A stretch of DNA of 64,000 bases from Boletus sp. NGJ (taxonomy: Eukaryota > Basidiomycota > Agaricomycetes > Boletales > Boletaceae): assembly GCA_019096195.1 (NCBI GenBank), contig JAGTXK010000117.1, forward strand, positions 1-64,000, written 5' to 3'. This document shows positions 1 through 64,000 of this stretch, one piece after another. Below the pieces are notes generated by a model. The model did not search any database. It worked only from the letters and a program-made list of their open reading frames with translations, and was not told the origin of the DNA. Position numbers and translations under genes: made by a program. Positions within the stretch are counted from its first letter, which is position 1; each line of letters begins with the position of its first letter.

Positions 1-243
1 AGGATTAGGGCTATCAATGGCCCAGCAAGAGTTAGGGCCAATGCCTTTTGGTTCTTTTGCAAATGTCAAGTCTTTGCAAAATAGCCAAACATTGGGACAC
101 TTTTTTGAGCCACTGTAGATATACATAAGGAGCACATGTCTACAAAGGGTGCAGCACTCTATTGAACAATAAACATGGAGAAAACAAATAGCATGGCATG
201 AAAAAAAAAGAAAACAGAAAACAGAAAAATGCACAAATAACTT
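1..243. other. Left flank of the palindrome, no gene seen
   Basis: AT-rich sequence with poly-A tracts and no convincing coding region. It runs straight into the perfect palindrome at 244-519 and could be part of the same element. I recognise no transposase, and the left end of any element may lie outside the window. Confidence 0.4.
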
Positions 244-519
244 CATCAGCAAATCCATGATTTTACCACAGTGCCACAGTGGCTACAGTTGAGGTCAGGC
301 ACTAACAATATTTGTCCTATAGCAAAATTAATCAATTTTAAGCACTTTTGGTGTGACTGTACAGTGGGGACCTATGTTCACGTGAACATAGGTCCCCACT
401 GTACAGTCACACCAAAAGTGCTTAAAATTGATTAATTTTGCTATAGGACAAATATTGTTAGTGCCTGACCTCAACTGTAGCCACTGTGGCACTGTGGTAA
501 AATCATGGATTTGCTGATG
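244..519. repeat. 276-bp perfect palindrome with no loop
   Basis: Two 138-bp arms are exact reverse complements and meet between bases 381 and 382 at GTTCAC/GTGAAC with no spacer. The arms begin CATCAGCAAATCC and end GGATTTGCTGATG. I compared the arms along their whole length and found no mismatch. Such a sequence could be a fold-back mobile element, a hairpin-mediated inverted duplication, or a sequencing/assembly artefact. Confidence 0.93.
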
Positions 520-933
520 TTGTTTTTCTGGTTTGTGAATACCTCTATGAGGACAAAGCCAGTCAGGGTTGTCAGAGAAATTAATGGAGACTGACTGGAG
601 AAGCAGCAGAATGGGTGGTTGGCTTGCAAACAGAAACGCCGGTACCGCATTATTGCACTCGAAGCTGTACAAATCTAACTGTACGTAATAATATCTGCTT
701 TTCTACTCTTTTTTGTGATTGGGAGGAAATTTTCATAGTGACGTTGATTTGAACCAGGACTTTATCTTATCAGCCACAGGACACAGCATCGTTTCTTTCA
801 CTCTATCGCCTACGCTACTTAGCTCACACCATCCCACTCCGAGCGTCTTTATCCTGCGGTATAAAGCCATTCTGATAGACTAGCATTACCTCTCCTCCTC
901 TCTTTGTTCCTCAAAACGCGCGCCGATCGCATT
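520..933. other. Right flank of palindrome and upstream region of the phosphoglycerate mutase gene
   Basis: About 410 bp without a confident gene. A plus-strand stretch at roughly 610-685 reads like the basic C-terminal end of a decayed element protein and stops at about 686, but I cannot assign it. The last ~150 bp should hold the promoter and 5' leader of the downstream gene; pyrimidine-rich tracts occur near 880-910 but I see no clear TATA box. Confidence 0.35.
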
Positions 934-2803
934 ATGGTCGAGGTCAAGAACATGGTTTGCCTGATGTACGTTGATTTTCCCCGATCACCTTCCCCCAAGC
1001 TCACCTTAATCTTTTGTTCGAAAGCGTCCACGACGGTTGGGGAATCTCACCCAAGAAGGGCACGAAAGGAGATGCCATAGAGGCTGCTGATACCACCAAC
1101 ATGGATACCATCGCCAAAAATCACGCATACCGCACACTCTTCGCACATGGAAACGCGGTGGGCCTGAGCGACGGCCTCATGGGGAATTCAGAGGTTGGGT
1201 ACGTCGATCTTGATTCGGACTTTGCGCATACGTAATTGTCTCTGTTTTTTGATGCCGCTCCGATACGCTCATCACCAGACACCTCAACATTGGTGCTGGC
1301 CGAGTCGTCTGGCAGGACATTGTCCGGATCGATGTATCGATTGCAAAGAGACAGTTTCACCAGAACCCGACTATCCTCGAGAGCACGAAGCGCGCCAAAG
1401 AGGGCAACGGGCGTCTGCATCTACTCGGTTTGGTACGCATACAAATTTATGGTATGCGTTGCGATCTTTGACACCATACTTGCAAGGTCTCGGATGGTGG
1501 TGTTCACTCCCATATCAATCACCTCAAAGCCCTCCTCGAGACTGCCAAAGAATCTGGCGTGCCTCACACCTATGTTCACTTCTTTGGTGACGGACGTGAC
1601 ACTGCTCCATCGTCAGCCAAGGGTTATGCAGAGGACTTGCTTTCTTTCTTAGAGTCTGAGTCGTATGGTGAGCTGGCTACGGTGATCGGCCGATACTATG
1701 CTATGGATCGTGACAAGCGCTGGGAGCGTGTCAAGATCGCTGTCGAGGGCCTAGTTGACGGTAAAGGTGAAGAGACGGATGATGTGCTCAAGACCATCCA
1801 GGAGAGGTACGATAACAAGGAGACAGACGAATTCTTGAAGCCCATCATCGTCAATGGTGCAGAAGGACGCATCAAGGATGGAGACACGTTGTTCTTCTTC
1901 AACTACCGCTCGGATCGCATGCGTGAGATTGTGAGCGTTATTGGGCTACCGGACAAGCCCATAGAAGTGAACATCCCTAAAGACCTCGTAAGGTTCTCCT
2001 TTCACCCTCAGTACTTGATAACTGACTGATCCCGGACCAGCACATTACAACGATGTCCCGCTATAACGCCGAGTTCCCATTCCCGGTAGCTTTCCCACCC
2101 CAAGCGATGACGAACGTGCTCGCAGAATGGCTCTCCAACCAAGGCCTTTCCCAAGCTCACATTGCTGAGACAGAGAAATACGCCCACGTCACCTTCTTCT
2201 TCAACGGTGGTGTCGAGAAGAAGTTCCCGTCCGAAGAACGCTACTTGATCGCTTCTCCTAAAGTCGCGACATACGATTTACAGCCACACATGAGCGCACA
2301 GGAGGTGGCCGACAAAGTTGCCGAGGTGGTTTCGAGCAAGAAACACGAATTCGTCATGTGCAACTTTGCGCCTCCCGACATGGTAGGGCACACAGGTGTG
2401 TACGATGCTGCCGTCCAGGCGATCACGGCAACGGACAAGGCTGTTGGGACGATCTACGAAGCGTGCGAGAAGGCTGGATATATCTTGCTGATCACCGCTG
2501 ATCACGGGAACGCGGAGCAGATGGTGAATCCACTTACCGGGGAACCGCACACGGCACACACGACGAACAAGGTCCCGTTCATCATGACTGGGAAAGACCT
2601 CGAGTTTGTCCAGGACGAAGAGGGTGCGACGTCTCCGGAGGAAGCGGGAGCGTTGGCAGATGTTGCGCCGACCGTGCTTGCGATTTTGGGGTTGTCGCAG
2701 CCTGAAGGTGAGCGGTGATGGTCGATATTGATATTTAGATTCGTCTTGGCTGATGCGCTTTTTTGTAGAAATGACCGGGAGGTCATTGTTGAAGAAAGAA
2801 TAG
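934..2803 (+). CDS. 2,3-bisphosphoglycerate-independent phosphoglycerate mutase
   Basis: Cytosolic glycolytic and gluconeogenic enzyme that interconverts 3- and 2-phosphoglycerate through a phosphoserine intermediate with divalent metals. Six exons (934-965, 1025-1198, 1279-1432, 1487-1987, 2041-2707, 2769-2803) join with GT-AG introns of 53-80 nt and total 1563 nt, exactly 520 residues plus a stop, the usual family length. The N terminus carries CLIVHDGWGI. The catalytic-serine motif GNSEVGH is rebuilt across the 1199-1278 intron. SDGGVHSH, HFFGDGRDT, the RSDRMRE segment, and the C-terminal metal motifs ITADHGNAEQM and PHTAHTTNKVPF all follow in order. The end, MTGRSLL, is typical. The start is the first ATG in frame with the conserved N terminus. 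No lesion was seen. Confidence 0.97.
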
Positions 2804-3034
2804 ATACTGTCTGTACAGTACATAGAGCTTACACAATATCAGCATACAAATATGTTAGCGCGATCCTCGACGTAGGAGAGATCACATGATCTGACGTCAC
2901 GCAGCTGATAAGTGTGACCCTTGCTCCGACTCCTCTTTCGAAACGCCCCGTCTACCAATAAATAATGCCCCCAAGAAAACGCACAAACCAATCCAAGCGT
3001 ACGCCTCCAACGTCGTCCCTTGCCCCCGCGTTCC
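2804..3034. other. Intergenic, 3' flank of phosphoglycerate mutase and upstream of a small membrane-protein gene
   Basis: About 230 bp. A short frame opens at ATG 2965 (start MPPRKRTNQSKRT) but is out of frame with the transmembrane reading frame that follows. It could be an upstream exon if an intron lies near 3010-3035, yet no good splice pair is visible. Confidence 0.3.
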
Positions 3035-3646
3035 ATGTACCAGCAGATCAACATCCTCACCTCCGTCACACCGGCCCGAGCATCACCCGCCCTGGTGTCA
3101 GCGCTGCGCAGTCAGTACCCGCTTCCGAAAGCACATCCACTCAACAAGGCCCCTCGCGAGGAGAAACCGCTTGCAGAGGTCTCTCCCCCCGGCGCACGCA
3201 CGTCATTAGCCAAGTTCATCTATGCCCTCCTGTTCTTGGTGTTGTTGCTCCTCGCATGGCACGTCTACGGAATGGTGATGTTGTTGGAGAGGTTGAAAGA
3301 CGAGGTCGGATGGTGGAGTATTGTCGTGGGCGATTCGGCGAAGATAACGCGGTGGGAGGGGTTAAAAGGGTGGGGGTTCGATGGATCGGAGGCGGAGGGA
3401 GGGGCGGAGGCGGAGAAAGATGGTGGCTTGGAAGGCTCGCTGAACGCGCTTGCAGATGTACTGGGTATCTCTCCGGTGCAGGTAGCGTTTGCGGTGAAGC
3501 CGTTCATTCCGCAGGCGAGCTTGACGAGCATTGCATCGAAGACGGCGAGCGCGACCGGTGGTTCGGAGGCGATCAGAATACTGTTCGAGGAGGATACCAC
3601 GCGACATAGCAGGGATGAGGCAGGTACTTCAGGAATCGCTGAATAG
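3035..3646 (+). CDS. Hypothetical single-pass membrane protein
   Basis: Not recognised as a named family. From ATG 3035 the protein starts MYQQINILTSV and has a hydrophobic segment (about FIYALLFLVLLLLAWHVYG) near residues 65-84. A Trp-rich stretch follows, then a Gly/Glu/Ala-rich low-complexity linker and an amphipathic helix-like end. One transmembrane anchor with a short tail on each side is the best description. The 3' end is uncertain. The open frame stops at 3644-3646, but the +1 frame from about 3613 to 3708 (MRQVLQESL...MLQGLV, then stop) also looks coding, so a short intron or frameshift near 3590-3612 may give a different C terminus. Confidence 0.55.
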   Translation: MYQQINILTSVTPARASPALVSALRSQYPLPKAHPLNKAPREEKPLAEVSPPGARTSLAKFIYALLFLVLLLLAWHVYGMVMLLERLKDEVGWWSIVVGDSAKITRWEGLKGWGFDGSEAEGGAEAEKDGGLEGSLNALADVLGISPVQVAFAVKPFIPQASLTSIASKTASATGGSEAIRILFEEDTTRHSRDEAGTSGIAE

Positions 3647-3708
3647 TTTGCAGAAAGGCTGGGAAATGGCGTGGACGGTGAGGATGTTGCAGGGGCTGGT
3701 ATGATTTG

Positions 3709-4224
3709 AAAGGAGTGTTGAACCTACATTGTTGGAATCTCATTATTTCGGTGAAAACTGGCAAGCAACGTTTCGGAAATGCAACGCGCGACATATGCAC
3801 TTGCTTCGCAAACTCCAATAGATTGACGGTTCTGGTGCGCTCAAACGTTTATAATCTACCATACAATCGACATTAATGTCGATGTGAGCGTGACGTGTTT
3901 CGACACGACCACCAGCCCGAGATGCTAGTAACTTGAACATTCATCAACTGACTAGATCAGCCGAAAGATAATTTGACACTGCTACCTCGCCAAAATGATT
4001 TGGAACACTTTATGGTACGACTTGATCAACTTCTGGATCTGCGCTTGAATAACGGAGTGAGATGTAGTACTTGAGCTCGGCTCCGAGCCCGGAGCATTAT
4101 GCTGTGGCGGTGCGACGTAAGGATCACGTGCATCGGAGACTGCCGAGCGGAGACAACGAGCAAGGCCTGAACGTTGAATGTAACCTCCATTAGCTTTGGA
4201 TGCCATTCTCCCACTACTAGGAAG
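3709..4224. other. Intergenic, no gene seen
   Basis: Roughly 500 bp between the membrane-protein gene and the left edge of the segmental duplication. Only short overlapping frames on the minus strand occur and none resembles a known family. Confidence 0.4.
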
Positions 4225-4751
4225 GATCCGATGGTATGGTAGGGCTGGCTGAGACCTACACACTAGATCAGATGCAGGTTCGTTCTCTTGCTTTGTTCTC
4301 ACACCGACACACTTCGCATACAAAATCTCATACCAATCAGTAAGAGGGTATCATTGGGCAACGAAGAAAGAACACATGCTAGCGCGTCCCGCGTGGCTAC
4401 TACATACCATGCCATCGGCGGTGAGACCCAGCTGCAGATGAGCAACAAAGAGAAGTGCTAAACCAGGTGGACTACTTGTCCGTATTCCAAGATGGTCTAG
4501 CACTTCGCCTTGCCCTCACCCTGGGGCAGTGCAACCAACGCAGTGGGCTCTCGGCAAGTGTGGTGAGTGGCGATTCCATCTTGAACTGATTTACGATGTG
4601 CGACCTCGAACTAGTAGATCAAACATATGATCATTAGGAGGTAGGGTATCATAAGAATACTGAAACAGGTCTAGGAATCGGAACGTAAAACGTATGCACA
4701 ATGAAGACATGGAATTATATCTCGCGCTCTCTCGGCTCAAGGACCACCACC

Positions 4752-5416
4752 CTAATACATTGCCTGCCGTTGCCTCCTCTCCTTGTCCATCCGTAGCTTT
4801 TCTACGTATATAAAGGTAAGGATGACAAGGTCCAACATATGCTCCGCCTGGGGTGCAATTTCTAAGCGGGCACTCCTCCGCTTTCCTATAATCCCGAGAG
4901 TTGCTCTGTGGTACCGTGCGACTTCGCTTCGTAACGCATCATCGAGAGAAAGCTGCAAAATGAGATGACACAATCCAATCTCAACCAAACGTTTACACCC
5001 ACCACGACGTCCCTCCAATACATATCCCATCTATAACGACGACCATCAGGTCCGGTGAACGTCCGCTTCCTAATCCCCAGCGCGTCAAAGTGAGTTCCAT
5101 CGATCTCATGTCGGTTAGTAATGGGGCTCTATTCTCACCTTCCAAAGAACCCATGCCTGGGCAGGAAGACGTTCGATTCCAGCTTCGTCCCTCCGATCGT
5201 GAAGATGGAGGATCCGAAACAATGCCAATCGATGCTACCAACAACTTCAATGGGGTCGTCCATCTCCGACTCGTTCGACGTCGACGTCTTTTGTTTACTG
5301 ATGGTCGTCGTACGCATGCCTAGCCGGAAGGGTGTGCTACTCTTGAACAAGGGGAGTCCGTGTTCGTCCGTGAAGACAGTGCTGCGGACGCTTTCAGAGG
5401 TGAGTGTGAGGATCAT
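4752..5416 (-). CDS. DUF6593 domain protein, copy A
   Basis: Small soluble protein of the DUF6593 family, common in Agaricomycetes; function unknown. The first exon starts at ATG 5416 (MILTLTSESVRSTVF) and carries the family's beta-strand repeats: LPLFKSSTPF, TTTISKQ, IEVVGSIDWH and FTIGGTKLESNVFLPRHGFFGR. The next exon has FTGPDGRRYRWDM. After an intron ending near 4970 the last exon gives ARYHRATLGIIGKRRSARLE and the ending HMLDLVILTFIYVEKLR. The stop is at 4752-4754. It is nearly identical to copy B (8251-8936); the main difference is the last residues (KERRQRQAMY here). The gene lies just downstream of the transporter remnant on the same strand, as copy B does for the intact transporter. 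Confidence 0.75.
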
Positions 5417-6159
5417 GAGGGTGCTCGTGTATAGTGTATGAGTGGGGGACTTGATCGACCTTTGCGAGCGTCGCTCGCGCGCTCCCCTTTTTAACTTCCC
5501 TCGACCACACTCACGACATAATCCAAAACATTGAGTCCACAGCCTAGTGGGGCGGTGCAGGAACTCGTGTCTAGAGGAAATATCAACTCTAACCCACTCG
5601 AGCGATTGCCGTAGAAGGGCAACGTTCTCTTATCCGGTGGCTTTCAGGGTTTCCTTCTGGATAGAAATTCAGATACAGACGCTTTTGGCGGCGTAAACGT
5701 TGTCATCATGATGGGCGATGCGGCCGCGCGGTGCCTCTTTAGTACATAGTCGGGAATGAAGACCTAACGCCCGCAGCCCCACCTACCCACAGAGACTCAT
5801 CTTGAATGGACCTGTGTCGGATCCCAACTTGCTTCACCATTGTCTTGATATCTACATCCACTCGAATCCCGCAGCGAATCAACGACAGCTTCGAGGCTAT
5901 GCCTCTAAAATTCTCAGGACTCGCCAGTAGCAATGACCTACAGACACACTTCTTCCTGCGACGCGTCGCAACTTCTTGCCCTACAACGCACGTGGAGCTA
6001 CCTCAAATTCGATATAAATTAGTATAGGAAGAATAAAAATTTCCGACGGACACAGGAAGAAACGCTAGCGAACATGCGCGGCGTACACGGTCTTGAAACG
6101 ACAAACGATACGATCCAGCGCTTGCCACCGACGGACGTATAGAGTATATACGTGGGCGT
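5417..6159. other. Spacer between DUF6593 copy A and the transporter remnant
   Basis: About 740 bp, similar to 8962-9631 in the right unit but with more insertions and deletions. No coding region is supported. It holds the upstream region of the DUF6593 gene and the 3' flank of the transporter. Confidence 0.45.
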
Positions 6160-6855
6160 CTATACCTCGGCAGACGAAGACGAAGACGCCATCGAATACA
6201 ACGCGTCCCTGTCGCCCGGGCTCTCGTTGACCAACGCACGTAGCACCCCATTGTTGTTCTTTAGCAACGACGAGGGTGCCCCAAACTCGACCTAGAAGGT
6301 GTACCAGAGACTGACTAATTTTCCACTTCGGGCAGAGACGAACGAAAACAAGAAGAAAAAAACTCACAATCTTTCCGGCGTCGAGGACCATCTACGCGTC
6401 CCAGACAACGTGTTGGTGAACGAGGTAGGACGGTATACGTGGGAGGATGACTCACGATTTTAGTATCGGCATCCATGATGGTCTATACACGATACGCAAC
6501 GATGAGCTGGGTCGCTCCGCTCAAATCATTTCGGAGTGACGATTGAATGGTCGCGTCCGTTTTATCTAACACACCGACCATCTCAACAGGCATCCTGATT
6601 TCCATGTCTCCAACCGACTCGCCGATCGCCGAAGTAGCTGAGCATCCATGTTACCATTGACGACAATCAATCCACAAGGAAGAGACGAAACGTACCCTTA
6701 TCGAGGATAAGTTAAGTGGTTTGTTTCTGCGAACCATCGCTCGGGCGAGGGCCAAGAGCTGCCGTTGTCCGACAGAGAGCTTGCCGCCGCCACCTGAGAT
6801 CGGACTGTCGAGTGTCAGCTGGCTTTCATCCGAGTTTTCTCTCACAGAAAACAAT
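6160..6855 (-). pseudogene. ABC transporter remnant: C-terminal part of the second nucleotide-binding domain
   Basis: Counterpart of 9632-10330 in the full transporter. It encodes the segment from [12 protein letters not shown] through the signature LSVGQRQ to the C terminus VEFGAPSSLLKNN, with a stop at 6160-6162. Everything upstream is gone: both membrane domains, the first nucleotide-binding domain and the second Walker A. A 5-nt insertion near 6711-6716 breaks the frame inside Walker B (the right copy reads LLILDE), and the GAG of that motif has become AAG. No start codon or promoter of its own is visible, so a functional product is unlikely. Confidence 0.85.
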
Positions 6856-6874
6856 CTCGGTCACTTCAAGTTGT

Positions 6875-7627
6875 GCTTGGCCCCTGCTGGTGATGGCCAA
6901 GGATAACTTCAACGCGAAAACACCTCGACGGCGGACCGTCGATGCAAATCTCATGGAGTTAGCCAGGCATTATCTCGGCCATTTCCTCAACACTTGTAAA
7001 TCTCAGCCTTTTCGCTATCTGGGAGCAATCCCTTTTACTTACCGGTCCGTTTACAGTCAAGCGTAGCGAACGAACCCCCGCGCCGTCGGAGAATTCCCTC
7101 TCGCCCATCGTATGAAGATGCTCGTCAATATTTCGTAGCTATGATGGAGGAGGGCACTTTAGATCATCGCACGGCTCAGGCGCATGTACGTTTCCATGCA
7201 AATTAGACCATTCCCGACGACGTCTCGAAAGGGCAAGGCGTCGTGACAACAATTGTTGCATGCTTACTGGAAGGAGGGACTATTCAGCCGGTGTCCTCAT
7301 AAATGTGGAAATTGCGCACATCATCCCGGAGCCAATTCACAAATATCAGACAAGAGGGCAAGAAGGTGGATGTTTGCGACGTCTTTCTTCTGCCAACTCA
7401 AAGAAACCTTTACAAACAATTCCATTCCGGGTATGTGTGGGCGATCTTATCGATGTTCACTTGCGCTTCATGCACTTTGCTGTGAGGTGGCCTGGATGTC
7501 TGGAGCTGGAGAGTACATAATGGATATAGAGAGGAGGATGGATGAGACAAGAGTCCTAGTAAATGATGGGTCGACTGCTGACTCGGACGTCTTGATGAGC
7601 GCGCTGGCACTTGTTGACACTCGTTGA
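6875..7627 (+). pseudogene. HNH-nuclease-like gene relic, left copy
   Basis: Decayed coding sequence matching 16830-17731. Recognisable pieces in order are the AKDNFNAKTPRRRT / ARHYLGHFLNT stretch, a segment near 7165-7290 and VEIAHIIPEPIHKYQ near 7300. The last piece, LHALCCEVAWMSGAGEY...DETRVLVNDGS, ends at 7627. The order resembles basidiomycete proteins with an HNH nuclease domain and a C-terminal conserved region. The pieces are in different frames and the middle is interrupted by stops and deletions. The family call is by remembered motif order, not alignment. Confidence 0.5.
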
Positions 7628-8250
7628 CTTGTTTTGTTGTCGTAGTACTTGCCTGTGACATGTTTTTCTTTGGAGTCAATCCCAGTCAAAACGAACAAGT
7701 GGTTTGTACTGGCTGAACTCGGGTCTCAGTTTTTCTTCGCTCATCTCGGCCGATCAGCTGGGTGGATTTCTGTGTCAGATCAGCTGACCTCCTATTGGCT
7801 AGTCTCAATTCCATCCACATTCCATCCGTTGTGGATACCATCGATGGTATGGTGGGGCTGGCTGAATCCCATGCCAATCAGCAAGAGGGCCCTACAGGAT
7901 ATTGGGAAATGAAGAAAGAACACCTGCTAGCGCGTCCTGCGCTAGCTGCGGATGAGCAACACAGAGAAATACTAAACCAGCAGAACTACTTGTCCGCACT
8001 CCAAGACGGTCTAGCACTTCGCCTTGCCCTCACCCTGGGGCAGTGCAACCAACGCAGTGGGCTCTCGGCAAGTGTGGTGAGTGGCGATTTCATCTTGAAC
8101 TGATCTACGATGTGCGACCTCGAACTAGTAGATCAAACATATGATCATTAGGAGGTAGGGTATCATAAGAATACTGAAACAGGTCTAGGAATCGGAACGT
8201 AAAACGAATGCACTATGAAGACACGGAATTATATCTCGCGCTCTCTCGGC
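7628..8250. other. Junction region between the two duplication units
   Basis: The left unit fades out near 7660 and the right unit begins near 7845. A plus-strand open frame at 7762-8103 (including NQQNYLSALQDGLALRLALTLG) is partly preserved in the left unit near 4430-4590. I do not recognise it, and its counterpart in the left unit is broken, so I do not call it a gene. Confidence 0.4.
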
Positions 8251-8936
8251 TCAAGGACCACCACCCGATGCCGCTGCCCGTCGTCGCCTCTTCTCCTTGT
8301 CCTTTCGTAGCTTTTCTACGTATATAAAGGTAAGGATGACAAGGTCCAACATATGCTCCGCCTGGGGTGCAATTTCTAAGCGGGCACTCCTCCGCTTTCC
8401 TATAATCCCGAGAGTTGCTCTGTGGTACCGTGCGACTTCGCTTCGTAACGCATCATCGAGAGAAAGCTGCAGAATGACAACTGAGATGACACAATCCAAT
8501 CTTAACCAAACGTTTACACCCACCACGACGTCCCTGCTGTGCATATCCCATCTGTAACGACGACCATCAGGTCCGGTGAACGTCCGCTTCCTAAATCCCC
8601 AGCGTCAAAGTGAGTTCCATCGATCTCATGTCGGTAAGTAATGGGGCTCTATTCTCACCTTCCAAAGAACCCATGCCTGGGCAGGAAGACGTTCGATTCC
8701 AGCTTCGTCCCTCCAATCGTGAAGATGGAGGATCCGAAACAATGCCAATCGATGCTCCCAACAACTTCAATGGGGTCGTCCATCTCCGACTCGTTCGACG
8801 TCGACGTCTTTTGTTTACTGATGGTCGTCGTACGCATGCCTAGCCGGAAGGGTGTGCTACTCTTGAACAAGGGGAGTCCGTGTTCGTCCGTGAAGACAGT
8901 GTTGCGGACGCTTTCAGAGGTGAGTGTGAGGATCAT
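8251..8936 (-). CDS. DUF6593 domain protein, copy B
   Basis: Nearly identical to copy A, with the same domain order: STPFRLG, IEVVGSIDWH, FLPRHGFFGR, FTGPDGRRYRW, RYHRATLGIIGKRR, LDLVILTFIYVEKLR. The start at 8936 matches copy A's ATG; an earlier in-frame ATG at 9029 would add 31 residues absent from copy A. The C terminus differs (KDKEKRRRRAAASGGGP; stop 8251-8253). The second intron is a few nucleotides longer than in copy A and leaves an open reading through it, so splicing there may be leaky. The function of DUF6593 proteins is unknown. Confidence 0.75.
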
Positions 8937-9631
8937 GAGGGTGCTCGTGTATAGTGTATGAGTGGGGGACTTGATCGACCTTTGCGGGCATCGCTGCGCG
9001 CTCTCCTTTTTAATACCCTTCGACCCCATTCACGTGATCCGAAAGACTGCGTTCACAGCTACTAGTGGGGCAGTGCAGGCAACTCAAGAGGGAACATCAA
9101 CTCTAACCCATTCGAGCGATTGCTGTAGAAAGGTAATGTTCTCTTCTCCAGTGGTTTTCAGGGCTTCCTTCTGGGTAGAAATTCAGATACACTGGCGCTT
9201 TTTGGCGGGCGTCAAAGTTGTCGTCACGATAGGCGATGGCTGTGCGGTGGCATCGACGAAGACGTAACCCGTCTCGTCAGCTCCAAATGCCCACAGCCTC
9301 ACCCGCGCACAGAGATCAATGGACCTGCGTCAGATTCACCCTGAGATCAACATCCAGTCTAAAATTCTCAGGGCTCGCTAGTAGCAGTGACCAAAGTGAC
9401 GAGGCCGTGTCTCGGTCGCGTCGCAAGGTACTTCTTGCCTTGCAACGCACATGGAGTTACCTCGGATTCGATATAAATTAGTATAGGAAGAATAAAAATC
9501 TCCGACGGACACAAAAGAAGCAACGCTAGCGAGCGTGCGTAGCGTACACGGTCTAGGGTGGAAATGAAACGGGCAAACGGCAAACGATACGATCCAGCGC
9601 TTGCCACCGACGGACGTAGAAACGTGGGTGT
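8937..9631. other. Spacer between DUF6593 copy B and the ABC transporter
   Basis: About 700 bp, homologous to 5417-6159. No coding region is supported; it should contain the transporter 3' end and the upstream region of copy B. Confidence 0.45.
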
Positions 9632-12600
9632 CTACGCCTCGGCAGATCCAGAGGAGGACGCAATCGAATGCAACGCGTCCCTGTCGCCGCTCTCGTCGAC
9701 CAACGCACGCAGCATCCCCTTGTTGTTCTTTAGCAGCTCCGAGGGTGCCCCAAACTCGACCTAGAAGGCGGGGGATACCAGAGACTGATCAGTTTTTCGC
9801 TTCGGCCAGAGATGAACGAAACAAGAAAAAAAAACTCACAATCTTTCCGGCGTCGAGGACCATCTACGCGTCCCAGGCAACATGTTGGTGAACGAGGTAG
9901 GATGGTATACGTGGGAGGATGGCTCACGATTTTATCGGCATCCATGATGGTCTGTAGACGATGCGCAACGATGAGCTGGGTCGCTCCGCTCAATTCATTT
10001 CGGAGTGACAATTGAATGGTCGCGTCCGTTTTGTAATCTAACACACCGACCGTCTCAGTCTCGATACAGGCATGTCGATTCCCATGTCTCCAACCGACTC
10101 ACCGATCGCCGAAGTAGCTGAGCATCCCATGTCACCATAAACGACAATCAATCCACAAGGAAGAGATGAAACTTACCCTCATCGAGGATAAGTAGTTTGC
10201 TCCTGCGAACCATCGCTCGAGCGAGGGCCAAGATCTGCCGTTGTCCGACAGAGAGATTGCCGCCGCCACCTGAGATCGGACTATCGAGTGTCAGCTGACT
10301 TTCATCCGAGTTTTCTCGCACAGAAAACAATCCAGCAGAACGGAGGACGTCGTTGAGCGTCGCGTCATCGTGCTCCTCGAATGGATCGAGGTTGCGCCGG
10401 AGGGTACCACTCAGGAGCTCGGGCTGACGTGACCCATTGTAAGCTCAACACGAGGAGTGATCAGGATGGTCAAGGCTTACGATTTGGGGGATGATAGTTA
10501 CATGGGATCGCAATGCGTCGAGATTGATCGTGGAAGTGAGCATCCCGTCGAGGTAAACTTGTCCCTCTGTGAAGATGCATCGCAGGAGCGCGAGGGTCAA
10601 GGAGCTCTAATAAAATTGAATGAAACCGCGTAATGGTCGAGTTTGATTGTGGCTCGCCTTCCCGCTACCAGTGCGACCGACGATCCCAACACGTTCGCCG
10701 GACCTGATATGAAACGACACACCATGAAGGACTTTGGGTCCATCCTATCATACATGTTATGTCGGAGTCGGATAGATGAACCAAGACGTACCAGCGAGTA
10801 CCGAGCAGATAGATTATCGACGCGTAGATCTCCCGCTCGCAGGCCAGTAAGCTGGAGGCACGCCCGAATCACTGGGCTTGGGCTCTTGCTCGATCTTGAG
10901 GTAGCTTTCCACACGCTCGAGACTATCCGAGTCGTCAGCGCAGCGTCATGCAGTTCGACATATCCTTACCTGTTGCCTATAAGAGATGGGCAAGTGTGAA
11001 AAAAGGGAAGGGGAACTCAGACGTACCGTGGATTTCGACCTCGTTCACAAACCGCACCCACCACACAATCATGGAGCTGAACGTCACTAATGAGACTGTA
11101 TTAGTAGCGTCCTTCACAGGGATTGAGAATACCAACCCGCCATGTTCAAAGCGAATCCGATGTTGGCGGCTCGATGGCTCTCGGGGCCATACACCAGATA
11201 AGTAGCAAGAGCAGTTGCGAACAGCGCACCCAGCGCATCCATGCGTACACCCATCCATCTACGTGTGAACAAAATTTGAGTGTTGACATCTTGTATACGG
11301 TGCAGTGACTCCTTGCCTGTTCAAATCATAAAACGTGCGCGCTGGTCGCGAATACTTGTCAATTCGGGCCAAGGACTCTCGGATCACCGCCTCTTCAGCT
11401 CCATACGCACGGATGGATGCTAGAACGAGCAGTGTGAGATGACACTTGTCAGCTGTGCAAGAAATACTCACCAAGCCCTGCCATGGCAGCTCCGAGATGA
11501 CCCAAAACCGGAGCCTTGGCATTGCTCATCTCTCGCTTCACTGAAAGCTGTGCTTTCATGTAGATGCGTCCGACCCACACGCCGACAACGCCGACGACCA
11601 CGCCTGGTAAAAGGAAAACCGGAGTGATGACGACCACAGCACCGAGATTGAAAAGCATATTCATGGACATTTCCATGACCCACACGAGATTCGTGGTGAG
11701 CGGTCCATCGACTGGTAGCCCGGAGGTGAGTATCGATGAAACGTTGCCCGGACAGTCAAACCTACTCGCTCTGATATCTTGCGTGCACCGTGCGATAACT
11801 CTCGATGTAGGCGTGGTGTCCAACCACCTACGCATCTTCAATACAGACTCACAAAGAAAGAAGGAAAGAACGGTACCTGAAAGTCGTCCCGAGTACCGCT
11901 ACGATGAGTTTGTTGTGAATCATCCTCGACGCTCTCACAGTGCCCGCGTAGAAGATGTAGTACGACAACGACCACACCGACGTTGCGAATAGTAAAAGAA
12001 GACTGTAAACGGAAAGATAGCTGTCCGTTACGATGAGACGATGTTCCACTCTTTGGGTGAATGACACTCACAAGCCAATGTTTACCTCTGAAGCTGGGTG
12101 ATCTTCGTATTGAGTCGCCCAATAGCCCAGGAACCAAGTTTGCAATGTGCTCGCGAGGTTGGTGATCATGAGCAATCCAAGCACAACGACCCAGAAGAAG
12201 GCAGCATGTCCACCACCGAGTGCAGCGAGGTACAGCTTGACTAGAGCAAATGTGAGCCGGTATGCCCCAACGAATTCAAAATGTCCCCATACATGCAGCC
12301 CATGAAACATGACCAACGGAGACTTCTTCGGCCATGACGAGTTTACCAGCCCCGCTGACCTTCTCTTCCTTGACTTCCTGGACCTCAATCACTTCTTCCT
12401 TTTCTAGAATTTCCTGTTCCTTGGCAACCGTTGCAGCAAGCGCTTCGTCTTTTTCAATCACGTCCGAAAAAGAGCCTTGATCAACAACGCGTCCATTCGA
12501 GGAGAGAGAAACCACAAATTGGGCAATAGAACGAACGACGGCGATGTTGTGCGTCTATATGCGTGTGAGATACAAGTCATACAAAAAAGAAGCGGATACT

Positions 12601-15600
12601 TGCCACCAGAATGACAGTCCGACCATGGACGAGATCACTTGTGAGGCACTTGTTGACGATCCACGACGCCGTGTGTACATCCAGAGCGGCCAAGACCTAG
12701 GTAGGATATCTCAGTTACAGGAGCCCGACGATGCGAATGGGCTCACGTCGTCGAGTAAGATAATCTCAGCCGAACTATAGATCGCGCGAGCGAGTGTGAC
12801 TCGAGCCTGACGCAAAGGCGTGGTCATGTGAGCAACCCCCATTGGAACCCAGTCTTACCTTTTGGCCTCCACTACATAAGAGTCTTCGTAGAATCGAGTC
12901 AGACGTTCATTAGAGTATATATCTCACCTCAATGTCAGCCCCTTCTCGCCCACTTCGGTGTCGTCGCCGGCTTCAAACAATTCCAAGTCCTTCTCCAACG
13001 CGCATTGATACAAGACTTGGGAATTCAATCAGTCTTGCGAAGTTCAACAAAGCAAAGGTATACCCACCTTGCTTATACCGAGCGTCATCATATGGAGCAC
13101 CGAACAAAATGTTGTTCTAGCAATTATACTTGGACTCCAGCGACTGATCGACTTCGCATCATGATAGGCTACGTACCTTGATGGTGTCATTCTGAACCCA
13201 AGATTCCTGTGCAGCATACGCCACACCTCCATCCCTTGGCAGATTAAACCATGACCCCGGGCTGGACGGCATCCAATGCATCTCGCCTGGTAACGTTTTT
13301 CCAAAAAGAATGTTAAAATACATCTACAGAACAGAGGATGTCATACCTAACAGAGCCATCAACATTGACGTCTTCCCTGACCCCGTCGGACCAATGATTA
13401 AATTGACGCATCCGCATTGAAAGTAAACTTCTCCCTCGACTTTGAGGGTAAAATTACGTCTGGATGGCGTTAGTGCCCCAGCCCCAGCATCATCTTGCGA
13501 CCACGCAAAGGTAGCATCTCTAAAACCTATGAGACCCAATACTTCCATAGTGGTGGTTGGTATAGGAGGACCATTCCGAGTACTAGGCTCGTAACGATCA
13601 AGGAGTTCGGTATCGAGCAGGAATTCGTTTATGCGGTCCAGGGAAACGCGTGCTGAACGGATGATATAAGTGATTAAAATAACACACAATACGAAAACGA
13701 AACAAACCCGAAACGATCCTGGGCATAAAGATGAATATTGTCCCCAATTGATTTCGGAGAAGGTCGAAAGCTTAGGTAGACGATCAACCCTATGTCGCGA
13801 ACAATTTGAGCATTGCTACCCACCGGAAATAGAAGCAAAGACGGTGGATGCTGTAAGAGATCGTTACATGGTAACCGGGGACAAACTATATAGCACTTGC
13901 CGCTCAATGTCCTTCCCATGACAATAGTCTAGAACGTTAGTTTCCCATGTCAGCTTTCTACATACCTGAAATTACTTGGTAACTTACATAGGTTGCGTAT
14001 GAGACGAGCATGGTGACAAGTGGCAAGCAGAAGCTGACCCATCCAACGTCAATCATCCTTTCAGCGCGTCACGAAACAAAAAAGCCCACTGCATAATGGT
14101 GTTGATCACCTCCAACAGTTTGAACTTCCACATCCACATCAGTTCATCTTCACGTTTTTCGAAAATGCGTTGTTCTATTTGGAATTCCCATCCAAAAAGT
14201 TTCACCATGCGAAGAATCCCGATGGCTGTCCAAGCCCCATTAATTATGACATTTCCGCAATTGACGGGTATAACACTCACTTTCGGTGATGCTTTGAACC
14301 CGTGCATCGGTCTGGAATGGAATATAGCCTCGTTTGATTGATATTGATATATTCACACCTTCTTTGACTGCTCTTCCTTGACGTGTTGGATCCTCTTCAT
14401 AACCATGCTAGGGAGAGGGAATGTGATGACCATCATTCCCAACCCAACCAATGCGCTGAATGGATGGGAAACTAGTAAGTTGCAGATTATCTAACTACCA
14501 TGACTCGGCCGTACCTCCAGTCCAAGAGAGTATACAAGAACCAAGTCACTGCAATGAGTTGGAGCGGCGCAAACACTGAACATCCCGACTCTTCACTATT
14601 ATGAGTCAATAACTGAAAGGGAAGGCTGACCAAGTATCAAAAAGTCACGGCCTTCAGTCGCGGTAGCGAGATCGGAGGTGACAAGATTGTTGAGCTTTCC
14701 AATGAGATTCTTCGCTGGTGATTTGGCGTTTGACGGACTGTCCTTGGATGCCTGTCCAGAGCCACCCGATTCCGAGGAACCTTGTGGAGCAGGTAGTTTT
14801 GCGTCGGATGTCTCTGTTTTTACTCGGATGCGGAGGGCGTGTTCGAATATGAGCTGGCTGAGTATGGCCTCAACCCGGACCATAGTGCGACACTGGCCAG
14901 AACGTTAGCTGCCGAATGCTTGCTTGCACATAAAGACATCATAATACTTGCCCCGATATAAACGTACCACTGAAAAACGAATGATGAAATGAGGGTGCCG
15001 AGGAGGATAAACAATATCCACGCCCAAGGACGCACAAGCGCATCCTCTCCACCAGTTTCGAGATAGCTTCAAGGAGACGACCATGGTAATCAGACCAGCT
15101 AGTCGCTAAGGTCGCGCACATACCGAAGGAGGTATTTCAGACCTAACGGTGCAATCAAACTTGCGAGGACCTTGCAAATGTTTCCACACCTCAGTAATTT
15201 CACGAGATGTGAGGTGGAGTACCTGTATGACGAGGTTTACCGACTGGATTATGATCTCGACGCCTGGGTTTCAAGAATTGAATAAAGGTTACTCGCGACG
15301 ATAAGATCACTGACGGAAGACAGCCATCAGTCCATAAAATATGTGACGCTTCTTCGCTCCAGTGAACTGATCAAGGTGCTAACGGCCGCAATTGAATTCC
15401 ATACTCCGAATCACGACAGAAGAACGTCTCACTGGAAAGCTACGTCGTTTCAAGTTCTCGGCATGATCTTGGTCTGAAAGAGGTGGAAGCAGATTGTGTG
15501 GCAGGTGGGCCAGTCTATAGGCTAACCGGACAGTGGGATCGACCCAGCTGTAAGAAAGCAACGAGGCCCAAGATGCAGTCTGCTCAGGGTGAGGTGTACC

Positions 15601-16512
15601 GGAAGGTTTCTAGAACAAAAGATGACAGGAAAGTGGAGGTTTGCAAGGGGTACAGAAAGCATACCCTGGCATCCAGTGGAATGTACAAGCGAGGGCTGAA
15701 TAAAGGGTATACTGCACCAACGGTTAAAGTAGCCAACTTTGCCCATAGAAGGAGGCCTTCACAGGAGTCGATGGGTTGCTCGGTGAACGTTAAAAGAGGC
15801 CAAATATCGCGATAACCATACACCGCGAAGAGCGTTGAAAGCACAATAGTAAGATGCGCGGAGACGAGTCGGCTAAATGCCGCGTGGGACGCGAGAGTGA
15901 TTACAGACAAAACAACCGTAAACGTCTGTAAAGCAACTGTCAGAAGAGTAGCGCATGAAGATTAGTTGAGCGACCCACCGAAGTAGCGCAGATGGAAAAA
16001 TAAATCCAATCCGAGTTAGACGTTCCACGATCACTAGAAAGCAACGAATAGGCAGTATTACTGCCCCTCCAGGAGACACCGGAGAGACATTCACCATCCC
16101 TTCCATTTTGGAGCGTCGTGAGAGAGAGAGCCAGAAACGCCAAACAAGAGAACAGACGAGCGATTTTGAACAGGTACAAAACTAGTCCGCCATGCAGCTC
16201 AATAAACGTCTTCTCTTGTAGGGCGGCACCATTGGCGACGGAGACGTCGACAGGTTCAAACGTAGCAAAAGGAGATTGAGCAACAACATCTTTGTGCCTT
16301 GGACGAACCAGAAGCACGTGAGCGAAGGCATGCAAGATCAAGATAGTCGCAGATATGCAGGCGAAATAGCCCGGGATCATAAGCGTGTTTAGCAAGAACC
16401 TGTAAAAAGGTTTCATCAACATTTAACCTGTCAGACAAACGCATCAAACTCACGTCGGTATGGTATCGTTAGCCTGGGGTATTGAAACAATAGACTGCAA
16501 AATGACTTGCAT
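9632..16512 (-). CDS. ABCC (MRP/Ycf1-like) full-size ABC transporter
   Basis: ATP-driven export pump, probably in the vacuolar or plasma membrane, with two membrane domains and two nucleotide-binding domains. The N terminus ([16 protein letters not shown] 16512) leads into hydrophobic helices around 15000-16450. NBD1: Walker [11 protein letters not shown] near 13362-13392, the GEKGLTLSGGQ signature split by introns, Walker B IILLDD near 12755-12785. A linker and the second membrane domain follow at about 11000-12400. NBD2: GRTGSGK at 10668-10690, LSVGQRQ near 10231-10255, LLILDE near 10190, [15 protein letters not shown] near 9970. The end is [13 protein letters not shown]...SSGSAEA with stop 9632-9634. 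About 25 short introns are likely; I did not fix every boundary. Substrate cannot be told from sequence. Confidence 0.88.
10607..10667 (-). other. Likely GC-AG intron inside the second Walker A motif
   Basis: The Walker A codons end GGG AAG and continue directly with GCGAGC. No GT lies at the junction, while the reading frame resumes after ATTAG with AGCTCCTTGACC (SSLT). Removing these 61 nt rebuilds [18 protein letters not shown] donor is a known rare alternative to GT. Confidence 0.75.
12859..12871 (-). other. 13-nt microexon coding the core of the NBD1 ABC signature
   Basis: The upstream exon ends GGGGCTGACATTGAG and the downstream one begins GCTCGAGTCACACTC. Between them TGGAGGCCAAAAG is bounded by TAG on one side and GTAAGAC on the other. 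Joining the three gives [16 protein letters not shown], the canonical signature. Flanking introns are 56 nt (12872-12927) and 52 nt (12807-12858). Confidence 0.85.
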
Positions 16513-16829
16513 AGTGAGGTCGTCCCTATGGCGCGACACCATAATTAGCCTATCTGTTGTGCCAGTGTGTGAGCGCGAGCCTGGGGCAACGGCCATGCCA
16601 ATTTAAAACTCCGTGTGTGGATCAAGTGCTATGACAAGGTCGCTTTCGTTCTCATTTCACAGATAAACATGAAGAATACATGAGGAAGTATTAACAGTCA
16701 AAAAAACACGTATCCCAATGGTCCAATCGCTACCTCCCAATCCCTTTCCGCAAGGTACTTTCCATGCTGCGTACGAACAATGTCTCTCCCACTGTCTCTC
16801 CCCCATTACATGTGCACGCCTTGTTGCGC
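16513..16829. other. Upstream region of the ABC transporter and edge of the HNH relic
   Basis: About 315 bp. It should contain the transporter promoter. No TATA-like box at a standard distance was evident and no gene is seen. Confidence 0.4.
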
Positions 16830-17731
16830 TTGGCACCTGCTGGTGATGGCCAAGGATAACTTCAACGCGAAATCATCTCGGCGGCGGACGATGCAAACCT
16901 CATGGTCAGTCATTTCCTCAACACTTGTAAATCTCAGCTTTTTTTGCTATCACCTATCAATCCCCCTTACTTACTGGTCCGTTTATGGTCAAGCGTAGCA
17001 GCGGACGAACGCCCGCGCCGTCGGAGCATCCCTCTCATCCATCATTTGAAGCTGCTCGTCAATATGTCGTACTAAGCTATGATTTGGAGGAGTAGATCAT
17101 CGCACGGTTCAGGCGCATATACGTTACCATGCAAATTATACAGGCCGTTCCCTCTGACGTCTCGAAAAGGCAAGGCGTCGTGACAACAATTGTTGCATGC
17201 TTACCGAAAGGAGGAACTATTCAGATGGTTCCCTTCTGCCAACTCAAAGAAACCTGTGTAGCAATTCCACACTGGGGGTGTCTGGACGATCTTATCGACG
17301 TTCACCGATGTCAACATCGTTGAGCACTTAGTCGGCAAATTAATCCATTGGCTCGAGAACATCATATGCTTTCCCACGCAGCTTTTGATGCATGGCTCAA
17401 GCCCGTGGAGGTGTGTTCCCCGAAACCCTTGTGCAATATCTGTCAACAGGGTTCACTACACACGTATCGTGTATGCGAAGCTTGGCAAGGACATAGGATA
17501 GTATTGAGTATTCCCGATATCGTGACTTTCTCCACAGCAACTGAATACCCTCTTCCCCACCCGGCCTTCCTTGCGCTTCATGCACTTTTCTGTGAGATGA
17601 CCTGGTTGTCTGGAGCTATAGAGTATATCATGGACATAGAGAGCAGGATGGATGAGACCAGAGTCCTAGCAAATGATGGCTCGACTGCTGACGTCTTGAT
17701 GAGCGCGCTGGCGCTTGTTGAGAATCGTTGA
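16830..17731 (+). pseudogene. HNH-nuclease-like gene relic, right copy
   Basis: Paralogue of 6875-7627, with a longer C-terminal part. The last ~380 bp form a readable frame at 17348-17731 containing AFDAWLKPVE, YRVCEAWQGHRIVLSIPDIVTFST, PHPAFLALHALFCEMTWLSGAIEYI and DETRVLANDGS. This order matches the C-terminal half of basidiomycete HNH-nuclease-type proteins as I remember them. The N-terminal half is broken by frame changes (pieces at 16845-16990 and 17129-17320), and the His-rich core seen in the left copy (AHIIPEP) is not intact here. It lies head-to-head with the transporter. Confidence 0.55.
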
Positions 17732-18003
17732 CTTGTTTTGTTGTCTACTTGCCTATGACATGAACGTGGCCGTTTTTCCTTGGGAACTAGAACTCGGCTG
17801 TCGTTCTGTGAGGAAATTTCAAGGGCTCAGCGCTCAGCTATAGGTTCTCAAATAATTAATATTGTAAACTTTTGCTATTCGCATACTTTTCCGACCCCAG
17901 CTGACTCATCATAACAACCTCGGGACGTTGTCAGGCAAGTGTTTGGTATAGAGTGTACTTGCAACTGGTTGAGCAAGGCCATTCACCGAGCACAAAAACC
18001 GGA

Positions 18004-19415
18004 ATGTCTACGACTTGTCTTCGTACATGGCTCTCTGAACGAGGTATGTCCATCTCCGAATGTCGTTCACTCCCTCTGAACGGTTGGTTCATAGTCACAG
18101 AGTGTCCGTGGTCATTCAGTCTAGTTCTCTCTGTTGGGGCATTCACGGTGGCACGCTTCCTGCTCAAAACATGGCTTGTTCTCTCCCAAACCTTTGTTTT
18201 TCCTGGTAAAAATGTGGGGTTTTTGTGCTGGACACGTTGACACGAGGTTGACGCGTTCCTCGTTTCGTTAGCTCAAGAAGTTTGGCGCAACGAAGGGTGC
18301 TTGGGCAGGTGCGTGATGTTGCAAAATCGACCCTTGCTTGTTCGAACTGAACACTACCCTAGTCGTCACCGGCGCATCCGACGGTATCGGGAAGGAATTT
18401 GCACTCCAGTTGGCCGCCGCCGGTTTCAATATCATGCTCGTCGCTCGTAACGAGGCGGCGTTGACTTCTGTTGCAGCTGAAATTGGTACACCCCTTTTTT
18501 TTCTCCGCGTGCATATGCATGGCTCACTTCGGCGCTCGCAGCGAGTAAGACGTCGGACAAAGTAGAGACTCGAATTCAGTTGATTGACTTCGCCAAAAAC
18601 GATGCGGCGGCGCTGAATGCGCTTAAATCCGTCCTCGATGGATTGGACGTTGGTGTCCTCGGTGAATATTCCCCGCCTTCTCACTCCGCTCGCCCAGCTG
18701 ACGAGTGACGTTCATGACAGTGAACAACGTTGGCAAATCGCACACGATGCCGACATATTTCGCCGAGGTAACGGAGCAAGAAAACGAAGACATCGTGATG
18801 ATCAACATCTACGGCACCTTGCGCGTCACGCACGCCGTGCTTCCTGGCATGATAAAGCGGTCAGTTGTCCTCTTTGCGTATCCAGTGACTCTGACATGGA
18901 AGTTGATTGTAGAAAACGTGGATTAATTTTGAATGTTGGGTCTTTCGCTGGCCAGGTCGCTTCCCCCATGCTTGCGACCTACTCGGGTACCAAAGCGTTC
19001 GTATCGGTCTTCACGAGTGCACTCGCAGAGGAAGTTCGCGCGCACAATATCACCGTCCAAAATCTAAACACGTACTTTGTCGTATGTTATCTCCTCTCTG
19101 CCGTTCACTGTTTGCTTCATCCTCGTCATATGATCCCAGGTCTCAAAAATGTCCAAAATCCGGAGTTCGTCGATGTTGGTGCCCACACCTGCAACCTACG
19201 TCCGCTCCGCATTGAGTAAAATCGGCTTGTCGTGTGGTGCAGCCCTGTCCGACCGGCCTGGTACGATCACACCGTTCTGGAGCCATGCCTTGGTCGATTA
19301 TGTTATTCATATCATCGGATGGAAATCCTTGTTCATCTCTCACACCCACACGACGCTCAAAGATACCCGTCGTAGGGCCCTGAGGAGGTTGGAGCGCGAA
19401 GCGAAGAAGGAGTAG
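18004..19415 (+). CDS. Very-long-chain 3-oxoacyl-CoA reductase (Ifa38/KAR type)
   Basis: ER-membrane short-chain dehydrogenase that reduces 3-ketoacyl-CoA with NADPH in fatty-acid elongation; the products feed sphingolipid synthesis. Eight exons (18004-18043, 18095-18213, 18272-18308, 18363-18485, 18542-18661, 18721-18859, 18913-19081, 19140-19415) sum to 1023 nt, 340 residues. An N-terminal hydrophobic helix ([16 protein letters not shown]) precedes [22 protein letters not shown], the dinucleotide-binding TGxxxGxG. NNVGKS, NVGSFAG (catalytic Ser) and YSGTKAF (catalytic Tyr and Lys) follow. The C terminus is basic ([10 protein letters not shown]), like a degenerate dilysine ER signal. Start ATG 18004 gives an uninterrupted frame after splicing. 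No lesion was seen. Confidence 0.93.
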
Positions 19416-21560
19416 GGGTGAAAGGTCTGAATCGGACAATGCCACCTGCTTTGTCGTCGTCTGATTGTAAGTTGAGTACGCTCGTCTGGGAGCGAAGTTG
19501 GGGCTATTGTTTCCAGCGTCACTGATGCGTGTTGCGAGAGGCGTTGTTTGCCGAGCTCCAGTGATACGCTATTGGATCCGAAGGAAGCTTTCCTTAATTA
19601 CATCCGACTCCTATTCGCTCGGTACTTTATAATATACGCATGGCCGGTGTAAGTACGCTCCCGGAGGGAAAAAGGTCAAGAATGCATAGCCTTACAAGAC
19701 AGACGCAGGATTTTTTCAATTTACTAAATGTTTCATTGTTTGGATTATGCACAAGACCTTTTCGACTGTATACAGACCTCACGAGAAACATTGTCACATG
19801 TGGGTCCGTTCACAGAACCTTACGGTAGCGAGGTTCGGTACTTTGTCCCAGGGCAGCCAATTGGTTCCATTAGGTTCAGGTAGTCGGGTTTACGCCTCGG
19901 TAGGTACCTCATGCATTATGACCTTTTTCACTGGATAAATCAATTAGGATAATTCAACGTTACTGGGCATACTTGGTAACCGGTGCAGATGCACAGGTGC
20001 GCCTTTAGTGGACCATGTTTCCGTAACATACATGGTTGAGAGGGATCAACGCTGCGTTGACAAAGTGTGAGCATGCCAGTTGATATGATCAAGTCGGTTA
20101 ACTCTGGAGGACTGGTAACGTCGCCAACTGATGAGCATCGGGGCCCTATAGTTGCTGGCAAAGCCTCAATAGATATAGGTGTGGACTAAAAAGTACAGAA
20201 AAGTACTTACATACAAAGGTCTGATCCGTTGATAAGTACGAGAGACTGTCGATACGGTTGCGTGGATGGGATGACCAATGTCATCATTCAGGCATGCCGC
20301 CCATTTCCATGGACATCGGTGGCTGCAGGTTCACATGACTGTGGGAGGAGTATCCCGCCCAGATCAGAGAGTTTAGCTATTAGTAGAATGGCATCACGCA
20401 CTACTACTTTTGCTTTGACCTACCGAATTGAATGCATGAGCCTAACGGACCCGCTTGTAGAATTCTGTTGAAGTCAGCCCATCACGGATTACATCACAGT
20501 GCATCAGGTAATTGATTCGACCACCACTACTAGTAGGTCGATGATTTGGGCGAGTCGATAGAGCCGATCATCGTATCGAGAGCCGTATGACTTGCGGGTT
20601 CCTTCGAGGATGCGGAATGTAACAAAGTTCCTTGACCGTGGTTATGTAAAGCCTCGTCCGCGTCAGTGCGGTCCGTCGCTAGACCAGGGGTACAGCCAAG
20701 TGTGTTGGCAGGGCAGTGAAGCAACATGTTGGGGAAGAGATGCTCGGATGCTTCGGGACAACTTAGTCACTCGAATTCACGACATTCGGAACTTCAATCT
20801 GACCCCGCCTCGAGGCTTGCTGCTCGATCCAACATACCCTAACCTTAAGGTACTGATGACTTAGGTCCGAGGTACAAGGAACTCGTGATCAAAGCTTGGC
20901 CGAGTTCGAATGTCTAGAGTCGAGGGGCAGAATTTCAGTGTGTTTCTGTTCAACAAAGTACGGGTCCCATGGACGTTCAATGGCCAAATTTTACCGTTAC
21001 AACGTAGCCTACTGTAGAAGACAATTTGAAAAGAAGAACATCTGAACTTGAGTGACGCCACTATGGAAAAGTTCTCTGCCTCCTTGAAACAGATGAGTGG
21101 GTAATTGCTCAAGCGCTCAGGTTCCATGACGGGCAAATCGGGCTTGCTCAGTAGCGAAGGGTCAGTTATGTAAGTAAGTTACCACAGAATCCAATCATTT
21201 CCTTGGTCTAAACTGAATGATTTGCTAAACCTAAACCTAGTGGCATTTCCCACTTGCAAGTGTCAACGTTTCAACCCTTGCGCTCTTACAGCATGTCTTA
21301 CTCAGGCCACTTTCCAAATAAAGATTTGTCTTCTTGGTACTACGTTTGAGGATAGCTGCGACGCGCAGTTCGCATCTCAATCACCACGCGGCATGCGGGC
21401 GCGAGTCGGATATCTCCCATATATGATTCAACGTTTCGTTTGGGGGACTCAGGGTTGTCCGTGTATATCTCCAAAATGCATCAGGTCAATTTCCATTCTC
21501 CCCCGCCCAACTTACCCTCCAGTCATCCTGCCATTCTTGACTTCGCAACCAGGACTCACC
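19416..21560. other. 2.1-kb intergenic stretch, no gene seen
   Basis: Frames are short, on both strands, and unlike known families. Composition is mixed with several AT-rich patches. A decayed element is possible but nothing is recognisable. Confidence 0.4.
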
Positions 21561-23228
21561 ATGAGCACACCGAGCTCGTACTATAACGAAACCGTCGGTT
21601 CGTACAGTGGGGTGCCCGATTCGTGGAACGGATTGTATTGATGGGATCGAATGATAGGCACTCTCCTAATGGGCATATTCTGTGAGTGTCGGCGATTTGC
21701 ATCATCGACATCGGTCTTGGGCCCGACTGACCTGTTGCGAACCAAGTCAACACCTTCTTGTATGGTTTCGTCACGTATCAGTTCCTGACGTACTACCGGA
21801 CGAGTAAGTAGAATCAGCAAAGATCAGTCCATTTTAACTCATAACCCTTGCCAGAATTTGATGATCGGCCATGGACAAAGTGGGTCGATCACTGACCCAC
21901 GATTGTACAGTTCTACAGTTCTGATGCGTGATTTTAGGTATATGGTGCTCTTCCTGTTCATTTTGGATACGTTCCATAGTGCCTCGTGGGTACCACGTCG
22001 ATCTAGTGTTCGGAAAGTGGCTCAATTATTTTCATAGGGCCATATATTTGGCATGGTATTATACTAATATGTTCGTAGCCTTGTCCACCTTCGTGCGTGT
22101 CTACTCACGTTGAGTGCATGTGCATTCCAGCACGGTGAACCATACTTATACACTATCTCTCGGATGTAAGTGATCATGATACCTTTTAACCTGGTCCTAA
22201 TGGCTGCCCTCAAAGTGGCTGGATGGCCATACCAATTTACTGCTCTCGGTACTGCGCTTACTGCCTTGGTGACGCAGACGTATCTAGCGCACAGGCAAGT
22301 ATACATATATACTTGCACGATCATAAACTCAATCTATGTCTGTCTTAGGATTTGGCGCTTCACCCACTGCAAAATCTTGTATGGCCTGGTCATCCTGCTG
22401 GCGATTCCTTCGTTTGTTCTGGGCATCGTTTGCAGCATCGAGAGCTGGATCAACGCGGTGTATGTTTCATGAATGAGATACTGTATCAAATTGATCATAA
22501 TCATTTAGCCTCCCTGAGATACCAATTATTACGCCCATTGTGATCGCCTGGTTGGCCACGCAGGTCTTTGTAGATGCGTTCATCAGTGGTATGCTCGTTT
22601 GTTTATGCCACTCTACACATAATCAGGGTACTTATTGTGAATCACCAGTTACTCTGATCATCATCTTTTCCCGTTCGCGAACTGGTTTCCGCAGGATGGA
22701 TACAGTTCTCAACCGACTTATCCGCGGTGTCATCCAGACAGGACTTTTTACCGTCATCTTCTCCATCGGCAATTTGATTACTTTTGTCGTTCTCCCGACC
22801 ACGAGTGTGTTCGCCATATTCGGCATTCCCCTTGGTCGTATCTACACGAATGTGAGTGTCGTCAACGTCACAAAGGTATAGTATGCCGTCCACTCAACTT
22901 TTTTTTTTTTTTTTTTTTCTTTTTGAAAAGACCCTCATGGACAACCTCCTTACCCGCGAGTCGCTCAAGGAAGAGTTGAGCCGACCGCATGGCGTGAGCG
23001 AAGCGGTGAGTTCCTTGGCTACCTTTGCGTCATCGTTGGCTCATCTCTAATTCCCCGCAGCTCGGTTCAGTAAACTGGCCAGTCACTGAGTCGTCACAAG
23101 CCACTTCAGGGTTGCTGGCGACCAGCAACCTTCAGGTCCATGTGCAAAGGACCGTTGAGGAGACGTCTAGCCCCTTGGCTTCAAGATATGAGAACACGAA
23201 AGACAAAGTCGTCCCACTGCCGGTCTGA
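21561..23228 (+). CDS. DUF6534 domain membrane protein
   Basis: Multi-pass membrane protein of a large Agaricomycete family of unknown function, sometimes likened to receptors. After the start MSTPSSYYNETVGSYSG, exons give ALLMGIF, NTFLYGFVTYQFLTYYRT, KFDDRPWTKYMVLFLFILDTFHSAS, WPYQFTALGTALTALVTQTYLAHR and IWRFTHCKILYGLVILLAI. Next come IPIITPIVIAWLATQVFVDA and the DUF6534 core SRTGFRRMDTVLNRLIRGVI, then GLFTVIFSIGNLITFVVLP and IFGIPLGRIYTNTLMDNLLTRE. This is the family pattern, with about seven hydrophobic helices. A Ser/Thr-rich tail ends VVPLPV (stop 23226-23228). The exon around 21975-22140 is not settled. A run of about 20 T lies in the intron near 22897-22922. Confidence 0.82.
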
Positions 23229-24724
23229 GATGATATCTGGAGCCGTGTTTTGCAAGAGAATCGTCGTCGAATGTCACGGTCGTCTCGGCCATTCGTCTTT
23301 CAATCTGACCCACCACGTTGTGCCGGGATTAGTGCAGCTGCACTCGGGTGATTTCTTTCAGTGCCATGGCGTGTGGCCAGGTTGGCAGTATAGTCAGCTG
23401 CACAGTAGATTTGCTTCATACTCCACGAATGTGCGGTGTATTGGTGGTGTAGATATAGAAACTTGTAGGTATTCTATTTTTGCCTCTGTCGCGCGCTGCA
23501 GCAATCAATGTTGCTGGTCAGAGCATGATGCTTCCGCCGGAGATGTATTTGTGTGACGGGACAAATCTACCTGAAGTGCCATTGCCTGCACAGTTCAACA
23601 CGTTACGTAATCGCATTGGTACACCCGCGCTATCGCCCGATGTTAGAGAGAGGTCCTGAACTGGTGCATAGTAAAGGGTGTCGAGCATCATATGCACGCC
23701 TTGTTAATCCAGGGTTCATCTTTATAAGAGTAGGTGCTCCGTCTTACACTGAGACCAGCACAAGGCAGGTCCACCAACATTAATAAGCTTGATATATTAC
23801 CGCGTGACACTAGCCCATTGAGACGGAATGGTAGATGAAATAGCTTCACAGGGAGTTATAGTGTGCTGCGCCCGAGGTCGGCGGATCAGTGTGGCCCACC
23901 AGTTTGTGGTATCTACGTATGTGAGTCGGGGAAGTCAGGCAAGTCTGGTTGTGGAATCGTACTTTGACAAAGAACGGTAATCGGCCCAGACGAGATATCA
24001 CGAGCTTTGGGGAATCGTCGGCGGGAGAGCTGTGACGGTGAGAAGGTCAGATGAGTCGATAGGTGGACGGCGCAAGGCGAGAGGAATATGCGGTGCTCGG
24101 TGTTGCGTAGGAAGTGGAATGGCGACCAACGGGCGGTAATGTGAACGGAGCGGGGACAACCGTAAATCGCTCGCGAGTAAGAAAAGCAGGCAATAAATTC
24201 CCACGTCGAGTTGCGCTCCCCAGTGCACGCAAAGTCGACTGAGGTGCATCTGACAGACAACGACACTGAAAAACAGGACACAGATGACTTCGAGAGCAAG
24301 GTAGAAATGATGTCCAGGGGAGGGCAAGACAGTGCCGGTTATCAAGGTCAACCGAGGTGCCGCGGGCAGTAGGGGGCGAGTGTGGCAGTGTCAGAGAATA
24401 CTAGGAAACACGGCGTGCATCGCGTGAGGGATGGACATGAACGTTACAAGGTACTTATTGACCAGTGGCATTGCAAGATTCTCGGGGGTGCGTCGCTGCC
24501 ATTGACTCGTTTAACTCATGTCCTTTTGCTAGACCTCTTCTTCCCATTCACGGACCGCGATTCGCAGCGCGGCGACGAGTCTCATCGGGAATCCTCCACA
24601 CTCTCCATTTTCCCTCTTGGGCGTGCCTCGTTCCATTCTCCCCCCGCTCGACGACTCCCCGTCTCACAAGATACCACCATCTCTCTCCTACTCACACATT
24701 GGAGTGGCTTGACCGTTATCCGCA
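23229..24724. other. 1.5-kb region between the DUF6534 gene and the transcription factor
   Basis: No gene supported. A minus-strand open frame at 23998-24351 has a hydrophobic patch but resembles no known protein. The right part should contain the promoter and long 5' leader of the downstream regulator; CT-rich tracts near 24530-24720 fit a fungal leader. Confidence 0.4.
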
Positions 24725-27700
24725 ATGCAAAACCGCCGGACACCAGACCAAAATGCGACTACGAACCGCACCGGAGGTAAGCTCTCCGTATGTCCCCCCC
24801 CCTCCATCATTCTTCTCCCGTCCCTTGCTGCATTGCCTGTCAAAGTTCAACAGATCCCGTGCGATTGCTCTTTTCTTCTTCCTCTTGCTCACCCCTTCCC
24901 TTGCAGCACGTCATTCCCGCCTTCCGCACTCCCATTTCATACCACACCATCCACAACCATCCTCGACCGACCATTCTCAACAGGCCCCAGCATCCTCGCT
25001 ATACCCTCCTGCAAGCACCAATCAACCTTTACCCAGCACATCGATGATCGTCTCCGGATTGTCCTTTTACGACCCGACACAAGCAAGCTCCATCCCTGAC
25101 TATCACCACCTCACCAGATGGGATGCCCCCTTTGACCCCTCTTATGCTGCCGTAGACAGTTCGCTCGCCGCCTCCCGCGATTCTCCCTTCAATGTCGCTC
25201 CGGGTTCCACTTCAACCAGTGACGATGCCTTTCACTTTCTCCAAAGTACAACCAGTTTTGGATTACATCGGGTGAGTGTCCTCAGCGGGAGTAGTCAATT
25301 CCATGCCCACCCCCCATCCAAGCTCCAGCACCAAGGTGTGCAAGATCGTCAGATTGCACCCATTCCGCGCCGACAGTCGGGCCCACGCCATAATGATCCT
25401 ACCATAGAACAACCTCGGGTCCAAACGGATCCCCCTGCACAAGGACAAGGACAGATAGAACAACACGAACAAAGGAAACCAGAAACTCAGGTGATAAATT
25501 TCTCTTTCTGACGCATATAGCCTCCATTCACCCCTCCCAACACATGCCTCAGACTCAAGAACACCGTCCACCCCCACAAGAGCTTGCGAACCAACGGTTG
25601 CAGGAGCTACTCTCGTTAGCTCCATCTTATCCCTATTCTCCACCACCACAATCGCATTCGCAATCTCACCGCACCCAGAGTCACTCTCGAGAACATGTCG
25701 CCACGTTTCCCACATCACAAGATCAACGGAACCCCTCCGACGTGCACATTCCGTCTGTAGCATCTCACACTCAACCAAGGCTCAATCCCGCTTTTTCTTC
25801 AGCATCCGGCTTTGTCGCCCCTCAAAACGATCCCTACCCTCGGACTACGGAACAGTATTACCCATCCTCAGCAGCACCGGAGGCGGACGTAGCGATCACC
25901 GTGGAGCACGTCAATGAACCTGCGAGAATGTATTATAACGTTCAAGCCAGTCAAAGCCTATCATCTCTTGTGCGTCCAATCTTTCTGTGATATGTCTTTC
26001 TGTTCTCCATCGTGTCTTCCTTATTTGAATTGGGACCCGGAGGCGACACATTGTGAAGCTTGCTTTTCGGGTGCTTTTTCCATTGTCGCTTTCAGAGACT
26101 CATCTTTTTGCATCTTTGCACAGCATGATGTCTATTCCACGGCCTCCGGGGCCTATCCACAAACACGCACGCACGCACTCTCATCTCCACATTCCTCTTT
26201 TTCCAGGTTTACACCTCCAACGCACTCTAATACTCCCGCGAGTGATACCGGTGAGTCACGGTTGTCACCCTCAAAGTTACCCTTTCTACTATCCATTCAC
26301 GTCACTCCTTGACGCGTTTGGGGATATTAAACTTGGTACTCGTGACTTTTATAATTACTCATTGGACACCCTTGGGTGATCTGGCAGTTCGCCTCGTGTT
26401 TTTCCATTTTTGTCACTCCCATCATGTTTCGGTCACGTTTTGGCATGGTTTCCTTGCCGCATTGCCTCCTCTCCCGAGGATGACATCCCTCTAGGCCATG
26501 CTACCAAAGGCGTATCTCCATATTGGGCATCTCGGCGCCGCCGAAAGTGCAATCCATGTGATTGTTCTGCCTGTAGCTCCCGGGATAACTCGGTTACGGG
26601 CGATCCGGGGCACTCATAGTGCACCAGTCATAGGACTCGCGGAGGAGTCTGGTCGTGCCTGTACCAGATATCAGACTGCCGGCATGATGGGGGAAAATGA
26701 CTTGACCTTTCAGCCATGCCCCATTTGCTGTCACCACATCGGAACTTCTAGCTTCAAACGTGGTGGCCGTGGTCGCATCGACTTTGGTCGGGCTTCGGGC
26801 TGCTCCCTCCAGAGCGGTTTAAAGCCGTCTTGCTCCACCTTTTCTGTTTGTCTTCCTTGCTTCTCCATTCTGATCCACCTTTTTTTTCATCTTTCTTTTA
26901 TTTATCTGTGATCTTGGTGTACGATGGTTCGACATGCTCCGTCGTCGCCGTCTGGGTCTCAACTTGCATGTGACTCCCCTTCCCCTTCCCCTTCGTCTTC
27001 GTCAACTCGTACGCTCGACACTTTGTCTTCCACGCTTTCATTGTCTCCGACCCCTTCACGCTCTCCGTCTCTATTTGCACTTCCGTCTTCTACCACAGAG
27101 TACGGCTCGCGTCCGTCCTATCATCCCACTTTTCGCACCTCCGATTCTATTGCAGCAAGAGCTAACACGAGCCATTTGGTGCATACAGGAACCGGCGGAC
27201 ACAGCGCAGGATCGCCGGGAGGATCGTACGGAAGCTATCGTGGAACGAATACGACTTCATCGCTTGACGAGAGCAGTGCAAGTGGGCGGGCGAGTGGAGT
27301 ATCCTCGGGAATGATAGGGTCGGAGTCTTCGCTGGCTCCAGAAATATTATCAGAAACATCGCGGTTGACGGGGATGACAGAGTCGCGCGGCTATGGAGCT
27401 CAATATGCCGTCGAGGACGCTTCAAGGGGTGATATACCTGTGCAAGAAAGGGGACAGGAACGGGTACCAGGGCAGGAAGAAGGGATGAATGAACACGAAC
27501 ACCTGAGGCGAGGCGCCAGTCACGCACATTCGACCTCCTTGTCGACCGTATCTGCGTCGCCCCCGCAGCCACGAGGATCGTCGGGCGTATCCACGGGCGG
27601 GGTGTTTTCAACTTCGGGTTTCGGTCCAGATTCGGGCTACGAGGCGCAGACGGGTTACTCGGTTCAGCCGTCACATCCTCACTATGGCTCTGCACAACAA

Positions 27701-30700
27701 CGCGTACAGCCGCCGGCGCAAGTACCCGCACACATGCGTGTCCCCCCACAGGGACAATACCAATACGAGACTGTCTCTGCTTTGTATCCGATGCCAGCTT
27801 CCGGATTCGCGAACCCTCAAGGTCGCTCAGAGTTTCAGGCGCAGTCACGACCAGTGGTTGAACCCCAAGGACAAGCGCGAACCTCTGCACCTGCTTCCCG
27901 TGCTCCACCTATGCGAACCTCGATCAAGCGACCTCGTGCACCGAAGCGCCCGCGCCCAGCTCCATATACAGGGGTCCGGATCGGGGCCGCTCGAGGTCAT
28001 CTGGTCGAGAGCGATGATGACAGTGATGATGATGAGGTCATCGAGTGGGTACCTGATTGGGGTGGGGGTGGGGGTCCGAGTAGGAGTGCAGGGACAAGCG
28101 AGCTTGGAGGAACTGGAGGAGGGACAGTCCAGGCTGCCCCAGGACTACCCGGTGGACGGAAGTGCGTCTCTCTTTTATTGCGCTACCCCTTTCTTCTCCC
28201 TCGTGAAGTGTGATTTGATACTGACGAGCGTGTCCTTCTCTCCTTTCCATCATCATTCTCTTCATTGTCTGCACGGTATCTCTGATTATCCCAACTGCGC
28301 TACGACGGCAACGGACGACGACATGTCCATTTTCGTGCATCACGAAATGTACGTGTTTCCGACTGCCTCGCACTGTTATTTCCGGTGAGACATGCATCCA
28401 TTTCTTCTTATATTCACGTACTGCGATTCTTCTACCCTTTGGCCGGTTATCCGGTTATGCTTCGCACCCGGGTACCGAATACCGGTCTGCCTCTTTGGCG
28501 CCCCGCCGGCTATGTGTGCCCGACCCTCACCGCCCTGCGTCCGCCCCACGTCGGACGGTGCAATGTTGCGGCGCATCAATGCGCTGATTGCCGGGCTACC
28601 GGCTTCATCTCGTCTATCGACATCCATCTTGTATCACATCCCGAATCCGGCGATGATTATTCCGTACTTCCGACATTACGAATTGGCTTGCCCGAACGAC
28701 CGCACCTGGAACCGCGAACTTCCGATCACGCACGATGGCCTCGGGAACACCCCATCTTGTCTTCGGCCCCATGCTGCTCGCCCGCTGTATTGCTGCATTT
28801 TCCTCGGCCTTCATTGCTGCGTTCCGTTCTCACGTCACGATCAATCAGGATTGGAGCATGCACATACTGCAAACGGCTCAAGGTTCGTTCCTTGCCTACT
28901 GCCCGTCTACTAGCTCGCTTACCAAAACCTTCTCTTTTTTTTTCATTCTGTGGTTAACTCGCCGTTGTGGACACTTGTGTTTCTACGGCGTACGATCCCT
29001 CCGGGTCCGCGTGTTTGCGTCTTTGACATGTCTCATGTTCTTGGCCCCCCTCCAACTACTGCGGATTTTCGCGTCACGGTCTGACTTTGAAACGGATGCA
29101 ACTGCAATTGCGATTCTTTGAACCTCCGGAACCTCGTGTCGACAACACCTTTTGTCGATGAAATGACTTCTTCACGTGCTACACCCTTTGAAATTGTCCC
29201 CGTGTTATTTGCTCCCACCTGCTAACCAACTCCGCACTACATATTTCTTATTCGGAACCCGCGATAACGATGGGCGTTTCCTCTGAATGGATCCCTGCAA
29301 CCTTCCGGCGTGCCCGTCCGCGTGCTCGATTTACTCATCATTCCCTTGGACCCCATCATCCCCTGACTGTACCCCTGTGATTGCCTAAACGGAACAACTC
29401 GAATTGGACTGCGGTTAATTTGATCCCTCCCTGAACTCGGACTCGACCACTCCGGGTTGCTTCGTGTTCGCTGTCATCAACTGTGGTTTGGCTTCTTGGT
29501 CTGTCTCTCGTTGATGACGATAGATGAAATGCGACTTTCCGGAGGGTGCAAGTGCATGTAAGCGTTGTACCACCTCAGGTCATCCTTGCATCGTCGAGGC
29601 CAAGAAGCCTAGAACCACCCCCAAGTAAGTCCATTTTGCGATGCATTCTCTCTTTTTTTTCCCTTCCGTCTCCGAGCACAGCATTGCCGTTATGTTTCCT
29701 ATTTTGGATCTCGGAGCGTAACATACTCCAGGATTGCTAACCGGCTGCTTGCTCGTTTGTCGAATCTGCGATTGGCATGTGGCAGGCCTGGTGGTTTATA
29801 TCTGGGCAGCCTGCAGGATCGTTCGACCCCAGGTCGTCGTCCCATTTTCTCCCGCATCTTTTCTCGTCGGCAAGAGCACTGCGCGCAGCAAAGGCTGTAT
29901 CGGCTACTGTTCATTGGCATTCACATTGCAATTGGGCTACTTAAGCCCGCCAGTCGTAACGTGCTCCCCATCGTCCCCATCTCTCTTTTTTTTTGCTGCT
30001 CTTCCAAACCTTTTTTCGACGCGTCGACCTGTACCTTGCTCCTTTTTTTTTTTGTCGTTCGACGTCGACAGCGATGAAGCGTTCTTCATCACACGACTCG
30101 ATCCGCTCTGACGATTCTGATTCTTCGGTTGCCTCTTCCGAAACATTGTCATCCACATACTCATCGCCACCCCCTCGTGTTAGTAAACGGGAATACCTGC
30201 TTGCGCAGATTCGTCACAAGGATCAGATCATCGGATCTCTTTTGAAACAAGTGAGTTGGCGCTCGTCACGGACACGCTGCCCCTCGCCCTGACCAACCGT
30301 TGCTATTGCAGCTCCACAATCCATACATGGCGACGCCACTCTCCATCGACCAATTCAAAATGGCGATCTCGCCCTCTGACAGGGATAACGTTCGGGTGGT
30401 CGATTGGATGGACCGTCTCCAGAATAGTACGCAACAGCCCGGCCAGGCGACAGCGGCGAGAATGGAGATCATCCGCGAGATGTGCCGTCCTGGCGATGTC
30501 TCAACCTCCGTCCCCGGTGCTAGCACTGGTGCAGGTGGCGGTGTCCATTCCTCGGGTTGCCATACCATGGATGACTCTGATGATGTGGCGGAGGATGCCG
30601 AGGAGGGTACGACGGAAGAAGAGGTTGCCGAAAAAGTGCGCAGTGCGCTACCGGATGTGACTGTCCCGATTGGGTTGCTCGCGAATCTGTCTTTGGATAA

Positions 30701-33491
30701 AGAGAATGAGAAGGGAAAGGGGAGGAGTCGGGTTCAGCCGGGGAGTGGGACGGGTGCGAGTGGCGCTGCTGCCAAGCCCGAGGAGGACGATAATAATGTG
30801 GTACGTTGTCGTTTGTTCTGTGGGCGATTTTGGTTTGTTTGTTGATGGGTATCTCTTGTTACAAGGGTGTTGCGAATAAGGAGTATTTCAGGCCAGGTAT
30901 GTCTTTCGTCGTCGTGGTTTAAACGATGGGGGTCGATGGAGCCTCCGAACTAGGTCCGGCGAACGATCTCAACATTCGAAAGCACTTGATCGAAAGAAAC
31001 AGTCCACCGGATATCTTGCTGCATGGATTGGTGACGTCGGCAGACGTGGACAAGCTCTTTGACATGTATGTTACTTTAGTTTCTTTGGGACACGCGGCTG
31101 ATGGCGACGGGGCAGGTTTTGGAACCAGATCAATGTACGTCACGTTGGCATCAGAGGCGATTTAAGGCTGACATCTACCTCGTATGCAGCCCTTTATCGG
31201 CTTGCTAGACCCGAAGCTCCATAATGCGACGTCGATATTCCAGCGCTGTCCGTTCCTTTTCACTGTCAGTACGTATCGATCGTCTTCTTTTTTTTCGATG
31301 ATGGCCCCGTTCTGAGACGCTGACACAGTCTGCGCGGTCTCATCCCGGTATTATGGCGAGAAATCCGAGATATACCCGGTGGCGATGCATTTCGCGAAGC
31401 ATTCGGCGGCCAATGCACTCATCGATGGATGGAAGTCGGTCGAGCTGTGTCAGGCGTATATCCTCATGAGTATCTATGCCGTTCCTGCTCGACGATGGGA
31501 GGAGGACCGGAGCTGGTTGTACACGGGGCTTGCAGTGAGGTAAGGCCATCGCGCTCTCTCACCCCCCCCCCGTGTTTCTCAATCCTCGTGTGTTTTTAGG
31601 ATCGCCACGGATTTGAATCTCCATCAAGTGTCGATGACACAGCCACAAACGGAGCGACAGGAGCGCGAGATGCTCAATCGAACGCGGGTCTGGATGATCT
31701 GTTTTAACCTGGATCGATCGACTGCGACGCAGTTTGGGAAACCGAGTACGATCAAGGAAGATTTTATCACGCGGAACTCGGCGGATTGGTACAGACGATC
31801 TCAGTATCGGGACAAGGTCAGTCGATGTAGTCCTGGGCGCCACGTCGTCTGATCAAGGATGGGTAGTATGATATTCACCTCTGCGCCTACTCTCAACTGT
31901 TGCGCATCGTCGGTCGTTTTCACGAAGAGATATTTTCTGATCCGAGTTCACCGACGGGATTGAACAAGGTGGGGGTTTGAGTTTGGGGGATTGGGTTTCT
32001 AGTGCTTACGTCATCACATTTCATCAGTCGTTGAATTTCCTTTCCGTGACGCTCCGGCATGATGCGCAACTGACAGCCTATTTCGAGGAATGGAAGCTAC
32101 GTTTCAAATCAGAGTCTGATCCCAACGGTCTGTTTTCGTTTTTCTGATGCGTCGCGTTCGACTGTTGACGGCTTATGTTTTTTTTTTATTTGTGTGACAG
32201 ATTCTGGGTGTCGATTCCGCTGTACATTACTCCCGTTGTGAGCAGCTCTCTCTGAGCGGTGTTTTTGTGTCATGTCTGACGCTATTTAGCCTCGTCAACT
32301 ACTCGCGGCTCGTCATGTATTCTTTTGGATTCCAACACGCTTTCCAGCGTGGCATTGAAGCGAGTGACAATGTGTTCCTCAACAAGGTGCTTTAGTTTGT
32401 TCACTTGCGGATGATCTGGGTTCGAATAGATTTTTTTTTTCGACAGTGCTTTGAAGCTGCGACGGTTGTTATCAAGCATATGATCAACGTACTTGCGCCG
32501 AGTGGTCTCATGCGTTCGTCTCCAGACGGTAAGCCCCCGGCCCCGATCGACGGTCGTCCGTTGCTAAATCAACGGGATATATTAGGTCACTTTATCTTTG
32601 CCTCGTTTGCCTCTGCCTTTTTGCTCAAGGTACGTTCCGCGAAACCAGGCGAGGCCCCGTTTGAATGGTTGAAAAAAAAAAACAGCTCCTCCGACCCGAG
32701 TTTGTGCACATTCTCACGCGAGAGATGGAAGACGAGATATTCGACTCGATCGGACGATTGATCACGACGTTGCAAGAGGTGGCGATCGACGAACGGCATA
32801 CCCCACATCTGTACGCGCGGTTCCTTGCGGGTCTGCTCACGAAGCATCGCAAGGGCGGGAGCACCCTCGCTGGGCGATTGCAGCCGCGTCCTTTGGCGAG
32901 TCAGCTCGTGCCGCCTTCGTCGCAGAGGCACGGCTATGGGGACTCACGTGGTGCTTCTTCGGATGGGCATGCCTCGCAGGCGGGGATGCATGGGCAACCG
33001 GGACCTGGGTCAGAGCCGCGTCAGGACAATGATGGGATGCAGATGAAGCTGGGTGGTGTGTTGCCGAGCGCGGTGGAGACGCCTGCGTCGTCGAGTCCGG
33101 CGAGCACGGCGCACCAGTCCCAGCCAGACATGGCCTCGTCCCACAGTCTTCAAGGTGCGGTGCTCGGGCGTAGTGATGGATCCGGATTGGGCAAGTTGGA
33201 CGAGGTAAAGGACGTGAGCATGATGGACGTGTTTTCGGATGCTGGAACGTTGGCAACGATGCATGCGTTGAATGAGGTGTGGTGGGGTAATATGATGATG
33301 CCTGGGTGCGTGTTTTTTTTTTGACGCTTGACGGAACTCACGTATACCCGTCGATGCTTAGGTTCTCTTGGCCGGACGCACCGCTGATGAGCAGTCTGAG
33401 CGACGGACGATCAAACGGGGGTGCTGGGATTCCGGGGATACATGCTGTGTACGGGGCGTTTCAGACGCCGGAGGTACAGTTGGCGATGTAG
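24725..33491 (+). CDS. Zn(II)2Cys6 fungal transcription factor with long disordered N terminus
   Basis: Nuclear DNA-binding regulator. Proposed start MQNRRTPDQNATT (24725). Exons 24725-24776, 24907-25271, 25553-25969 and 26124-26250 join in phase and give a Ser/Pro/Gln-rich region. The next exon starts at 27156 (or a shorter gene starts at ATG 26924) and ends with basic and acidic stretches before GGRK. The zinc cluster IGACTYCKRLK / MKCDFPEGASACKRC / TTSGHPCIV has all six cysteines and spans 28849-28882 and 29524-29624. After another intron KREYLLAQIRHKDQIIGSLLKQ and LHNPYMATPL (30184-, 30312-) form the linker coil. The fungal-specific regulatory domain covers about 30950-32500 (CPFLFTVSCAVSSRYY, LMSIYAVPARRWEEDRSWLYTGLAVRIATDL). 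A disordered tail ends FQTPEVQLAM. It resembles the PrtT-like group of basidiomycete regulators; target genes are unknown. Confidence 0.85.
28162..28848 (+). other. 687-nt intron immediately before the zinc cluster
   Basis: Donor GTGCGT after GGACGGAA and acceptor CAATCAG before GATTGGAGC rebuild GRKIGACTYC in frame. It is more than ten times longer than typical introns in this window. Confidence 0.8.
28883..29523 (+). other. 641-nt intron splitting the zinc cluster
   Basis: Separates CTYCKRLK from MKCDFPEG. The preceding exon is only 34 nt. Donor GTTCGT and acceptor ACGATAG give the canonical Cys spacing when removed. Confidence 0.82.
29625..30183 (+). other. 559-nt intron between zinc cluster and linker coil
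   Basis: Donor GTAAGT after CCCCCAA and acceptor GTGTTAG before TAAACGGG rebuild TTPNKREYLLAQ in frame. An earlier acceptor near 30068 would give a wrong frame. Confidence 0.75.
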
Positions 33492-33967
33492 GACGTGTGC
33501 TTTTTCCTTTCCTTTTTTTTGATGTCTCGACTTATCGTACGCTGCGTTTTTGAATATGTTGTTGCTGTCGGCAGCTTTGTAATTCCGTGTTGCGAATCCA
33601 TAATCACACGGGTCGCACTTTTTTTTGGTTTCGTCGGTGTGGCTACGGCAGGCATTCTGGTACCGTCGCGAGCACGTTTCGCTGACCTTTTTATACGCGA
33701 GATCTATGACTACGATGCCTTGCACTTTAGGCCCATCGTCCACAAGTTCTTTGCACGGCGACGGAGGTGATGCAGTGATGCGTGTGTAGATACACCGCCG
33801 TGTTGATTCTTGATTTGATTAGGGTGCCGCCCCACTTATGTCGGATTTGAGGGGTCCACTCGTTCGACGCGAAGTAACGTGAGAGAGAGGGAAAAATAAA
33901 TTATCAGAGCTACAAAAATTTATCATAGAGAGTGTGTGGCCAGCCACGAGTCCCCGAAAGGGTTCGT
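33492..33967. other. Convergent intergenic region
   Basis: About 475 bp between two genes whose 3' ends face each other. T-rich and A-rich tracts suit 3' untranslated regions. No gene seen. Confidence 0.45.
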
Positions 33968-35239
33968 TCAAGCAACGTATGACCGTTCTGACGGAGCGAA
34001 CTTGTTCATCTCATCCGCCAGTATATCAGCAGACGGCTGGAGGTATGGAGTCGGCCAGTAAATAGCGTACGAAGTGATACCGATGAACAGCGGGAGCGCA
34101 TCGAGTACGTAAAAGAACGCTAGAAAGAAACGATATAGAAGGCATTTCAAAGCGTTTTTGGGGCCATGCATACCTTCATGATCGTTGAGATATCCATTTC
34201 CAAATATTTCACCGATTTCGATGGTGCGATAGATGCATCGGATCTGTGTGCGCGCCGTTGAGCGAACGACACGTTCCTCGTAACGAGAGAAAGGAAAGGG
34301 GACGGACGAGGATTAAGGTGGAACTGAAGAAGAGTGTCGTTAAAATCGTGCCCCATGGCGCTTCATGGGGTTTGATGCCCTCTCGCTTCAGACTCCGGTT
34401 AGCGTGATAGACGAAGAAGATGAACAGTGCAAAGGAGAACGTCTGGAGTGAGAGACCTGCGATGACGATGTAGGCTCCGGTTTTGATCGTCTTGGGGTTG
34501 GTGGAGGTCATAAAGGAACCTCCCGCGCCCTGCGTTGAAAGGAAAAAAAATGAAGTGGCTCGAAAAGGAGAGAGAACGTACCTGAACGAGGAAGGTGGTG
34601 ACATCGCTGAGGATGAAATACCTTGCAGTGCGCTCGGGTCTGATCAGTGAGTGGCGACGCTCGATACATCTGACGACGAATCGGCCGTAAAGAATGTAAT
34701 TGAACGCGAGGAAGGCGGTCGGAGAGAGGAGAGTAAACAACTCCGAACAAAGATAAGTGGGCAAAGAGTTGGGATATATGGTCATCTCAATGCGGAGAAC
34801 AAAACCGGCTGCCATGACTGAATGATACTTTGGGTCAGTTGTACCACCGAGACAAAAGTGACGAGCCCGTACAGGCAGCTCCAATGGGGAGACATAACCC
34901 CCACCAAGCACGATTGGAAAATAAGCGGAAGAAAATGACAAGCGTGGTGATCCCATAGAGCGCCGCGAAAATTCCTGCGGCGGCCTTGCTTGGGTCATAA
35001 ACTGTTTGTCCGTATCAGTGAAACGGCCCGCCAAGTGAGTCGTATGAAACACGTACCGAAGGACTGTTGGATAAGAGTTGGACTTTCCGTTGCAGAGGGG
35101 TAACCGGCCGCAGTACTGGTGGCTGGAGACATGTAAGGATACTCGAAGGGCAGAAGTGATATGAACGCGCACCTTGGGCGGCCACGGTACTCATGAGGAA
35201 CAAAAAGTGTACCAAGCAAGCAAGTCGAAGGTACGCCAT
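33968..35239 (-). CDS. RTA1-like seven-transmembrane protein
   Basis: Member of the fungal RTA1 (lipid-translocating exporter) family; yeast members confer resistance to 7-aminocholesterol or handle sphingoid bases. The first exon encodes a signal-peptide-like start (MAYLRLACLVHFLFLMSTVAA). After a ~57-nt intron a short Ser/Thr region (ATSTAAGYPSATES) and then YDPSKAAAGIFAALYGITTLVIFF give the first family helix. KYHSVMAAGFVLR, LFTLLSPTAFLAFNYILYGRFV and YFILSDVTTFLVQ carry the conserved central block. GAGGSF and KTGAYIVIAGLSLQTFSFALFIFFV follow the next intron. IRCIYRTIEIGEIFGNG and FYVLDALPLFIGITSYAIYWP are the last conserved blocks. Stop 33968-33970. Confidence 0.87.
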
Positions 35240-36524
35240 GGAGAGTGCAAGGTGCAGAACAGGTGTTAGCTGAAAAAAAATATTGAAGATGCCTTTGCTC
35301 TGGATTTCGATTGCATTTTATATGTCACTCAAGTTGAGTCTGTGCTACGGTCCTTCCGTCGGCTGCGTAGGCGCGGTCCCACGGAAAGGGTAAAAAGCCT
35401 GCAAGTTAACACAGATTAGAATCTCAGGCCCATCCGAAGTTTCCCCACCTGAAGGGGGTACCTGTGGTATGCTGAATCGGAAGCTATGATTGCTCGGATG
35501 GCACTGAGCGTCCTCCCAACTGGATATAGCAACGTCCCTGAAAAGCCATCTTGCACGAGGCCAGGCAAATGAATTCCGCCGACAAATGAGACTGTGCATC
35601 AGATCACAACGGCGAGGGTTTTAGTAACCGTAGCGGCCGTGACCCTTGCCTGGCTTTGCGCGACATTAGGCGCAGCAAGTCGCGGTGTGTTTATCTGACG
35701 GTCAACTGCGGAGAGAAATGAGTTTACTGTGCGATTGAAAATTAGCGAATTCGTCAGGTTCCCGTATGGCTCGCCTGAATGTCCTTACCAGCCTCAAGTT
35801 GCGTCGATTCACGGATAGTTCCTACGGCCTACTGTACAGGTTTCTCTCTTTGATGGCAAAATCTTGTAAATGGGTTCCAAGACTACGTGTGGCAATGACC
35901 CTGAGCGTGACGTTGCTGTGCGCGACGCAACCGTGATGAGTTTAAGTTGTGGAAGTACCCCCTTGCGGCGCTGGCTCTGATGAGAGCTTTTATTGGGGCG
36001 CCAGGAAAGCCCTAGTTGATATGAGATACTGAAATCTAGGCTGGCCCCACTGGGACAGATGAAGGGTAAATATTTGAATGCTGAGAGTGGGTGTGTAGTA
36101 GCCAGCTGACTGAGCTGAGACAGTACAGACAGTACAGTAGTACATGGTGTTGGCGTCACGGATGCACATTTCACACCTGTTGACACTTGACTGCGTGTCA
36201 GTAGTGTTCCTGCTACACACATAGTACTTCAACAACAAAACAGCATTCTTGGTACTTTGCACTGCCAGTAATACCTTCCAGACAAACTCGACATGTGATT
36301 GGCTGCTCGGTCATTCCTTGCGACGTGAGAATAAGTGTAGGAACCATCCAGCACGCCCGAGTCCCCTCGCAATGGTGAGGCACAGCTAAACTATCCCGAG
36401 CCGTTGTCAACCTGTCTAGCTTCTCTTGTATCCACACTCGCTTGAACGAGAAATTCAACGATAGCAGTTAGTCCTTATACATCAAACCAATGTTCCAATT
36501 TACTTGAATTCAACTTTGATTGTT
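35240..36524. other. 1.3-kb region without a recognised gene
   Basis: Minus-strand frames at 35345-35599, 35809-36222 and 36213-36458 do not resemble known families and lack supporting splice patterns. It lies downstream of the chitin synthase relic, where a catalytic domain would be expected in an intact gene, but none is present. Confidence 0.45.
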
Positions 36525-37935
36525 TCACCTTTCGACAAACTCATGAGTGTAATTGCGGGTACGTACGCATAACTCCAAACGCTCGTCAACGAAGTGCTCA
36601 GCATACTTGAACTTGCCCATCAACTGGAGCATCTTATCTTTGCAACCCTCGCCCAGATCCCATCTCCGATCTGCAACGTCCTCGTTGTATGTGAGATTTA
36701 GCCCGTCAAGGAGGTGATTGGTATACCGCAACAAGCAGGCTATACACTAAGAAGCGGTGCCTTTAGGGCTCGTGATATAATATGTCAATGTTGATGGGAT
36801 TGCCGTCAATTTGGCCTTCATTTATGCAGGTCCTTTGTACTCGCCAGCGGAGACTCGTTCACCACTTGGTGCCTGTGGACAGCAGGGCTATAATTGACAT
36901 TATCTGTCAAGTTGTAAATGATACCGTCATAGTTACCGAGGGAGTACCAGTACCCTGAGTTTGTAGCCCATGTAGACAGCATGGTTGTTCCAACGCATGA
37001 CGGTCATACTCTCAAAGTACCAATCGGGACGTGAACCATCGGTGATCACACAGAAATCGTGGTATCGCACGCTGGGGTCCGTCGTGTTCGCTGAACCCAT
37101 AGGCTGACCGAACCAGAAACGTCATTGCAAGGGGCGCTACCCAGCCGAGACAATAAGCGACAGATAAAGGAGATAAAGTAAATGATGTACCTGACCACGG
37201 AACAAGCTTGAAGCATTAACGATACTAGTGCAAAATCGTCTCCATAGAGAATCATGGTGGGAAGTCTCCGGCGTGTTGCCGCGACTTGCGAATTGCGGTG
37301 TAGACGTTGTTAAAAAAAGTTCGTGCAGGAACGTGACGCAAGCTCCAGTGTGTTGAAGACGTGCTCCGTCGGACAGATGACAAGCACAGGAATTGCAATA
37401 ACGAAACCCACATAATCTCTGATTGATGATGTTGAGTTCGGGTTTCTCGCTCCAGTCTTGACGAACGTTCTCACAATTCATCCGGCCGAACCACTCGAGG
37501 AAGATGGACGATATCCAGCGTTAACGTCTCTGAGGACCTGTTCATCTCGTCCCCATAGCCCTCACCCGCCTAAGCCTCTTTAGCAAGCAATCCTTCCTGA
37601 TCAACATTTTGAGCAATGTTCCTACAAGGCAAGTACTAACCGTAGTTGGGGTTAATCTCTTCTCGAGTGGGTGTCAATCGACTCTGGTTGCGGAAATCGC
37701 CAGAACATAACAATTTGCGGTCCTCATATTCGTCGTCGTAGACCATCTCCACGTTGGAACGGAGAAGCGTTGGCTACAAGTGAGACGCGTGCCTGGGAAG
37801 ACGCCAGGTTGAATGAAGCCACGTCGGGGGGAGTCTTGGAGATGCGTAGGCAATATCGGTGGCCAGGAAGCCGAGGTGAACGTCCTGGATCCAACTGTTG
37901 GGGGTCGTCAAGGAGAGGGATGATTGTCAAATGAG
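36525..37935 (-). pseudogene. Decayed fragment of a class V (myosin-motor) chitin synthase
   Basis: Class V chitin synthases join an N-terminal myosin-like domain, a hinge with a cytochrome-b5-like region, and a catalytic domain. Only hinge-region pieces survive here, in order on the minus strand: SLVANASPFQR and YDDEYEDRKLL (about 37830-37690); FLEWFGRMNCENVRQDW (near 37490); VICPTEHVFNTLELAS (near 37360); NNVYTAIR (near 37300); CNDVSGSVS and SANTTDPSVRYHDF (near 37100); SRPDWYFESMTVMRWN (near 37010); GIIYNLTDNVN (near 36910). A weak tail piece reaches 36525. Frames change repeatedly and the glycosyltransferase core is absent, so it cannot make chitin. The family was assigned by remembered motif order. 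Confidence 0.7.
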
Positions 37936-39179
37936 GCAGTTAGAAAGCGTCTAGAAAAATAGGCGTTCGAGCGTCATGGGGATAAGGAAGAGTCGCGCTG
38001 GGATGAACGACACCGAGATTGAAGAGACCGAACGCTCATCCTGCCCTTCAACAAGGTTGTCCTGAAAACAATCCATAAGCGCAGCCTCTAGAGGTGCGAG
38101 ACTCGCGCTGAGTCGGAGCTTGCGGAGTCAATTGCCTGGTCTCCAGGTCCATCTCCCTCCATAACCTCCGCTGGGCAGCACCATCCGAGTCGACGGTTGG
38201 ATCTTTTGCTGACCCGCAGCATTACTTTTATTGGATTCCAGGGTGAGCAACCTTTTATCGGTCTGGTGTCACTGGCAGGTCGAGCGTTGGGGTTAATGAC
38301 CGACGATGTTACGCATCCATTGAATTTTTTTTCTGTGCCGCTTAGCTACAGATCTACCCTCCTTTGTTTCGCAAAGCTACGCGCGTCTCCTTCAGCACGC
38401 TGACGTACCACACCAGCCGAAACTCGCTCTTCGATCTCCAATAGGTGGTCAATTTCTCCATTGCGGTCAACCTGTTACTCTTTTCCTAATTCTACCAGTG
38501 GTTCGGAGTGAGCGCTCTTCAATTGCATTAAGCCGCGGCCATCTGAAGATATTACATGCGAATTAAATACGTCCGACGCTGCTCGTCCCGAGCCCCGGTA
38601 AATATCGCAAGGCGCAGCGCTACTCTTCTCCCCGAGATTGTTGGCCAAACCTGTCGTCACGTTCCTCAGCATTTTTCGGTACGGTGTATACATCCAAAGC
38701 TCACGTACTAACCCAGGAGAGCCAGCGTCACTCCCAACACCACAATTTACATGTTACCGAAATGCTGCAACTTCGCTGACTTCATTGTTATCCTGCGTCC
38801 AAACCGAATCTTGTTGAGAATGCAACGAATGAATGAGAGACTGTTCACATGGACTCATGGATTGATGCCGTGCGTGGTGGGAATATGGGGAATTCGAGGA
38901 AGGTGAACAACGTGGTGGTTTTGACAAAGCCCTCCCGTAGGTCCCTGAAAATGTCCGCAGCTCAGAACCAAATAGAGGAGAAAGAAACTCCCTCTATACA
39001 ATGCCTACATTGTGCAACGTTAAGAGATACGCGATACATACATTCAGCTCTGAAGACGAGGTATAAGTATAGATAAGTAAAATAAATACGCGCGTCTACC
39101 GCCATTCTCCACTTGTTCATCAATGGCTCAGCGCTCGCGTTCGATGTCCCCAAATTGCTAAGTTATCCAAATTCCCCCT
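37936..39179. other. 1.2-kb region without a recognised gene
   Basis: Could contain further-decayed upstream chitin synthase sequence, but I find no myosin-domain motif. Small frames (plus 38197-38403, minus 38475-38693) are unsupported. Confidence 0.4.
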
Positions 39180-40686
39180 TCAAACCCGATGTGTATCATC
39201 TCCCAACGGTTCGAGTCGAATCGGCTCCTCTTCGCTCGCGTCCCTCTCCACGACCTGATCCTGCCCCGGCGCGACATCCGCGAATGCAATTGCAGACAAA
39301 ACCGCGTTTTGACTCGCATTGGGTTGCGACAACACACCGAACCCGGTGTCAACCCCCTGCAAGCCGCGGCGGGAGTCACGGTCATACAGCTCTCGTACGC
39401 TGATGATGAACCGAGCCACCATGGGGCATAGCGTGATGCCACAAAGCGTGGACAGGAAGTACGACCTAATGTTGTTTCCACCCACAGTACTAGTAATGAT
39501 GTAGTACATGTTCCTAGCAGTTCAGAAAAAATAACCGAGTGGTTAGTGGTGTGTCTGCGAATACTCGAGAGCAAGATGGGTGGTAGAAAAAAAAAAAGAA
39601 ACGAGAGAGGGGGAAACCGCGACGTACACACTGAAATAAAGAATGCCATCTCTCACGAGTCGTTCCATATACCGGTTAGGCTGCCACTGCTTTGTCGCTG
39701 TGTACATGGCAATCGACTGCTTCAATGTTTGAGTGACAGCAAGAATCAAAAGCATGGCACCGAGGACAAATCGTGGGATATCATAATACACATTAAGCAT
39801 GAGTGGTGTGTTGCCCGAGGCACTGCAAACAGAGAAAGCCAGAATTTTGGGAGTGGTGACTGGAAAAGGATGACAGGAGATGAAGGGCAACCTGAGTGAG
39901 ATTGGAGTGACACATGAAGTTTATCTGGGACATACCTGAGAGATGTTCATTGGGATTGATGACTGCTGCAAAAATGATGGAGACAGTAATCTGTGGCACA
40001 AAACTGAACAGAAGGAGCCAAAGGATCCTTTTGGATCGATTCCACATTGCATAGACCCGCAAAATCATGACTACTGTAATTGAAATTACAGTCAGCACGG
40101 CAATGGAAACATGCAGAACAGCAACTCACCATCAGCAATATTAAGAAATATTAGGCCTGTCACCTGAATTACCCAAATGACTGCAGTGCCTTTGGGATAT
40201 CCATGTCTCGTACAAACATTATAGAGGACAATAAATCAATCCACCTACACCTAGTATGGAACTGTTATCAATATAGTTTTCAATCACAATTTACATGCAT
40301 ACGTCTATAGAAGATGATCATTAATGACAAACCTGAAACAAGATGCAAAACAGAAACACTGACTACAACAGGTCCAGGGATAAAGATAGTACCAACTGTG
40401 AATGTGTCCACTGGTCAGCTCAGTTACACTGAATTTAATCCTGAACATACTGAGTCCGTCCAGACTTAAGCATGGATTGACTGTTATCTATGTTCACTAT
40501 GCATCATAGCAACAATAGACGTACATAGTCCAAGTAAGACCAAAATAGCGGAGCTACAGAAATGTCAATTAGGATCACCTGCAATAGACGGTACTCCAAG
40601 CCTTTACACATACTAGGACAAACATTGTCGAGACCCAGGTCCAGGGCCGGCACTATGGGATTGTCAAGGGCCTCGTGCTCACTCAA
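39180..40686 (-). CDS. DUF6533-type membrane protein
   Basis: Multi-pass membrane protein of an Agaricomycete-expanded family of unknown function. The start near MSEHEALDNPIVPALD (40686) and QLRYFGLTWTM fit the N-terminal DUF6533 helix. Later exons give GYPKGTAVIWVIQVTGLIFL, VVMILRVYAMWNRSKRILWL (the family's conserved RVYAM-W motif), FVPQITVSIIFAAVI, NVYYDIPRFVLGAMLLILAV, RYMERLVRDGILYFSVY and NMYYIITSTVGGNN. A polar tail ends GDDTHRV (stop 39180-39182). The exon near 40230-40260 has an in-frame stop in the frame I need, so either its boundary is different or the gene is damaged. Confidence 0.7.
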
Positions 40687-43245
40687 TTATCGTTGTCTCG
40701 TTACCCAAACATATTGTATCTTTGAATATCATACTCAGTCGACAAATAAGGTGTGGAGAGCCAAGTAACCCACCTCTCTCGAAAAGGTGAGGACTGTAGT
40801 GGTAGGATTGCAATGGTCACTTCAGAACAAGGTGGATAGTGCGCACACGAGCATCACCCACAATAATCGTATGTGACGACAACGACACTAACAACTGCCC
40901 GGATCTGTGAGATCAGTCATTGACCAAAATGAGCGACCATACGGGATAGATAATTATTCATCTGTAGAAGCTCCAGGACAGATTGCAAGTCGGAGGACAT
41001 GGCAGGTGCAAGAGAGACTGCAATGTATGATGGTTTAATGACAAATGAAGATTGAGAGTCGAAGGGAGGGAGGCAGCCAGTGTTCAGTACCAGTCTTGGG
41101 TTCCCCTCACAGTTATATATTCTACCCGCCGTAACAAATATTTGCTTCAAGACCGGTTTGGAACGAGTGATGTTTGATCAGCTCGACAAGCACACGATAC
41201 AGCCAGATGGAGCGTGGTGCTGGAAGGCGATGCGAAATGGTGTTATTTGCAGCGCAGAGAACAAAGTTTTTTTATACAGCACAGGATGTCTACGGGCAAC
41301 AGATCATGTTTTTGATTTGGGATCATGATCATCTGCTATGGCCTCCCGCTGACTTGAAGGCGTGGCACCAAAGTACATCTATAAATCGCATTTCTACCGT
41401 TCGTTCATTTCACGGCACTACTCTGGATCAAAAACGCCGGATGTGTGAATCCCTCGGGTCGAGGCGGTGTCGTCCCCGCGCTATCGGAATATCAGTGTTA
41501 TTAACCCCCAACAGTGCTCTTTCCACGCCCGCACTCAACCCGAGGTCACCAATAGTGGTCATATGTTATATCAAAATCCGCCAACGAATATGTGGTGGTC
41601 CGTCGGTCATCTGAATCAGAATCAGAGGTAGCTTCTCCATCCTGACCAGTGATGTATCACGGATGCATTGCTACTTGCCCATACACCGCTTGTGTAACAT
41701 AATCTCAGGCATTGGAGTTTCCCGGTTCCCACCACGCGCAGGATCAATCCATGGGTCCGTGTACTCGTCCGTGTCTCATTCATTCGTTATACCGTCGGTA
41801 AGATAGGCTTTGACGCAGGATCACAGTGAAGCCAGCCAAGCTGCAACATTTGAGTGACATTCAAACTTGGAGAGCGGGTGCGTATTGAGGTTGGGCATCC
41901 GTACGGTATCTTTCTACTTCACCAACAAGGTAAAGTTAGCTCCCAAGTGCACGCATGGGGGAGGGAGGACGGTCTTGCTGAGATCGAATATCGATGCCTG
42001 ATTCGGACCTGCCTGTCCATGGTAGTGACGATCGCGGGCGGAGAGCCTGTACCAATCTCGTAGGAATGTCTACGCAATCCTCCATAGAGAGCGCAGAGGA
42101 TGATGATGATGAGGTCGTTTCGATGACTCGCAACGCAATTTGAGTTGTCTTCGACCGACGCCATCCGATCCAGCTGGCTGATAAATTCCAACTCACGAAC
42201 ACGAACACACTTGACGAACCTTCTTCCAGCTTTCGATACATCGATTAGGCAATCGATTAGAGTCCCATCGTAGCCGTTGCCAGTGAATGAAAAATCTACA
42301 TGAGAGTTCTACCCAGCTGTTCAGTATCCGGCCTAGATGTCGTCCTCTTGGCGGTTGCATGCTCGTATACCCCCGTGAGCATCGCGATACAGAATTGGTG
42401 TTTGTAGCGCTGATGCTGGCTGGGAGAGTAAATATCATGATTCGAGGGAGCTGGAACATACGGTACACAAGGTATAGGTGATGATTGTGACGAAACGGAG
42501 GTTCCTTTTATTCCCTATGTATCATGGTACAGAGAAGCTGGAGACGAGTGTTACTCACGAAAGGACACAAAGTTGCTAGGTAGTAAGGTCACGAAAGCTC
42601 TCGAGGAACGACGAGCCTAGGTGGCCTTGGAAGTACGCCGAGTTGCGTTTTGCCAACCGAAACAGAAGTTAATTTGATCACGACACCGTCGAACACTTGC
42701 CTTGATCATTGTCTTTACCCATCACTACCTTTGGCACAAGCGCGGTCTTGGTCTTCAAGTTATTCATATTCGAGCGAGTGTGCGTTACACTTCCGCTTGC
42801 CTTGGGTCGCCGCGTTGGCATCGTTCTCATTTGGCTTTACGCCGCGGGCAGCAGTGCGGATTGTAGTGCGGCAGAGGGCGGTGGATTGAAAAATGGCTAT
42901 GGAGGTTTTGAGCGGGTGATTGGACGAGAAGTGTGGCCACATCGTCTGGGGTCCTCGGGATACCATTGGTACCTGTGCCAGCTGGACCGCGTCTCATTGC
43001 AAAACAACATCAAGCTCGGGACCACGAAAAAAATGCGCAAATTTCTTTCTCATTAGGAATGGTTTAGGAACTATTCGTCAAGTCTTCTTTTTCCTCAGCC
43101 GCCTTCCAGTCAACGCTCTCAAATGGCTTGAGGGCATTCACCAAGCGACAACGTTACAAGCGAACCTGCATGCAGCACACGAAGCCTGCATACGAAGGTC
43201 AAGTAAGTACATGAGATGTTACCTAATATACACCAAGACACATTG
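40687..43245. other. 2.6-kb region without a recognised gene
   Basis: Several frames of 80-140 codons exist (plus 41080-41328, 41174-41614 and 42709-43056; minus 41919-42468). The plus frame at 42709-43056 has a hydrophobic first third and may be part of a membrane protein, but I cannot connect it to others by splice signals or to a family. Confidence 0.4.
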
Positions 43246-43948
43246 TTAGCATGAGGGTCCGGGTGGAGGTGGGGGCATCAAAGGTGCCCGTGCGACATGT
43301 CTATGCTGCTTCTGCCGCAGCGACTCAACATAGACAAATGTGAGGATAATCTGATCCAACATCCGAACCACCTCGGTAGAGACCTCAAGGTAGGCCGGAT
43401 GCGACGGTTTCATCATCCCAAGATTTTTCTTGTGGAATCGGACGAGCTCGACGTTCGACTCGGCACGCTTCATCTGTTTCATAAGACACGTCCAAATCCA
43501 TCGTTCGTTATCTTATTCGACACCCCAATAAACCAGAACAGGACATACCCAACAGTACGACCCTTGGAGCTTCCACTTGTATGTACGCTGATCAGGACCT
43601 ACGAAATACCGACCACTGCGTGGCGTTCGACGTTCCCCCGCAATACCTGTCAACGGCGCATCATCTCGTCGAAACATCAGGATCGACGTACCTGCTCCAC
43701 GAGCGCTTTTGGAGCATCACGTTCGCAGGTGTCACCTTCCCATCGAAGCGAAACACCGTCTCTTGCATGCGATGCCACTCAATGACACCCATCGTCTCAG
43801 GGACACCACTCGAACCGTTCCAGTTATACTTGGTGATGGTAGTCACTTTATTGAACGCGGTCGGTGTGGAGATGGTGTACTGAAGGTACCCTCGCTCGTC
43901 AGAGATATCCGTGTTCATGTAGTTGGTGGTGCTGAATGTGAGGCGCAT
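43246..43948 (-). CDS. DUF6593 domain protein, copy C
   Basis: A divergent DUF6593 protein. Exon 1 (ATG 43948, MRLTFSTTNYMNTDISDE) contains YLQYTISTP, TTITKYNW, TMGVIEWHRMQETVFRFDG and VTPANVMLQKRSWS. A middle exon near 43560-43640 has RYFVGPDQRTYKWKLQGSYCW. After an intron ending near 43465 the last exon has MKRAESNVELVRFHKKNLGMM and VVRMLDQIILTFVYVESLR, then a His/Pro-rich end (PPPPPGPSC, stop 43246-43248). Only the family fold is shared with copies A and B; the closest relative is copy D about 1.6 kb away. Confidence 0.75.
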
Positions 43949-44892
43949 GTCAGCGATTGAGAGTGAGAGGGGGGAAGGGGAAGTAAGACGTCCTCTAGCC
44001 TTTTCGGCCGGTGAGTCTTATACAGCAGACTCCTCAAGACTTCATGTGTATGGATTTGGTCTGAGCTTGATCAAAGGCGATACGCGGCAGTGCATCAATA
44101 ATTAATGAATGGCGCAGCAAGCTTAGCCTCCCAAATGCGATTTGAGGGTGCCTACAGAATTCCTGGCCTGAAGTTACCCGGACCAACTTCGGCAAACGAG
44201 TAGCTGTCTTCTACTGTTCTTTGGTGATTTCATGTTGACCGGCGCAGCGCATGTACAGGCTGTGACTCGCAGCCCATCAGGAAATTCACTTTACTGAGAC
44301 GCACTCATACGTACTCGGCGGTTTTTGTTCCCGTCTACTAGTAAATGATAGTTAGTGTAGTGTAAGTACAGTACAAGACAAAAAGCAGCACTTGAAGAAA
44401 TCATCTACATACTATACTCTCGCCAAGTATACAAGTTTGCACAGGCATCTCAAGCCCGCTACGGTATCCTCGATCCATCCAAAGCTGATCGTGATGCTAA
44501 GCACAAAGTCGAGCACTAATAGCAAGTACATTGGGTAAATACGTCTCCATCCAAAAAGAAAGAAAAATAGAGCACAGAGTGAGTAGAGACAGTCCGAATC
44601 GTGGAAACGGCTGTGTGGTAAACGGGGAGAGCGGTGTGGGGCAAGTGACCAACCACTGGCAATCACATCAAGTTATGTTACGCACGTATGCATCCGCGGT
44701 TGAGAGAGCGATTTATGCAGATGTGACCATCTTCTCCCGGTGAAGATAGGATGCATGGTCAGGACAGTAAGGGGATCGCATGGGTATAAGTGTCTACGCT
44801 GGACTGCTTCTGGTTCGTGATTACGACGATGTTCGTCTCAACAAGCAGGACTTAGTTGAAAAGCCCCCTGCTATCACTCCAAAACCGTGGCA
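43949..44892. other. Spacer between DUF6593 copies C and D
   Basis: About 940 bp; nothing coding is supported. It includes the upstream region of copy C. An open minus-strand frame at 44412-44666 has a hydrophobic patch but no family match. Confidence 0.4.
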
Positions 44893-45583
44893 TCATTTTC
44901 GAAAGCCACAAACGCGTCGAAAATGGAAAACAAATGTGAGGATGATGTGATACAATAATCGAACCACCTCAGTACTAGAGACCTCAAGGTATGCCGGATG
45001 AAACGGTTTTATTATCCCGAGATTTTTCTTGTAGAACCGCACGAGCTGGACGTTTGACTCGTCACGCTTCATCTGCTCATAAGACACGTCCAAACCCATC
45101 ATTCGTCATCTTATTCGACACCGCAGAAAACCAGAACAGAACATACCCAATAGCACGGCCCGTATGGCTGAAGCTTCCACTTGTAAGTGTGCTGATCAGG
45201 ACCTACGAAATATCGACCTAGCAGCGTTCAACGTTTCCCCAATCCACGATTCGAGTCGCCAATATCAGTCAATGTCGCGTCATCTCGTCGAAACATCAGG
45301 AATCCACGTACGTGCTCCAAGTGCGCGTTGAGAACATCACGCTCGCAGGTGTCACCTTCCCATTGAAGCGAAACATCGTCTCTTCCATGCAATGCCACTC
45401 AATGACACCCATTGTCTCAGGGATGCCACTCGATCCGCTCCAGTTGTACTTGGTGATGGTCGTCACCAGTTTGTTGAACGGGGAGGGTGTGGAGATGGTA
45501 TAATAAATGTACCCTCGCTCGTCAGAGATATCGATATCTGTGGTCCAGTGGCTGGCGGCACTGAATACGAGTACGAGATGCAT
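44893..45583 (-). CDS. DUF6593 domain protein, copy D (altered C terminus)
   Basis: Direct tandem relative of copy C. Exon 1 (ATG 45583) has DISDERGYIYYTISTP, TTITKYNWSGSSGIPETMG, VIEWHCMEETMFRFNG and KVTPASVMFSTRTWS. The last exon has MKRDESNVQLVRFYKKNLGII and EVVRLLYHIILTF, then departs from the family: where copy C reads VYVESLR this copy reads VFHFRRVCGFRK and stops at 44893. An extra serine codon and the lost C-terminal helix suggest damage or an early stage of decay. The middle exon near 45190-45260 is less well kept than in copy C. Confidence 0.6.
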
Positions 45584-46160
45584 GTCAACGATCCGGAGTG
45601 AGAGTGAGAGTTAGAATGAGCCTGAGGGGTGGTAAGGCGTCGTTCAAATTTATCGGTCGTGTCCTATGACTTGAATGATCTAGAATGAGTGGTGCGGTGG
45701 ATGGGGCGGGAATATTTATTGGCTGGATTCGTTTCTAGTGTAGCAATTTAAGGATACCTGAAGCTTGAAGTATTGCTAGCGTGAAGTCATACAGCCCATC
45801 ATCATGATCGGCAAGCTGCTATATTGTTCTGTGGTGGGGCTGACTCTCGCACATAAAGGGCGAGGACATGGTCAATTGAATTCCTTTGGGCTTACTTTTG
45901 ATGTATTATCAGTGTTCAGGTTGCCAGGGAGATTCACGGGGAAACCGAAAGCGTAGAGGTGGCGAATGGGCCCGGGGAAGCCGTAATGATACTTACATAA
46001 TAAAGTAGGCTATTATTTACAGCGAAGTTGGCAACTCGTGACGTGTATAGAAGATGGTCAACTTCAGTTTTGTTCATATGGTACTTAGGGATCTGGTGCA
46101 TGTTGTCTAGCGCTGGCGAAGGCAGTATGACTCAGTCTGACTCCGTCGATTCGCGCCATG
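45584..46160. other. Intergenic, no gene seen
   Basis: About 580 bp of upstream sequence shared by the divergent copy D and the flavoprotein gene. No coding region is supported. Confidence 0.45.
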
Positions 46161-46170
46161 CTATATAAAG
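46161..46170 (+). promoter_or_regulatory. TATA box of the flavoprotein gene
   Basis: CTATATAAAG lies about 55 bp before the ATG at 46220, a normal position for a fungal TATA element. It is the clearest TATA box next to any gene in this window. Confidence 0.65.
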
Positions 46171-46219
46171 TCCTCAGGCGCTTCAATATTGGACCTCAAC
46201 CACCTTTCGACGTTCAATC

Positions 46220-47243
46220 ATGAATAGCTATCCAAAGGAACGGAGGAACACCGTGAACAGGTTGAACAAACGAGGTGAGATTTTCGGACCTGCTCGAAAT
46301 GCGGCAGTGTAGCCAACCAATGCCAACTAAATAAACTCTTTGATGACAGCGGCATACGACTACGAAACCGTCCATGGCATCGTCAATGCTGCATCCGTCG
46401 TGCATGTCTCCTTTCTTCCACCTTCACCCTCTGGTAGCTATGACGATCCCGGCGAGCGTATGCCAATCATATTACCTATGATTGGCAAGATGGGTGTCTA
46501 TCCCGAAGGTGGCGATGATGCGCCTGCATGTTATCTGCACGGTGGGAGTGCCACGCATATCTCTCCATGTTGAAAAATCCACAAGTGTTGATCGCCTCGA
46601 ACATTCTCTAGGTTACGTATCCAGCCGGCTCATGAAGATCTCGTCCACCGTCTCCGCCTCGGACGCAGGCGAATCGGATGGACTACCCGTGTGCATCGCA
46701 GCGACCCATGTCGATGGCCTTGTGCTCTCCCTAAGCCCCTTCTCACACAGCTACAACTATCGCTCGGCCGTCCTTCAAGGCACTGCTACCGTGGTCCTGG
46801 ACGTCGACGAGAAGCTCTGGGCGATGACCCTCATTACCAACGGCGTCTTACCCAAACGGTGGGAAACCTCCCGGACCCCGCCCACAAGTGCAGAGTTGCA
46901 GAGCACGCGAATCCTCAAAGTGCGCATAGTGAGTGCAAGCGCCAAGGTAAGAGCAGACGGACCGCATGATGAGCGGTTGGATGTAGAAGACGGAGAACTC
47001 GTTAAGAGAGTGTGGACAGGCGTAGTGCCGGTATGTCCCCCTGATATGAAGATTTACTTTAGCGGTCCAACGTGCGCCGTTTTTCAGGTCTTTGAGGGGT
47101 TCGGAGAGCCTGTGCCAAGCACGTACAATGGTGTACCGACCATACCGCAGGACATTCGGGAGTATCTGAGGCGAGAAAATGTGAAGAGAAAGAACGATGC
47201 TATCCGTGTTGCAACGGGTGGAGATCAAAGTGTCGCAGAATAA
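46220..47243 (+). CDS. Pyridoxamine 5'-phosphate oxidase-like flavoprotein (Pyridox_ox_2 type)
   Basis: FMN-binding split-barrel protein of the family that includes bacterial nitroimidazole-resistance-like and heme-utilisation-like proteins; the fungal members are uncharacterised. Four exons (46220-46274, 46350-46541, 46612-47030, 47088-47243) total 822 nt, 273 residues. The typical N-terminal motif NTVNRLNKRAAYDYETVHGIV is followed by VVHVSFLPP and LPMIGKMGVYP. Then come CYLHG / YVSSRLMK and the core VCIAATHVDGLVLSLSPFSHSYNYRSAVLQGTA with LWAMTLITNGVLPKRWE. The C-terminal part has LKVRIVSASAKVRADGPHDE, VWTGVVP and the acidic/basic end. All introns are 57-75 nt. A strong TATA box precedes it. 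Confidence 0.9.
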
Positions 47244-47904
47244 GCATTTGTTGTGTCCTTGCGAAAACCACTTCCCATTGGCTTACTCCTCCCTGAACGG
47301 ACCAAAGGGTCAATGCAAGAGGGTCGTCTGTTCTTCCACACAATAATAACACCGTATTTCTCTGATTGCCATCTTGGTGCACCCCCTACTAATGCCCTAG
47401 TTCGCCGTCTCAGTATTTCCCTTTGTCAGCATGGTATGGGAGTTATGAATTTATGGAAGACATGCTTTGCCTACGCTTACGCCATGGTGAGTACGTCGCT
47501 CTGCTGCTAGATATGCTAATCGCAAGGTTTGAAACCCAAATTAACGCAACCAATAGCATGTAGCGATGGCAAGTATACAGCCTTCAGGCCTTCAGGTCCC
47601 TTCCGAGTCGCAGTACAGGAATACCTTCAGAGGTTCGTGTGGATTGCCGGTGGCGACCGCCGACTCTCCTCCATCTCCTCCATGGCTGACCCGACGGTTT
47701 GGGAGACATATAAAGAGAGGACAGTAAGTGTGCCCAGGGCAGCATCGATACGTCTCAGCGTCCACACCATCGCCTTGTCAATACCGATGGCCGCATTTCC
47801 GAACTAGACCTTGAAAAGCTAGGCGAGCGAGAATTGACCGCGCTTTCACATGGATTTTGATACACCCACCTCGAGGGTTTACAGCCCGTAAGGGAGCTCG
47901 AGGT
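47244..47904. other. Flank of the repeat array with an older copy of the array leader
   Basis: Near 47640-47870 lies a sequence (including GGCTGACCCGACGGTTTGGGAGAC) that recurs near 49415-49650, 51650-51870 and 53360-53620. Here it reads as an open frame around ADPTVWETYKERT, so it may have begun as coding sequence. No complete gene is supported. Confidence 0.45.
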
Positions 47905-49220
47905 GAACCACGCGACTTAGAGACTTTCTGTACATTTGTTTGCCGCCAACGTGCTACTTACTAATCCTACAAAGCGCTTCACGTCACGGCACTCCCGAAA
48001 CATCCTGCGACAACTGACGTGTATTCATACAAATCTTTTCCACCACAAAAGCTTAGAATTTGACATCCCAGGAGCCACTGAGCCCCTTCTGCAAACCGGT
48101 CCCAGACCAGGTCAGGTTACTTCCCTGGTACAACTTGACCGTAAGACGTGCGACTACGAGCTTATAGTTGCCGGTGAGACCGGAAGGCGACTTGGAGCCT
48201 ACGAATGCACCAGTTCCTTTCTTGTTGCATGGACCGCTACCGGAAGGACCTGGAGAGAATTTGGCGTAGATAGTGCCACCAGCACCCACGAGCGCGAGCT
48301 TCGAACCAGAAGCAGGTGCATCCTCCAACGCTTGGATTTCATCGGCAGCAGCAATCTGGTCGTCGAGCTCGACAACAAGGTCGGCATCAACCTCGATGCT
48401 GAGTGAGTCGATGACTGAGTCATGTGTCAGGAATGAATTGCGTGGGCACAGCGACAGAAACGTGCATACTTTCAACGGCGGACATGATCACAGAGGACAA
48501 AGGTTTTGAATAACGAATTCGTCAAAGAGCTTGAGCTGGACAAACACGATTCAGTGGACTGAGAGTAGGTGTGGACGGATGATGTACTCAGTTGTGCAGT
48601 TGCTTGCAACAGACTGGAGAACTGGGGAACAGAATTGATTGCTCAGACTGGCTTTTATGGGCCATTCCCCCTTCCACTGACGTCTTATCTCCGCCGGGTA
48701 GGAAAGCGAGCTGGGGGCGAGTGAAAGGCGATCGATGCATATGCGCTGGAAAGCTGACGTTTGAACGGCATGATAAGAAAATCAGCCTGCCTTTTAGAGA
48801 TTTTATATTGGGAGCAAACTCTGTCGCGAGATACTTGGGGTCCGGAAGTGGCGTTTGGGAATGGGCAGAGTGTTGCAGGCGTAAAGTTCGATTGAAGAGC
48901 CTGTACGATTGTACGATGTCGCTGGGGGAGGGGACAAAACATGGCTGTGGAGGGACAAAATTCTTTCCTGCGCAAGTGTTGATCATATCCCGCCTGGGGA
49001 TGGCAAGGAGAGGAATCCTCGCTGGCTACTTCCAGTACTTGCAGTATTGCATGGGAACGAGAAAATCCCTGGTGCCCGTCAGGGTCCAGCTGGTAGTTAC
49101 GGCTAGCTAATCGTTGATAATCCTATAAACTGTTAATATCCGCGCCAGTGACGAAGAAATGATACGTCATATCACAGCAGACAATTCAGTTGTCGTTATG
49201 ATGAACCGAGTCAATTGAAT
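47905..49220. repeat. Left arm of a ~1.3-kb inverted repeat
   Basis: Reverse complement of about 50057-51400. It includes copy 1 of the small protein gene, its upstream region and its 3' flank. Matches run from the GTTTGCCGCCAACGTGCT segment at the outer end to GAGTCAATTGAAT at the inner end. A spacer of about 840 bp separates the arms. Confidence 0.85.
48053..48485 (-). CDS. Small beta-rich protein of unknown family, copy 1
   Basis: Not recognised. A 16-nt first exon (48470-48485, MSAVE plus one base) and a 55-nt intron (48415-48469) precede the main exon (48053-48414). The product is 125 residues, with no signal peptide and no membrane segment. The sequence alternates hydrophobic and polar residues, suggesting beta strands: DADLVVELDDQIAAADEI, KLALVGAGGTIYAKFSPGPSG, NYKLVVARLTVKLYQG and the end GTGLQKGLSGSWDVKF. 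There is one conserved Cys (SGPC). It is intact and very close to copy 2. An ATAAAAG-like element lies about 170 bp upstream. Confidence 0.72.
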
Positions 49221-50056
49221 CTGCTGGAAAGTCGTGAGGAGCTCTGAGAGAGCTGATAATCTGTGGCGATGCCACTAAGCATTGCCCGTTTTGTGCGTTC
49301 AGGCACAGACTAACTGACTTAGTACAGGCGCACCATTCCGAAGTCGAAGGACTCGCTTACAGTAAGCTGCTGATGGGCCTCTTTCTCCCCAGAGAGTTCC
49401 CACTCGCCTCAGAGGCTCGTGTCGATCGCGAGTGGCCACGCATGACTCTCCTTTACGGCCGACCCGACAATTTGAGAGACGTAGATGAGGTGGACGGGTA
49501 GCGTGCCCGGGGCAGCGCCAATACATCTCAGCGTCCAAACTATCCCTGGCATTTCTGCTTTAGACCTTGACAAACTAGGGAAGCGAGAATGACCGCGCTA
49601 TTACCTGGATTTTGATAGGCCCGTCTCGAAGGTTTACAGGACCGTAATGCCTGCATGTCGATATCCAAAGCGATTGTACGTAGGGCTTATCGCTGAAAAA
49701 GGGGCGAGTAGCCGAATTCAACCTCCTCACCCGCAAATCCTTTTTTCACAGTTGACCGACTCGTCCTCTGCGTGCGTCCAAAGGGGGGTTTATAGATAGT
49801 CATGTATACAATTGGTCATCTCCGTGGTAACTACAGGCTCTGGATATCGTTCAATAGGTCGTCGGTCGGCCGACTATGGCGCTGACTACCCAGCCCACCT
49901 CATTGCGTATGCTTGACCATCAACTTGAACGATGATAGCTCCAATTGACGATTCGAACTCATATAGGCGGGAGGAAACCGCATCGTGAGCAACCATGACA
50001 AATGTATTCATGGAAAGTTCCGTTCGGCGATGCTCTCAGCATCTGACTCCACGATA
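49221..50056. repeat. Spacer of the inverted repeat, containing array leader sequence
   Basis: The first half (about 49255-49690) matches the leaders at 51490-51910 and 53230-53650. The second half (about 49690-50020) matches 53650-54080, including ATAGGTCGTCGGTCG and the GCAACCATGACAAATG / GCAACCAAGACAAATA segment. The stretch is therefore a leader of the same repeat family placed between the two arms. No gene is seen. Confidence 0.7.
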
Positions 50057-50628
50057 TTCAATTGACTCGGATGATCATAACGACGATTGAATTGTCTGCT
50101 GTGATATGACGTACCATTTCTTCGTCACTGGCACGGATATTGATATCAACAGTTAATAGGATGGCATCAGCGATAAGCCAGCAGAAAAGGTGCGCCCCAC
50201 AGGCTAGCCGAGCTTCTACCAGGACCCCTGACGGGTACCCACCAGCAATTTTCTCGTTTCCGTGCAGTACTGCACTGGAAGTAGCCACGAGGATTCTCTC
50301 CTCTTGGGATATGATTAAAACTTGCACAGGGTAAATTTTCGTTGCTTCACAACCATAATCTATCCCCTCCCCCAGCGACTCGGACTTTGTACTACAAGCT
50401 CGTCAAGTCTGTAACCCTCTGCCCGTTTCCAGACGCCACTTCTGGACCCCAAGCATCTCGCGACAGAGTTTGCTCCCGATGTGAAACCTCTGAAAGGCAG
50501 GGAGATTTTCTTATCATGCCGTTCAAACGTCAGCTTTCCAGCGCATATGCACCGATCGCCGTTCACTCGCCCCCAGCTCGCTTTTCCTACCCGGCGGAGA
50601 TAAGACGTCAGTGGAAGGGGGAATGGCC

Positions 50629-50636
50629 CATAAAAG
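50629..50636 (+). promoter_or_regulatory. TATA-like element conserved in front of all four copies
   Basis: GGCCCATAAAAGCCAG precedes copy 2 by about 170 bp. The same block on the other strand lies at 48650-48660 (copy 1), about 52565-52575 (copy 3) and about 55100-55112 (copy 4), all about 155-175 bp upstream. A 5' leader of about 140 nt would fit. Confidence 0.45.
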
Positions 50637-50802
50637 CCAGCCTGAGCAATCAATTCTGTTCCCCAGTTCTCCAGTCTGTTGCAAGCAACTGCACAACTGA
50701 GTACATCATCCGTCCACACCTACTCTCAGTCCACTGAATCGTGTTTGTCCAGCTCAAGCTCTTTGACGAATTCGTTATTCAAAACCTTTGTCCTCTGTGA
50801 TC

Positions 50803-51235
50803 ATGTCCGCCGTTGAAAGTATGCATGTCTCTGTCGTTGTGCCCACGCAATTCATTCCTGACACATGACTCAGTCATCGACTCACTCAGCATCGAGCTTG
50901 ATGCCGACCTTGTTGTCGAGTTCGACGACCAGATTGCTGCTGCCGATGAAATCCAAGCATTGGAGTATCCAGGTGCTGCTTATTCGAAGCTCGCGCTCGT
51001 GAGCGTTGGTGGCACTATCTACGCCAAATTCTCTCCGGGTCCTTCTGGTAGCGGTCCATGCAACAAGAAAGGAACTGGTGCATTCGCAGGCTCCAAGTCG
51101 CCTTCCGGTTTCACCGGAAACTATAAGCTCGTAGTCGCACGTCTTACGGTCAAGTTGTACCAGGGAGATAACCTGGTCTGGTCTGGGACCGGTTTGCAGA
51201 AGGGGCTCAGTGGCTCCTGGGATGTCAAATTATAA
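50803..51235 (+). CDS. Small beta-rich protein of unknown family, copy 2
   Basis: Same structure as copy 1: exon 50803-50818, 55-nt intron 50819-50873, exon 50874-51235, 125 residues. It is intact. It differs from copy 1 at a handful of positions (ELDADLVVEFDD; EYPGAAYSKLALVSVGG; GDNLVWSG; end WDVKL). It is the only copy on the plus strand and sits in the opposite arm of the inverted repeat. Because the upstream 300 bp are shared with copy 1, both may be expressed alike. Confidence 0.72.
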
Positions 51236-51489
51236 GCTTTTGTGGTGGAGTATGAATACATGTCAGTTGTCGTAGGATGAAAGTGCCCTGACGTGTAGTG
51301 CTTTGTAGTATTAGTAAGTAGCTGTAGCAGCACGTTGGCGGCAAACAAACTTACAGAATGAAAGAGGCTCCAAGTCACGTCGTTCACCTCCCTTACAAGT
51401 TTTTTGCCAGTCGTTGACTCCTCCAAAGTGGGTTCCATATATATTTCTTGCGGTCAGCTCTAAGAGAGATAATCGATAATCAATAATCT

Positions 51490-51910
51490 GTGGCGATGAG
51501 TCACTAGTATTGCCCGTTTTGTGCGCTCAGGTAAGTTCCTGCGGCACAGACTAACTGACTTAGTACAGGCACACCATTCTGAAGTCCGAGAAGGACTCAG
51601 GCTCGCTTAAGCCGATGCCTCCTAGATTTCCCCACCCGCCTCAGAGGCTCGTGTTGATCGTGGGCGGCCACGCTCGACTCTCCCCCATCTTTACGGCTGA
51701 CCCGACAATTTGGGAGGCGTAGAAAGAGTGGACGGTTGGTGTACTATCCCCTTGTCAACATTGATGGCCGCACTTCTGCTTTAAACCTTGACATGCCAGG
51801 CAAGCGAGAATGACTATCACCTGGATTTTGATAGGCCCGCCTCGAGGGTTTACAGGACCGTAATGCCTGTTGATATCCAAAGCGATCGTACGTAGGACTT
51901 ATCGCTGAAA
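51490..51910. repeat. Array leader repeat before copy 3
   Basis: Matches 49255-49690 and 53230-53650, for example ACTGACTTAGTACAGGCACACCATTCTG and TCTTATCGCTGAAAAAGGGGCGAG-like ends. Here the second leader half is missing: the sequence jumps from GGGGCGAGCAGCCGAATC directly into the 3' flank of copy 3. Confidence 0.7.
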
Positions 51911-51971
51911 AAGGGGCGAGCAGCCGAATCATCCTACGACAATTGACATGTATTCATACAGATCTGTTCCA

Positions 51972-52407
51972 TCACAAAAGCTTAGAACTTGGCGTCCCAG
52001 GTGCCAGTAAGCCCCTTCTGCAAACCGCTCGGGCCCAGATCACCTTCTTTTCATGGTTCAACTTGACCGTGAGGCATCCGACTTCGAGCCTATGGTTACC
52101 GGTGAGATCGGCAGGTGGTTTAAGGCCTGTGAATGCACCAGTCCCATTCTTGTCGCATGGACCGCTACCAGAAGGACCTGGAGAGAATTTGGCGTAGATG
52201 GTGCCACCAGCACCCACAAGCGTGAGCTTTGCAGAAGGCCGTGGTTTCAAGGAGCTGATTTCGTCGGCAGCATTCAAGTGGTCGTTGAGCTCGACAACAA
52301 GGTCGGGGTCAACCTCGATACCGAGTGAGTTGCAGACTGAGTCATATGTCAGGAATGAATTGCGCGGGCACGACAGCGGGGACGTGCATACTTTCATCGG
52401 CAGACAT
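51972..52407 (-). pseudogene. Small beta-rich protein, copy 3, frameshifted near the C terminus
   Basis: Same plan as the other copies: first exon 52392-52407, intron about 52337-52391, then the main exon. The body is conserved (VDPDLVVELNDHLNAADEI, KLTLVGAGGTIYAKFSPGP, GSGPCDKNGTGAF). Where the others read SGTGLQKGLSG, a base is missing near 52030-52045. The frame shifts to ARAVCRRGLLAPG and runs to a stop at 51972. In the original frame the usual ending and its stop at about 51983 are still present. The altered protein would lose the last conserved strand. I call it a pseudogene, but a product with a changed tail is possible. Confidence 0.65.
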
Positions 52408-53229
52408 GATCGTAAAGTACAAAGGTTTTGAATAACGAATTCGTCAAGGAGCATGTGTCGAACAAACGCGATTCAACGAACTGAGAATAGGCGCGAACGG
52501 ATGATGTACTTGCCTACTACTATGCAGTTGCTTGCGATAGTGGGGCACAGAAAGGATTTCTCGGGCTGGCTTTTATGGGCCTATCCCCCCTCCACTGACG
52601 GAATGATATCTCATCTCCGCCAGGTAGGAAAGTAAACTGGATACGGGCGAACGTTTGAACGGCGAACGATACAGATGTATTGGAAAGCTGATCTTTGAAT
52701 GGCATGACTAGAAATCTGTCTGCCTTTTAGAGGCGGTGGGCAGTGTTTATGTGGGAGTAAAACGTAGTGGAAAATCCACCGCCTTGTGTCAGTGTCTTCC
52801 GGAGAAGTGGCCTTGAAACTTGAAGAGCCCGTACAAGGTCCGAACTCAGAGGAAGAATTGTGGCTCTAGACTCTGGAGGGGACAAAATTCTTACCCCATG
52901 CAAGTTTTGATCACATCCTGCCTGGGGATGGAATCCGCGCTGGCTAGTTCCAGCGGTACTGCACGCGAACGATGAAATTGCTGGTGGGTACCCGAAAGGG
53001 TCCTGGAGTCCTGGAGTCCTGGTACTAGTAGTTCAGCTCGCCTATGGCAGTGGGATCCAGCACCTCCTCTGCTGGCGCCTGGCTTATTGCCAATAATCCT
53101 GATATCCGCACCAGTGACGAAGCAATGATGTCACACGTAGTAGACAATTCGATCGTTGTTATTATTGTCGACTGGATCTCCAATCTTGCTCAGATACTGA
53201 GGCCTTGAGATCTAAGAAAGTTGATAATC
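52408..53229. other. Upstream region of copy 3, partly degraded
   Basis: Matches the upstream regions of copies 1, 2 and 4 with more changes, including the ATAAAAG-like element near 52567 and the GTTTGAACGGC stretch near 52650. No gene is seen. Confidence 0.5.
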
Positions 53230-54080
53230 TGTGGCACTACTATATTGCCCAGTTTGTGCGGTCAGTGGGAAGCACAGACTGACTATTAGACCTACCATTC
53301 TGAAGTCAAATGACTCGATTATCTGCTGATGCCCATACTCCCACCCGCCTCAGAGGCTCGTGTCAATTGCAGGTGGCAACGCTCGACTCTCCTCCATCCT
53401 GACGGCTGACCCGACAATTTGGGAGACGTACTAGAAAGGGTGGACGCCGGTTAGTGTGCCCGGGGCAGCGCCCATGTGACATCTCAGCGTCCACACCATC
53501 CCCTTGTCAACACTGATGGCCGATTTTCGAACTAGACCTAGGCGAACGAGAGTTGACTGCGCTATCACCTGGATTTTGATAAACCGGCCTCGAGGGTTTA
53601 CGGGACCGCAGTGCCTGTTAACATCCAAAGCGACTGTACGTATCAGTAGGGCCCAGCACTGAAAAGGGGGACGAGCGTAGGAGGCGAATGCGATCATTCT
53701 CGCCGACCCTGCGAATCCTTTTTCCGTACTAATCGTCTCGTCCTCCACGCACGTGCCATGGGGATTTTGTAGATAGTAATGACTATCAGCGGCCAACTTT
53801 GCGATGAGCAGAGCCTCTGTCCGTGCCGGACATCGTTTGATAGGTCGTCGGTCGACTGGGTCACTGACTATCCTGCCCACCCCACCTTTCGTTTTTTTTT
53901 ACCGTCAACGATGTCAACTCCAGTTGACATTTGGTAAACAGTGCAGGAAGCGCACTGCGGGTAGAAACAGCACTGTGAGAAAGTTGTACGTGTGTACGAG
54001 TTGCGACGCTAAAACGCTTGAGAACGAGTCGTAGTGAGTAACTTAAGCAACCAAGACAAATAGTACGATGTTCATGGTGC
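53230..54080. repeat. Array leader repeat before copy 4 (both halves)
   Basis: Matches 49255-50020 end to end and 51490-51910 in its first half. This and the spacer of the inverted repeat are the most complete leaders. No gene is seen. Confidence 0.7.
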
Positions 54081-54509
54081 ACGTAACTCGGTTTTGTGCT
54101 CACCTTTGTCAAAATATACGGCGAAGCAACTTCAAGTTGATTGTCAGGTTTTCGGCCACGCTCACGTATCGTTACCGGAGAGCAAGAAATACTAGAAGGC
54201 GATCGGAATGGAGCAACTTGAAGTCCGCGTTCTGCACGGGAAAACGACACCGCAGCAGTGTACAAGATCAAGAACAAACATAGTATGGAATCCATCGTAA
54301 CTCCTCCAGCTTGAAGGAGTCAATGTAATTAGGGTGAACCGCATGATCAGACTTGGTGCCAGTGCCTTTCTTTACATATGTTTGTTTCCCGCCAACTTGC
54401 CGCTACAGCTACTCCTCAATTCAATTGGACCCGTCCCCGCTCACGTCACTCTCGAATTCTCCTACGACAACTGACATGTATTTATACAGATCTCTTCCAC
54501 CACAAATGC

Positions 54510-54948
54510 TTAGAGCTTGATGTTCCACGTCCCGCTGAGCCCCTTCTGCAAACCGGTTCCAGACCAGATTACCTTACTTCCCTGCTGCAACTTGACCGTG
54601 ACACGGCCGACCTCGAGCTGATAGTTACCGGAGAGACCGGAAACTGGCTTGGAGCTTGCGAATGCACCAGTCCCTTTCTTGGCGCATGGGCCGGTACCAG
54701 CAGGACCCGGAGAGAACTTGGCGTAGATAGTGCTACCACTGCCCACAAGCGCGAGCTTCGTAGTAGCCGTAGCAGTCGCATGCTGCTCCAAGGAGTGGAC
54801 TTCGTCGGCAGCAGCCAAATGCTCGTCGAGCTCGACAACAAGGTTGGGGTCACCCTGGATACCGAGTGAGTTGATGACTGGGTCACATGTCAGGAATGCA
54901 TCGCGCGGGCACGACAGCAAAGACGTGCATACTTTCAGTTGCGGACAT
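54510..54948 (-). CDS. Small beta-rich protein of unknown family, copy 4
   Basis: Exon 54933-54948 (16 nt), intron 54878-54932 (55 nt), exon 54510-54877; 127 residues. It is intact and more diverged from copies 1 and 2: GDPNLVVELDEHLAAADEV, an Ala/Thr insert (ATATATTK), KLALVGSGSTIYAKFSPGPAG, GNYQLEVGRVTVKLQQG, and the end SGTWNIKL. The splice sites and the 16-nt first exon are kept exactly. The conserved motif positions, including GPC, support selection on the protein. Confidence 0.72.
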
Positions 54949-56722
54949 GATCACGAAAGTACAAAGGTTTGGGTAACGAATTCGTCAAAGGGCCTGAGTG
55001 GAACAAATGCGATTCAGCGGACTGGGAGTAGGCGCGGAGGGACTGTACTTGCCTATGCAGTTGCTTGTGATAGACTGGGGAACAGCATCAATCACTCGGG
55101 CTGGCTTTTATAGACCTTCCCCCCCTCCGCTGACGAAACGATTTTTTATCTCCGCGGGGTAGGAAGGCGAGCTGAAGGTGGGTCATGTACGGTGATCGAT
55201 GCACATGCGCTGGAAAGCTGACATCTCGCACTTCGAATTGCGCCGTGCGCCAGTGTATGGCATGGCAGGAAGACCTGTCTCCCTTTGAGAGGTTTTGTTG
55301 GGAAGAAACTCTGCTCGGAAGCTTGGGATACGTATAGTCCGTCAGCGTCCCCCGCGGAAGTGACCTCGGGAAATGGACAGAGGGGAAATCCGATTTTCTT
55401 GCCACGGAAGTGGCGCTGGGGAGCGTCACGGTGAACCTGAAGCGCACCTCATAAAGTGGTCAAAGTGCCCACCTCATATGAACTGGGATCGCATCGGTCA
55501 AAGAATAGGTTGATGTCGACCCGCCACAGAACGAGTGGCAGCACCGTTCCTCAACTAGCGGCGGTGGCGTCAGGTATTTTCACGAGCTCCAATCGAGTGG
55601 CACAATGTAGCTCGAAGGGACCATAAAATATCACGTCTCGCGATGAGCATCGGCACGTTTGGAAACTCGCCTTGTATTTGGATCACGGCCATGGCTATGA
55701 TGTGGCACGCCTATTACGCTGCTAGAGAGCATACGGATTCGAAAGAACTTCAAGTTGCCAATATAAATGAGAACTCGGAATTACCTTGCTTGATTATTCA
55801 ACCCCTGAGCAACAGTGACAACATCACCAAATTGCGCCACGCTCAACCAAAATAATTTGTTTCTTCCGTCTTCTCCTCGTGTTACTAAGCTAGGAAGTGT
55901 TAACATCAATCACACGTTTTACTGTCTGTTTCACTTGCTTCTACCATCTCGTTGTCTTATTCACGTACCTACATCATATATACATTCTCGCTGGCAAGGA
56001 AGGTTGGCGCCGACGCTCAGTCTACTTCCCAAATTCAATATTTTTCCACGATTCATTTCGTGGCGGGTTTGCTTCGCGGTATACATGCAGTAATGTACTA
56101 CAGCCTGGGGGTGGCGGCAAACGATTCATCTAGACAAATATTGACCTGCCAGTGCAACTGCGAACAGGTTCGAGCAACGTCACGGTATGTATGATACAAT
56201 TTGAACCCGCAGGACGAGATTGTCGTGGTTTATACGATCAACAATGGAACAGCCTCACTGGCATGCTGTCAGGACCAAAAGGCTCTGCAGCATGGGATGG
56301 AACCCGCCCGATGTTGTGCGCAGGATCCGCAGTTCAGTTCCAGTCGCAAGACTCGCAACCCAAGAAGATCTCTCTGGTGCATTACTGAAAACTCAAACTC
56401 GCCACCTGCCCCGTGGTCACACTCGTGGTAGAGAAACGTTCGTTGACAAAAGTTATTCGTCACACAAGCAAAAGTGGAAACCCTGCTTTTCATAAGTTTA
56501 GGAAAAGAACCTATCTACCTACTACAAGCATGCAAGTACTCAGTACTATATGTGATATGTGCGCACGCCCAACGACGACGACGGCAAGCAATGAGAAGAA
56601 GAAAGAGAATGTAAAAAAAGGATAGTATCAATGCCAGTCATGAACAGTCGGATGTGATGAGAGTAGATTACATGCACAAGAAAAAAAAAAAGGGAAAGTC
56701 GTCTACGAACAACCGCCATACT
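54949..56722. other. Upstream flank of copy 4 and unassigned region
   Basis: The array homology fades at about 55450. Between 55450 and 56720 no gene is supported. A plus-strand frame near 56200-56390 (GLYDQQWNSLTGMLSGPKG) looks somewhat coding but lacks a clear start or partner exon. The last 100 bp probably hold the 3' end of the downstream minus-strand gene. Confidence 0.4.
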
Positions 56723-58508
56723 TCAGGGAAGCAAGCGGGACTTCTCGTTGACGAAAAAGTCTTGGGCCTGGAAAAGGTCGTGTGAGCGTCCTGGATTGAT
56801 CGTTGAACGCATGGACACTCGAACCTCGTCTTCCCTCATAACTTCATACCGCTTCGTGCGCTTCGTCTGTGTGTACTTTCGGTATACCGCAAACGCAAAC
56901 GCACCGAAGGCGAGCATAGAAACGAGCGCGAGCCAGAATGGCGTAAAGGCACCCTCGTTAGCGATCGCAGCATACCCGAATGGGAACCAGCTTGTCGAGC
57001 ATGTGGAAGCCCACTTGTCCTGCGGAACCACATGGTGCTGTGTGAGTGTGAGCGTGAGTAAAACATCGTCTACGAGCCTGTACGGCCTGACGAACCTCCA
57101 ATCGGTAGATAAACTCGGTCACTGGGACTTTTTGTTCTGGGTGCCCAAAGATGTGCAGAGTTTGGAACTCGTCATCGTCAGTACCGTTCTTGAATTTGAG
57201 ACGAACAAAATCTCGGAACTCGGGAGCGGGACCACGGAGAACCTCAAACGCCAAAGCAGAAGCATAGTTGGCTGTAAGTTACGTCAATAAGCACATGGTA
57301 AGACCCCTGAGAGGAGCATACGCACGAAGTCCAAAGAGTTGCCCGTTGTCGCCATGTGCGTTCAACATGGAAAAGAGAGAGATGAAAGGTTGGTAACTGG
57401 TCTCGATGAGCAAGACTCGGAGCGGGTCGTCGTCGAAAGCAATTCGTTCAAGGGACTTGGTAATTGGGGAAAGGATGGCTCTTCCGGCGACTGAAAAGTG
57501 TGTCACGTGTTCTGACGACTTGGGAAACTACAATGTGACTCACGGTTTCCAATGCCTCCAAGATCTTTGTCGGAAAAGACCGCAGTTTCCTTGTAGTTTA
57601 CCCAACCACGTGCTTGCTCGATCAATGTTGGTGGAAGTCGGAATGCAAAAGTCTGGTTGTGGATAAGTTGCGTGTTGAGGTAATCATACACCTGTGCCAC
57701 ACGCAATCAGAAATGAAAGAATGGAATGAAAACGTCTACGAACATTCCACTACAATGAGAGGAGGGAGTCAGAAGCTGACACAAGCTAAGGCCACTCGGA
57801 AGCGTACCATATCAACAAGCGACGTAGGTCTACCAAACATGTAGTCATGGACCGATTCGAAGAAGTGCTCTGCGTCCTTGGCAGCTTGCATGAACTCCTC
57901 CGAAGCGTAAACCTCGGAAACGTGTTTTTTGAAAGCCTGGACACGCGTTTAATATGACGGCCACGCGAAATGGTGAGCGACACGCGGACCTTGCAGTCGG
58001 TCCAGGGCTCGAGCACACGATCGTCTCCTACTGTGGCCATCTCGACGGGGACATATTGATAGCCTCCGAGCGGGGATATAACGGCAGATCCGTTGGCGAG
58101 TTCAATTTTGTTATGCAGAGTCGGTGGGAACATCCCCTGCAACATTGCGATACCGGAGTCAAAGATCGCGGCACTCTCGCCACCTGACTTTGCGTGGACG
58201 TTGACTTTATTGGGCGGGATGGGGTGGGTCGGGTCCAGAGGCATGTCACGGATGTGGAGAGGCGAAGACGAGTCTAGGTAAATAGACTTGAGGTAAGAGC
58301 CGAGCTGGAACGACTCGGCCTATCATAGTGACATATCAGCATGCTTCGTCAAGGAAGAGTGAATGGTCACACGCACGGCACCGAGGGGAGTGGACTCGGT
58401 GAATGACGGTGCATAGCTGTAGGGGTCTTGGGAGAACTCTGAACGATCCCCATTACTTGCGAGGATGAGCACACCGAGAACTTTGGGTACCATTTGTCGA
58501 ATCGTCAA
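56723..58508 (-). CDS. Histidine-acid-phosphatase-fold protein with degenerate active site and C-terminal membrane anchor
   Basis: Histidine phosphatase superfamily (phytase/acid phosphatase branch). Start near MVPKVLGVLIL (ATG 58494, or 58508). Exons in order give QLGSYLKSIYLDSSSP; VNVHAKSGGESAAIFDSGIAMLQGMFPP; SPLGGYQYVPVEM; FKKHVSEVYASEEFMQAA; MFGRPTSLVDM; VYDYLNTQLIHNQTFAF; VFSDKDLGGIGN; GRAILSPITKSLERIAF; LIETSYQPFISLFSML; LKFKNGTDDDEFQTL. Near the end are CSTSWFPFGY and one hydrophobic helix (FTPFWLALVSMLAFGAFAF) with a basic cytosolic tail ending SRLLP. Where active enzymes have RHGxR this reads ASNGDR, so the nucleophilic His is Asn. About 510 residues. Activity as a phosphatase is doubtful. 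Confidence 0.85.
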
Positions 58509-58639
58509 ATGTCAGCGAAATATGACAGTGAGTATTGCCGGAGAGTATTGTCCAAAGACTGACACGAGCACCAAGGGAGAGAGTGGGTTGGAAAAGTCGG
58601 TATCATTCGAGGGTTTTGATATCTCCCGCCATGAGGCGG

Positions 58640-59115
58640 GCATCGCCAAGCTACTTAGCGAAGCGACCAAGGGCGATGACGGGTCGCATGGCAAACGGCA
58701 TGGTCCATTCCCTGCCACGCTTCGAGGGTGTGTGGGCCCTGTGGGGATCATGAGATGCCAGTTCGTGCAACCTCCCCGCTGCCACTTGTACGTGGTTTCC
58801 GGGCACCGGAAGCTTGAAACCGCCTGAAGATCACGTCAGCTAGGAGCATGCCATGTGATATTAAGGGAAAGAACAGACTTGATTGCAATAATACGGACTG
58901 GATGCGGTCCAGCTTGCGCGGACATGCGCAAGAAGCATGGCGGCCTATCCGAAATAGTGGCGAGCAAGTGGGTGCACGTGCCGGACCGCGAACTGGATGT
59001 ATCGTCCTCAGTTCGGTTGAAAACAAGCACTGAGTGACATGGCAAGGCTCACTGTGGAATGCAACGTAGGTCATCGAGCTGGCGCTAGAAAGCAACAGGC
59101 GCTTCAGGGTGGCGC
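58640..59115 (-). CDS. Possible small gene of unknown function
   Basis: Weak call. A minus-strand exon at about 58660-58826 begins after an AG acceptor (GATCTTCAG) and reads GGFKLPVPGNHVQVAAGRLHE...MPFAMRPVIALGRFAK before a stop. An upstream frame from ATG near 59115 reads MGATLKRLLLSSASSMTYVAFHS. Together they could encode about 90 residues, perhaps a mitochondrial-type small protein, judging only from the basic, Ser-rich start. No family is recognised. Part of it might instead belong to the 5' end of the phosphatase-fold gene. Confidence 0.35.
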
Positions 59116-59450
59116 CCATGGTGGACACACCGAGTCAGACACGTGCTTGGGGGCAGGAAAAAGACGTCCGTAATGAAAGTCGCGCTTCCCACCCGCGGAA
59201 ACAAACATAATCAAAAGCAACACGATGATGTTACGCAGCAGCCAATGCCCTGCCTCGGCGGCAAACACAATGAATTTTCCAAGGCGTATGCTCTCCTATC
59301 TGCCGGCCCACAATGGAGCACGTAATGATGGATGATCGCAAGAAGGGGGGATAGCCTAACCGTGGCTTTGCAGTGCATCATTGAAGTTCTGTGGTGCCAC
59401 CAACGTGCTCGGACCTCACAGATCATGGAGTGAATCTCATGGGGAAAAAA
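59116..59450. other. Intergenic, no gene seen
   Basis: About 330 bp with no supported coding region, next to the first long direct repeat. Confidence 0.4.
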
Positions 59451-59454
59451 CAAG

Positions 59455-59890
59455 TGGCGATGGCCAATCCACATTATTCTGCAGACTGCGATGATAGAAT
59501 TGGCAGTGCTTGCCAGTGAAGAAGAAGATGCGAACCCGACACTGGCCACAGCGCCAGCCCGAGATAAGCGCAGCCACGACCGGTGCCGCTTCTTTTCTCG
59601 ATCCAATGTCAGCGATGCAGCGTGCAAGCAACATTTTCACGCTTCCTGGTGATAAATGATATCAAGACATAGCAACTTGCACCGTTGACCAATGCAGGTT
59701 TGAGCTGGATGTCCCAGTGTCACCTCGTACGACTTGGATGACATTCACCGGTCTACTCTGACTTCTTCATAGAACATCACAGCATCATTCGTCGCATGTC
59801 ATTCATACCACCTGAAGCGCTGATCTCGACACTGGTATCGGGTTTCATAGAAATCCCGCTGCCCAGGGCACCGGCACTTCGAACTCGGGT
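59455..59890. repeat. Direct repeat, copy 1
   Basis: About 430 bp that recur at 61860-62275 in the same orientation. Long shared runs include GATAAGCGCAGCCACGACCGGTGCCGC-type sequence, ATCATTCGTCGCATGTC and CCTGAAGCGCTGATCTCGACACTGGTATC. Divergence is roughly 10-15 percent by eye with small indels. No terminal TG...CA or target duplications were found. Confidence 0.85.
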
Positions 59891-60312
59891 GTCCAAAAGG
59901 TACGCGAGGCCCTTGTCTGCTATTGTCCCATTGCTTCGTATCATTGGGACGAATTCCTGAATTCCTGATCCATTGCCGTTGTAGCAATGCGGGAATTTGT
60001 GCTGCTACGAGAGGAGAGGAAGCGGTTGGCAGGGCAGCTCCGACCACACTTCAAATGTGTTCCCGAAAACCGTGCATGGCGTGAACAACCAATATTTCCC
60101 TCTCTACGCCAGAGCGGGGTGTTGGTAGTTGGTAGAGTCTTTCGAGCAGCCATCGGGCACACAGGACTGAGGACAGACCTGAAAGCCTCTCATTCCCTTA
60201 GGATCGGCATAATGTTCCCGTTTGTACTTTCCTACGATCATATCGCACAGTTGTAGAGGTATTTGTGTGCAGTGAAATATTCAGAGCTCAGCACGGGAGA
60301 TCGAGTACAAAA
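59891..60312. other. Region between direct repeat and the 3' end of an unknown gene
   Basis: About 420 bp; no gene supported. Confidence 0.4.
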
Positions 60313-61590
60313 TCAGATGGGCCTATTCCTCTTCTCTTTTACATCCATAGCGCTACCCTCATCTTCTTCTTTTACATGCAAATCGCCATCCTCGTCTTCC
60401 TCTTTTACATCCGAATCGCAATCAGGGAGATCAGCAAGGACATCTTTTGGAAGGTATTAGGTTACATAGAAGGGCTATAGAATGACGCTGTACTTACCCC
60501 CGGCATAGATACGCTCTGGCTCGTCGTCGTCGGGGCCTTGCTCGAGTTGTGCATACGGATGTTCGAACCACTCCCGGAAGATATTTATTCCATCTTGTAT
60601 GAGCTTGGTGGTCGATGCAGTCCTGATATTCCATTGTGCTGCTTTCCCGTCCCAGTCCTGTCCAAAGTGTACCTTTGCGTATTCCCAATCTATTTTATTA
60701 TTCCTGGAAATGAGCGGCAGCCGTCACATGAAGGAAAAAGAGGAAAGTCTCACTCACCAAGCGTGAAGACATCTGTTGTGCGCAGATTCATTTCTGGATG
60801 ATCCCGTTGCCACAATATCACCGCACTGGGATCGTGCCTCCCAACAAAACATTCTTCTACCATGTAGATATCAAAAAAACGGATCGCGACATCCTCGTTC
60901 GTCGCTGCTGCCTCCCTGAATGCTGGCCGACAGAAGTCCAGGACGTTAAAGAAATAAACGAGGTTCGACTTCATAGCCTCCCTCATCTCCCACGTGATCA
61001 ATGAGTCTTCACTCTGTTGACAGAACAGCAATGCCGCCAGGACATCCCCACGCCATAGGAATCGGCAGACCAGACGCTCATAACGAGCCGGAATCGGTGT
61101 GAGAATTCCTTGACGAGTATTATCCGTACTGTCTTGCCATTCGATATTCACCTTGGACCCCGATGTAACTACACGATATGTCGTCCCAGCTCGGGTTTCG
61201 ATATCATCATCCTCTGGGACCTCGAGTGGGAACAAGGAGCCACTGGGTAGTTTTCTGTACCTTGGAACTACCTCGTTGGATATGTTTGGAAGTTGGCTGT
61301 AATCCTAGCAGTGATCAGAAATCAATACAAGGAGGGGGGAAGCATACGGGTACCTTTGGGGGGGAGTGGCGACCAAGTCGAAGTATCGATAACCGCCTTA
61401 CATGCTGTGCTGTAAGTCTTGTAGGTAAGGGCCACTCTCAGAGGGGTTCCCCGCGAGGAATGCCGGGGTCTCCCTCGGCTACATGGTTGCCAAGCTCGCT
61501 CACGACACGCTCGCGCCCGACGCTCGGCGACGACGCTGGTTCTCGACGAGCGCGAGCCTCCACCATTGGCAGCACTTTGATGAGGCACCT
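60313..61590 (-). CDS. Hypothetical protein with acidic Lys/Glu/Asp tail
   Basis: Not recognised. Three exons are firm by phase: 60758-61304, 60498-60689 and 60313-60443. A further exon from 61354 upward (ending RLSILRLGRHSPPK) joins in phase, but the start is unresolved. The core reads DYSQLPNISNEVVPRYRKL, TYRVVTSGSKVNIEWQDS, RQGILTPIPARYERLVCRFLW, RGDVLAALLFCQQSEDS and FFNVLDFCRPAFREAAAT. It continues with RFFDIYMVEECFVGRHDPSA, DWEYAKVHFGQDWDGKAAQW and FREWFEHPYAQLEQGPDDDE. The tail repeats VKEEDE twice and ends KRNRPI (stop 60313-60315), like a nuclear or chaperone-type acidic tail. It lies between the two ~420-bp direct repeats. Confidence 0.7.
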
Positions 61591-61859
61591 ACGGTCTCTT
61601 AGACCTATTCCTGCCTACATCCAATATATATATCTGAGACCCTACCTCGAGCACACTACCCAGTTCCCAATGTGAAGTCGAGCAGCTCCGTGATGTCCCA
61701 GCGAGGTCACGACGTGGCTCGGTGTGCTAAACAGGATTTCCCATGTGCTACCCGTGGACCTTATTTGGAGCGTCTGCATCAGTACTTGGTGAGTGCTTGA
61801 GTTCTTTGTTAGTTGAATGTCAGTGCATGAGCAATGAGCATTATTCCGACTTTGACGGA

Positions 61860-62275
61860 CCAGCGATGGCTAATCCACATCGTTCTGCAGAATTGGCAGT
61901 GATTGAAAGAGAAGGTACGAACCCGACACGGGCACAGCGCCAGTCTGAGATAAAGCGCAGCCACGACCGGTGCCGCTTCTTTTCTCAATCTAATATCAGC
62001 GATGCAGCGTGCGAGCAACATTTTCACGCCTGTTGGTGATAACTGATAGGATCAAGACATAGCAACTTGCACCGCTAACCAATCCAAGTTCGAGCTGAAT
62101 GTGTCGACTCGTACGACTGGGTGGACATTCACCGGTCTACTCTGACTTCTCCATAGAACACCACAGCATCATTCGTCGCATGTCTTCCATACTACCTGAA
62201 GCGCTGATCTCGACACTGGTATCAGATTTCATAGAGATCCCGCCCCCAGGGCACCGGCACTTCGACTCGACGGCT
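61860..62275. repeat. Direct repeat, copy 2
   Basis: Partner of 59455-59890. In this copy the plus strand carries a short open frame (about 62170-62341, ALISTLVSDFIEIPPPGHRHF...FLNLTP) that is broken in the other copy, so the repeat could derive from part of a gene. Confidence 0.85.
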
Positions 62276-62837
62276 GGGACCTTCAGGATGGATGCGGTGT
62301 TCCTTGGTGTCGAATTCGAATTCTTGAATCTTACGCCGTAACTAGCCGATACACACCTGTCCTTCCGCCCATCATTTGAAATAGCTGACTGAGATACTCG
62401 GATCAACGACTATCCTGTACGCTCCATCGACCCGGATGCAGCCAATGGTGGCATGCAGTCAGCGCAAAAGAGACCGACCCAGCGAATGTGTTTGTGTAGT
62501 AACGGTAATTTCCGAGAGAACTTGCCCATACATCTCACCTAGTTTCTCGCCTCGTCGATCAAACTTGTCCTTGGCCGTTCCTATCGCCAAAGGGTCACGG
62601 GGTTGCCCACAGCAACTCGATTTGCACAGGGATTCACAGGAACTGGAATATGTTAGTCGGAAATGACGAGCAAGGTCTTGGCGCAATCGCTCGCTGGGTT
62701 GACGTAGACAACTTCCATTCCCTCGTATTCGCGTCATCAATGTTCGGGAAAGACGGGCATGTTCCGGGCCAGTAAACTTTCTGGGACAAATCGTTCGATT
62801 TGGCAGCAAGCTAGAATCGCAAAAACGGAGTACATCA
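62276..62837. other. Intergenic, 3' flank of the Rab prenyltransferase gene
   Basis: About 560 bp. A minus-strand frame at 62459-62809 is not conserved in any way I can recognise. No gene called. Confidence 0.45.
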
Positions 62838-64000
62838 TCAGGCTGACCTTCGCGGCAGTGCCTTCCATCCTTTCCTGAGTCCCTTTGCTTCGATGATGCT
62901 TGCAGGCATGCAATACACCGGATCTAAATCTACCAGACCAGGGTATCCCAAGAGGGACAGACCTACGATGCGTCCCGTTCAACAACGCTAACATTCGGAT
63001 GCGTCTGGTTTATTCGACGTACCTGCGACTCCAAAGTGGGTATGGAAGACGTCCACCATGTCGCCCGGTCGATCAGCGATGCCGCCCGTCTCTGGATCCT
63101 GGGCAGAAATAATGAACCCAACGAGCTTCTCACTGTCGATCCAGTTGATCCTATTCAGGATCGACAATGCCGACAGCACCCAAAACGAATAGCAGACCTA
63201 TTCAGTAACGTGTCAATCAACACCAACGACAAGAAAGCGACTGGCCCGCCGCGCTCACGTCCGGCAATTTCTCTGGGCGCCCGTTGAGTCCCCCATTCGG
63301 AAGTTGCCGCTCTGACAACCACCAGCATAGCATCTCCGAATCGACCTCATCTAGTCGATCGAGGATTGCGAGCGCAGCCACACAGACGAAGACTTTTATT
63401 TTTATTTTTATTTTAAAAAAACAAGGCGGCGCGTGAGCTTTGCGGGACTCACACCGTCAACGACGTGGTTTACAGTTACTCACCTTGCGCGGAATGGCTT
63501 TCTGCGCCGGCGCTCGCACCGTACCCACCGTCGAAATTGCGACACTGACGGAGGTACGAGACTGCTTTCTCGACGTCCATGGCCTCCAAACGACCGAGGA
63601 GCGACAGTGCGTTGACGGCGATGTAGAGGAACCGGGTATCGATCTCGCCAAAGGCGTCGCCTGCGAATACCCCGGAGGGTTGTTGGAGTGATACAATGAC
63701 TGGGGTGGATTGTAATTAGGTGCTTGTACCGAGTAGGGTGACGCACATTTGACGACGCGGTCAATGTCCAGTCTGTCGAGCGCGTCTTGTGTGACAAGGA
63801 TCTGGATCGCACTTAATGTGGAAAGAATATGCGGGTCGTGATCTGGATGTGCACCAAAGCCACCTGGATTGTGTAGGAGATAAGTGGTGGATCAGGCTCA
63901 GGCAGGAGAGAACGAAGGAGGGAACAAACCTGCCTCGTCGTCCCAACAGCTCATCACGTACTCGATCATCTCTTCCCGGTCGAGGGCATCTTGGCGCCCC
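62838..64000 (-). CDS. BET2: Rab geranylgeranyltransferase (type II) beta subunit, 3' part
   Basis: Catalytic beta subunit that, with the alpha subunit and Rab escort protein, attaches geranylgeranyl groups to Rab GTPases. The 5' end lies beyond the window. Exons (plus coordinates) 63930->64000, 63747-63863, 63484-63699, 63259-63392, 63023-63197 and 62838-62963 join with GT-AG introns. Prenyltransferase alpha-alpha barrel repeats are clear: [117 protein letters not shown]. The zinc-ligand Asp and Cys (DVCYSFW) and the late His (FHTHFG) are present. The end reads [18 protein letters not shown]...LPRRSA, stop 62838-62840. Confidence 0.95.

What the first reader, a model, noticed from the sequence alone, without database searches (positions are those of the whole stretch)
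47905..55450. Four-copy array of an unrecognised ~125-residue beta-rich protein
All four copies have a 16-nt first exon, a 55-nt intron and the same strand-like protein pattern with a GPC site, and three are intact. They lack signal peptides. The upstream ATAAAAG element and leader sequences are duplicated with them. Local expansion of a small cytosolic protein is typical of defence, self/non-self or interaction proteins, though nothing here proves a role. This is the best candidate in the window for an undescribed family.
Basis: partly seen in the sequence, partly recalled or inferred. Interest (0 to 1): 0.75.

Follow-up and report, generated by a model that had tools for sequence, protein, structure and literature searches.

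The report
Expanding small fungal protein gene family
A fungal genome carries a small family of genes for a short, probably cell-internal protein that resembles nothing in the databases I could search; the genes are being copied, moved and lost, so the family is real, but its job is unknown and can only be guessed to be defence.

Summary
The window has four copies of a two-exon gene (16-nt exon 1, 55-nt intron, 125-127 aa). Three are intact; copy C is frameshifted near its 3' end. The genome holds two more intact copies: E on contig C59, F on C40. A near-identical contig (C127) lacks exactly the 1,120 bp that carry gene E.

Coding is supported: E-F dN/dS is 0.14 (p 0.0008). The five intact copies have codon use leaning to that of highly expressed genes; broken C less so. 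Promoter and leader are copied with the gene.

"Beta-rich" is partly right: rough propensities suggest a helical N-terminus, a variable linker and a conserved beta-like C-terminal 80 residues. Positive selection is not shown.

No significant relative in Pfam, PDB sequences, NCBIfam, PADLOC, PHROGs, prokaryote genomes or viral contigs. Fungal proteins could not be searched and no fold was obtained, so "undescribed family" is unproven.

Best guess (0.3): an abundant cytosolic binding protein of the fungal fruiting-body-defence sort. An endogenous role, or copying without advantage, fits nearly as well.

The parts
48053..48485 (-). Copy A, intact, 125 aa: exon 1 48470-48485, intron 48415-48469, exon 2 48053-48414
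50803..51235 (+). Copy B, intact, 125 aa, inverted relative to A: exon 1 50803-50818, intron 50819-50873, exon 2 50874-51235
   Evidence: inverted arms
51972..52407 (-). Copy C, frameshifted near the 3' end (conceptual product 126 aa with a changed C-terminus): exon 1 52392-52407, intron 52337-52391
54510..54948 (-). Copy D, intact, 127 aa: exon 1 54933-54948, intron 54878-54932, exon 2 54510-54877; exon-2 product 99% identical to copy E on contig C59 and 97% to copy F on C40
48652..48658 (-). TATA-like ATAAAAG of copy A
50630..50636 (+). TATA-like ATAAAAG of copy B
52570..52576 (-). TATA-like ATAAAAG of copy C
55105..55111 (-). TATA-like ATAAAAG of copy D
47627..47891 (+). Spacer repeat before unit A
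49256..49902 (+). Spacer repeat before unit B, same orientation as the other spacers
51483..51929 (+). Spacer repeat before unit C
53102..53884 (+). Spacer repeat before unit D
54269..55770 (-). Block shared at 95.5% with the dispersed copy E (contig C59) and, within 54151-55770, at 90.5% with copy F (C40)

Best explanation
A small gene family of a filamentous fungus (probably a basidiomycete) that encodes a soluble, probably cytosolic 12.7-13.1 kDa protein. It spreads by DNA-level duplication of the whole transcription unit and turns over by birth and death: four copies in an array, two elsewhere, one frameshifted, one missing from a near-identical contig. These points are shown or well supported. 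The rest is inferred. The conserved C-terminal 80 residues (TIYAKFSPGP, GPC, KKGTGAF and WSGTGLQKGLSG, identical in the five intact copies) would be a compact beta domain that binds a ligand; the N-terminal helix may give oligomers; the linker is a flexible spacer. Made in quantity from TATA promoters and kept inside the hyphae, the protein would act when an animal or competitor eats or lyses the cells, as the cytosolic fruiting-body lectins and anti-nutritional proteins do. Extra copies would then mean dose and variants.
For: Six copies, five intact. Coding constraint: E-F dN/dS 0.14 (p 0.0008), D-F 0.20 (p 0.0045), C-terminal part A-D 0.43 (p 0.017). Codon use of the five intact copies is nearer to EF1a/EF2/Hsp70 than almost all of 2000 back-translations (2, 17, 3, 1 and 2 reach A, B, D, E, F; 230 reach broken C). 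Promoter and leader co-duplicated. No hydrophobic N-terminus. Fast turnover. Precedent for cytosolic 15-33 kDa fungal defence proteins: PMC6238071, abstract and passages.
Against: No homology to any known defence protein. No fold, expression or binding data. No internal repeat of the kind expected for a beta-trefoil or propeller. No positive selection; constraint between the A/B and D types is weak over the whole protein (A-D 0.59, p 0.053; B-D 0.71, p 0.19). An endogenous role predicts the same features. Codon bias shows at most expression, not function; the reference set is three genes, one of which (EF1a, 0.578) scores below the family, and two of ten comparison ORFs (Lhs1-like 0.684, mitochondrial Hsp70 0.673) score about as high.
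Confidence: 0.3

Rival explanations
1. An endogenous intracellular protein (small-molecule or lipid binding, stress or developmental accessory) whose copies give dosage; nothing to do with antagonists.
For: Purifying selection in D/E/F; leader conserved more than coding sequence in A-B, 1 of 165 against 23 of 362; codon bias.
Against: Absence of the whole gene on contig C127 and the frameshifted copy C suggest that single copies are dispensable; no domain shared with a known housekeeping family; the leader is not the more conserved part in D-E, 7 of 165 against 5 of 368.
Confidence: 0.3
2. Selectively near-neutral segmental duplicates in a repeat-rich region: an old functional gene (the D/E/F type) with surplus copies A-C drifting.
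For: A-B dN/dS 1.22, 0.72 without the linker; A/B against D/E/F 0.57-0.71, not significantly below 1 over the whole protein (A-D p 0.053, B-D p 0.19); C frameshifted; array and flanks share short repeats with other contigs.
Against: A and B stay open and keep codon bias (2 and 17 of 2000 back-translations reach it); A-B divergence over -250..-165, leader and coding sequence is much lower than in the flanks, although conversion between the inverted arms could also cause that.
Confidence: 0.2
3. A self/non-self (heterokaryon-type) or partner-recognition protein.
For: Multi-copy, presence/absence between near-identical contigs, diverged linker.
Against: No HET, NACHT, WD-repeat or any other Pfam domain; no diversifying selection shown; only two protein types (A/B and D/E/F) among intact copies.
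Confidence: 0.07
4. A known fungal family that simply lies outside the searched libraries (sequence-diverged member, annotated elsewhere as a hypothetical or named protein).
For: No fungal protein collection and no fold search were available; ended the structure route.
Against: Pfam-A with all six members of A1 at E up to 10 gives nothing (HMMER's filters drop most matches above about 0.1); the only PDB profile matches are LpoB at E 0.057-0.34, which fit no fungal cytosolic protein and look like chance.
Confidence: 0.13

Closest known systems
Cytosolic fruiting-body defence proteins (galectin CGL2, ricin-B lectin CCL2, actinoporin-like TAP1, biotin-binding Tam1)
   Same: Fungal, small, cytosolic (PMC6238071 passages: 15.1-16.7 kDa for these four; here 12.7-13.1 kDa).
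   Different: No Pfam family or PDB sequence of these kinds was hit; expression, ligand and toxicity untested.
Cocaprins and related beta-trefoil protease inhibitors of mushrooms (search listing and start of abstract only)
   Same: Small fungal proteins, described there as acidic and 15 kDa with two encoding genes; A and B here have pI 4.76.
   Different: D, E and F are near neutral (6.8-7.9); no trefoil repeat seen, an N-terminal helical segment is likely, no sequence match.
DUF6593 (PF20236), neighbouring small gene pair at 43664-44017 and 45299-45610
   Same: Another small family duplicated side by side in the same window.
   Different: Not related in sequence: none of the six members of A1 matches it.

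Membership tests
Fungal galectin, ricin-B lectin, fungal fruit-body lectin, aegerolysin, avidin (Pfam families, names recalled) | Sequence match to the family profile | tested here: not met
   0 families at E up to 10 for 6 of 6 exon-2 products scanned, one of them (C) partial, and for full-length B
Fungal galectin, ricin-B lectin, fungal fruit-body lectin, aegerolysin, avidin (Pfam families, names recalled) | Beta-trefoil, jelly-roll or barrel fold | not testable with these tools
Beta-trefoil lectins and protease inhibitors | Threefold internal repeat | tested here: inconclusive
   best self-alignment no better than shuffles: 190, 106 and 126 of 300 reach it for A, D, F; sequence repeats can be invisible in true trefoils
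Cytosolic fungal defence proteins (functional class) | No secretion signal | tested here: met
   no hydrophobic N-terminal stretch, best 15-residue mean 0.91-1.33 over the six copies; hydropathy only
Cytosolic fungal defence proteins (functional class) | High expression in fruiting tissue or upon grazing; toxicity or anti-nutritional activity | not testable with these tools
   no expression data; codon bias is indirect
LpoB (penicillin-binding protein activator) | Profile match and periplasmic lipoprotein | tested here: not met
   best E 0.057 over positions 17-106, weak in the middle of the alignment; no hydrophobic N-terminus
Known anti-phage or phage families | PADLOC, PHROGs or IMG/VR match | tested here: not met
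   none in PADLOC; PHROGs with B and D only, best E 0.12; no relative in two IMG/VR scans

The most novel reading that the evidence does not exclude
An undescribed fungal protein family with a new alpha-plus-beta fold, carried as a complete promoter-gene module that duplicates, inverts and moves between contigs and is present or absent between haplotypes: a rapidly turning-over intracellular defence arsenal without a known counterpart.
Probability: 0.12. Interest if true: 0.65.

Novelty: new member of a known kind. Interest (0 to 1): 0.36.

Why it matters
Small multi-copy fungal proteins without domains are a source of undiscovered lectins, inhibitors and toxins. This set is compact (five intact genes, two sequence types, one contig that lacks one gene), so expression, binding and deletion tests are feasible. 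If it is only a drifting duplicate family, it is an ordinary case of birth-and-death evolution.

Tried and rejected
Positive selection: A-B dN/dS 1.22 is not significant (p 0.81), and half of the nonsynonymous changes lie in the linker; the linker alone has a ratio of 4.73, also not significant (p 0.13). A small count comparison of A-B against D-F (18 N, 5 S against 5 N, 8 S) gives p 0.03; the linker explains much of it.

Mobile element: the E block has sharp edges against D, but a search for repeats of 5-12 bases between the two edges found none. That search used the edge shared with D; E and F share about 26 more bases further out, so a target-site duplication at the outer edge is not excluded, nor were terminal inverted repeats tested by a program. 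I read the block as a segmental insertion; the mechanism is open.

C40 as the other haplotype of C63: not supported. 56500-63900 has only two short matches elsewhere, on C89, and of the 9-kb C40 stretch only a local segment around F matches the 46500-57000 region. The search with 38000-47900 shows no match longer than about 2.4 kb, but its list omits even the window's own stretch, so it is incomplete.

LpoB match: judged chance. Internal repeat: none above shuffles. Sequence strings of the protein in the literature: 0 papers. Prokaryote and viral relatives: 102, 23, 81 and 64 pattern stretches matched and none was confirmed. Phage records: no match. General literature searches on lineage-specific fungal families and presence/absence gave no lead; PMC4082614 passages were read and not used.
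Full report
WHAT IS THERE. The window is contig C63 (1-64000 of 107,596) of a 32.8-Mb genome in 141 contigs. Four copies of one gene lie at 48053-48485 (-), 50803-51235 (+), 51972-52407 (-) and 54510-54948 (-). Each has a 16-nt first exon and a 55-nt intron with GT-AG ends. Exon 2 of the intact copies has no methionine and unspliced reading from the ATG meets a stop within the intron, so the spliced form is the only full-length reading from an ATG. Copies A, B and D are intact (125, 125, 127 aa). Copy C is frameshifted near its 3' end and loses the conserved WSGTGLQKGLSG-type C-terminus.

COPIES ELSEWHERE. A search of the whole genome with B (E up to 0.001) and with D (E up to 10) gives the same six places: the four above, E on C59 and F on C40. 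E and F are intact with the same gene structure. An unrooted tree of 250 bp of promoter plus the gene separates A/B from the rest and D/E/F from A/B/C, each with 100/100; D with E is 93/93.

HOW THE ARRAY IS BUILT. Spacer repeats at 47627-47891, 49256-49902, 51483-51929 and 53102-53884 all have the same orientation, while the gene block of B (51390-50048) is inverted relative to A (47900-49228; 85% over 1,385 aligned positions). So about four spacer-plus-gene units lie in tandem, and one gene block is flipped. C40 carries one such unit (F) and, beyond its spacer, sequence like the far upstream part of A/B but no second coding copy, which looks like a lost unit. E shares 54269-55770 of D at 95.5%; the rest of the 9-kb C59 stretch has no match to the region 46500-57000. 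E is nearest to D (95.5%, against 93.7% to F; tree), but E and F share about 26 bases at the outer edge that D lacks, so the common ancestor of the three probably had them. Intron and promoter are kept in all copies, so copying was at DNA level, not through RNA.

PRESENCE AND ABSENCE. C127 is a near-identical partner of part of C59: 100% over 2,001 bases at C59 600000-602000 (this stretch belongs to a dispersed repeat whose next best copy is 89%), 100% over 4,000 bases at C59 695375-699374, 3 mismatches in 4,047 bases on the left of the gene and none in 3,834 on the right. C59 760000-762000, also a repeat, has no near-identical full partner on C127, only 93% over about 640 bases, so the partnership is not shown there. 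C127 lacks exactly C59 689547-690666, 1,120 bp, from 659 bp before the ATG to 22 bp after the stop codon. This is either a haplotype difference, a recent duplicate with a deletion, or an assembly error; reads are needed.

CODING AND EXPRESSION EVIDENCE. Pairwise dN/dS (Nei-Gojobori): D-E 0.08, E-F 0.14, D-F 0.20, A/B against D/E/F 0.57-0.71, A-B 1.22. With two-sided Fisher tests on rounded counts (five pairs tested): E-F 0.14, p 0.0008; D-F 0.20, p 0.0045; A-D 0.59, p 0.053; B-D 0.71, p 0.19; A-B 1.22, p 0.81. By region: the linker (alignment columns 37-52) holds 9 of the 18 nonsynonymous A-B changes; without it A-B is 0.72 (p 0.53). The C-terminal part is 0.43 for A-D (p 0.017) and 0.50 for B-D (p 0.051). 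So D/E/F are constrained, A/B only weakly, and positive selection is not shown. Between A and B divergence is low from about -250 through the coding sequence and rises outside: 1 of 165 in the leader and 23 of 362 in exon 2, against 44 of 177 at -600..-400. Gene conversion between the inverted arms or constraint could both do this. For D-E and D-F the leader is not more conserved than exon 2 (7 of 165 against 5 of 368; 10 of 164 against 12 of 368), which speaks against a general rule. Codon use: CAI against EF1a, EF2 and Hsp70 of the same genome is 0.656-0.688 for the five intact copies and 0.601 for C; 2, 17, 3, 1 and 2 of 2000 back-translations with background codon use reach A, B, D, E, F, and 230 reach C. 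The reference set is three genes (EF1a itself scores only 0.578), and among the ten comparison ORFs (two of them, from L019 and L021, with identical values) a Lhs1-like gene (0.684) and a mitochondrial Hsp70 (0.673) score about as high, so this is moderate evidence.

WHAT THE PROTEIN LOOKS LIKE. 12.7-13.1 kDa; pI 4.76 for A and B, 6.8-7.9 for D-F; one Cys and two Trp in intact copies; no hydrophobic N-terminus. Averaged Chou-Fasman propensities (a weak method) suggest helix at about 21-40 and strands afterwards. The conserved C-terminal 80 residues hold the GPC site. No internal repeat exceeds shuffles.

RELATIVES. None in Pfam-A, NCBIfam, PADLOC, PDB sequences with single proteins, phages, prokaryote genomes or IMG/VR. 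PHROGs, B and D only: one family at E 0.12 for D, none for B. The PDB profile search lists three LpoB sequences at E 0.057-0.34, judged chance. No fungal collection was available, so the family may well have fungal relatives and even a name.

INTERPRETATION. A turning-over family of a probably cytosolic, probably expressed protein is well supported. Function is inferred. The cytosolic fruiting-body defence proteins are the best analogy: small, cytosolic proteins toxic to nematodes (PMC6238071, abstract and passages seen; PMC6126850, one passage seen, on fruiting-body expression of such lectins in C. cinerea). Dispensability of single copies fits that and equally fits surplus duplicates. I give the defence reading 0.3, an endogenous role 0.3, drifting duplicates 0.2, a diverged member of a known family 0.13, self/non-self 0.07.

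ORGANISM. Not identified. A basidiomycete is likely from the short intron and the neighbouring DUF6593 matches (the taxonomic spread of DUF6593 is recalled, not looked up).

On re-reading the calls I widened the identity range of the gene blocks to 73-85%, withdrew the claim that a short dispersed repeat is palindromic, limited the C40 and mobile-element statements to what the searches covered, and added the non-significant dN/dS pairs and the caveats.

Noticed in passing
window 43664-44017 (-) and 45299-45610 (-): Two neighbouring exons match DUF6593 (PF20236; 32.1 and 27.4 bits, cut-off 27; E 1.6e-07 and 4.5e-06) and their translations resemble each other by eye: a second small duplicated gene family in the same window.
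   Followed up: partly
window about 38826-41251: A stretch of about 2.3 kb with many relatives in the genome (for example C70, C17, C139, C41, C65, long matches 68-77%), several of them on C70 and C139; a large gene family or repeat not identified here.
   Followed up: no
window about 50165-50302 and 52915-53014: Short stretches (about 50-120 bp), lying in the oppositely oriented B and C blocks, that match dispersed places on C71, C137 and C40: a small dispersed repeat.
   Followed up: no
contigs C59 600000-699374 and C127 17574-85000: Near-identical contigs whose offset changes by about 31 kb between C59 600 kb and 689 kb, so at least one large structural difference lies between them besides the missing gene E.
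   Followed up: partly
window 55879-56032 (L022 3728-3907, L023 3598-3777): A dispersed repeat of about 180 bp just beyond the D block, present twice on C101 (95.6% to each other, about 87% to the window).
   Followed up: no
window 46482-47240 (+) and 63479-63715 (-): Neighbouring genes: a pyridoxamine 5'-phosphate oxidase-like protein (PF12900, E 2.2e-22) and a prenyltransferase exon (PF00432, E 1.8e-18).
   Followed up: yes
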